Assembly (NCBI GenBank): GCA_024681195.1
Contig: JAILBH010000023.1
Location: forward strand, 1 to 36,872
Direction of reading: 5' to 3'
Length of the DNA: 36,872 nt
DNA from: Treponema sp.
GTDB taxonomy: Bacteria > Spirochaetota > Spirochaetia > Treponematales > Treponemataceae
Below the pieces are notes generated by a model that searched no databases, had not been told where the DNA came from, and saw only the letters and a list, made by a program, of their open reading frames with translations. Shown one piece after another: positions 1-36,872 of the stretch. Position numbers and translations under genes: made by a program. How positions within the stretch are numbered: position 1 is the first letter of the stretch; every line of letters starts with the position of its first letter.

Positions 1-195
1 ATACGAAAAAGTTTTTCCGGATTCTTTTGTAACAAAAAGACTTTCTAAAGAAGTTCCTTCCGGAATCCCTACATATACATCAACAAAGGCAACCTTATGT
101 CCTTTTTTAAGAAGAGCATTTGCAATAAGACTTGCAGAACAAAGCGAAACATCACGCTCAGGGCTAATACCACCGGCTAAAACAACAATTTTCAT
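1..195 (-). CDS. ddl: D-alanine--D-alanine ligase, N-terminal part (runs off window)
   Basis: Reverse-strand reading from the ATG at 195-193 stays open to the window edge, giving 65 residues that begin MKIVVLAGGISPERDVSLCS. The GG-x-S-x-ER-x-VSL pattern directly after the first beta strand is the N-terminal signature of D-Ala-D-Ala ligase, the cytoplasmic ATP-grasp enzyme that makes the D-Ala-D-Ala dipeptide for peptidoglycan. The ATP-grasp and catalytic regions lie outside the window and cannot be checked. An AGAGGA ribosome-binding site lies 5-6 nt before the ATG and overlaps the stop of the upstream gene (207-704), so the two are probably co-transcribed. The family call rests on the N-terminal motif alone. 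Confidence 0.8.
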   Translation of the reverse strand, partial: MKIVVLAGGISPERDVSLCSASLIANALLKKGHKVAFVDVYVGIPEGTSLESLFVTKESGKTFSY

Positions 196-206
196 ATAAT
201 CCTCTT

Positions 207-704
207 TTATTCTTTTGATTTTAAATAAATCTTGTATGATACCTCTTCGGCAGTTTTTCCAGAAATAGTTACAATATAATTTCCGTCACCGGGGTTGCCT
301 TTTATAAGCCGAACATTATCATAACGAACTTCTCCCGGAGCAACTCCACTCACTTTAACAACTCCCCCAAAATTTCCATTTTGAACCATAGTTGAATGAG
401 TAATAATTTCGCCATCAAAGATCCAGCCTTCTTCATCGCAATAATTTGTATAACGCAAGGTAACAACTGCTCCTGCGCCTTTGATTTTTACATCATAAAA
501 AAGCGTTCCCGAAATATCACCTTTTATAGTTTCGGTTCCGACCTTTGCGAGTGTATTCTTTTTATTCATATATGTAAGTTTGGTTTGAGTTTGATTAATA
601 TGCTTAAAATATGTAAGGGCATAATCTTCTGCAGTCGCCGCATTTTGCGCAAAAGCAGTCAGAGTCAAAACCATAAAAATGCATAAAAAGAAAATCTTTT
701 TCAT
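207..704 (-). CDS. Small secreted protein of unknown function
   Basis: 165 residues with a clear Sec signal peptide: MKK, a hydrophobic stretch, then a TAFAQ-type cleavage site near residue 20. The mature part of about 145 residues has no cysteine lipobox. It looks beta-rich, with alternating polar and hydrophobic strands such as DISGTLFYDVKIKGAGAVVT and NYIVTISGKTAEEVSYKIYL, so it is probably a periplasmic beta-sandwich protein. I do not recognise the family. Its stop lies 11 nt from the ddl start, so it may share a transcript with the cell-wall ligase. Whether it has a wall-related role is not shown by the sequence. Confidence 0.75.
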   Translation of the reverse strand: MKKIFFLCIFMVLTLTAFAQNAATAEDYALTYFKHINQTQTKLTYMNKKNTLAKVGTETIKGDISGTLFYDVKIKGAGAVVTLRYTNYCDEEGWIFDGEIITHSTMVQNGNFGGVVKVSGVAPGEVRYDNVRLIKGNPGDGNYIVTISGKTAEEVSYKIYLKSKE

Positions 705-732
705 ATAATCAGATTAAAATACAAAAGACAGA

Positions 733-762
733 TTGTAAAGTACAAAATATTTATACTATAAT
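733..762 (+). promoter_or_regulatory. Sigma70-type promoter of the EamA transporter
   Basis: TTGTAA at 733-738, an 18-nt spacer, and a consensus TATAAT at 757-762. The transcript would start near 769, leaving roughly 15 nt before the ATG at 785. No good ribosome-binding site is present in that leader. Confidence 0.4.
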
Positions 763-784
763 AAAAAAACAATTTTTAAGATTT

Positions 785-1678
785 ATGGAAAACAAAAAAA
801 AATCAGGTATTGGGTCAAAATTTCTTATACTTCTGGCAGGAATTCTATGGGGTTGTATGGGACTCTTTGTGCGTCCACTCAACGCAATGAAGCTATCTTC
901 CTGGGACATAGTCTTTTTGCGCGCAGTTTTTACAACTCTGTTTCTGGCAATTCTGCTGCTTACAAAAGACAAGAATCTTTTTAAAATAAAACTCCGGGAT
1001 CTGTGGTGTTTTCTTGGAACCGGGCTTTTGAGTATTGTCTTCTTTAACCTCTGCTATTTTAAAGCAATTACAATTACAACGCTATCTGTAGCTGCAATTC
1101 TTTTATATACAGCGCCTGCTTTTGTGATGATAATTTCTGCAATCTGCTTTAAAGAAAAAATTACAGTTCAAAAACTCATAGCACTTGTCCTTTCTTTTAC
1201 AGGATTAATTTTTGTAACCGGAGTTTTTAGCAGCACCCAAAGGCTTACACTTCCAACTTTTTTGATTGGGCTTGGAGCTGGACTTGGCTATGCACTCTAC
1301 TCTATTTTTGGACGCTTTGCAATTGACCGCGGTTACGAATCCTACACTATAAGCTTTTACACATTTTTGTTTGCAGCATTCACAACCGTCTTTTTTGTAA
1401 AACCAGTTAACATTGCATCCACAGTTACCGCCTCTCCTTTTTCCATCCTGCTGGTCCTTTTATTCGTACTTGTATCTACAGTAATTCCATACATTACTTA
1501 TACGCTGGGTCTAAAATCAGTAGAAAATGGACAGGCGTCAATCATCGCATCAATAGAACCCGTTGTTGCAGGTTTAAACGGAATCCTCTGGTTTGGAGAA
1601 AAACTTTCTGTAAGGGTAATAATCGGAATTGTTCTGGTTCTTACAGGAATTATAATCAGCAATTTAAAACGACGATAA
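785..1678 (+). CDS. EamA/DMT-superfamily membrane transporter
   Basis: 297 residues with about ten hydrophobic segments in two EamA repeats. The start, LLAGILWGCMGLFVRPL, is the usual first helix. Each half ends with the family pattern of a proline-containing helix followed by a short loop and E: TAPAFVMIISAICFKE in the first half and IEPVVAGLNGILWFGE in the second. Members export amino acids or other small metabolites from the cytoplasm; the substrate cannot be read from sequence. Length is normal for the family. It is a single-gene unit, divergent from the ddl-side gene, and its last 15 bp overlap the end of the convergent HTH gene at 1664. Start choice is tentative because there is no clear ribosome-binding site. 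Confidence 0.88.
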   Translation: MENKKKSGIGSKFLILLAGILWGCMGLFVRPLNAMKLSSWDIVFLRAVFTTLFLAILLLTKDKNLFKIKLRDLWCFLGTGLLSIVFFNLCYFKAITITTLSVAAILLYTAPAFVMIISAICFKEKITVQKLIALVLSFTGLIFVTGVFSSTQRLTLPTFLIGLGAGLGYALYSIFGRFAIDRGYESYTISFYTFLFAAFTTVFFVKPVNIASTVTASPFSILLVLLFVLVSTVIPYITYTLGLKSVENGQASIIASIEPVVAGLNGILWFGEKLSVRVIIGIVLVLTGIIISNLKRR

Positions 1679-2395
1679 GTTTTCCAGATCACTTCCAATA
1701 AACAAAGCTTTAAGATCTGCCTTACCTGTAATTCCAAGCACCGAATAGATATGTGATAAATCTTTTTTTATTGCACTTTCGCTTACCTTGTGAGTAATGG
1801 CCAGTGCCTTAATTGTTGTATTATTCAAAACTGTTTCTCTGATGCAATCCTTCTGACGTTCGGTAAACTTATAATCATCCAGAGAAATCTTACCGGCATC
1901 CTTTTTGTCATAGGCATGTCGGAACAAAAGATTTATGCAGCCGATTGTACAAAGTGAAAAAAGCACAATTCCAGCATATTCAAAAAAGGTTTTTACGCCG
2001 TAAGGAACAACAAGAGCAATTTTGGCAACCTCGAGCACAATGTAAACTATGAGGCGACGCTTTGCAACCAGACGATTTTCCAGCAGCATAAGAATAAACA
2101 GTATTGAAGTTAAGAACAGTGACGTGTAGATACGTCCGGTATATAGATTTGAGAAAATCAGGAGTTCGAGGGCTGCGTAATAAAGGATATGTTTATTATA
2201 AAAAAAGAGTGTAAGCACGCAGAGCACCAGCCCTACACCATATGCAGAATAAGAAACAATTTTTGAATAAGGCATTATGCTCAGCTCATAAGAAAAATCT
2301 GTAAGAAAATTCAGCAGCAGCATGAGGACAATATAAATAATCCCCACAATGGACATGAGACGGAACGGCTTGTCCAAAAGATTCTTATAATTCAT
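1664..2395 (-). CDS. Membrane protein with C-terminal LuxR-type HTH
   Basis: 243 residues. The first ~165 contain about six hydrophobic segments, and the last ~60 form a LuxR/GerE-like helix-turn-helix (FTERQKDCIRETVLN, then TIKALAITHKVSESAIKKDL and HIYSVLGITGKADL). The usual LT-x-RE-x-EV-L opening is seen as FTERQKDCI. This is a membrane-bound transcription factor of the rumen/gut type in which the sensor is a bundle of transmembrane helices. It is the last gene after nfeD-SPFH-S41, separated from S41 by 51 bp that contain a hairpin and an extended -10, so it may have its own promoter. The targets and the signal are unknown. The 3' end overlaps the convergent EamA gene by 15 bp. Confidence 0.8.
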   Translation of the reverse strand: MNYKNLLDKPFRLMSIVGIIYIVLMLLLNFLTDFSYELSIMPYSKIVSYSAYGVGLVLCVLTLFFYNKHILYYAALELLIFSNLYTGRIYTSLFLTSILFILMLLENRLVAKRRLIVYIVLEVAKIALVVPYGVKTFFEYAGIVLFSLCTIGCINLLFRHAYDKKDAGKISLDDYKFTERQKDCIRETVLNNTTIKALAITHKVSESAIKKDLSHIYSVLGITGKADLKALFIGSDLENLSSF

Positions 2396-2401
2396 AGTTC
2401 T

Positions 2402-2410
2402 ATTATATCA
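2402..2410 (-). promoter_or_regulatory. Extended -10 promoter abutting the HTH gene
   Basis: On the minus strand TGATATAAT (2410-2402) is a perfect extended -10. Only 6 nt separate it from the ATG at 2395, so transcription would start at or next to the start codon. No ribosome-binding site is present between them. There is no convincing -35 element at normal spacing; the region where it would lie is occupied by the hairpin repeat at 2420-2442. Confidence 0.35.
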
Positions 2411-2419
2411 TAACTCCCC

Positions 2420-2442
2420 TGTCATTGCGAGGAGCAATGACA
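2420..2442. repeat. Palindromic dispersed repeat (9-bp stem, 5-nt loop)
   Basis: TGTCATTGC, loop GAGGA, GCAATGACA: a perfect 9-bp inverted repeat in the gap between the S41 and HTH genes. Its first 14 bases, TGTCATTGCGAGGA, recur exactly at 30655-30668 inside the end of murJ. No T-run follows on either strand, so it is not a canonical intrinsic terminator. It resembles the short CATTGCGAGGAG-type dispersed repeats known from many bacterial genomes. Confidence 0.7.
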
Positions 2443-2446
2443 ACGT

Positions 2447-3739
2447 TTAATTGAAATACTCATAAATCTTATTGTAAATCCCGTCTTCGCCGCGGAGCCA
2501 TTCTTCATACGATTCATAAGCGGGTACATCGGGGAAGGTTCCACAATGTACATCTGTATGTGTTACTTCCTGAGCCCTCTTGTAAAGATCCGGAACATCA
2601 TCAAGAATGGTTGGATAAGTAAAATAACAATTAAGCTTTTTAAGATGATTATTTGGAGAAACCCAGGTGTAATTTAATACAGCCTGCCCTGTTTCTTCAC
2701 CAAAAAGCTTAACCTTGGGATAGTTTCTTAAAAAATCATTTATAAACATGCAGGCACAGGAATAGGTTCTTCCGGTTGCAACAACTGCAAGATTATATTT
2801 GTCCAGTTCTTCCTTATTTTTGTAAAGCAGATAATTAAGATCTGTTTGTGCTGAAACTGCGCCGCCCGGGTTGTAACGCAAATCAAAAACTACAGTATCG
2901 TAGTTTCCGGTTTTAAGCTGGGTCAGCAGGTCAGAAATCCAGTCTTTTAAAGAATAATCTGCATCGTCCTTGCAGGAATTATACTGCATGTAAACAGTTT
3001 TTTTATCCGGGTCTGTTTCTATTGTAAAAGGAGTTCTCTTATCATTGTGGTGCAGGAATTCATTCCACTTTTCAGGAACTACATGGTACCACAAGGTATT
3101 ACTTGTCGGGGTAAAAGGCCTGCACACAACATTTACCATTTTGCCTTCCTGATTTTCCAGAGTAAGATTAACCCGGTTTTTCTTTTGAACAAGTCCTGCT
3201 GTCTCCAGAGCAAAATAGCTTATGCCATTTGATTCCATGTAATATTTTGCACCCATGTCCGTCTCATATGGATGAACAGAATCTGCAGAAAGTATTTTGT
3301 TGACCTGCTCTATGTTTACTCCGCCAATTTCTACAAGCTTCCAGCCAAGATATTTTTTATTTTTGGGCAGGGTATAATAAACATGATAGTCCTTGCCAAA
3401 GCAGTAAAAATGAAAAGGAATTATTTTTCCGTATAAATCATTATAATCCACCGGGATTAAAGAAAGATGAACACATTTGAATTCTTTTAATATATCCCGG
3501 AGTCTGAAAATGCATTCAAGTCTGTTAATTTTACCTTCCATTACTTCTTCTTTAAGCTGGTCAAACGGCTCGGGGTCATAAAGGTCCTTAAACACAGATG
3601 TCCTCATATCAATCTGCATACGTTCAATATCGTAATACAAATCTTTTGGAGTAACTTCTTCTGTCTGGTCGCCTTTACAAGCAGAGACCCCAAAAAGAAT
3701 CGGCAATAAAAGCAATAAAACTAACAGACTCTTTTTCAT
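2447..3739 (-). CDS. S41-family serine peptidase-like lipoprotein
   Basis: 430 residues. The start MKKSLLVLLLLLPILFGVSAC is a lipoprotein signal with the acylated cysteine at position 21, placing the protein on a membrane surface in the periplasm. The C-terminal half carries S41 (tail-specific protease-like) landmarks: VVFDLRYNPGGAVS around 283-296, the nucleophile loop TGRTYSCACMFINDF with candidate catalytic Ser327, and LFGEETGQ at 345-352. There is no obvious PDZ domain between the halves. The substrate is unknown. It starts 8 nt after the SPFH gene, so it probably acts with that membrane-quality-control pair. A catalytically inactive relative cannot be excluded, because the Lys or Glu partner was not placed with certainty. 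Confidence 0.82.
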   Translation of the reverse strand: MKKSLLVLLLLLPILFGVSACKGDQTEEVTPKDLYYDIERMQIDMRTSVFKDLYDPEPFDQLKEEVMEGKINRLECIFRLRDILKEFKCVHLSLIPVDYNDLYGKIIPFHFYCFGKDYHVYYTLPKNKKYLGWKLVEIGGVNIEQVNKILSADSVHPYETDMGAKYYMESNGISYFALETAGLVQKKNRVNLTLENQEGKMVNVVCRPFTPTSNTLWYHVVPEKWNEFLHHNDKRTPFTIETDPDKKTVYMQYNSCKDDADYSLKDWISDLLTQLKTGNYDTVVFDLRYNPGGAVSAQTDLNYLLYKNKEELDKYNLAVVATGRTYSCACMFINDFLRNYPKVKLFGEETGQAVLNYTWVSPNNHLKKLNCYFTYPTILDDVPDLYKRAQEVTHTDVHCGTFPDVPAYESYEEWLRGEDGIYNKIYEYFN

Positions 3740-3747
3740 TATTTCAC

Positions 3748-4632
3748 CTACTTCTTTGCAATCTCTGCAACGCTTGTTACAACCCCTGCAAGACTCTGTA
3801 AATCAGACGGAACAATAATCTTTGTTGCCTGACCATCAGCTGCTTTTTCAAAGGCTTCGAGGCTGCGGAGCTTAAGAACGGCATTGTCCATTCCGGCATC
3901 CTTGAGCATCTTAAGACCTTCTGCCTTAGCCTGCTGAACCTCGCGGATAGCTTCGGCTTCACCCTTTGCCTTCTGGATTGCAGATTCCTTCTGAGCTTCG
4001 GCCTGAAGAATCATTGCCTGCTTCTGTCCTTCTGCTTCCAGGATTGCAGACTGCTTGTGACCTTCTGCAATAAGAATCTGTTCACGGCGTTCGCGTTCTG
4101 CCTTCATCTGCTTTTCCATGGCTTCGCGGATTGCCTGTGGAGGTTCAATGTTCTTAACTTCTACACGGTTTACCTTAATTCCCCATGGGTCTGTTGCTTC
4201 ATCCAAAATTGAGCGCATCTTTGTATTGATAACGTCACGGCTTGTAAGAGACTCATCAAGTTCAAGTTCACCAATAATGTTACGCAAAGTTGTTGCACTA
4301 AGATTTTCCAGAGCGTTGATTGGCTTTTCTACACCATATGTGTACAGCTTTGGATCTGTAATCTGAAAGTAAACAACAGTGTCAATCATCATTGTTACGT
4401 TATCTTTTGTAATTACAGGCTGTGGCGGGAAGTCAAAAACCTTCTCTTTGAGCGAAACCTTTTTTGCAATGCGGTCAATAAGCGGCATCTTTACATGCAA
4501 ACCAACATTCCAGGTTTTATGGAATCCTCCAAGACGTTCAATTACATAAGCATCTGACTGCGGAACAATTCTGATATTTGTAATAATCAGAATCATAACC
4601 AAAACACCAATTGCAATAAGTACCCAAATCAT
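3748..4632 (-). CDS. SPFH/band-7 (stomatin/paraslipin, QmcA-like) membrane protein
   Basis: 294 residues. One N-terminal membrane anchor (residues 2-20) is followed by a stomatin/prohibitin (SPFH) domain at about 20-180, with typical stretches such as AYVIERLGGFHKTW, VTKDNVTMMIDTVVYF-like strands, ENLSATTLRNIIGELELDE and WGIKVNRVEVKNIEPP. An Ala/Glu/Gln-rich coiled coil (about 170-240, with repeated AEGQKQA-type units) completes the family layout. Such proteins oligomerise into membrane scaffolds that organise membrane proteins and proteases. The preceding gene is its classic partner NfeD, only 1 nt away, and the AAAGGAG ribosome-binding site lies inside the end of that gene, implying translational coupling. 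Length is normal. Confidence 0.93.
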   Translation of the reverse strand: MIWVLIAIGVLVMILIITNIRIVPQSDAYVIERLGGFHKTWNVGLHVKMPLIDRIAKKVSLKEKVFDFPPQPVITKDNVTMMIDTVVYFQITDPKLYTYGVEKPINALENLSATTLRNIIGELELDESLTSRDVINTKMRSILDEATDPWGIKVNRVEVKNIEPPQAIREAMEKQMKAERERREQILIAEGHKQSAILEAEGQKQAMILQAEAQKESAIQKAKGEAEAIREVQQAKAEGLKMLKDAGMDNAVLKLRSLEAFEKAADGQATKIIVPSDLQSLAGVVTSVAEIAKK

Positions 4633-4633
4633 A

Positions 4634-5086
4634 TTATATCTCCTTTACATACGCCGTAACGCCGGCAATTTCTTCGATAATGCACTTGCTGCCTTTTTCA
4701 AGAACTATGTCTTCTTTTACGGCTGCAGTCCATTCCATACCATTGATTTTGATAGACCCTTTGTCCAGTGCTGTAATTTTCTTTGTTACCACGGCAATCT
4801 GTCCGATTACGCGTTCATAGTTTGTAGCAATCTGCTTCTGGCTAAGCTTCTTTTTTACAACAGGTCGTGTAAATATAAGCAGTGCCATAGCAAGTGCAAC
4901 AAAGATGAACAACTGCGCAACAAACGGAAGCGGCGTGAATGCAAGGAATACCATTACAAACGCACTTATTCCAAACCATATGGTAGTAAGGGCCAGAGTA
5001 AGCGATTCAATCACCACACAGATGATGGTCACCGCAACCCAAACCCAAGGCAAGTTATCACCCAAGACTTGAATAATACTTTGCAT
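4634..5086 (-). CDS. NfeD-family membrane protein (short form)
   Basis: 150 residues with three or four hydrophobic segments in the first ~80 and a small OB-fold-like C-terminal domain (about 92-150: RVIGQIAVVTKKI, GSIKINGMEWTAAVKED, GSKCIIEEIAGVTAYVKEI). The order of membrane helices then OB domain is that of short NfeD (YbbK-like), the obligate neighbour of SPFH proteins. It has no ClpP-type protease domain, which the long NfeD form carries; a separate S41 peptidase gene follows two genes downstream. It is the first gene of the operon, with a good ribosome-binding site (AGAGAGGT) and a sigma70 promoter at 5127-5155. Confidence 0.9.
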   Translation of the reverse strand: MQSIIQVLGDNLPWVWVAVTIICVVIESLTLALTTIWFGISAFVMVFLAFTPLPFVAQLFIFVALAMALLIFTRPVVKKKLSQKQIATNYERVIGQIAVVTKKITALDKGSIKINGMEWTAAVKEDIVLEKGSKCIIEEIAGVTAYVKEI

Positions 5087-5126
5087 AAGCTACCTCTCTA
5101 AAAAAGTTTTTTTGCTAGCTGAGTTT

Positions 5127-5155
5127 AATATACGGCACAATCCCCGCGGGTGCAA
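5127..5155 (-). promoter_or_regulatory. Sigma70-type promoter of the nfeD-SPFH-S41 operon
   Basis: Minus-strand TTGCAC (5155-5150), a 17-nt spacer, and TATATT (5132-5127). It lies about 40 bp upstream of the nfeD ATG. The first GTnAC repeat (5158-5171) ends just upstream of the -35, a typical place for an activator or an upstream operator. Confidence 0.55.
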
Positions 5156-5157
5156 CG

Positions 5158-5215
5158 GTGACCTTGGTTACTTTTGGGGTGACCTTAGTTACTCAAAAAA
5201 AGTAACGAAAGTTAC
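5158..5215. promoter_or_regulatory. Three tandem GTnAC-N4-GTTAC sites between divergent operons
   Basis: The sites are GTGACCTTGGTTAC (5158-5171), GTGACCTTAGTTAC (5179-5192) and GTAACGAAAGTTAC (5202-5215). Each is 14 bp with half-sites 9 bp apart, and successive sites start 21 and 23 bp apart, about two helical turns. They fill the space between the nfeD promoter (minus) and the merR promoter (plus). The GACCTT core recurs once more at 5239-5244 inside the merR promoter. This looks like an operator array. The regulator is unknown; the adjacent MerR protein is the obvious candidate. Confidence 0.6.
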
Positions 5216-5236
5216 CAGTTTTTTTTATTTTTTTTC

Positions 5237-5267
5237 TTGACCTTCCACTTGGTGGAACCCTTATTAT
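5237..5267 (+). promoter_or_regulatory. MerR-type promoter and operator of the merR gene
   Basis: TTGACC (5237-5242) and TATTAT (5262-5267) are separated by 19 bp, the over-long spacing typical of MerR-regulated promoters. The spacer holds a perfect dyad, TTCCAC-TTG-GTGGAA (5243-5257). This predicts autoregulation by the encoded MerR protein. An alternative sigma70 reading, TTGGTG (5249-5254) with an 18-nt spacer and TATAAT (5273-5278), would instead place the dyad over the -35. Confidence 0.5.
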
Positions 5268-5298
5268 AGAGATATAATTTAGTATTGGAGAAAACAAT

Positions 5299-5943
5299 AT
5301 GAAAATTTACCAGGTCGAAGAGATTGTCGGAATCACTAAGAAAAATATCCGGTTCTACGAAGATGAGGGATTGCTTAATCCGGAAAGAAATCCCCAGAAC
5401 GGCTACAGAGATTATACTCTTAAGGATGTCCGCGAACTGCAGAAAATTAAGCTGTTAAGAAAGCTTTCGATTCCGCTTGAAGATATCAGGCTGCTGCAAA
5501 AAGGAAATCAAAGCCTTGGGCAGATTCTGAACCGTCAGATTGAACGGCTTAATCAGGAACAGAAGAACGCTGAATTTATGAAAAACTTCTGCGAAAAACT
5601 CTATTCCGAAATAACCGACCTGAATACCCTTGATCCAGTCCAGTATCTTTCAGAAATGAAAAATCTCGAAAAAGGAGGTGCAGAATTTATGGACGTAAAA
5701 AACAAGGATATAAACAATAGGAAAAAGACGGGCGCAATAATTTCGGCAATAGTGTTCTGTTCTCTTGTACTGCTTGGACTCATACCGTTGGTTCTTGCAA
5801 TCCATGAGGTAGGACGTCTTATCTGGCCTATGCTCATCTTTTTTATTGTAACTGGTTTCGTATTAATCGGTACAATTGTTGCACTGATTATGCGTATAAA
5901 AGAAATAAACAAAGGGGAAGAAATCGAAGCCCTTAAATATTAA
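5299..5943 (+). CDS. Membrane-anchored MerR-family transcriptional regulator
   Basis: 214 residues. Residues 1-68 are a MerR winged helix (YQVEEIVGITKKNIRFYEDE, GLLNPERN, NGYRDYTLKDVRELQKIKLL) and about 70-105 form the usual dimerisation coiled coil. Two transmembrane helices follow, at about 145-168 and 173-198. Soluble MerR proteins have an effector domain at this point; here it is a membrane anchor, so the protein would bind DNA while tethered to the inner membrane. GGAG 8 nt before the ATG supports the start. Its own promoter carries a MerR-like dyad. The YbjQ-family gene follows 19 nt later. A perfect internal ribosome-binding site before Met131 may also give a separate two-helix product. 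Confidence 0.85.
   Translation: MKIYQVEEIVGITKKNIRFYEDEGLLNPERNPQNGYRDYTLKDVRELQKIKLLRKLSIPLEDIRLLQKGNQSLGQILNRQIERLNQEQKNAEFMKNFCEKLYSEITDLNTLDPVQYLSEMKNLEKGGAEFMDVKNKDINNRKKTGAIISAIVFCSLVLLGLIPLVLAIHEVGRLIWPMLIFFIVTGFVLIGTIVALIMRIKEINKGEEIEALKY
5671..5943 (+). other. Possible internal translation start in merR giving an 84-residue membrane protein
   Basis: AAAGGAGGTG (5671-5680) is a full-length match to the anti-Shine-Dalgarno sequence. It lies 8 nt before an in-frame ATG at 5689. Translation from there would give 84 residues: a short charged start followed by the two transmembrane helices only, without the DNA-binding domain. The same bases also encode Lys-Gly-Gly of MerR, so chance is possible. 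It is, however, one of the strongest ribosome-binding sites I noticed in the window. Confidence 0.3.
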
Positions 5944-5962
5944 CTTATAAGGAGGCGGGAAT

Positions 5963-6277
5963 ATGATGCTCGTATCTATTGATTCAATTCCGGGAAAAAA
6001 TTTTGAAGCACTCGGATTAGTAAAGGGAACTATTGTTCAGTCAAAAAACTTTGGACGTGATTTTATGGCAAGCCTTAAGACTTTAGTTGGTGGAGAAATT
6101 GCCGGCTATACAGAAATGCTCAACGAAGCACGCCAGATTGCTACAAAGCGTATGGTAGACGAAGCAGAAGCTCTTGGAGCAGATGCAGTAGTTGGAGTAC
6201 GCTACGGCTCTTCTGCAGTAATGCAGGGTGCTGCCGAAGTTGTTGCATACGGAACTGCCGTAAAATTTAAGGCTTAA
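5963..6277 (+). CDS. YbjQ/UPF0145-family protein
   Basis: 104 residues covering the whole YbjQ (UPF0145) domain: GLVKGTIVQSKNFGRDFMAS, LVGGEIAGYTEMLNEARQIA, then the signature EALGADAVVGVRYGSS and the closing EVVAYGTAVKF. It is a small cytoplasmic protein thought to form pentamers; its function is unknown. AAGGAGG lies close upstream; the start is at 5963 or at the next ATG, 5966. It is co-directional with the membrane MerR gene and probably in its operon. YbjQ proteins often accompany membrane-stress genes, which suits the neighbouring nfeD-SPFH unit. Its TAA overlaps the convergent uxaC TAA within the shared bases TTAA. Confidence 0.9.
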   Translation: MMLVSIDSIPGKNFEALGLVKGTIVQSKNFGRDFMASLKTLVGGEIAGYTEMLNEARQIATKRMVDEAEALGADAVVGVRYGSSAVMQGAAEVVAYGTAVKFKA

Positions 6278-7710
6278 AGAAAAAACTTAACTGCATTCTG
6301 ATAGCAGATATTCTGAACCAGGCTGCCAAGGGAGTCTTCCTGCCATGGAAACTCCCCTGCTTCTACAAGGTTCCCAATAAAATTGCACAGAATGCGGCGA
6401 AAGTATTCATGTCGCGGGTATGAAAGAAAGCTTCGGCTGTCGGTAAGCATACCTACATAACAACCAAGTGGAGCTGTACGCGCATAAACCCGCAGCTGCT
6501 CTTCAATTCCATCCTTGTGATCATTAAACCACCAGGCAGGACCAAACTGGCAGTTACGGAAGTTTGCAGCCATTGTTGCAAGCGCTTCGTTATCCTTTGG
6601 ATTAAGGTTATACAAAATTGTACGAGCGCCCGGTGCTGCAGAATAAATTGCATTAAGCACAGCCCCAATCTGAGGAGCATAATTAAAATCCTGAAGGCTG
6701 TCTTCGCCAATATTTTTACCTGCAATATCAAACATTGCACTATTTTGATCGCGCAAAGCACCAATATGAATCTGCATTACAAAACCTTTCTGAGCATAAA
6801 GCTTTCCAAGCTCTGTTAAAACCCAGCCCTTATACTGTGCAAGCTCATCAGTACGGAGTTTTTTACCAATCCAGGCTTTTTCAAAAATATAATTTACATC
6901 GTCATATTTTGTCGGAAGATAAAAATCATTTTCGAGAGAATGGTCGCTTACAACACAGCCGTTTTCCTTAAAAAAGTCCATTCTGCGGCCAAGAGCTGCA
7001 ATCATATCGGAAATAGACATAATCTTAGTTCCATCTATTTTCTGAAGCTTACTTATATATTCAGCAAAAGAAGGATTTTCTGCATTTAAAGCAAGATCAG
7101 GACGGAAGGACGGACGAACCTTACAGTTTTTCCAGTCTGCAGCAATTTTTTTATGCCATTCAAGACTGTCTAAAGGATCATCTGTTGTACAAAGCTCACG
7201 CACATTCATTTTTTCGAGTAAACCGCGCGGACTAAAATCAGGCTTTGCCAGAAGTTCATTACATTTATCCCAGACTTCACGCGCATTTTGAGGAGTAACA
7301 GGATCAGTAATTCCAAAATAACGCTGCAGCTCAAGATGGCTCCAGTGATAAAGCGGATTACCGACACAGCCCTGGAGAGTCTGAACAAAAGCAAGATAAC
7401 GTTCGTAGTCTGCTTTTATAACTGCAGCAGAACCACCTCTTTCTTCATCTGATTTTACAGAACCGTCTTTACGAATATGACCTGTGATTAGTTCTTCCGG
7501 AATACCGGCAGCCCTCATTGCACGCCATTTGTAGTGATCGTGATCAAGCCAGGCATTTGCAAGGTTTCCAAGGCTTTTGTTTTCATAAATCTCCTGCGGC
7601 GACAAATGATTATGAAAATCAAAAATCGGCTCTCCTTCTGCATATTTGTGATATAAAGCTTGAGCACACTCGCTCTGTAAGATAAAGTTTTGGTCTAAAA
7701 AATTTTTCAT
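6274..7710 (-). CDS. uxaC: Glucuronate (uronate) isomerase
   Basis: 478 residues, the normal UxaC length. It interconverts D-glucuronate with D-fructuronate (and D-galacturonate with D-tagaturonate) in the cytoplasm, the first step of hexuronate use. The N-terminus has the metal-binding FDFHNHLSPQEI motif, followed by LANAWLDHDHYKWRAMRA and GIPEELITG, all characteristic of the family. Later stretches such as CTTDDPLDSLEWH, MQIHIGALRDQNS and GMLTDSRSFLSYPRHEYFRR also match the enzyme. The ATG overlaps the uxuB TGA (ATGA), so the pair is translationally coupled. No terminator is seen; its stop codon overlaps that of the convergent ybjQ gene. Confidence 0.97.
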   Translation of the reverse strand: MKNFLDQNFILQSECAQALYHKYAEGEPIFDFHNHLSPQEIYENKSLGNLANAWLDHDHYKWRAMRAAGIPEELITGHIRKDGSVKSDEERGGSAAVIKADYERYLAFVQTLQGCVGNPLYHWSHLELQRYFGITDPVTPQNAREVWDKCNELLAKPDFSPRGLLEKMNVRELCTTDDPLDSLEWHKKIAADWKNCKVRPSFRPDLALNAENPSFAEYISKLQKIDGTKIMSISDMIAALGRRMDFFKENGCVVSDHSLENDFYLPTKYDDVNYIFEKAWIGKKLRTDELAQYKGWVLTELGKLYAQKGFVMQIHIGALRDQNSAMFDIAGKNIGEDSLQDFNYAPQIGAVLNAIYSAAPGARTILYNLNPKDNEALATMAANFRNCQFGPAWWFNDHKDGIEEQLRVYARTAPLGCYVGMLTDSRSFLSYPRHEYFRRILCNFIGNLVEAGEFPWQEDSLGSLVQNICYQNAVKFFL

Positions 7711-9353
7711 ATACTTGTCTTAATTTCCCATAAAGCGTTATTTGCAACAAGATGTAAAGTTTCACGAATACATCCTGGATGATCTACAAGGTCAAAGAAG
7801 TAACGGCAAACTCTTTCACCAAGTCCTGCTTCTACTAAATCAACTCCAAAAATATCTTTACGACTCAGGACAGGTTTTAATGCCTTAAAAACTTCATCAG
7901 CAGCAGAACCAATCTTAAGCCCCTCTACATACTTTCTGCACTCATCAAGCAGCGGATCCGGGCTAAGCTCAAACTCATTTCCTTTATCGTCTATAGCCAT
8001 AAGATAACGCAGCCATAATGCAAAAACAAGAGGCACAACCTTAAGATCAGTAACATTCAAATCTGAACGGCCAAGATAACCCTTAATTGTCTCGCCAAAA
8101 CGAATGCTCAATTTTTGAGAAGTATCGCAGGCAATTCGCTGTGGAGTATCCGGCATAAATGGATTTGGAATACGGATATTTACAACTTCATCAATAAAGT
8201 CACGGGGTTTAATAATTCCAGGATCAACAACAACAGGAAGGCCTTCTTCATAACCAAGCTTTTTAACAAGACGAAGCAGATCTTCATCCTTCATTTCGTC
8301 AGCAATAAGAGTATAACCCAAAAGACAGCCACTTACAGCAAGGAAGGTATGAAGCGGATTAAGACAGGTACAAACCTTCATTTTTTCCACCTTATCTACA
8401 GTAGCACGGTCTGTAAAATAAAGTCCTCCTTTTTCGAGCTCAGGTCTGCCGTTAGGGAAAGAATCTTCAATTACAAGATACTGGCACTCTTCTGCATTTA
8501 CAAAAGGAGCTACATAAGTTTTCTTAGAAGTAATTACAGGCTCAAGCTCTTCTATTCCATCTTGAGCAAGAATCTTTTCTATTTTTGCATCAGGCCGCGG
8601 AGTAATCTTATCAATCATTGTCCAAGGGAACGAAACCTTAGAAGCATTATTTACATAAGCAAGGAAGCCCGGTTTACACACCCCGCGATTTTCCCATTCA
8701 GCAGCAAATTCATTTACCGCGGCATAAAGCTTATCCCCGTTATGCGAGCAGTTATCCATGCTCACCATTGCAACCGGAAGCTCACCGTTAGCAAAGCGCT
8801 CGTGCAGCAAGGTAACAACCTTTCCAATATAAGACTTTGGCAAAACAGGTCCGGCAGCAAAATCTTCTTCTACACCAGGCATAAATACACCGGCGGCATT
8901 CTTAAGCAGATAACCTTTTTCGGTAATTGTAAAAGTAACCATCTGAAGAGACGGTGAACGGAAAATCTGGAGCAGGCGCATCCATTCCTTTTCGTTGTTG
9001 CTGTCGGCAGCAAGCGCTTCCATAATTGAACCCACAACAGTTTTTTCTACAGAACCGCTTGATTTTAAAGTAACCAAAGCTCCAATATTGTCGTGTGGCT
9101 TATACATCTTTTGGATAATTTCGTAGTCGTAACCTTCTGCAACAATAAGTCCGCGATCAAGCACACCCTGGTTCAAGAGCTCCTGCACTACATTTGCCTG
9201 AAATGCACGAAAAATGTTTCCTGCACCAAAATGGATCCAAAACGGCTCGGCCTTTGTTAAAGCCTCTACCTTTGCGCGATCAAATTTTGGGAGTGAATAA
9301 CCTTTTGCCTCCCAATCAGCTGTATTTTTAATTCCTTCAACGGTTAATTTCAT
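7707..9353 (-). CDS. uxuB: Fructuronate reductase (mannitol dehydrogenase family)
   Basis: 548 residues. An NAD-dependent reductase that takes D-fructuronate to D-mannonate. The N-terminal cofactor domain shows WIHFGAGNIFRAFQANV, then TFTITEKGYLL, SMDNCSHNGDKL and FPWTMIDKITPRPD; the C-terminal domain shows CLNPLHTFLAVSGCLLGY and IRIPNPFMPDTPQRIACDTS. These are the landmarks of polyol/uronate dehydrogenases of the UxuB/UxaB type. It is longer than E. coli UxuB (about 486) and fits a longer subfamily seen in anaerobes. A tagaturonate or mannitol substrate cannot be excluded from sequence, but the uxaC and uxuA neighbours favour fructuronate. A GAGG site and a strong promoter (9372-9400) precede it. 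Confidence 0.92.
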   Translation of the reverse strand: MKLTVEGIKNTADWEAKGYSLPKFDRAKVEALTKAEPFWIHFGAGNIFRAFQANVVQELLNQGVLDRGLIVAEGYDYEIIQKMYKPHDNIGALVTLKSSGSVEKTVVGSIMEALAADSNNEKEWMRLLQIFRSPSLQMVTFTITEKGYLLKNAAGVFMPGVEEDFAAGPVLPKSYIGKVVTLLHERFANGELPVAMVSMDNCSHNGDKLYAAVNEFAAEWENRGVCKPGFLAYVNNASKVSFPWTMIDKITPRPDAKIEKILAQDGIEELEPVITSKKTYVAPFVNAEECQYLVIEDSFPNGRPELEKGGLYFTDRATVDKVEKMKVCTCLNPLHTFLAVSGCLLGYTLIADEMKDEDLLRLVKKLGYEEGLPVVVDPGIIKPRDFIDEVVNIRIPNPFMPDTPQRIACDTSQKLSIRFGETIKGYLGRSDLNVTDLKVVPLVFALWLRYLMAIDDKGNEFELSPDPLLDECRKYVEGLKIGSAADEVFKALKPVLSRKDIFGVDLVEAGLGERVCRYFFDLVDHPGCIRETLHLVANNALWEIKTSI

Positions 9354-9371
9354 ATTTTGCCTCTGTCTAGT

Positions 9372-9400
9372 ATTCTAGCATATTAGTTGCGGAAAATCAA
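9372..9400 (-). promoter_or_regulatory. Strong promoter of uxuB-uxaC
   Basis: Minus-strand TTGATT (9400-9395), a 17-nt spacer, and TAGAAT (9377-9372) preceded by TG, so an extended -10. Transcription should start about 10-12 nt before the uxuB ATG, with the GAGG ribosome-binding site inside that short leader. An inverted repeat, CTAG-TATT-CTAG (9367-9378), covers the -10 and start region and could be a repressor site. Confidence 0.6.
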
Positions 9401-9414
9401 ATATAAGATAATTA

Positions 9415-10842
9415 TTAAAATTTTTCTTCTGATAAAAGTTCAGAAAGATAAAAGAGTATTGCGCATTCATTTTCCTGCCAGATTCTTAAGCTGCGTTTTA
9501 CAGCACAAACAAGGTAGCCTTTGGTCTTACTGCCCTTTTGAATACGCGAAATTAAAACAGTTTCAAAGCCGTTTTGGGTAAGACTTTTATAAAATATAGG
9601 GGAGCGTTTTTTAACAAGATCCAGAGTGCTTTCGGCATACAAGTCTTCATCCATTAAATTAGCAATATCCGAAGCTTCTGCACTAAAGGCTTTTTCGAGC
9701 ACAGACTTCATCTTGCCTTTTGAATTAACATAATACAAATCCTGAATCTGAAGCACTTCAATAATCTGCGGCATTGCTTTTAAAATCTTATTTTCAAAGC
9801 CGCGTTCTTTTTCTACATCAAGCTTAAGCTTATGCATGTTTGTAAAAATGCCGTTCTTAGCAATTTTGTGAATCTCAATATCCCGATGCCTTTTTTCATC
9901 ATAAATTGAATAACAATTGCGGCCTTTATTTTTTCCAAGATAAAGCATCTTATCAACTATTCCAAAAAGCTCTGCAAAATCATCTGAGTCCTTTGGAAAC
10001 GATGCACAACCTGTAGTACCTGTAACAAAAGAAGCTCCGTTTTCAAAATAAACTTCTTTTCTTAAGGCATTTGAATTTCCATACAGATTTTCAAAAAAGA
10101 AAAGTTTTTGTGCATCAGAATTATTAACCAGATCAATCAGTAAAAATTCATCACCGCCGAATCTTCCAACAAGTCCAGAATTTTTAGAAAAATCTACAAG
10201 TCCCCTGGCAACACTTGTTAAAACCTTGTCGCCGGCACTGTGACCATAGCTGTCGTTTATGAACTTAAAATTATCAAGATCAATTATAGAAAAAGTAAAT
10301 GGAATTTTTTCTGCAATAAGAGAACGCACATATCGTATTGAATAGGAACGGTTTAATATTCCTGTAAGAGGATCCAGAATTTCTTCAAGACTTATTTCGT
10401 CAATTATTTTATCAAAAAAGCTGTATTTTCTAAGATCTTCAATTGTATACAAAACCTGATTATCGCTGTTGTTTTTTCTGCGGATTACATCGGTAATATC
10501 AACAAAGCTGCCAACAAGCCCAACAATCTCATCACCCTTATATAATGGGCGTTTGGATGCAATAATATCCCGCTCTTCACCACGAATAAAACATTTACCT
10601 TGAACCTTGTATGTGCTTTTGCCAGACAATACCCTAAGTTCATCCTGTTTAAAAGGTTCAGGATCAGAATGCCAGCCCATATCCTCATCATTTTTGCCTA
10701 TGAGAACATCTGCTGAATCGAAATTGTAAAAATCCAGAAAGGCCTGATTTACGCCAACAAAGCGTCTGTCTTTATCTTTCCAAAAGACACAATCTTGAGA
10801 AGTATTAATAATGCTGTCAAACAATTCGGCCGTCATCTTCAT
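9415..10842 (-). CDS. PAS-GGDEF-(GAF-like) diguanylate cyclase
   Basis: 475 residues with no transmembrane segment, so cytoplasmic. A PAS domain (about 5-120: DCVFWKDKDRRFVGVNQAF, then the VGSFVDITDVIRRK exit) leads into a GGDEF domain (about 155-320). That domain has DPLTGILNR, the metal-binding IIDLDNFKFINDSYGHSAGD, and an intact active-site GRFGGDEFLL at 227-235. It should make cyclic di-GMP from GTP. The inhibitory RxxD motif is replaced by KNSG, so product feedback is probably missing. The C-terminal ~135 residues look like a GAF-type sensor (MPQIIEVLQIQDLYYVNSKG, GYLVCAVKR); this part is tentative. It sits between uxuA and uxuB in the same direction but has its own promoter. Confidence 0.9.
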   Translation of the reverse strand: MKMTAELFDSIINTSQDCVFWKDKDRRFVGVNQAFLDFYNFDSADVLIGKNDEDMGWHSDPEPFKQDELRVLSGKSTYKVQGKCFIRGEERDIIASKRPLYKGDEIVGLVGSFVDITDVIRRKNNSDNQVLYTIEDLRKYSFFDKIIDEISLEEILDPLTGILNRSYSIRYVRSLIAEKIPFTFSIIDLDNFKFINDSYGHSAGDKVLTSVARGLVDFSKNSGLVGRFGGDEFLLIDLVNNSDAQKLFFFENLYGNSNALRKEVYFENGASFVTGTTGCASFPKDSDDFAELFGIVDKMLYLGKNKGRNCYSIYDEKRHRDIEIHKIAKNGIFTNMHKLKLDVEKERGFENKILKAMPQIIEVLQIQDLYYVNSKGKMKSVLEKAFSAEASDIANLMDEDLYAESTLDLVKKRSPIFYKSLTQNGFETVLISRIQKGSKTKGYLVCAVKRSLRIWQENECAILFYLSELLSEEKF

Positions 10843-10872
10843 AATTGCAAACCCTTAGTAAATAATACTACA

Positions 10873-10901
10873 ATTATAAATGATACAAAATAGATGGGCA
10901 A
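10873..10901 (-). promoter_or_regulatory. Sigma70-type promoter of the GGDEF gene
   Basis: Minus-strand TTGCCC (10901-10896), a 17-nt spacer and a consensus TATAAT (10878-10873), about 30 nt before the ATG at 10842, with an AAGGG ribosome-binding site between. It separates transcription of the cyclase from the uxuA gene ending at 10930. Confidence 0.6.
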
Positions 10902-10929
10902 GTTATTTTTTTGACAGCAGAATTATAGT

Positions 10930-12036
10930 TTATCGATACAATTTTACAGAGCTTCGATCTATAGTCTTTTCGCAGGCTTCCCAAAGTCCCTGAAGATAAG
11001 TCGCACCAAGAGCCCGGTCATAAAGTCCATAGCCAGGCATTGCCTTTTCGCCCCAGATCATTCGACCGTGGTCTGGACGGATAATTCCATCAAAGCCTGT
11101 TTCGTAAAGAGTTTTTACAATCTTGAACATGTCAAAGGTTCCGGCAGCAGACAGGTGTGCAGATTCCTGGAAATCCTGAACAGGATCATCAATTGCAGTA
11201 TTAAATTTAAGATTACGGATATGGGCAAAGTGAATGCGTCCGCTTGCAGCCTTAATCATTGAACAAAGGTCATTCTTGCGGTTGGTTCCGTAAGAGCCTG
11301 TACAGAAGGTTAAACCATTGTGAGGATTATCCACAGCCTTGAGCATGCGTACAACATTTTCCTGGCAGGTGATAATGCGTGGAAGTCCGAATACAGGCCA
11401 GGCAGGATCATCCGGATGAATGGCCATGTCGATGTTGTATTTATCGCAGACAGGCATAATTGCCTTTAAGAAATATACAAGATTGTTGAAGAGCTTTTCG
11501 TTATCAATGCCGCTGTACATCTGAAAAAGTTCTTTTACACGTGCCATACGCTCAGGTTCCCAGCCAGGCAGAATAAAGCCATTGGAATCCTTGTCGATTG
11601 AATTGAACATGTCCTCTGGTTTTACGCCGTCAATTGCTTTTGAGTTGTAAGCAAGAACAGTAGAACCATCTTCGCAGACACGGGCAAGCTCACTACGTGT
11701 CCAGTCAAAAACAGGCATAAAGTTATAGCAAACCATATGGATGTCTTCCTGTCCAAGGCGCTCGAGCGTTTTTATATAGTTTTCGATGTATTTATCGCGG
11801 TCACCGCCACCAATTTTGATGTCATCGTGAATATTTACACTTTCAATACCGGCAATCTTAAGTCCGGCGGCTTCAACTTCCTTTTTGATTTTTTGAATTG
11901 CAGCCAGCTCCCATGCGTCACCCGGAACCGAATCATACAAGGTTGTAATAACCCCATGAACCCCCGGCACCTGCCTGATCTGCTGCAAAGTTACTGAATC
12001 AAAGCCGGTTCCATACCATCGAAGTGTCATTTCCAT
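10930..12036 (-). CDS. uxuA: Mannonate dehydratase
   Basis: 368 residues from the ATG at 12036. It dehydrates D-mannonate to 2-keto-3-deoxygluconate in the cytoplasm. The N-terminus MEMTLRWYGTGFDSVTLQQI is typical of UxuA. Other landmarks are GVITTLYDSVPGDAW, MVCYNFMPVFDWTR, MAIHPDDPAWPVFGLPRI, LTFCTGSYGTN, HFAHIRNLK and IRPDHGRMIWGE, which include the metal-binding Cys and His residues. An in-frame TTG start nine codons earlier (12063) is possible but unlikely: AAGGAG at 12046-12051 lies 9 nt before the ATG. Two candidate promoters lie upstream (12079-12107 and 12124-12151). It is transcribed in the same direction as uxuB-uxaC, but separately. Confidence 0.96.
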   Translation of the reverse strand: MEMTLRWYGTGFDSVTLQQIRQVPGVHGVITTLYDSVPGDAWELAAIQKIKKEVEAAGLKIAGIESVNIHDDIKIGGGDRDKYIENYIKTLERLGQEDIHMVCYNFMPVFDWTRSELARVCEDGSTVLAYNSKAIDGVKPEDMFNSIDKDSNGFILPGWEPERMARVKELFQMYSGIDNEKLFNNLVYFLKAIMPVCDKYNIDMAIHPDDPAWPVFGLPRIITCQENVVRMLKAVDNPHNGLTFCTGSYGTNRKNDLCSMIKAASGRIHFAHIRNLKFNTAIDDPVQDFQESAHLSAAGTFDMFKIVKTLYETGFDGIIRPDHGRMIWGEKAMPGYGLYDRALGATYLQGLWEACEKTIDRSSVKLYR

Positions 12037-12078
12037 AGCAAAAATCTCCTTAAAGAAAGCCAATAAATCGTTTTATTA

Positions 12079-12107
12079 ATGATATCACTAAAGCCCAAAA
12101 ACCTCAA
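12079..12107 (-). promoter_or_regulatory. Proximal promoter of uxuA
   Basis: Minus-strand TTGAGG (12107-12102), a 17-nt spacer, and TATCAT (12084-12079) preceded by TGA. It would give a leader of about 36 nt. The palindrome at 12118-12129 would then lie roughly 45-57 bp upstream of the start, an activator-like position. Confidence 0.4.
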
Positions 12108-12117
12108 TAAAATCTTG

Positions 12118-12151
12118 TATACTAGTATATCAGAAAACGAAGATTTTTCAA
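12118..12151 (-). promoter_or_regulatory. Distal promoter and palindromic operator of uxuA
   Basis: Minus-strand TTGAAA (12151-12146), a 16-nt spacer and TATACT (12129-12124) preceded by TGA. The -10 lies inside a perfect 12-bp palindrome, TATACTAGTATA (12118-12129). The heptamer CTAGTAT (12122-12128) recurs at 9367-9373, also over the -10 region of the uxuB promoter, suggesting a shared hexuronate regulator. Confidence 0.5.
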
Positions 12152-12237
12152 CTTTTTTTGAATTTTACTTCCTAAAAATGAAAATTTTTTTGTTAACTAT
12201 AGTGTAGGAATTTTTTTTTATTTTATCAGGAGTTACT

Positions 12238-13137
12238 ATGTCAACAAAAATTGCACCACCAGGTTTCACAAACGAAACATATGACCGTCTGTTTAAGGCA
12301 ATTTTCGGACGGGAAAACCCACAAAGCAAACAGTGGCGTCTGGAACTATACAATGCGCTTCGGGGGACAAATTACAAAGACCCTGATAAGCTGGAAATTA
12401 ACACAATTGAAAATGTCATATATCTTACAATGCGAAATGATATTTCTTTTCTTGTTGATTCACAAATGACTTTATTTGAACAGCAATCAACATATAATCC
12501 GAATATGCCATTGCGTGGTTTTATGTATTTTTCTCAATTATATCAAATACATATAACAAAAACAGGAAAATCCTTACATCATTCTTCTCTGGTTAAAATT
12601 CCATATCCCAAATTCATAGTCTTTTATAATGGCAACAAAGAAACCCCTGACAGAGAATATCTTAAATTATCAGATGCCTTTGAGAATAAAGAAAAAGACG
12701 GCGATTTTGAATGGACTGCAGAATTAATTAATATAAATCCAAACCACAACAAAACACTTCAAAAAAATTGTAAACCGTTGTATCATTATGTTAAATACGT
12801 TGCGAGAATAAAACATAATAAGCAGAAAGGATTGCCGCCCCAGGCTGCGATTTCAGAAGCTGTAGATTGGGCAATAAAGAAAAAACTGCTGAATGGATTT
12901 TTCAAGCTCCAGAAAGAGGAGGTTTTAGCCATGAGTCTGACAGAATTTAACGCAGAAGAAGTAACACGCGAATTCATAGAAGAAGGACGTGAAATGGGTC
13001 GTGATGAAAAAGCTCTTGAAGATGCAGAAAATCTTTTAAAATTGAATAAACTTACAGAAGACGAAATAGCCCAGGCTATAGGCATACCTCTTGATCAGGT
13101 ATTAAAATTGAAAGAGAAAATAACTGTCCTTGCGTAA
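12238..13137 (+). CDS. Rpn / PD-(D/E)XK nuclease-family (transposase-like) protein
   Basis: 299 residues. The N-terminal ~230 resemble the PD-(D/E)XK nuclease transposase / Rpn (recombination-promoting nuclease) family that is amplified in gut bacteria. The start is TNETYDRLFKAIFG, the putative active-site segment is MRNDISFLVDSQMTLFEQQS (Asp68, then Glu81-x-Gln83), and the family hallmark YNPNMPLRGFMYFSQLY follows. The C-terminal tail (about 240-299) is charged and helical, with EFIEEGREMGRDEKALEDAE and a short HTH-like end (LTEDEIAQAIGIPLDQVLKL), as in relatives. AGGAG 5 nt before the ATG fixes the start. No terminal repeats or partner genes were seen, so its mobility is unproven. It is flanked by unusually AT-rich DNA (12140-12237). 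Confidence 0.85.
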   Translation: MSTKIAPPGFTNETYDRLFKAIFGRENPQSKQWRLELYNALRGTNYKDPDKLEINTIENVIYLTMRNDISFLVDSQMTLFEQQSTYNPNMPLRGFMYFSQLYQIHITKTGKSLHHSSLVKIPYPKFIVFYNGNKETPDREYLKLSDAFENKEKDGDFEWTAELININPNHNKTLQKNCKPLYHYVKYVARIKHNKQKGLPPQAAISEAVDWAIKKKLLNGFFKLQKEEVLAMSLTEFNAEEVTREFIEEGREMGRDEKALEDAENLLKLNKLTEDEIAQAIGIPLDQVLKLKEKITVLA

Positions 13138-13158
13138 AGAAGAACTTGAAAAGGGGAA

Positions 13159-14229
13159 TTAACGTTTTTCGATAGTGTATTCGAAGGAAGCTCTAGCTGC
13201 GGATGCAGATGCTTCGAACCGCCAGTTACTCAACTGGTCATAAATTTCGTTTCGTACGTCCTCAGGTAGAAGAGATTCTGGAGATATTTGTACCTGAGCA
13301 CGCGGAACATTTCCAGAAGGTAAAACCTGAAACTCTATTGTTACAGTTTTTGTAGTGTCAATTTTAGCTGCTGCTGCTTCACTAAGTTCGATTACAGGCG
13401 GAACAGGAGTTATAAGAACTCTTGTTGAACCGTCTTTCATAGCCATACTCAAGGTACCGTCTTCCCCTTTTGTTGTTTTTGCCTCGGTAATTGATTTTGT
13501 ATTTGAACCGCTTGAAGTTGAATATGTTGTATTTCTGATATTACTTAAGGCTGAATTTGTTGCAGAACTTGCCGACTGCTGAGTTGAAGTTGTTCTTGAT
13601 GACTGACTTTTCTGTGTCTGAGTTTTATCTGAACTTGTACTTGCTGCCGAGCCCGAAATTGATGATGAATTTTCTACCTTTGTTACCTGTTTGCTAACCT
13701 GTGAAGCTGGTTCAGAAGGTTCATCAAACTGTGACCAGTCAAAAGACTGTTTCTTGTTTGAAACATTATTAAAATCTACACCCTGTGATAAATCTGTTGC
13801 ATACTGATAATCATCAAAATTTACTTTTTTGGAAGGATCAGTTGTTTTTGAAGAAGCAGGCTGCGGCTTTGCAGGCTGTGTTTTAGCTGGAGCGGGGGCC
13901 GCCTGTTTAGCTGGCGCTGTTGGTTTTGCCTGGGCAACAGGAGTTTCAACTGGATTTGGAATTTCTGGCACTTCGACAGGCTCAGAGACCGCGGCCACCT
14001 CTTCTGCACTCATTGCAGCCACAGATTCTTCTGTCTTAGTCTTTTCCTCTACAGGCGTAGAATCCAGGACAATCTGCACTTCTTTGTATTTTGGAGTTGG
14101 AGACGGGAGCTTTACAAAAACACCGGTGAGCGTTAAAACAAGCCAGATAAACACAGTTATGAGGCCGCCCATAAAGGAGCTTGTTTTATGAGGAGAACTG
14201 TCTTGTCCAAACAAAGGCTGCTTTATCAT
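13159..14229 (-). CDS. TonB-like energy transducer
   Basis: 356 residues with the TonB/TolA layout. A cytoplasmic stub is followed by one transmembrane helix (about 21-40, GGLITVFIWLVLTLTGVFVK). Then comes a Pro/Ala/Lys-rich region (about 85-135) and a Ser/Thr/Gln-rich low-complexity stretch (about 170-245) that together could span the periplasm. The small C-terminal domain (about 275-356) resembles the TonB C-terminus: VTIEFQVLPSGNVPRAQV, then a helix, then LSNWRFEAS and a final strand. It would carry ExbB/ExbD motor force to an outer-membrane partner. It starts 10 nt after exbD. The partner may be the barrel encoded two genes before exbD (15314-16957) rather than a classical TonB-dependent receptor; none is present here. 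Confidence 0.82.
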   Translation of the reverse strand: MIKQPLFGQDSSPHKTSSFMGGLITVFIWLVLTLTGVFVKLPSPTPKYKEVQIVLDSTPVEEKTKTEESVAAMSAEEVAAVSEPVEVPEIPNPVETPVAQAKPTAPAKQAAPAPAKTQPAKPQPASSKTTDPSKKVNFDDYQYATDLSQGVDFNNVSNKKQSFDWSQFDEPSEPASQVSKQVTKVENSSSISGSAASTSSDKTQTQKSQSSRTTSTQQSASSATNSALSNIRNTTYSTSSGSNTKSITEAKTTKGEDGTLSMAMKDGSTRVLITPVPPVIELSEAAAAKIDTTKTVTIEFQVLPSGNVPRAQVQISPESLLPEDVRNEIYDQLSNWRFEASASAARASFEYTIEKR

Positions 14230-14239
14230 AAATAATACC

Positions 14240-14659
14240 CTACTCGCCCTTTTCTGTTGCTGTGCGAAGGTTTATTACGGCGTAACCGCTTTCTCGAATT
14301 ACATCAAAAATCTTGACTACGGTACCGTTGGTAACTTCGGAATCTGCTTCTAAAGAAACAGGAAAGTCTTCTTTTTTTACATCACCTGTATCGTAAGCAA
14401 TAAGCTCGGTCCCAAGCTCTTCAAAGGCAACTTCTTTTTCATTAAAGAAAAGAAGTCCATCTGCATCGGCGGTGATTGTAATACCCTTGTAAGAAGTTCC
14501 TTCCGAAGTATGACTTGAAGGAAGCTTTAGCTTTATTCCCGGCAAAATTGCAAAGGTTGTAGAAACCAGAAAAAAGAGAATGAGCTGAAAAACTATATCA
14601 ATCATCGGGGTCATATCTACATTTGAACGGATACTTCCCCTCTTGCTTCTTAATCTCAT
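14240..14659 (-). CDS. exbD: ExbD/TolR-family motor protein
   Basis: 139 residues. A basic cytoplasmic start (MRLRSKRGSIRSN) leads into DMTPMIDIVFQLILFFLVST. This is the ExbD/TolR transmembrane helix with the proton-carrying aspartate at Asp21. The periplasmic remainder has the family's small alpha/beta fold (LKLPSSHTSEG, ITITADADGLLFFNEKEV, VSLEADSEVTNGTVVKIFDV, GYAVINLRTAT). With ExbB it forms the proton-driven inner-membrane motor. Spacing of 8 nt from exbB and 10 nt to the tonB-like gene indicates one operon. ExbD and TolR cannot be told apart with certainty from sequence. Confidence 0.93.
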   Translation of the reverse strand: MRLRSKRGSIRSNVDMTPMIDIVFQLILFFLVSTTFAILPGIKLKLPSSHTSEGTSYKGITITADADGLLFFNEKEVAFEELGTELIAYDTGDVKKEDFPVSLEADSEVTNGTVVKIFDVIRESGYAVINLRTATEKGE

Positions 14660-14667
14660 TTTATCCC

Positions 14668-15279
14668 CTATCTTACGCGGCCTGTTAATTTAAGAACAAC
14701 GGAAGTTACATGCGCTTCCATCTCTACAATTCTGCGGTTTACACGCGAAACAAAGTAATTATGAAAAATTACTGATGGAATTGAAACAATCAAACCGGCT
14801 ACTGTTGTCACCAGGGCTTCGGCAATGGCACCTGCAAGCAAAGCAGGATCTCCCCTTGACCCACCGGCTCCAAGTACACCAAAAGCCTTGATATTACCGG
14901 TTACAGTTCCTAAAAGCCCAAGCAGGGTTGCAATGTTTGCAATTGTTCCAAGCGGAGTTAAGAAATGCTCAAAGCGTGGAACTACAAAATCCATTTCGGC
15001 TTCTACAAGGTCACGGATATCGCGTTCTTCGTAGCGGCGGCAATCTATGGCCTTTTTAATTACCTGAGACATTGGAGTGTCGGCCTGGGCACAAGCAACT
15101 CCACAGGCTTCAAAGTCGCCTACAGCCAATGATGCATTTACATTCTGCATGAGCTTTTCATCGCGCTTACGGATGCTTGCAAAATAAATGCAGCGTTCAA
15201 CTATAATAAAGGTTGCAATGATTCCGCAAAGAATAATTGGAATCATCAAAAAACCACCAGATTTTAATGTCTCTATCAT
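14668..15279 (-). CDS. exbB: ExbB/TolQ/MotA-family proton channel
   Basis: 203 residues with three membrane helices (about 10-32, 112-134 and 152-175). The second and third carry the family signature TLLGLLGTVTGNIKAFG, then DPALLAGAIAEALVTTVAGL and IVSIPSVIFHNYF. The length suits ExbB/TolQ. It forms a pentameric channel around the ExbD dimer and converts proton flow into motion. GGAGGA upstream supports the start. It follows the outer-membrane barrel gene by 34 nt and precedes exbD by 8 nt. Confidence 0.94.
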   Translation of the reverse strand: MIETLKSGGFLMIPIILCGIIATFIIVERCIYFASIRKRDEKLMQNVNASLAVGDFEACGVACAQADTPMSQVIKKAIDCRRYEERDIRDLVEAEMDFVVPRFEHFLTPLGTIANIATLLGLLGTVTGNIKAFGVLGAGGSRGDPALLAGAIAEALVTTVAGLIVSIPSVIFHNYFVSRVNRRIVEMEAHVTSVVLKLTGRVR

Positions 15280-15313
15280 TTAGATCCTCCAGATATATAT
15301 TGGTAAACTATCA

Positions 15314-16957
15314 TTAAAACAAGAATTGAACAAGAAGCATTGCATTTCCTGTACAGGCTGCATACTGGCCGGCAAAAAGCCGTTCTTCTGCACCCAAAAG
15401 CTTAATCATATCATTTACGCTTAATACAATGCGTACGGCAGAAGAAGCCTGAATATAACCTTCCAGATTGATTAATGGCTTGTTGTCTTTTGCATCAAGA
15501 AGGTAAGAAGTATCAAGAGAAGCGCCCCAAAGTCCCTTCTGGCTCTGCAATGAGAAGCTTACCGAGAAGGTGTGTTTATTCTGCAAAACCGGTACATCTA
15601 TCCAGTTTGCGTGATAAGCTGCTGTTGCTGCAAAAAGCTTATACTTCCAGGTAAAAGAAAAATCTGTATAAAACTCAAGATTATTTTTTGGAGAAAAACC
15701 ATACAATCCACTTGTAAGTGACTGAGGTGTATAATCAGGTGTCCACATTCCGTTTCCAAAAGCTGTATTAGAATAGCCGGCTGAAACATTACCGGTAAAA
15801 GAAGCCTTGAGTGGAACCAAAAGCTTTAACTGACCAAACCAGTTAGAAGACTCAGTAGAAAATTCTTTGAGCCCCGAAAAATTATAAAGCCGTTCCAGCT
15901 CCGAAGTTGTATAACGCTTTGACTTAAGTCCTCCGGTCAAAGAAAGATTAAGCTTTCTGTCAGAAAAATAAACCGGAAGGACCGCATCAAGTCCAACAGT
16001 AAAAGGAGGAATTACCTTATTGTCTCCAATATAGTTTCCAAAAACTACACCTGCATCTGCATAAACTTTGAGCTTATCATTTTTCCAGGCAAAATTAATT
16101 CCAGCCTGACCGCGGTTTGTTACCTTATCCCAGGCTTCCATATTGTAAAGAGCTGCAAAACCAACATTAAAACCATTGTGTTCCCACGAAAGCTTAAGCT
16201 CAGGATCAACGGTTACCCTGGATGTATTTATTATCCATTCAGGAACATTAAAATCTTCTGTTGTATTTTTTGTGATATCTGCAAAACGATAATAAAACTC
16301 TGAATCAATAATAAAGTCCAGTTTAAAGTCCTGGGCAAAATTCCAGGCAAGGGCGGCCTGTCCCGAAACCGCATCCTGATTATTTGCCGCAACGCCTTCT
16401 ACCTTTGTCTGAAACCCGTTACCAATATCTTCATATTTTCCCGAAAGCTTAAAATCAAGATTTGAACGTATAAATTCTTTCTGAAGTTCTATTGCTGTAT
16501 TTTTTGTACTGTAGCCGTCTGCAAGATTATGTCCTGCAAAACCAGAAGCAGAATAGTGATCAAAAGAAATACTAAAAGGATCTGCACCAATAATTCTTGA
16601 AACTTCAAAATTGCCGGAAAAAGAAGCCGGATATCCGCCACCCATCTGGCCCGAAGCATAGATATCTTTTTCATCAGAAGTTGCAGCTGCAGCGGCAACT
16701 TCTCCATCTGCATTTACAGAAACTGCAGGCAGAACCGGAACCAGGTCTCCGGAACTAAAATTATAATCGAGTACGTCTTCAAACTCTGGAGCCGGAGCTG
16801 TTTCTTCGTCCCCTCCATCTGAGCTTACAACTGTAGTCAAATCCGGAAGCTCAATCTGTGAGCTCTGCGATTCCTGTGAGCTTTGAGAAAATCCGTTTGA
16901 ACATAAGAGCAGAATTATCAATGCACAGGCTGTTTTAATCAAAAAATGCTTTTTCAT
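15314..16957 (-). CDS. Predicted outer-membrane beta-barrel protein
   Basis: 547 residues. A Sec signal peptide (residues 1-25, ending SNGFSQ) is followed by a Ser/Gln-rich linker. About 400 residues of alternating strands come next, each of 9-12 residues with aromatic girdles, e.g. LKVYADAGVVFGNYIG, FSLQSQKGLWGASLDTSYLL and KLNLSLTGGLKSKRY. The final residues, MLLVQFLF, end in phenylalanine with alternating hydrophobics, the usual BAM recognition signal of barrels. I do not recognise a named family. It shows no TonB plug domain, so it does not look like a classical receptor. Its place between the TPR gene and exbB suggests it is the outer-membrane end of that machine. Confidence 0.72.
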   Translation of the reverse strand: MKKHFLIKTACALIILLLCSNGFSQSSQESQSSQIELPDLTTVVSSDGGDEETAPAPEFEDVLDYNFSSGDLVPVLPAVSVNADGEVAAAAATSDEKDIYASGQMGGGYPASFSGNFEVSRIIGADPFSISFDHYSASGFAGHNLADGYSTKNTAIELQKEFIRSNLDFKLSGKYEDIGNGFQTKVEGVAANNQDAVSGQAALAWNFAQDFKLDFIIDSEFYYRFADITKNTTEDFNVPEWIINTSRVTVDPELKLSWEHNGFNVGFAALYNMEAWDKVTNRGQAGINFAWKNDKLKVYADAGVVFGNYIGDNKVIPPFTVGLDAVLPVYFSDRKLNLSLTGGLKSKRYTTSELERLYNFSGLKEFSTESSNWFGQLKLLVPLKASFTGNVSAGYSNTAFGNGMWTPDYTPQSLTSGLYGFSPKNNLEFYTDFSFTWKYKLFAATAAYHANWIDVPVLQNKHTFSVSFSLQSQKGLWGASLDTSYLLDAKDNKPLINLEGYIQASSAVRIVLSVNDMIKLLGAEERLFAGQYAACTGNAMLLVQFLF

Positions 16958-16973
16958 ATTTTCTCCACCATCC

Positions 16974-19751
16974 CTATTTCAAAAGATTCATAACCTTCTT
17001 GCCCTGTTTAGTATCAGGATAAAGCTCTACAAGAAGGTTTGCAGTAACGCGGGCATCTCCAGTCATTCCCGCAGCAACAAATGCATCTACAGCAGAATAA
17101 AGTACAGAAGCAGCGTTATCAGCATTCCCTGCCCCACCAGCTCTATAGTATTCTGCAGCTTTTAAATAATATTCTGCTGCCTGCTGATTCTGTCCTCTGT
17201 CGTGATAATAAACAGCAACACATTCAGCATTCTGTGCAGCAAAGGTCATTTCATCTGAGTCCTTCTGATAATTCAAAAGTTCTTTTGCAAGCTCAAAAGC
17301 TTCCTTTTGATTACCCTTCTGGATATAAAGCTGAACAAGCTCGGAACCTGTATTGCGTCCCTTTTTGGTAGAGGTTTTTCCGTTTCTTTCATAAGCTGTA
17401 GTTTTTTCTACAATTGTACGGTCGTCTCCACCAACAATTCTTTCCAGCTCCACAATGCGCTGTCCCATTCCATCGGACTCTGCCTGGCTTTTAAATTTTT
17501 GAACCAGCAGCCTTGCAGTAATGAGGGCGTTTGTGTAATCTTCCTGAGCATAATATGCCTGCAAAAGATTTTTATAAGCACCATAAGAATAAATACTGTC
17601 CGGATATTTGGAAACAAGAGTATTGTTCTGCATAATTGCCGGATCATATTTCTGGAGCTTCATATTACAGTCACCGCTAAAATAATAAGCTGCATCTGAA
17701 TACTTTCCGTTTACAAAACTGTAAATATAATTTGTAAAGTGGCTTTCGGCCTCTGCATACTTTCCGGCAGAATAATAGACCTCACCGCTGCGGTAAGAAG
17801 CATCTTCGGCAGCCTGAGTTCCTGCAAAGCGTTTTACAATTGTCTGATAAGTCTGATCTGCGTTATTAAGGTCGCCCTTCTTTTCGTAAATCTTTGCCGA
17901 AGTCATAAGACATTGAAGTGCAAAATCATCAGTGTCTTTTGTATAAATAGAAAGCAGCTTAAGTGCGCTGTCATAGTCTTTATTATCACTGTAAATTTCG
18001 GCACAGTAAATGATGGAGCTTTGCTGCTGCTGTGGAGTCATTGCAGCGCTGATCATTCCCTGAGCCATAACCGCAGCCTTTTGAATCTGAGAAGTCATGA
18101 GCGCAGACTTAGCCGCATATTCATAGGCACGGTAGCGGAAAGAATCGCGTTCTGTATAAGTTTTTGCGTAATCAGAAAAGACCACATATGAATCATTGTA
18201 GGCTGCCGTTTTATAAAGACTTAAGCCCCTGTAAAAGACAGCAGTCTTTGATTTTGGATATTGCTTAAGATAATTTGCAGCAGTTGAATAGCTTCCAAGA
18301 TTAAAGTCACAGAGCCCCGCAATATATGCAGAAAGATTATGCTTTACAGAAAGTGCTTCAGTCTTTGCTTCCTGCCATTTTTTGAGCCGGTACAAAACCT
18401 TGGCATATTCAATTCTTTCGTCGGAACTAAGCGCCTTCTTTTTATTAAGCTTTTCATATTCCGTGGCAGCCTGGCTATAGTTTCCGTTTTTTGCAAGAAG
18501 TGAAGCATAAAGCTTTGCGCAATCTGTATCCTTTGAAAAAGGCGCAACAATTGTTTCTGCAAGGGCTGCATCTGTTTTAGAAAGCAGATACCCCGCAGTA
18601 TAAGCATCTCCAGCACCAGGTGCTTTAATCTTCTGATACAATTCATAAATCTCAAAAGCCGCAGCTTTGTCCACCGTTAAAGCCTTTGCGCCAGCCAGTT
18701 CAAAAGCCCGGCAGTGCAGCAGCAAAGAGTTATATGAATCTAACGCGCCTTCCAAAGTTGAATTTTCAAAGCGCTCCTGATTTTGTAAGAGCAGCTCCCG
18801 TACTCCGGCTGCAGCGGAAGTTCCTTTTGTGTCCAAAGCTATTTTTTGCTCGTAAATAAATACGGCGAGCAGAATGTCTTCGTTCTGGGATTGGGAGGCC
18901 AGTTTAAAATATGAAGAGGCGGATGCATAGTCTTTTTTGGAATAGGCGGCGACGCCAAGATTCAGGCGGAATTCTGCAAGCATTTCCTTAAATTCAGGAT
19001 TGTCATTGCTGTTCAAAACCGCATAAGCTTTTTCTACCTGACCTTTTTTTTCATAAGCATCGGCTGCATAAATTGCAAGCGCACAATAAACCTTGTCCGA
19101 AAACCTTTCCTTTGGCAAATCAGAAAAAAGCTTTATTGTCTTATCAAACTGGCTTGTACTGTTGTAAGAAAAACAAAGCTTTTGAATTATTTCGTCATAT
19201 TCATCCTGAGTATAGTTTGTTCCATTTTGAACAACATATTCCAAAAGTGGAATTGCCTTATCATACTGTTCCATAAAAAAGTAGATACGACCGGAATAGA
19301 AAATGGAAGGATAATAAAATTCCTTTTTGTTTTCCTTATTCTCTACCTCGCAGGCTGTATGAAAAGCATTAAGTGCGCTGATATAATCCTTATCGTAGTA
19401 ATTAGCGCGGCCAAGATAATACCAGCATTTTGCATAAGCTTCGTTTCCAATATGAATAGACGAAAGAACTTTTGCAAGGGTTTCTTCTGCCATTTCATAG
19501 CGGTTTAAAATTATAAGCGCATTTGCTTTTTCTATACGGGCAGAAACAATAAATACAGACTGAGGATAAAGCTTTTCCAAAAGCTCAGTCTGTTCAATTA
19601 CACCAGGATAATATTTTGCATTAGAAAAAATATTAATTTCGTTGTAAATATCCAGTTCAGAAGGCCCCGAAGCCTGTGCAAAAGCAGCAGAGCCGCCAAA
19701 GAAGGTCAAAGCCATCAGAAAAGAAAAGATAAAAATCGATTTATTTTTCAT
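16974..19751 (-). CDS. Secreted/periplasmic TPR-repeat protein
   Basis: 925 residues. Signal peptide (1-25, cleavage near SAAFAQA) and then TPR/Sel1-like helical pairs over almost the whole length, e.g. AEETLAKVLSSIHIGNEAYA, YYLGRANYYDKDYISALNAF, YEQYDKAIPLLEY-type units. From about residue 600 the repeats resemble the CpoB/YbgF and BamD style (YQTIVKRFAGTQAAEDASYR, SGEVYYSAGKYAEAESHF, NTLVSKYPDSIYSYGAYKNL). It is probably a periplasmic scaffold or adaptor. In Tol-Pal loci a TPR protein, CpoB, has a comparable place. The start lacks a ribosome-binding site; a 13-bp dyad, AGTAAA-T-TTTACT (19755-19767), lies right before it. A short overlapping frame from an ATG at about 19772 could couple translation, but this is speculative. 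Confidence 0.85.
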   Translation of the reverse strand: MKNKSIFIFSFLMALTFFGGSAAFAQASGPSELDIYNEINIFSNAKYYPGVIEQTELLEKLYPQSVFIVSARIEKANALIILNRYEMAEETLAKVLSSIHIGNEAYAKCWYYLGRANYYDKDYISALNAFHTACEVENKENKKEFYYPSIFYSGRIYFFMEQYDKAIPLLEYVVQNGTNYTQDEYDEIIQKLCFSYNSTSQFDKTIKLFSDLPKERFSDKVYCALAIYAADAYEKKGQVEKAYAVLNSNDNPEFKEMLAEFRLNLGVAAYSKKDYASASSYFKLASQSQNEDILLAVFIYEQKIALDTKGTSAAAGVRELLLQNQERFENSTLEGALDSYNSLLLHCRAFELAGAKALTVDKAAAFEIYELYQKIKAPGAGDAYTAGYLLSKTDAALAETIVAPFSKDTDCAKLYASLLAKNGNYSQAATEYEKLNKKKALSSDERIEYAKVLYRLKKWQEAKTEALSVKHNLSAYIAGLCDFNLGSYSTAANYLKQYPKSKTAVFYRGLSLYKTAAYNDSYVVFSDYAKTYTERDSFRYRAYEYAAKSALMTSQIQKAAVMAQGMISAAMTPQQQQSSIIYCAEIYSDNKDYDSALKLLSIYTKDTDDFALQCLMTSAKIYEKKGDLNNADQTYQTIVKRFAGTQAAEDASYRSGEVYYSAGKYAEAESHFTNYIYSFVNGKYSDAAYYFSGDCNMKLQKYDPAIMQNNTLVSKYPDSIYSYGAYKNLLQAYYAQEDYTNALITARLLVQKFKSQAESDGMGQRIVELERIVGGDDRTIVEKTTAYERNGKTSTKKGRNTGSELVQLYIQKGNQKEAFELAKELLNYQKDSDEMTFAAQNAECVAVYYHDRGQNQQAAEYYLKAAEYYRAGGAGNADNAASVLYSAVDAFVAAGMTGDARVTANLLVELYPDTKQGKKVMNLLK

Positions 19752-19783
19752 GACAGTAAATTTTACTAAACCTCATCGCTTAA

Positions 19784-21148
19784 TTAATCCGGGAAAAATC
19801 TGTCGCTAGCCCTTGCTCTTGTAAGATATACAAAATCTCCGGCATAAAGATTACAAAAATCTTCGAGCGAAACCGACCTTCCATTCATAAAAACAAAGCA
19901 ACCAAAGGATTTGTTACTAAAATATGGGAAAAATGCGACACAATCATTGAATACCTTAACCTCTGGAGATACGGTTTTGTCGGTCTCGCGGATTGCACCA
20001 AAATAGAAATTTCCGGGTTCTGTTGCAGCAAGAATATAAAGCAGAGACTTTAAGCCTTCTGCATCGTAGCCGGAATCTTCTATAAAAGTAACTGTATTTT
20101 TAGTTCCTGCTCCGTTAATTGCCGCAGCAAATGGATTTACAGTTACATCTACACCAGAATCTTTATACAGATAAACCTTACCTGTATTTACCGAAACTAT
20201 TGCCGAAGCAACGTTACGAATCCAGTTCAAAGAAAAGAACAGATTATATTTTTGCGAAAGAACACCCTGGTAGCCGTTTTCTTTAAGACTTACAGTTTCT
20301 ACCAGCAAAGGAGCTCTGTTCAATTTACTGCCTGCAACAGGTTCTACAAGTCCGTCGGCAATCCATTTAATAAAGCCTGCAGAAGAAAGATACAACTTTG
20401 AAGGATCAATATCTCCCTTAGTAAATGGTTTGCCGCTTATAACCTGAACAAGCTCGTTGTTTTCATCATAAATTGCATCCGGCACATACATAATTTTTCC
20501 AAGATTTTTCTGGATCATGCCGGCCATCTGTAAAACACTGCCGTATTTATCATCATCAACAGTTACATACTTCCACGGAAGAGAAACAGCTGTCAAATTA
20601 AGAATATCTTCAAAAGAAAGTGAATAAAGAGCTTCGAACGAAACTCCGGTTGGAGCACCCTTTGCCGCATAATTTCCAAAAATAATCATATCTGCAAGAG
20701 AGCTTTTTCCATAAGGAGTAAACTGAACGTACACATCGCTGTTTGTAGAAAAATACCAGCGGATACGGATTGGAGAACCGGTCTTTTTATCGCAGATTAA
20801 AACCCAGCTGCCAGGAGCATCCCCCGGATAAATTTCCTGCTGTTCGTTATTTACACCAAGGCTCGAATAAACCTTTACATTTATAACTGCACATGGAGCA
20901 ACATAAATCATATATGTAGAATCTGATTCTTCCAAACGAACCTGAAACTTCTGTCCGGCATTATTATCATAAATTTCGGGAAGATTCATGCGCACTGCTT
21001 CAAGCGAAGCATCAAACCAGCGCTCCTTTAAAGTTTTACGAATTTCTGACGAATCCGGGATTCCCCATGAATTATAAGCTGCAAAAACTGGAGCAACAAA
21101 AGTCAGTAAAATAAAACTACAAAGAATTGTTCTGTTCAGTTTCTTCAT
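19784..21148 (-). CDS. Secreted protein of unknown function
   Basis: 454 residues from the ATG at 21148. This start is preferred over an in-frame GTG three codons earlier because GGTGA lies 5 nt before the ATG and matches the anti-Shine-Dalgarno sequence. A signal peptide (about 1-24, ending APVFAA) indicates export. The mature protein is mixed alpha/beta, with strands such as YMIYVAPCAVINVKVYSS and SWVLICDKKTGSPIRIRWYF. I do not recognise a family. It has one pair of cysteines far apart and no lipobox. It lies between the giant activase (10 nt gap) and the periplasmic TPR gene (32 nt gap), so it may be part of the envelope machine. No function is assigned. Confidence 0.75.
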   Translation of the reverse strand: MKKLNRTILCSFILLTFVAPVFAAYNSWGIPDSSEIRKTLKERWFDASLEAVRMNLPEIYDNNAGQKFQVRLEESDSTYMIYVAPCAVINVKVYSSLGVNNEQQEIYPGDAPGSWVLICDKKTGSPIRIRWYFSTNSDVYVQFTPYGKSSLADMIIFGNYAAKGAPTGVSFEALYSLSFEDILNLTAVSLPWKYVTVDDDKYGSVLQMAGMIQKNLGKIMYVPDAIYDENNELVQVISGKPFTKGDIDPSKLYLSSAGFIKWIADGLVEPVAGSKLNRAPLLVETVSLKENGYQGVLSQKYNLFFSLNWIRNVASAIVSVNTGKVYLYKDSGVDVTVNPFAAAINGAGTKNTVTFIEDSGYDAEGLKSLLYILAATEPGNFYFGAIRETDKTVSPEVKVFNDCVAFFPYFSNKSFGCFVFMNGRSVSLEDFCNLYAGDFVYLTRARASDRFFPD

Positions 21149-21158
21149 TTTTCTCACC

Positions 21159-24100
21159 TTATTCGGCAGGATCTACATCGGTAGCACCCTCTGCCCTGCT
21201 GATTTCGCCCTTTACAAGAGTTCCATCACTTAATTTTATCATACCTTCTGCATTTTCGTCAGGATGTTTTCCAACAGGCGCATTCGAAAGCAGAAGCTTA
21301 AGTCTGTTAAGCTGATTTACCTCTGAACTGCCCGGATCATAATCAATTGCACTGATATTTGCATCCGGGAATCTTCTTCTAAGCTCCTTAATCATACCCT
21401 TGCCGGTAACATGGTTTGGAAGACATGCAAACGGCTGTACACAGGCAATACTTGGAGCTCCCTGATGAATGAGCTCAACCATCTCGGCAGTCAGGAACCA
21501 GCCTTCACCAGTTTGATTACCAAGCTGTACTATATCATCGACACCTTTCATCAAATCATAAATAGATGAAGGGGCTTCAAAACGTTTACTCTGCTTAAGA
21601 TAAAGCTTCATCTGCTTGCGGTAAAGCTCCAGCGCCCAGATAAGCATTCTTGCGCGGCGTTCTTTCTTTTTAGAAAGCTTAAGATCTTTATGACGGATAA
21701 TATCAACCGAGAATGAATAGAAGAAAAAGTCTGCAAGATCCGGCATTACACATTCTGCACCTTCTTTTTCTATTGTATCTACAATATGATTGTTTGCCGT
21801 AGGATGGAACTTAACAAGGATTTCTCCTACAACACCAACACGAGGCTTTTTAATTGGCTTAAGCGGAAGTCTGTCAAAATCCCGTACAATTCCTTTTAAA
21901 AGCTTGTGATAACCTACCCAGCCGGCCTGATTTTTAAAGAGCTTTTCGGCCCTTGCATTCCATTTTTCATAAAGCTGATTAGCGCTTCCAGAAACAGCTT
22001 CATAAGGACGAACTCTGTAAAGAACTCTCATAAAGAGGTCGCCGACCATTACTGATTTTACAAGCTTATCAATAAGTGTAACTGTAAGCTTAAAGCCAGG
22101 GTTTGTTTCAAGACCAAGTGCGCTAAGACTGATTACAGGAATATGTCCCCAGCCTGCATCATTCAGAGCACGGCGTATAAATCCAATATAGTTTGTAGCA
22201 CGACAGCCGCCACCGGTTTGAGAAATCAAAAGACTCACGTGATTCAAATCGTACTTACCGCTTTCCAAAGCTGCCATCATCTGGCCTACAACCATAATAG
22301 AAGGATAGCAGGCGTCATTGTTTACAAAACGCAATCCGGCATCTACAGCCTTAGGATCTACTGCTTCCAGAACTACAAAATTATAGCCGGCAGATTCAAA
22401 GGCTTTTTTAAGAAGGCGGAAATGAATTGGCGACATTTGAGGAGCGATGATTGTATGTGTATACTTCATCTCTTCTGTAAATATAACTCGTGAATAAGCA
22501 GATGTACGGAAGGTCTGTTTTACCTTATTACGGCGACGGGCCTTTACAGCTGCAATAAGCGAGCGGATACGGATTCGTACTGCACCAAGGTTACTTCCCT
22601 CATCAATCTTAATAAGAGTGTACATTCTGTTTTTAGCACGCAGAATTTCATCAACCTGATCTGCGGTTACGGCATCCAGTCCGCAGCCAAAAGATGTAAG
22701 CTGAACCAGCTCCAGCGAAGGCATTTCTGAAACAAACTGAGCAGCCCTGTAAAGTCGGTTATGATAAGTCCATTGGTCTACAATTCTGAGCGGACGCTCA
22801 ATTTTTCCAAGATGAGCGATTGAGTCTTCGGTAAATACAGCAAGACCAAGTCCGTGAATCATCTCCGGAATACCGTGATTAATTTCGGGATCAAGGTGAT
22901 AAGGTCGTCCAGCAAGAACAATACCGCTTCCGCCCTTTGTGATTACTTCTTCAAGAGCTTCTTCTCCTGCCTGCTGAATATCTATCTTAAATTTTTCCTG
23001 CTCTGCCCAGGCCTTATCTACAGCGTCAAAAATCTTTTCTTTTGTAAGCGTTGTAAACTTTGGCAAAAGCTCTTCGCAAAGTCGTTCAGCGAGTGCTTCT
23101 TTATCATAAATAGGCAGGAACGGATCCATAAAAAGAATAGACGGATCTTGTCTTAAAACTTCAATATTATTTCTAAGAACTTCCGGATAACTTGTTACAA
23201 TAGGACAGTTGTAGTGGTTTCCGGCTCCGGCGTCTTCAATTTTTTCATATGGTGCGCATGGATAAAATATAAATTTAATTCCACGCTGAAGAAGAGACTC
23301 TACATGTCCGTGGCTTATTTTTCCAGGATAGCAAACAGACTCTGACGGAATTGTTTCAAGACCTTTTTCGTAAACTTTGCGGCTTGAACGCTGACTCAAG
23401 ATTACGCGGAAGCCCAGCTCATTAAAGAAGGTAAACCACAGCGGATAATTTTCGTACATATTAAGTACACGAGGAATTCCTACATCACCAAGAGGTGCAT
23501 CTTCGGGTTTGCGTGGTACATAATGGAAAAGTCTCTTTGTCTTCCATTCAAAAAGATTTGGAAGCGGACCTGCATCATCATCATCAAGACCGGTATTAGT
23601 CTTATTGCTTGCATCCAGAATCTTGTGAGTTTTCTGATCTTCTATTTCTGCACCCTTTTCACAGCGGTTACCTGTAATAAAGGTTCGTTTTTCTGTACCT
23701 GTAGAGAAGGTATTGATTGTAAGCAGACAGTTATTCTGACACTTACCACAGCGGCGGAGCTCCAGATCTACATGGAAATTTTCCAGCTGTTCGAGTGTAG
23801 CAAGATGTGACCGCACATCATGAACAGTACCTTCCGGCTCTCCAGGCTGAGGCATCATCAAATCCTGCCACTGGTCACAGGCAATTAAGGCAGAACCGTA
23901 TGCCCCCATAAGCCCCGCAACATCAGGACGATAAACTTCTACACCGGCAATTTTTTCAAAAGCGCGGAGAATTGCATCATTAAAGAAAGTTCCACCCTGT
24001 ACAACAACCTTTGTACCAATATCACTTGCCTTGCGAAGCTTAATTACTTTGAACAGTGCGTTCTTAATTACAGAATAAGAAAGGCCGGCTGCAATGTCGG

Positions 24101-25673
24101 CAACAGATGCACCTTCCTTCTGAGCCTGCTTTACACGGCTGTTCATAAATACGGTACAACGGGAACCAAGATCAACAGGCTTTTGGGCCATAAGTGCAAT
24201 CTTACCAAATTCCTTTACATCCATTCCCATTGTATTTGCAAAGTTATCAAGGAAGGAACCACAACCCGAAGAACAGGCTTCGTTCAACTGGATTGAAACA
24301 ATTGCCCCATCCTTCATGCGAAGCGCCTTCATATCCTGACCGCCAATATCAAGCAGAAATTCTACGCCGGGAACAAAAAAGTTTGCAGCACGGAAATGTG
24401 TAATTGTTTCTACTTCACCGGAATCTACACCAAGAGCAGCCTGAAAAAGAGCTTCTCCATAACCTGTAGAAACGGCACGTGCAATATAAACATCTTTTGG
24501 AAGCTTTGCATATAAATCTTTTAAAACGCGGACTGCAAGCTCAACAGGATTTCCCTGATTATGAGCATAAAAGCTCCATAAAATTCGTCCATCCTTATCT
24601 ACAAGAACAGCTTTGGTTGTAGTAGAACCTGAATCCAGACCCAGGAAAACAGGGCCGTGTGTTTTTTCCAGGTCACCGCGTTTTGCCTTCTGCTCTGAAT
24701 GGCGAACTTCAAATTCATCAAGCTCTGCCTGGTTTTTAAACAATGGTTCCAGACGCTGAACTTCGCTAAGCTCGGCCCCTACAAGATTTTTGAGGCTGTC
24801 ACGGAACTGCTTTATTGTAGGAAATTCAAAGTCTTCTGCAATGCCGGAAAATTTGCGTTCTGCACTAAAAGCACAGCCGCTTGCAACAAAAAGCTGGGAA
24901 TCTTCGGGAACAATAACTTCCTCCGGCTTGAGCTTGAGAGTATCAATAAAACTCTGACGCAGCTGATCCAGAAAGTGCAGCGGACCACCAAGGAATGCAA
25001 CATTACCACGGATAGGTTTACCACAGGCAAGACCACTGATTGTCTGGCTTACAACTGCCTGAAAAATTGAAGCTGCAATATCTTCGCGGCGGGCACCTTC
25101 ATTAATAAGCGGCTGAATATCTGTTTTGGCAAAAACACCACAGCGGGCTGCAATAGGATAAATCTGTTTTGCACCCTTTGCAAGCTCATTAAGTCCCATT
25201 GCATCTGTTTCGAGCAATGCAGCCATCTGGTCAACAAATGCTCCGGTTCCTCCCGCACAGGTTCCATTCATTCGCTGCTCAACGCCGCCTTTAAAATATG
25301 TAATCTTGGCATCTTCACCACCAAGTTCAATTACTACGTCTGTCTGAGGAATAAGTTTTTTTACAGAAGTTGTAGCAGCAATAACTTCCTGAACAAAAGG
25401 AACATTAAGCCATTGAGAAACAGAAAGGCCACCTGAACCGGTAACCTTTACAGTTACAGTCTGTTCCTGACCTGCCGGACATTCCTTTTCCAGAAAATCA
25501 AGAGCTTTGTTTACAACTGTTATGATTGTATTACGAATATCTGCTCTATGACGCTGGTAGTCGCCATAGATTAATTTATCTTCATCGTTAAGGATTGCAA
25601 CCTTAACGGTTGTTGAGCCTATATCTATACCAATACGAATTGGGAGCGGAGTATTTCTTTCTGTAGATTCCAT
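21159..25673 (-). CDS. Giant 2-hydroxyacyl-CoA dehydratase activase-related protein
   Basis: 1504 residues from the ATG at 25673; an in-frame TTG at 25709 would add 12. Two BadF/HgdC-type ATPase domains lie in tandem. The first (about 12-275) has IGIDIGSTTVKVAIL, ELGGEDAKI and NGTCAGGTGAF with iron-sulfur Cys139. The second (about 343-600) has LGLDSGSTTTKAVLVD, DIGGQDMKAL and NEACSSGCGSF. A cysteine cluster, RCGKCQNNC (641-649) plus Cys671, follows. The C-terminal ~800 residues are HgdB-like, with further conserved cysteines (SVCYPGKISHGH, NNDACYPSIMVVGQ, TGGGCRATNYIG). Such COG1924/3580/3581 fusions are widespread in anaerobes; their substrate is unknown. No free-standing dehydratase subunits lie nearby. 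A 12-bp hairpin touches the start codon and no ribosome-binding site is visible. Confidence 0.88.
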   Translation of the reverse strand: MESTERNTPLPIRIGIDIGSTTVKVAILNDEDKLIYGDYQRHRADIRNTIITVVNKALDFLEKECPAGQEQTVTVKVTGSGGLSVSQWLNVPFVQEVIAATTSVKKLIPQTDVVIELGGEDAKITYFKGGVEQRMNGTCAGGTGAFVDQMAALLETDAMGLNELAKGAKQIYPIAARCGVFAKTDIQPLINEGARREDIAASIFQAVVSQTISGLACGKPIRGNVAFLGGPLHFLDQLRQSFIDTLKLKPEEVIVPEDSQLFVASGCAFSAERKFSGIAEDFEFPTIKQFRDSLKNLVGAELSEVQRLEPLFKNQAELDEFEVRHSEQKAKRGDLEKTHGPVFLGLDSGSTTTKAVLVDKDGRILWSFYAHNQGNPVELAVRVLKDLYAKLPKDVYIARAVSTGYGEALFQAALGVDSGEVETITHFRAANFFVPGVEFLLDIGGQDMKALRMKDGAIVSIQLNEACSSGCGSFLDNFANTMGMDVKEFGKIALMAQKPVDLGSRCTVFMNSRVKQAQKEGASVADIAAGLSYSVIKNALFKVIKLRKASDIGTKVVVQGGTFFNDAILRAFEKIAGVEVYRPDVAGLMGAYGSALIACDQWQDLMMPQPGEPEGTVHDVRSHLATLEQLENFHVDLELRRCGKCQNNCLLTINTFSTGTEKRTFITGNRCEKGAEIEDQKTHKILDASNKTNTGLDDDDAGPLPNLFEWKTKRLFHYVPRKPEDAPLGDVGIPRVLNMYENYPLWFTFFNELGFRVILSQRSSRKVYEKGLETIPSESVCYPGKISHGHVESLLQRGIKFIFYPCAPYEKIEDAGAGNHYNCPIVTSYPEVLRNNIEVLRQDPSILFMDPFLPIYDKEALAERLCEELLPKFTTLTKEKIFDAVDKAWAEQEKFKIDIQQAGEEALEEVITKGGSGIVLAGRPYHLDPEINHGIPEMIHGLGLAVFTEDSIAHLGKIERPLRIVDQWTYHNRLYRAAQFVSEMPSLELVQLTSFGCGLDAVTADQVDEILRAKNRMYTLIKIDEGSNLGAVRIRIRSLIAAVKARRRNKVKQTFRTSAYSRVIFTEEMKYTHTIIAPQMSPIHFRLLKKAFESAGYNFVVLEAVDPKAVDAGLRFVNNDACYPSIMVVGQMMAALESGKYDLNHVSLLISQTGGGCRATNYIGFIRRALNDAGWGHIPVISLSALGLETNPGFKLTVTLIDKLVKSVMVGDLFMRVLYRVRPYEAVSGSANQLYEKWNARAEKLFKNQAGWVGYHKLLKGIVRDFDRLPLKPIKKPRVGVVGEILVKFHPTANNHIVDTIEKEGAECVMPDLADFFFYSFSVDIIRHKDLKLSKKKERRARMLIWALELYRKQMKLYLKQSKRFEAPSSIYDLMKGVDDIVQLGNQTGEGWFLTAEMVELIHQGAPSIACVQPFACLPNHVTGKGMIKELRRRFPDANISAIDYDPGSSEVNQLNRLKLLLSNAPVGKHPDENAEGMIKLSDGTLVKGEISRAEGATDVDPAE

Positions 25674-25700
25674 ACCATATAATTTAACAATTATATGGTA
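25673..25700 (-). promoter_or_regulatory. 12-bp hairpin touching the activase start codon
   Basis: Plus-strand TACCATATAATT (25673-25684), loop TAAC, AATTATATGGTA (25689-25700): a perfect 12-bp stem. On the mRNA the 3' arm ends at the A of the AUG. No T-run follows, so it is not a canonical terminator. It also contains a TATAAT on the minus strand, though without a good -35. It may be a translation control, an RNase processing site or an operator. Confidence 0.55.
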
Positions 25701-25718
25701 AACTTTCAATCAAAAAGA

Positions 25719-27224
25719 CTATTTTGCAGAAATTTTAACTATCTGACCGGCAGAAATCAGGTCAAAGTTAAAGTCGACTGGGTTTCCGGCTTTATCCAAA
25801 GCATTTCCGAACAGGTAGAAGCCCGGTTCATCGGCAATCGGCTTTACAATTCCCTTTACACCTTTAGAAGCTTTAATTTCGGCACCAACACCGTTTTCGG
25901 TAATATGGTCGCGCTGAGCAGGAACTATATAAATACGGATATGTTCTTTATCATGAGCCGAAATTACAACAGCCGAAGCCTTTGCGCTTGCCAGAATTCC
26001 GTCATAAATCTGAACAAAATCTTCTGCAAGCTCGGCCTTCTGCTTTGCAAAATCCTGTTTAAGACCTGCTACTTCTGCCTCATTATCGGCCTTTTGCTGA
26101 GCCATCTGCTTGTTTAATGTAGCAATTCTTGAATTAAGCTCAACCTTTTCTTTATTAAACTTAAGTACAGAGTCTCCAAAGGTTGCGCCCATCTTATCTA
26201 CAAGGTTTTGTGCAGCCGTAAAATAATCAGGCAAAGATTTTTTATATGGGATTGTCTGGAATGGAGCTGTAACGCTGTTATATCTGTTGTAATCCTGCTG
26301 ATATGCTGTAAGACTGATTATTACAGATTCATCCTTAATTCCATTTTCTTCTACAAATTTTTCAGAATCAAAAGGTTCGTAGGTAGAAGCGTTTACTGTA
26401 TGTACAATTCCCTGCGAACTGGTATTAGTCAAATCCGGATCAAGGGTTTCAATTTCCTGAAGATACTTCTGCGAAACCTCGGTAACAGAACGTCTTATAT
26501 TATCTGCATTGTTCTGACGTTCCTGTGCATAAGAAGCCTGGATGTCTTTTATACGCTGTTCATAATTTTCAGAAATCTTATCAATTTCCAACTGATGAAG
26601 ACGACGTTCACTGTCCAGTGCCTGCTCCTGCTGTCGGGCTGCTTCAATTTTTGAAGTATCATACTCATCAAGCTGCTTCTTATATTCAGCGAGCTCGTTT
26701 TCGGCAAGCATAATCTGCGGGTCATATTCATCTTTTATCTGCTGAAGAGTCTTTTCATATTCTTCAAGAACAGCTGCTTTTCTTTTTGCCTCTTCCTTTT
26801 TGCTAAGGGTTAACGATTCAATAAGGAACAGTTCATTATCTCTTGTTTCTTCTGCCTTTTTAATGGCAAGGTCACGATCCGAAATAATGTTTGTTCTGTT
26901 TTTCATTGCATTATCGTAGTTTGTCTGAACCTTTGAAACGGAATCGAGCAGGTTCTTAATATTAAGTCCTTCAAATTCTTCAAGGTTTACCTTAATTTCC
27001 TGGTTCTGCTTTTTAATTCCGGCAGAAATTCCCCAGGCTGCAAGGAATACAATTACAAGGGTTCCAAAAAGCAGCAGAAAAGAAAAAGGTGATTTATTCT
27101 TTTTTGTTTTTGCGTATTCTCTTACAAGGTCATAGGAATCGGTCGAGTTAGTTGTCTGGAGCCGGTTCAATTCTTCATTTAAGAAGAGCAATACTTCCTT
27201 GTGTCTCTGTTCATTAGTCTGCAT
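25719..27224 (-). CDS. Single-pass membrane protein with long coiled coil, unknown family
   Basis: 501 residues from the ATG at 27224. Upstream in-frame ATGs at 27263 and 27275 lie inside the cyclase gene and lack a good ribosome-binding site, whereas an AAAGGGACGGG purine tract precedes 27224. A cytoplasmic segment of ~45 residues is followed by one transmembrane helix (about 46-66, SFLLLFGTLVIVFLAAW). A long Glu/Lys/Gln-rich coiled coil (about 75-255), a second helical stretch (about 345-400) and a compact C-terminal domain (about 410-501: AVVISAHDKEHIRIYIVPAQ, GIVKPIADEPGFYLFG) complete it. I do not recognise it. It begins 17 nt after the cyclase stop and lies 45 nt before the activase, so it is probably co-expressed with both. 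Confidence 0.75.
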   Translation of the reverse strand: MQTNEQRHKEVLLFLNEELNRLQTTNSTDSYDLVREYAKTKKNKSPFSFLLLFGTLVIVFLAAWGISAGIKKQNQEIKVNLEEFEGLNIKNLLDSVSKVQTNYDNAMKNRTNIISDRDLAIKKAEETRDNELFLIESLTLSKKEEAKRKAAVLEEYEKTLQQIKDEYDPQIMLAENELAEYKKQLDEYDTSKIEAARQQEQALDSERRLHQLEIDKISENYEQRIKDIQASYAQERQNNADNIRRSVTEVSQKYLQEIETLDPDLTNTSSQGIVHTVNASTYEPFDSEKFVEENGIKDESVIISLTAYQQDYNRYNSVTAPFQTIPYKKSLPDYFTAAQNLVDKMGATFGDSVLKFNKEKVELNSRIATLNKQMAQQKADNEAEVAGLKQDFAKQKAELAEDFVQIYDGILASAKASAVVISAHDKEHIRIYIVPAQRDHITENGVGAEIKASKGVKGIVKPIADEPGFYLFGNALDKAGNPVDFNFDLISAGQIVKISAK

Positions 27225-27241
27225 ATCTTTACCCGTCCCTT

Positions 27242-28939
27242 TTATTTTGTCGTCATTGCCCATATTCCATTCCATCCTTCCGGAGCACCTCTATTACCCA
27301 TTCTTTCGAAGAATACTTCTGTGAGTTCCGGTAAATCTGCGTTCTTAAACTGTTTGCGGGCAGTTTTCCAATCGCCGTCATAGTAGGCCTGTAAACCAAT
27401 TTCAAAGGTTTCATACTTTGGAAGCAATTCCTTATCCATTTCGTTTGTATCAAATGGGAAATAAATCTTCTTTCCAAGAGTTTTTCCCTTAACCTGTACT
27501 GTATCAATTTCAAAGAACTTATAGCGTGCTGTTTCCTGCAAAACCTCGTCCTTAATATAAGCAGAAACAATAACCGGCAGATGATAAACTCTGGTAAGTC
27601 CTTCAAGACGGGATGCTGAGTTTACATTATCACCAATTACAGTATTTGCCATGTGTTCGTTTGAACCGATGTTTCCGTAGAATACATTACCACCATCAAT
27701 ACCAACACCAACATCAAGAGAAACTGCAATAAAGATTTTTTCCTCAGATTCTGTAAGCTTGCGTTTCTTTTCAATTTCTTCACGTCGAAGCTTCATTGTC
27801 TGCCTAAGACTTGCTGTTGCATGAGTAATATCCCAGGCAGCAAGAATTGCATTATAAGATTTACTGTGGCGAGATTCCAAAGTTCCGTAAACTGCAAGAA
27901 TTGCATCACCAATAATAGAACCTACTACACCGGCATTTTCATGAACATTGTGAATAACGCGGTTATAGTGAACGTTCAAAACGTCAATAATATCGTTACC
28001 AAGAGTTTCTGTACGATAGGTAAAGCTCTTGATATCAGAGAACAGCATTGCAAGTTCACGCTGACTTCCTTCAAGTCCGATTCCCTGATCTGTATAAGCT
28101 TTGGCAACAACGTCCTTTGGAACGAATTTCTGGAAGGTTCCAAGCAGGTTGTTTACCGAAGAAGAAAGCGAGTTGAATGATGCAGCCAGATAAGTAATAT
28201 CATCGTTTCGCGCATCCGAAAGATCAATGAGCTCAAGCTGCTTGTGCTGCTGCATTTCATAAAGGTCTTCTGTAATCTTCGTAACCGGAGCAAATTCGTG
28301 ACGCAGAATGAGCCATCCGATCAACACGAATATGATTGTAAGAACAATAATAATTATGGTTGTATAAAGATAAACATTCTTTGTATTTTCATCCAGATCC
28401 GAACGCTTTTCTGCACGAATAAGAAAGTATCCCCATTCTTCCTGGTATTTATAAACACCAAAATATTCTCCATCATGATTCTGGAACGAAACAGAACCTT
28501 CTTTTATATCATTATTTAAGTCATCATTGAGCTGTTTGAGGGTATCCTTATCTGTGAAAATCTCCCATTTTGCATGACGGTTATTACTTGCAGAAAACTG
28601 AATTGAACCGTCCGGCATTACACCAATAGCAACACTGTTCTTGTTGGAAAAACCAGATTTAGCAACCTTCTGAAGAGCTTCTACAGATCCTTCCTTATCA
28701 TCTGAATAATTGTAGATCTGGTACTGATTTGATGAGTTTGAGTAAAGCTCTTTAAGCTGTTCAACCATGATTGTGTTGGTCAAATTAATAATCTGTCGTT
28801 TTGAAAGCTGAACAGACAGAAAATTAGTAGCAAAATTTGAAAGCAGAATAATGGTAATAAAGATAATAAGAATCTTAAGGCCAAGCGGAACGATTCTTGT
28901 CTTTCCTACCTTTGAAAAAAGACCTTTTTTTGCGGGCAT
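27242..28939 (-). CDS. Membrane-bound class III adenylate/guanylate cyclase
   Basis: 565 residues. TM1 (about 20-43), an extracytoplasmic sensor region of ~145 residues, TM2 (about 190-212), a HAMP-like linker (about 213-268) and a class III cyclase domain (about 292-490). Both metal-binding aspartates are present, Asp302 in LFSDIKSFT and Asp345 in IIGDAILAVYG. So are the transition-state residues of NTVIGDNVNSASRLEG (Thr433, Asn440, Arg444). The usual adenine-recognising lysine three residues before the second GD is replaced by Ser341, so the preferred nucleotide is uncertain. GGAGGA supports the start. It is the first of nine minus-strand genes running to 13159, which makes signalling control of, or by, the envelope genes plausible. 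Confidence 0.9.
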   Translation of the reverse strand: MPAKKGLFSKVGKTRIVPLGLKILIIFITIILLSNFATNFLSVQLSKRQIINLTNTIMVEQLKELYSNSSNQYQIYNYSDDKEGSVEALQKVAKSGFSNKNSVAIGVMPDGSIQFSASNNRHAKWEIFTDKDTLKQLNDDLNNDIKEGSVSFQNHDGEYFGVYKYQEEWGYFLIRAEKRSDLDENTKNVYLYTTIIIIVLTIIFVLIGWLILRHEFAPVTKITEDLYEMQQHKQLELIDLSDARNDDITYLAASFNSLSSSVNNLLGTFQKFVPKDVVAKAYTDQGIGLEGSQRELAMLFSDIKSFTYRTETLGNDIIDVLNVHYNRVIHNVHENAGVVGSIIGDAILAVYGTLESRHSKSYNAILAAWDITHATASLRQTMKLRREEIEKKRKLTESEEKIFIAVSLDVGVGIDGGNVFYGNIGSNEHMANTVIGDNVNSASRLEGLTRVYHLPVIVSAYIKDEVLQETARYKFFEIDTVQVKGKTLGKKIYFPFDTNEMDKELLPKYETFEIGLQAYYDGDWKTARKQFKNADLPELTEVFFERMGNRGAPEGWNGIWAMTTK

Positions 28940-28983
28940 CGGGCTCCTCCAAAAAACATAGGGGATTTGTACTATATCCTATT

Positions 28984-29012
28984 ATTGTAAAACAATTGAA
29001 CAAATTTCGCAA
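28984..29012 (-). promoter_or_regulatory. Promoter of the cyclase-to-TonB gene cluster
   Basis: Minus-strand TTGCGA (29012-29007), a 17-nt spacer and TACAAT (28989-28984), about 45 nt before the ATG at 28939. It overlaps the oppositely directed murJ promoter (28996-29024), so RNA polymerase probably cannot occupy both at once. Confidence 0.4.
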
Positions 29013-29024
29013 TCTTATTATTCT
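28996..29024 (+). promoter_or_regulatory. Promoter of murJ, abutting its start codon
   Basis: TTGAAC (28996-29001), a 17-nt spacer and TATTCT (29019-29024). The ATG follows after 6 nt, so the predicted transcript is leaderless or nearly so. A TATAAT at 29025-29030 directly touches the ATG, but as a -10 it would start transcription inside the gene. Confidence 0.4.
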
Positions 29025-29030
29025 TATAAT

Positions 29031-30689
29031 ATGAAAAAAAATGATGCTGTAGAAACTGTAAAGCCAAAACGTTCCATTGTCCGTTCCGGGCTGGTACTTT
29101 CGCTCATGACCTTTGCTTCCCGTATTATGGGACTCATACGAGAAATGACAAAGGCTTCTTTTCTTGGAACAGGCTTTTATTCAGACTGTTTTTCGGTTGC
29201 TTTTCTTATTCCAAATCTTTTGCGAAAGCTTTTTGCAGAAGGCTCGGTAACAGTTGCCTTTGTTCCAACTTTTAAATCTTATCTTGAAAAGGGAAAAGAT
29301 GAACAAAACCTCAAGGATACTCAGGAATTTATAAACAGTACTGCAACACTTGTTTCTTTTTTAACAACCTGCATTGTCGTTCTAGGTGTTATTATTACTC
29401 CACTGCTGACGGCATTTTTCTGTAAAAAACCTGTTGATACGGGGGCCTCAAACTATATGGAGCAGGTCCAGTACTGGCTCTTACAAAAACAGGAAATTAC
29501 ATATCTGACCCGTATAATGTTTCCGTACCTGGTCTTTATTTCTATTGCGGCACTTTTTCAGGGAATTTTAAATGGCTGTAAGATTTTTGCTCCTTCTGGC
29601 TTTACTCCTGTTTTATTCAACGGAATTGTAGTTTTGGGAACCTACCTGCTTGCTCCTCATACAGAAAACCCTGCCCGTGCTATGGCAATTGGAGTTGTAA
29701 GTGGTGGTGCTGTCCAGGCATTGTTTCAGTGGCCGTTTATAAAAAAGACAGGCTTTCATGCAAGATTAATTTCACTGCGTAAAACCTTTTCTAACCCGGG
29801 AACCCGTAAAGTAATTGCACTGGTCATTCCTACAATTATAGGTATGGCTGCCTACCAGCTTAATGATGCAGTTTCTACAGCAATGGCTAACCGCGCAGGA
29901 GAAGGAATTACTTCCAGTCTTGGATTTAGTCTGCGACTACAGGAATTAATTCTTGGTATTTTTGCAGTTACTATTGGAACTGTAATTCTTCCTGATATGA
30001 GTGGTCTTGCTACCAACGAAAAATGGGAAGACTTTAACAAACTGCTCATTCAGGCAATGAAGATTATGATTGTAATTTCCATTCCTGTAACAGCCTACTC
30101 TCTTGTAACCGGCAGAGAAATTATAACCCTTGTCTACAAAAACAATATGTTTGATGAGCGGTCCGTCGAGCTTACGCTTGGAGAATTCCGCTTTCATATT
30201 GCGGGACTTGTCTTTATTGCGCTCAACAGAATAATTGGGCCTGCTTTTTATGCGCAGAAAAATTCCAAGCTGCCAACCCTTGCCGGAATTATAAGCTTTG
30301 GAGCAAATATCCTGCTTGTATTGGTATTTACAAAACCCTTTGGCGGAAACGGAATTGCATGTGCCCTTAGTATTGCAAGCTTTATAAATACCGTGTTCCT
30401 TTTTATTTTTATGAAAAAGCTTGGCACAATGGAAACCCGCCGTATAGTTATAAGCAATCTGCTTTATGCACTCAAGATTACAGTAATGTCTGTAATTGCA
30501 GCTGTTCCATGCTGGTTCCTTCGTCCTGTTCTGCTCAATACATTTGCAGGACATGGAAGACTTATCAGCGCAGGAGTTCCACTTGCAATCCTTGCAGTTA
30601 TTTTTGCAATAATTGGAGTACTGGAGCTGGTTGTTACCAAAGATGAAATTGTTATGTCATTGCGAGGAATGAAACGACGCAGGAGCTAA
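29031..30689 (+). CDS. murJ: Lipid II flippase MurJ
   Basis: 552 residues, about 14 membrane helices. It moves the peptidoglycan precursor lipid II across the inner membrane. The N-terminus after a short basic leader reads SGLVLSLMTFASRIMGLIRE, then IPNLLRKLFAEGSVTVAFVPTF, the MviN/MurJ signature. Later landmarks are MFPYLVFISIAALFQGILNG and LGIFAVTIGTVILPDMS. A ~30-residue loop around 130-160 is longer than in E. coli. The last 12 residues (VMSLRGMKRRRS) are encoded by a dispersed repeat and are probably not native. No ribosome-binding site precedes the ATG. The M24 peptidase gene begins 2 nt after the stop. Confidence 0.95.
   Translation: MKKNDAVETVKPKRSIVRSGLVLSLMTFASRIMGLIREMTKASFLGTGFYSDCFSVAFLIPNLLRKLFAEGSVTVAFVPTFKSYLEKGKDEQNLKDTQEFINSTATLVSFLTTCIVVLGVIITPLLTAFFCKKPVDTGASNYMEQVQYWLLQKQEITYLTRIMFPYLVFISIAALFQGILNGCKIFAPSGFTPVLFNGIVVLGTYLLAPHTENPARAMAIGVVSGGAVQALFQWPFIKKTGFHARLISLRKTFSNPGTRKVIALVIPTIIGMAAYQLNDAVSTAMANRAGEGITSSLGFSLRLQELILGIFAVTIGTVILPDMSGLATNEKWEDFNKLLIQAMKIMIVISIPVTAYSLVTGREIITLVYKNNMFDERSVELTLGEFRFHIAGLVFIALNRIIGPAFYAQKNSKLPTLAGIISFGANILLVLVFTKPFGGNGIACALSIASFINTVFLFIFMKKLGTMETRRIVISNLLYALKITVMSVIAAVPCWFLRPVLLNTFAGHGRLISAGVPLAILAVIFAIIGVLELVVTKDEIVMSLRGMKRRRS
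30655..30686 (+). repeat. Dispersed repeat forming the 3' end of murJ
   Basis: It begins with TGTCATTGCGAGGA, identical to 2420-2433, and continues ATGAAACGACGCAGGAGC up to the murJ stop. A weaker inverted repeat (TCATT-GCGAGG-AATGA) is present. The repeat is translated as the last residues of MurJ, and its AGGAG also serves as the ribosome-binding site of the following M24 gene. Confidence 0.6.
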
Positions 30690-30691
30690 AG

Positions 30692-31840
30692 ATGAAAAAA
30701 TACACAACAGAAGATATGAAAAATATATTTGCAGCACGCCGTGCACGGATTGCAGCCTACCTTAGCGAAAATAACATTGGTGCTGTAGTTTACATAGATT
30801 CAGAAGAACACAGAGACCCTGCAATTCCATATTTAACCGGCCACAACTGTGATGCAATTGTTATTCTTTTTAGCGACGGCTTTACCTATCTTATTGCCTG
30901 GGATGAAAATCTTGCAAAGAAAAATGCTTTTTACGATAAGCTTGTGCCTTACACAAGATACAAGAACAAAGACATAGATGCCGTTCGTGCAATTTTAAAT
31001 GTGGGTTATACACACGGGATGAACAGCAAGGTTGAGTTACCTCCCTATCTTTCTTATCCGAATTATCTGCATTTTATTGATGCACTTAATAATTACGACT
31101 GCCGCTGCAAAGAAGATGGAGCACACAAATTTACGCTCAACTGCCGCGTATGTAAAGATGATTACGAAATTGAATGCACAAAAGAAGCAGCAAGAATCGG
31201 AGACTTGATTATTGATAAGATTGAAGAAAAGATTAAAGACGGAAGTATTAAAACAGAATCAGATGTAGCTTTGTTTATAGAAAAGGAATGCCGCGAACAT
31301 GGTTGTGAAAGAACAGGCTTTGACACACTTGCTGCCGGCCCTTCAAGAAGCTTTGCAATTCATGCTTTTCCAAATTATACAAATGCCCAGTGGCCTGCAA
31401 AGGGACTTTCAATTCTTGATTTTGGAGTTGTTTACAGAGGCTACACCAGCGACACAACAGTTACAGTTGCAAAAGGTCCACTTACCTCTGAACAGAAAAA
31501 GCAGCTCGCCCTTGTACAAAAAGCCTATGACGAATGTCTTAAGCTTTATATTCCGGGACGCACAATTCAGGAAGCAGCAAAAAAGGCAGATTCTGTATTT
31601 GCCAAAGAAAAAAGAAAGATGCCGCATACTCTGGGACATGGCATTGGTCTTGAGATTCACGAATATCCACGAGTAAGCACCAAAACTGCTTCTGAGCTTT
31701 GCTTTACACCGGGAATGATTTTGACTCTGGAACCAGGTCTTTACGATGAAAAAATTGGCGGAACAAGATTAGAAAACGACGTGCTCATCACAGAGAACGG
31801 GCACGAAGTTCTAACTCATTCGCGGATTATAATCCTTTAG
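30692..31840 (+). CDS. M24-family metallopeptidase (Xaa-Pro aminopeptidase-like)
   Basis: 382 residues. An N-terminal creatinase-like domain (about 15-150) is followed by a pita-bread M24 domain. All five metal ligands are visible: Asp243 and Asp254 (LDFGVVYRGYTSDTTV), His316 (HTLGHGIGLEIHEYP), Glu347 (LTLEPGLY) and Glu361 (GGTRLENDVLIT). Catalytic His224 and His323 are also present. It should remove N-terminal residues next to proline in the cytoplasm, with two Mn or Co ions. The length is typical of short PepQ/PepP relatives. It is co-transcribed with murJ (2 nt gap); its AGGAG lies in the repeat at the end of murJ. Its stop overlaps that of the convergent TPR gene. Confidence 0.93.
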   Translation: MKKYTTEDMKNIFAARRARIAAYLSENNIGAVVYIDSEEHRDPAIPYLTGHNCDAIVILFSDGFTYLIAWDENLAKKNAFYDKLVPYTRYKNKDIDAVRAILNVGYTHGMNSKVELPPYLSYPNYLHFIDALNNYDCRCKEDGAHKFTLNCRVCKDDYEIECTKEAARIGDLIIDKIEEKIKDGSIKTESDVALFIEKECREHGCERTGFDTLAAGPSRSFAIHAFPNYTNAQWPAKGLSILDFGVVYRGYTSDTTVTVAKGPLTSEQKKQLALVQKAYDECLKLYIPGRTIQEAAKKADSVFAKEKRKMPHTLGHGIGLEIHEYPRVSTKTASELCFTPGMILTLEPGLYDEKIGGTRLENDVLITENGHEVLTHSRIIIL

Positions 31841-34626
31841 AAAATCTGAATGCTGTTTTCGGCAAGTTCAATTTTTTCCAGAACTGAGTCTATGCGGTTA
31901 CACATTGCATCTGCAAGATAAGGATCATCAAGTCCATCAGACAGAGTCTTCATGCACTTAAATACCTTGCGAAGCTCATGGTTAGTAACGTTAAAATTCT
32001 TATCCGAAATAACTGCATAAGCTTTTTCGTCTTCCTCTCCTTCGCTAAGCACACCACTCTTTTTAAGAGAAAGTGCAGTCTTTAAAAGCCCCGGAATTCC
32101 AGACATTTTTGCAATAAGATATTCAATTTCCATGCGGATTGGACTTGCCATAAATTCTGCTTTTTCTTCTTCCGGAAGATATTCGCAAAGCTCAAGCAGC
32201 TTTTTAAAGAGCTCAATCTCTTCCGCATTTTCCAGAGCAGTATCATCATCATTAAGAATACGTTCAATTGTAGGCAGCAGCTCTTCTGCAGTACTCATGA
32301 GACTCTTTGCGCTGTTTTCCTGGAGGCTTGCCTTTTGAATTGCATTTTCTTCTTCAAGAGCGGCTACCTTCTGGCGCATTTCTTCCATTTCATCTGCATG
32401 CTGCTGCTCCATTCTTTCCATCTGCTCAACCCGCTGCTGATCCAAAAGCTTCTGCTCTTCTGCATTCTGATGTGCAAGCTCGTTTGCACGCTTTACAGTA
32501 TCCATTGCCATAGAAGCAGTTTCCATCATTGTTGGAGCATAAGAAGGAGAAGGAGCTGCAGGTGCATCCTGTACCGGAGCTGGCATAGGAGCTGGAGCTT
32601 CCTGCTGCGGAACCAGCTCCGGCTGTGGCACAGGCTCCTGCGGTGGTAAAGGCTGCCGCCCCGCACCAGAATCAGCACCAGCACCCTGTGGAGCATTTGC
32701 AAAAGGATCCGGCATAGAATTAATATCAAATTCTTCGGGTTCTTCATCATGAACGGTAGTATCATCAAACTGGTCAAAGTCAAAGTTGTCGCTGTCAACA
32801 TTATCAAGCATATCAGAAACAGACGGCTCTTCTTCGCGTTCTCCATCCCCGGTAAATTTAGGCTCTTCAAAACCTGCACTTGTGTCTACAGGACCGATCT
32901 CATCTTCTTCCGGTTCCTTTATACCAACAAGCTTTTCCTTATCAGAAAGAGGTTCATCTTCAACATCAAATGGAGAAACCTCTTCATCTGTTCCAAGTTC
33001 TTCTTCAAGGTTTTCTTTTGACTCATCGTCTTCAAAGAAATCCTCTTCTTCTTCCTGCAGGGCTTCCTGCATAGGAACGTTTTCGCCCATTGAACCAAAG
33101 TCAAAGTTTTCATCGGCAGGAGATTCTTCTGTTGCTTCAGTTGCTTCTTCAGCCTGTTCTTCAACTGGTTCCTGCTCAAGAACCTCATCTTCTGCAACAG
33201 GTTCTTCCGGTACAATAGGTTTTTCAGAAAGGGTTGTAAGATAATCAATCTGCTTGTCTGCAAGAATATTCGGGCGTCTAAGGTTGCGGCTCTTGTTATA
33301 AGAATCTATAGCCCCCTGAAGGTCGCCTGTAGCAGTATAAATCTTTCCAAGCATATTATAGCCGGCAGGATTACGCATATCTCTTGCAACAAATTCCTTT
33401 GCCTTCTTTTCTGCATTATCATTATCACCAACCTGATTAAGGCGGTTTGCAGCAGACAAAAGATGATCTTTATAGTTGCGATTCAATTCTGTAATTTTAT
33501 CATAAACCTTTTCGGCCTGTGCCTCGTCATTATTACAGATAAGATACTGTCCGTACAAATCAAGAACCTGCGGATCTTCCTTATCATCTTCATAAAGCTC
33601 TTTTACGTTTGTACCGGCTGCTTCAATCTGATTTGCAGAAAGCAGAGTCTGAACATATCTTTTCTTTAAGTCCTTGTCGTCTGGAGCAATTTCGAGCGCA
33701 TCAAGAACATTCTCAAGAGCTTCATCCGGCTTATCACCTTTTTCCAGAGCTTCTGCAAGGCCTGCAAGAATCTGAATATTCTGGTCATCGACCTTTTTTG
33801 CACGTTTAAAAGTTTTTTCTGCAGAATCATAGTCAAACTGATCCAGGTAAATACTTCCAAGCATGGAAAGAAGCTTTACATCATTTGGATAAAGTTCAAT
33901 AGAATGTTTAACAAGGTCCGATGCTTCTTTAGATTTCTGGCACTTTACCAAAAGAGAACTAAAATCTTTGATTGCGTCTACCCAACCCGGCTTTGCTTTA
34001 AGAGCGTTTTCAAAACAGCGGATTGCATCTGAATACATTTTTGCCTTACTGTAACAGCGGGCAAGGTTATAGTTCAAAATAGGATGGTTCTGGTCAATCT
34101 GAAGTCCGCGCTTAAAAGATGCAATTGATTTTTGATAATCCTTTTTCTCCAGGTAGATTGCACCAAGGTGATTGTAAGCAAGTACGTCCGATGGATTTTC
34201 ATTAACTACAGAAGAGAATGCTTCAATAGCATCATCCCAGTTTCCCATCTCGCGGTAAGTAAAACCAAGATTATAATTAACGTCGGCAGACTGGCGGCCT
34301 TCATCAACAGCACGCTCAAGAATCTCAATTGATTCCTCATATTTTTTAAGACGACGATAAATTGCACCAAGACTCGTCATTGCATCAATATAATGCGGAT
34401 AGAAGGTGATTATCTGTTCATAATAAGGAATGGCCTTTGCATCCTCACCATTTTTTACATAGATAGAACCCAGCTCTTTAAGATAATCAACATTAGACGG
34501 ATCATCTTTTAAAAGCTGCTTATATAATCTGGCCGCAGTAGGAAAATCCCGCGAAATTACTGCTCCCTGTGCTCTTGTTAAAACCAGATTTTTTTCATTT
34601 ACATTATTAACAAATTTCTTTGCCAT
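31837..34626 (-). CDS. Large cytoplasmic TPR protein with acidic linker and coiled coil
   Basis: 929 residues from the ATG at 34626. An in-frame GTG three codons earlier would place the ribosome-binding site too close. No signal peptide. About 12 TPR units fill residues ~10-460 (e.g. AARLYKQLLKDDPSNVDYLK, AIPYYEQIITFYPHYIDAMT, AYNHLGAIYLEKKDYQKSI). A very acidic region (about 470-650) follows, then a Pro/Gln/Ala-rich stretch (650-700). A coiled coil (about 715-775, QKLLDQQRVEQMERMEQQHA) and a helical C-terminus of ~150 residues complete the protein. The acidic linker repeats an Asp/Glu-x-Phe-Asp-Phe/Ile motif three times. It is probably a protein-interaction hub. It lies a few bases after the LamG/FN3 gene and is convergent with the M24 gene. 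Confidence 0.85.
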   Translation of the reverse strand: MAKKFVNNVNEKNLVLTRAQGAVISRDFPTAARLYKQLLKDDPSNVDYLKELGSIYVKNGEDAKAIPYYEQIITFYPHYIDAMTSLGAIYRRLKKYEESIEILERAVDEGRQSADVNYNLGFTYREMGNWDDAIEAFSSVVNENPSDVLAYNHLGAIYLEKKDYQKSIASFKRGLQIDQNHPILNYNLARCYSKAKMYSDAIRCFENALKAKPGWVDAIKDFSSLLVKCQKSKEASDLVKHSIELYPNDVKLLSMLGSIYLDQFDYDSAEKTFKRAKKVDDQNIQILAGLAEALEKGDKPDEALENVLDALEIAPDDKDLKKRYVQTLLSANQIEAAGTNVKELYEDDKEDPQVLDLYGQYLICNNDEAQAEKVYDKITELNRNYKDHLLSAANRLNQVGDNDNAEKKAKEFVARDMRNPAGYNMLGKIYTATGDLQGAIDSYNKSRNLRRPNILADKQIDYLTTLSEKPIVPEEPVAEDEVLEQEPVEEQAEEATEATEESPADENFDFGSMGENVPMQEALQEEEEDFFEDDESKENLEEELGTDEEVSPFDVEDEPLSDKEKLVGIKEPEEDEIGPVDTSAGFEEPKFTGDGEREEEPSVSDMLDNVDSDNFDFDQFDDTTVHDEEPEEFDINSMPDPFANAPQGAGADSGAGRQPLPPQEPVPQPELVPQQEAPAPMPAPVQDAPAAPSPSYAPTMMETASMAMDTVKRANELAHQNAEEQKLLDQQRVEQMERMEQQHADEMEEMRQKVAALEEENAIQKASLQENSAKSLMSTAEELLPTIERILNDDDTALENAEEIELFKKLLELCEYLPEEEKAEFMASPIRMEIEYLIAKMSGIPGLLKTALSLKKSGVLSEGEEDEKAYAVISDKNFNVTNHELRKVFKCMKTLSDGLDDPYLADAMCNRIDSVLEKIELAENSIQIF

Positions 34627-34638
34627 ATTCTCCACTCC

Positions 34639-36174
34639 CTATTTTCCCAGCTTTTGCATTGGCCTTGCAAAAACTTCCTTTGAAAGAGGCCCCGTTATTC
34701 TATCATCAAGAGACGACCACGAAGCAACTGCAAAGTAGTAAATCTTTCCGTTTTCAAGTCCAGTCAAAGTAAATGAGGTTGTATTTCCAACATTTATCGG
34801 TGATGGTCCTTCAAGGGCTACTCGCCCAAGATATTCACCAGGCCTATTTCCATAATATATGTAATAACCGCCGGCGGTTTCATCTACAGAATAATTCCAG
34901 CTTAAGGTAACGCTGCCGTTCCCAGCCTGAGCTTTTACAGTAAAAGGCGGCAAAGGTAATGGCAATTCTTCAAAATCCAGCGAAATTTGTGTTACAGATG
35001 GAGATACAACCCCATTCCCGTCCGGATAAAGCTCGCACATAACCTGAAAGTACATTCCCGAAACTCCTGTAATTGGCTTTCCGCTTTCTACACTCTTCCA
35101 TTCAGGATATGAATCTGTCCAGTTAAAGTAGTTGTCGCCGGAACGAACATAAAAGCTCACTTCTGTTTGCGAAGGTTCGCTCATTTCGGCAGTAAGAGAA
35201 TTTAATATTGCTCCAGTCGAAACTACAATAGGCTTTGTTTCAAAGCGTCCACCCATCGGCTTATAAAGCATTCTTCCAAGAGCTCCCGCTGCCTCTGCAG
35301 ACTGATAATCCGGAGGCGTATAAGGTCTTCTAAGAATACGGATTTCATCAATTTTGCCGGTATATTCTTTACAGAATTCTACTTGAGCAGGAGTTCCCAT
35401 AATAATAAGAGAAACTTCTCCGCTTTCTTTTCCGTTTGAAGTAATATATTTGAGATCTTCTGTTACACCGTTTACAAGATATTCAAGAATGCCGGTTTCG
35501 CAGTCAAAAGACAGGGCATGATAAGACCAGGTATCCGGAATTATTGTAGAAGAACCTTTTAAATGGAATTCTCCGTTGCCATCCGGTCCTGCATAAGAAT
35601 CAAAAAGATTAGAAATTGTCCAGTCAAGGTGGCCGCCTTCAAAAATACAGTTCAAAAGCTGGTAAACAAGGCGTCCATGTACGTTTTTAGAACTTTCCCA
35701 ATTCAAAATAACTTCGCCGTTTTCTGCAAGAGAAGGACAAAGCCAGAATTCAATCGAAAAAGAGCCCATAAAGCCTTCTGAACCAAAAAAGGTGCCCGGC
35801 TTACCAAAAAGGTTTAAACCACCAATGTTTCGGCTCAAACCGGCTGATTTTTCTATCAGGGAACCGTTAGAAACCTTAAGATTGTTCGAAACAACGTCAT
35901 AATAACCTGCAGAAACAGGAGAATTTTCGTCTTCAAAGTCAATCAGGAGGTCTGTATACTCATCAAATACAAAGGAATTAGTTGCAAGCTCAATACAATC
36001 GTAACCAAAACGTCCTTTTCCGGTAGTTACATTATCTTCATATTGAAAAACGGGCCAGCCGTTCTTTCCACCGAGGACAATTTGTTTAGATTCCGCAAAA
36101 ACAGCAGTATTACTGACTGTAAAAATCACGCAGACCGCCGCAAAAAGCGCAGTCTTTTTTAAGAATTTTTTCAT
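34639..36174 (-). CDS. Secreted LamG-like / fibronectin type III protein
   Basis: 511 residues. A signal peptide (about 1-27, ending TAVFA) gives export. A concanavalin-like/LamG jelly-roll region (about 85-290) is indicated by FSIEFWLCPSLAENGEVILN, WSYHALSFDCETGILEYLVN, and GKIDEIRILRRPY at its end. After a linker, a fibronectin type III domain (about 415-505) is seen in SVTLSWNYSVDETAGGYYIY, FTLTGLENGKIYYFAVASWS. It is probably a surface or periplasmic binding protein for glycans or proteins. No enzymatic motif was seen. The downstream TPR gene follows after about 12 nt, so the two form an operon. It is divergent from uvrC. Confidence 0.8.
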   Translation of the reverse strand: MKKFLKKTALFAAVCVIFTVSNTAVFAESKQIVLGGKNGWPVFQYEDNVTTGKGRFGYDCIELATNSFVFDEYTDLLIDFEDENSPVSAGYYDVVSNNLKVSNGSLIEKSAGLSRNIGGLNLFGKPGTFFGSEGFMGSFSIEFWLCPSLAENGEVILNWESSKNVHGRLVYQLLNCIFEGGHLDWTISNLFDSYAGPDGNGEFHLKGSSTIIPDTWSYHALSFDCETGILEYLVNGVTEDLKYITSNGKESGEVSLIIMGTPAQVEFCKEYTGKIDEIRILRRPYTPPDYQSAEAAGALGRMLYKPMGGRFETKPIVVSTGAILNSLTAEMSEPSQTEVSFYVRSGDNYFNWTDSYPEWKSVESGKPITGVSGMYFQVMCELYPDGNGVVSPSVTQISLDFEELPLPLPPFTVKAQAGNGSVTLSWNYSVDETAGGYYIYYGNRPGEYLGRVALEGPSPINVGNTTSFTLTGLENGKIYYFAVASWSSLDDRITGPLSKEVFARPMQKLGK

Positions 36175-36215
36175 ATAGGTACCTGCTTAAACTATCGGCA
36201 TAATTTGCAAAAATC

Positions 36216-36224
36216 TGATATAAT
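36216..36224 (+). promoter_or_regulatory. Extended -10 promoter of uvrC
   Basis: TGATATAAT (36216-36224) is a perfect extended -10, 12 nt before the ATG at 36237, predicting a leader of only ~5 nt and no ribosome-binding site. A 12-bp AT palindrome, ATTTTATAAAAT (36224-36235), lies between the -10 and the ATG. No good -35 is seen at standard spacing. Confidence 0.4.
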
Positions 36225-36236
36225 TTTATAAAATAT

Positions 36237-36872
36237 ATGGCTCGGAATATTTTGCATGAAACAGCATTAAAAGCTCCTCAATCCAGCGGTGTTTACCTGT
36301 GGCGCAATGAAGAAGGAACGATTATTTATGTTGGAAAAGCAAAAAACCTTAAAAACCGCCTTACTTCCTATTTTACAGGTCAAAAAACCACAAAAACAAG
36401 GCTCCTGGTCTCAAGAGCGGCTTCCATAGAATACATAACCACCGCAAACGAATACGAGGCCCTTCTGCTTGAAAACAATCTTATAAAGCAGCATAGTCCC
36501 CGTTACAATATCTGTCTTAAAGATGGAAAGTCCTACCCTGTTCTGCGTATTACAAACGAAGATTTTCCAAAAATATTCCGTACACGCCGGATTTTGCAGG
36601 ATGGTTCCCTTTATTTTGGTCCCTACCCTAATGTAAATGCGCTCGATACTTTCATAGAAAACATTTATCGCCTTTATCCGGTAAGACACTGCCGCACACT
36701 TCACAAAAGGGAAACTCCATGCCTTTATTACCACATGAAGCAATGCAAAGCTCCCTGCTGCGGAAAAATAGATAAAGTTGAATATCAAAAAAACATCCAG
36801 GAAATCACGAGCCTTCTTTCGGGACAGGCAGAGCAGACAATAGAAAAAATGACGGCACAGATGAAGGCTGCT
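36237..36872 (+). CDS. uvrC: UvrABC excinuclease subunit C, N-terminal part (runs off window)
   Basis: 212 codons are open from the ATG at 36237 to the window edge. The start has the GIY-YIG nuclease domain: SSGVYLWRNEEGTIIYVGKA, then KNLKNRLTSYF, with the tyrosines and arginine of the active site. EYEALLLENNLIKQHSPRYN, KDGKSYPVLRIT and YFGPYPN are the classic UvrC continuation. A conserved cysteine cluster follows (RHC, TPCLYYHMKQCKAPCCG). It makes the 3' incision in nucleotide-excision repair. The UvrB-binding and C-terminal nuclease domains are beyond the window. No ribosome-binding site precedes the ATG. Confidence 0.96.
   Translation, partial: MARNILHETALKAPQSSGVYLWRNEEGTIIYVGKAKNLKNRLTSYFTGQKTTKTRLLVSRAASIEYITTANEYEALLLENNLIKQHSPRYNICLKDGKSYPVLRITNEDFPKIFRTRRILQDGSLYFGPYPNVNALDTFIENIYRLYPVRHCRTLHKRETPCLYYHMKQCKAPCCGKIDKVEYQKNIQEITSLLSGQAEQTIEKMTAQMKAA

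What the first reader, a model, noticed from the sequence alone, without database searches (positions are those of the whole stretch)
13159..21148. A possible Treponema envelope machine: ExbB-ExbD-TonB-like genes with a TPR protein, a barrel and an unknown secreted protein
Seen: five or six closely spaced minus-strand genes encode a proton-channel pair, a TonB-like transducer, a predicted barrel ending in phenylalanine, a 925-residue exported TPR protein and an exported unknown. Known: Tol-Pal clusters pair TolQ/TolR/TolA with TolB, Pal and a TPR protein (CpoB); TonB systems power plugged receptors. Here there is no plug domain, TolB or Pal. Inference: this is a distinct trans-envelope machine, perhaps for outer-membrane constriction or transport in spirochetes.
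Basis: partly seen in the sequence, partly recalled or inferred. Interest (0 to 1): 0.62.

Follow-up and report, generated by a model that had tools for sequence, protein, structure and literature searches.

The report
Spirochete envelope machine with plugless barrel
Next to a proton-powered motor, many spirochetes carry a conserved five-gene block whose outer-membrane part looks like a TonB-dependent nutrient receptor that lacks the usual plug, which points to an undescribed energised machine spanning the whole cell envelope.

Summary
On the minus strand of this rumen Treponema contig lie P457, TPR925, BARREL547, ExbB, ExbD and a TonB-like gene, tightly spaced. The order TPR-barrel-ExbB-ExbD-TonB holds in 60 of 62 loci that carry a barrel and ExbB, in 13 families across Spirochaetota. 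It is inherited mainly vertically, and in three genomes it is missing as a block.

The main new result is the barrel. A confident model has about 22 strands, and its best structural matches are all TonB-dependent receptors (BtuB, Cir, FhuA, PirA; Z about 20). It aligns only to their barrel part: there is no plug, only a ~75-residue disordered N-terminus. A phylum-wide motif (I-x-L-P-x-h-x-h-x-h) sits at or near its mature start. Twelve machine-bearing genomes that are at least 93% complete have no plug domain at all, so the trio probably serves this barrel.

P457 is a loosely linked neighbour. It persists without the machine and carries a papain/NlpC-like domain whose Cys/His site is lost here.

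Best guess: a proton-powered, TonB-coupled outer-membrane channel gated by its tail and/or the TPR protein. Substrate and direction are unknown.

The parts
16974..19751 (-). TPR925: exported (type I signal peptide) protein made almost wholly of tetratricopeptide repeats; first gene of the conserved five-gene block
   Evidence: TPR families E to 1e-13; homologue directly upstream of the barrel in 60 of 62 barrel+ExbB loci; pairwise distances correlate with those of the barrel, r = 0.94
15314..16957 (-). BARREL547: plugless outer-membrane barrel of TonB-dependent-receptor type, about 22 strands (residues 100-546), disordered periplasmic N-terminal tail (residues ~25-99)
   Evidence: AlphaFold2 model with pLDDT mostly above 90 from residue 100 on; top 50 Foldseek and VIA hits all TonB-dependent receptors, E to 1e-13, Z about 20, aligned to their barrel part only; no Pfam/NCBIfam family
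16826..16855 (-). codons 35-44 of the barrel: N-terminal motif IELPDLTTVV, ten residues past the likely signal-peptide cleavage site in this protein
   Evidence: motif I-x-L-P-x-h-x-h-x-h at or near the mature N-terminus in most of 70 homologues; conservation 0.48 against 0.35 for strands and 0.25 for the rest of the tail
14668..15279 (-). ExbB/TolQ-type proton channel subunit
   Evidence: PF01618 1.2e-30; threonines of GTV and EAL..T match TolQ/ExbB structures; only two PF01618 genes found in the MAG, the other a 260-aa MotA-like one
14240..14659 (-). ExbD/TolR-type subunit with the conserved membrane aspartate (TPMIDIV)
   Evidence: PF02472 1.8e-23; Asp aligned to that of E. coli ExbD; only ExbD found in the MAG
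13159..14229 (-). TonB-like force transducer: one N-terminal membrane helix, about 200-residue Pro/Ser/Lys-rich linker, TonB_C-like end domain
   Evidence: profile against PDB: E. coli TonB C-terminal domain E 0.002; NF033768 AgmX/PglI C-terminus 5e-5, below the cut-off; last gene of the conserved block
19784..21157 (-). P457: exported protein with a papain/NlpC-P60-like C-terminal domain (residues ~205-454) whose Cys/His site is lost here; syntenic neighbour, probably not an obligate part
   Evidence: model pLDDT 92.6; best match 2im9 (DUF1460) Z 8.8, then SpvD, AvrPphB, phytochelatin synthase; relatives carry NCSGF and HxH where this one has SSAGF and NDC; present in 125 of 149 order genomes, barrel in only 32

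Best explanation
This is a dedicated proton-motive-force-driven machine that spans the envelope. Shown from sequence and models: an ExbB/ExbD motor with its proton-path residues, a TonB-like transducer, a long exported TPR solenoid, and an outer-membrane barrel of the ~22-strand TonB-dependent-receptor type that has no plug domain. Inferred: the motor pulls or swings the TonB-like arm, whose end domain acts at the outer membrane on the barrel's free N-terminal tail and/or on the TPR protein docked to that tail. The tail with its conserved motif, and/or the TPR solenoid, takes the place of the plug as the movable gate of a wide pore, so that a substrate can cross the outer membrane in an energised way. 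Substrate and direction are not known. I lean towards a large or periplasm-delivered cargo (export or surface assembly) rather than small-ligand import, because most surface loops are short and no uptake genes lie nearby.
For: Gene order TPR-barrel-ExbB-ExbD-TonB in 60 of 62 loci and 13 families; barrel found in 72 of 393 phylum genomes and 35 genera; f1 and f5 monophyletic in both trees, correlated distances; block absent between P457 and HAD in three genomes, leaving 15-41 bp. Barrel model and TonB-dependent-receptor matches restricted to the receptors' barrel part. Conserved motif at or near the mature N-terminus. Proton-path residues conserved. TonB C-terminal profile match. Machine-bearing genomes with one ExbD and no plug domain: G056, G068, G123, G326; in all, 12 machine genomes at least 93% complete lack a plug domain. 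The genomes without the barrel whose ExbBD loci I read have other arrangements: in several f1/f5 genomes a plugged receptor (677, 680-684 aa) or an ~850-aa receptor-like protein beside ExbBD, in f3/f4 an ExbB-ExbD-TonB trio without TPR or barrel beside it.
Against: No function was tested. Interaction of the TonB-like end domain with the barrel or the TPR protein was not modelled (no complex prediction available). The 22-strand count and missing plug rest on one AlphaFold2 model and on length. An open 22-strand pore should be harmful, so a gate must exist and was not seen. In most Treponematales loci the transducer helix has Trp, or neither Trp nor His, where the other Spirochaetota families mostly have His, so coupling to the motor may differ. 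In f36 genomes TPR and barrel occur without ExbB beside them, though those genomes hold other ExbDs.
Confidence: 0.55

Rival explanations
1. A Tol-Pal-like stabiliser or constriction machine: the barrel is only an outer-membrane anchor in place of Pal/TolB, the TPR protein plays the CpoB part, and the PMF is used to pull the outer membrane inward at division.
For: ExbB scores best against TolQ among NCBIfam models (76 bits); TolB_N absent from 17 of 18 genomes searched; the TPR protein scores against YbgF/CpoB (below cut-off); wide conservation in the phylum.
Against: No Pal or TolB beside the genes; the block is missing in many relatives; a 22-strand receptor-type barrel with a conserved extracellular side is an odd choice for a mere anchor.
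Confidence: 0.25
2. An ordinary TonB-dependent importer of a nutrient that lost its plug, with the tail acting as a reduced plug and TonB box.
For: Barrel fold and TonB-like partner; in family f1 the motif (DLTTVVTG) resembles a TonB box.
Against: No plug; most surface loops short; no ABC or binding-protein genes in the block or its recurring neighbours (Der, MerR, HAD, coiled coil, GrpE); in f5 and distant families the motif is LPDV or LPEI without TTVV; the motif is kept in f36 loci that lack an adjacent TonB and lost in the one locus that lost the TPR gene, which favours TPR docking.
Confidence: 0.15
3. A cousin of the Myxococcus Agl-Glt/Nfs machinery, moving surface material along the cell.
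For: TonB-like end domain hits the AgmX/PglI (GltJ/GltG) C-terminal model (5e-5, below cut-off); Glt also combines an ExbB/TolQ-type motor, TPR proteins and barrels (PMC3169522).
Against: Glt barrels, FHA-domain GltG and lipoproteins are absent; only the general parts list is shared.
Confidence: 0.05

Closest known systems
Ton system with TonB-dependent receptors (ExbB/ExbD/TonB; BtuB, FhuA, Cir)
   Same: motor pair, transducer with TonB_C-like end, receptor-type barrel of about 22 strands
   Different: no plug domain; barrel nearly always paired with a long TPR protein and encoded in one operon with the motor; phylum-wide N-terminal motif unlike a TonB box outside family f1
Tol-Pal (TolQ/R/A, TolB, Pal, CpoB)
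   Same: motor of the same superfamily, transducer, TPR partner
   Different: TolB not found, no Pal beside the genes; outer-membrane partner is a barrel
Oar-ExbB/ExbD/TonB secretion of PopC in Myxococcus (PMC6434023)
   Same: TonB-powered receptor barrel used for protein secretion, a precedent for export
   Different: Oar has a plug, needed for normal function, and an N-terminal extension
Agl-Glt gliding machinery (PMC3169522)
   Same: PMF motor, TonB-like transducer, TPR proteins, barrels
   Different: other barrels and extra subunits; no gene-order match
TolQ/TolR-like motor + TPR + vWA transducers of PVC bacteria (PMC12204202)
   Same: uncharacterised PMF motor linked to a TPR gene
   Different: vWA transducer; no receptor-type barrel in the passages read
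NlpC/P60-papain-like DUF1460 proteins (for P457)
   Same: fold of the C-terminal half, Cys and His in distant relatives
   Different: active-site residues lost in this and most f1 members; extra N-terminal beta domain

Membership tests
TonB-dependent receptor | 22-stranded outer-membrane barrel | tested here: met
   22 strands counted in the AF2 model; Z about 20 to BtuB, Cir, FhuA over residues 96-547
TonB-dependent receptor | N-terminal plug domain (PF07715) inside the barrel | tested here: not met
   no Pfam hit in 37 members; first strand at residue 100, only ~75 disordered residues before it; known receptors align from residue ~134 on in BtuB
TonB-dependent receptor | TonB box near the N-terminus | tested here: inconclusive
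   f1 motif LTTVVTG is similar, other families differ; correlation suggests TPR docking instead
Ton system motor (ExbB/ExbD/TonB) | ExbB and ExbD with proton-path Thr and Asp | tested here: met
Ton system motor (ExbB/ExbD/TonB) | TonB C-terminal domain | tested here: met
   profile match to E. coli TonB structures E 0.002; single-sequence score below the NCBIfam cut-off
Ton system motor (ExbB/ExbD/TonB) | His in the transducer helix (S-x3-H) | tested here: not met
   Trp in this protein (FIWLVL); His in most loci of the other Spirochaetota families
Tol-Pal system | TolB | tested here: not met
   PF04052 absent in G000 (77% complete) and in 16 of the 17 other genomes searched; single weak hit in G266
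Tol-Pal system | Pal lipoprotein with OmpA domain | not tested
   not searched genome-wide; none among the six genes
Agl-Glt machinery | FHA-domain transducer GltG and Glt barrels | tested here: not met
   no FHA domain in the transducer; barrel matches TonB-dependent receptors
NlpC/P60-papain-like peptidases (P457) | fold | tested here: met
   2im9 Z 8.8, SpvD 6.4, phytochelatin synthase 4.8 over residues ~205-454; Foldseek alone gave no E below 0.1
NlpC/P60-papain-like peptidases (P457) | catalytic Cys and His | tested here: not met
   SSAGF/NDC in the window; NCSGF/HxH in most non-f1 relatives

The most novel reading that the evidence does not exclude
A phylum-wide spirochete machine of a new design: a PMF motor and TonB-like arm working on a permanently plugless 22-strand channel that is gated by its own tail and a TPR solenoid, used for energised transport (perhaps export) across the outer membrane.
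Probability: 0.45. Interest if true: 0.85.

Novelty: new variant of a known kind. Interest (0 to 1): 0.7.

Why it matters
TonB-dependent receptors are defined by a plug that TonB pulls on. A natural, vertically inherited, plugless version coupled to its own motor would show what the barrel and TonB do without it, and would give spirochetes, in which TolB was almost absent in the genomes searched, a candidate core envelope machine to test.

Tried and rejected
Ordinary plugged receptor: rejected by length, Pfam and model. Canonical Tol-Pal: TolB_N not found. P457 as a core part: rejected by its distribution and by loci where it sits beside HAD without the machine. HAD and long coiled-coil neighbours as parts: they stay in loci without the machine and are missing beside the machine in the window, so I left them out. 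P518-like hits downstream of TonB in other genomes: coiled-coil similarity only; the gene there is the long coiled-coil protein. Sequence searches of P457 and barrel against PDB: nothing useful. Literature: none of nine text searches returned a description of this cluster; only open-licence PMC papers are held, so absence is weak evidence. The L063 co-loss of TPR gene and barrel motif is a single case, possibly one deletion, and is not counted as strong evidence.

Full report
WHAT IS THERE. ExbB and ExbD are clear family members. The 925-residue protein is a TPR solenoid. The 356-residue protein has one membrane helix, a long Pro/Ser/Lys-rich linker and a C-terminal domain that as a profile matches solved TonB C-termini (E 0.002). 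The 547-residue protein and P457 have no Pfam or NCBIfam family. The window's genome is a 2.27 Mb Treponema MAG, 77% complete (closest named relatives are rumen Treponema MAGs). Only two MotA/ExbB-family genes were found in it: this ExbB and a MotA-like one.

CONSERVATION. Profiles built from the six proteins and neighbourhoods from about 100 fetched genome stretches show TPR-barrel-ExbB-ExbD-TonB in that order and strand in 60 of 62 loci that carry a barrel and ExbB. One exception is a contig edge, the other (L063) lacks the TPR gene. The barrel profile finds 72 of 393 Spirochaetota genomes in 35 genera, but only 32 of 149 in the order sample. ExbB+ExbD and barrel trees keep f1 and f5 monophyletic, most of the smaller families are monophyletic in both, and distances of barrel and TPR correlate at r = 0.94, so inheritance is mainly vertical. 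In three genomes (L081, L083, L091) P457 is followed directly, after 15-41 bp, by the HAD gene that elsewhere follows TonB, so the five genes are lost or gained as one block; barrel searches of these genomes were negative. Outside Treponema the usual frame is Der GTPase - MerR - P457 - block - HAD hydrolase - long coiled-coil protein - GrpE.

THE BARREL. The AlphaFold2 model (37-sequence alignment) has pLDDT mostly above 90 from residue 100 to the end. I count 22 strands, treating 244-260 as one strand. All 50 best Foldseek hits are TonB-dependent receptors (E to 8e-14), and VIA-align gives Z about 20, rmsd 3.2-4.5 over some 370-415 residues, with model residues 96-547 on the barrel part of the receptors, e.g. 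BtuB 134-594. The plug is absent: only a disordered tail of about 75 residues lies between signal peptide and first strand. The tail's start carries a motif, IELPDLTTVV here, I-x-L-P-x-h-x-h-x-h across the phylum, more conserved (0.48) than the strands (0.35) or the rest of the tail (0.25). In family f1 it looks like a TonB box; elsewhere it does not. It is kept in f36 loci that have TPR and barrel but no adjacent ExbB, and missing in the one f1 locus without TPR gene and in two TPR-less f37 loci; but a TPR-less f35 locus keeps it and two f17 loci with TPR have a changed version. This tilts me to TPR docking, weakly. The extracellular loops are mostly short, and on average no less conserved than the periplasmic turns (0.31 against 0.24).

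THE MOTOR. Proton-path residues of ExbB and ExbD are conserved. In the transducer helix most loci of the other families have a His (as known for TonB/TolA; see also PMC12204202), while most Treponematales loci have Trp, and some neither. Twelve machine-bearing genomes of at least 93% completeness have no plug domain (G056, G068, G123; G115, G135, G407, G092, G326, G362, G435, G448, G365); four of these were also checked for ExbD and have only one. There the trio has no classical receptor to serve. TolB_N is missing in 17 of 18 genomes searched.

P457. It occurs in 125 of 149 order genomes, including the 1.14 Mb genome (T. pallidum by size). Its C-terminal half is papain/NlpC-like (best 2im9, DUF1460, Z 8.8; Foldseek alone was silent). 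Most relatives outside f1 have NCSGF and HxH; f1 members, including this one, mostly lost both. It is a linked neighbour, a likely pseudoenzyme here.

MECHANISM. Shown: parts, order, fold of the barrel (as a model), missing plug, conserved motor residues, mainly vertical inheritance. Inferred: the motor drives the TonB-like arm against the tail and/or the TPR protein; these gate the wide pore; the result is energised transport across the outer membrane. Oar-PopC secretion (PMC6434023) is a precedent for TonB-powered export. Rivals are a Tol-like anchor, a reduced importer and a Glt-like machine; none is excluded.

NOVELTY. No text search of the open PMC library returned a description of such a cluster. 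I file it as a new variant of the Ton/Tol kind: motor and transducer are known kinds, the plugless barrel with its TPR partner is not known to me.

Noticed in passing
window 12238-13137 (+): A 299-aa plus-strand ORF sits between the TonB-like gene and the D-mannonate dehydratase gene; it looks like an Rpn-type nuclease/transposase (memory), no Pfam hit. A similar-looking ORF lies at L186 3-707.
   Followed up: no
window 6274-12063 (-): Hexuronate genes: UxaC 6274-7710, mannitol/fructuronate-type dehydrogenase 7707-9353, UxuA 10930-12063, with a PAS-GGDEF protein (9415-10842) inserted between.
   Followed up: partly
window 21159-25709 (-): A 1516-aa CoA-enzyme activase (BcrAD_BadFG + DUF2229) directly upstream of P457, constant in most f1 loci, replaced by Der/MerR in several other families.
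   Followed up: partly
L172:2630-6019; L167:12998-16327; L049:12556-16317: A long protein (about 1100-1800 aa in those read) with one N-terminal membrane helix, a very long coiled coil and (L049) an HTH-like end, conserved near the block in many families, unannotated.
   Followed up: partly
window 31837-34635 (-): A second 932-aa TPR protein, unrelated in position to the machine.
   Followed up: no
L185, L186, L187 (f36): TPR-barrel pair without ExbB/ExbD beside it, next to CdaA/YbbR-like genes in L186 and L187; barrel keeps the N-terminal motif.
   Followed up: partly
L063 7816-9336: The only f1 locus where the TPR gene is gone and the barrel tail is shortened without the motif; transducer is also short (249 aa).
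   Followed up: partly
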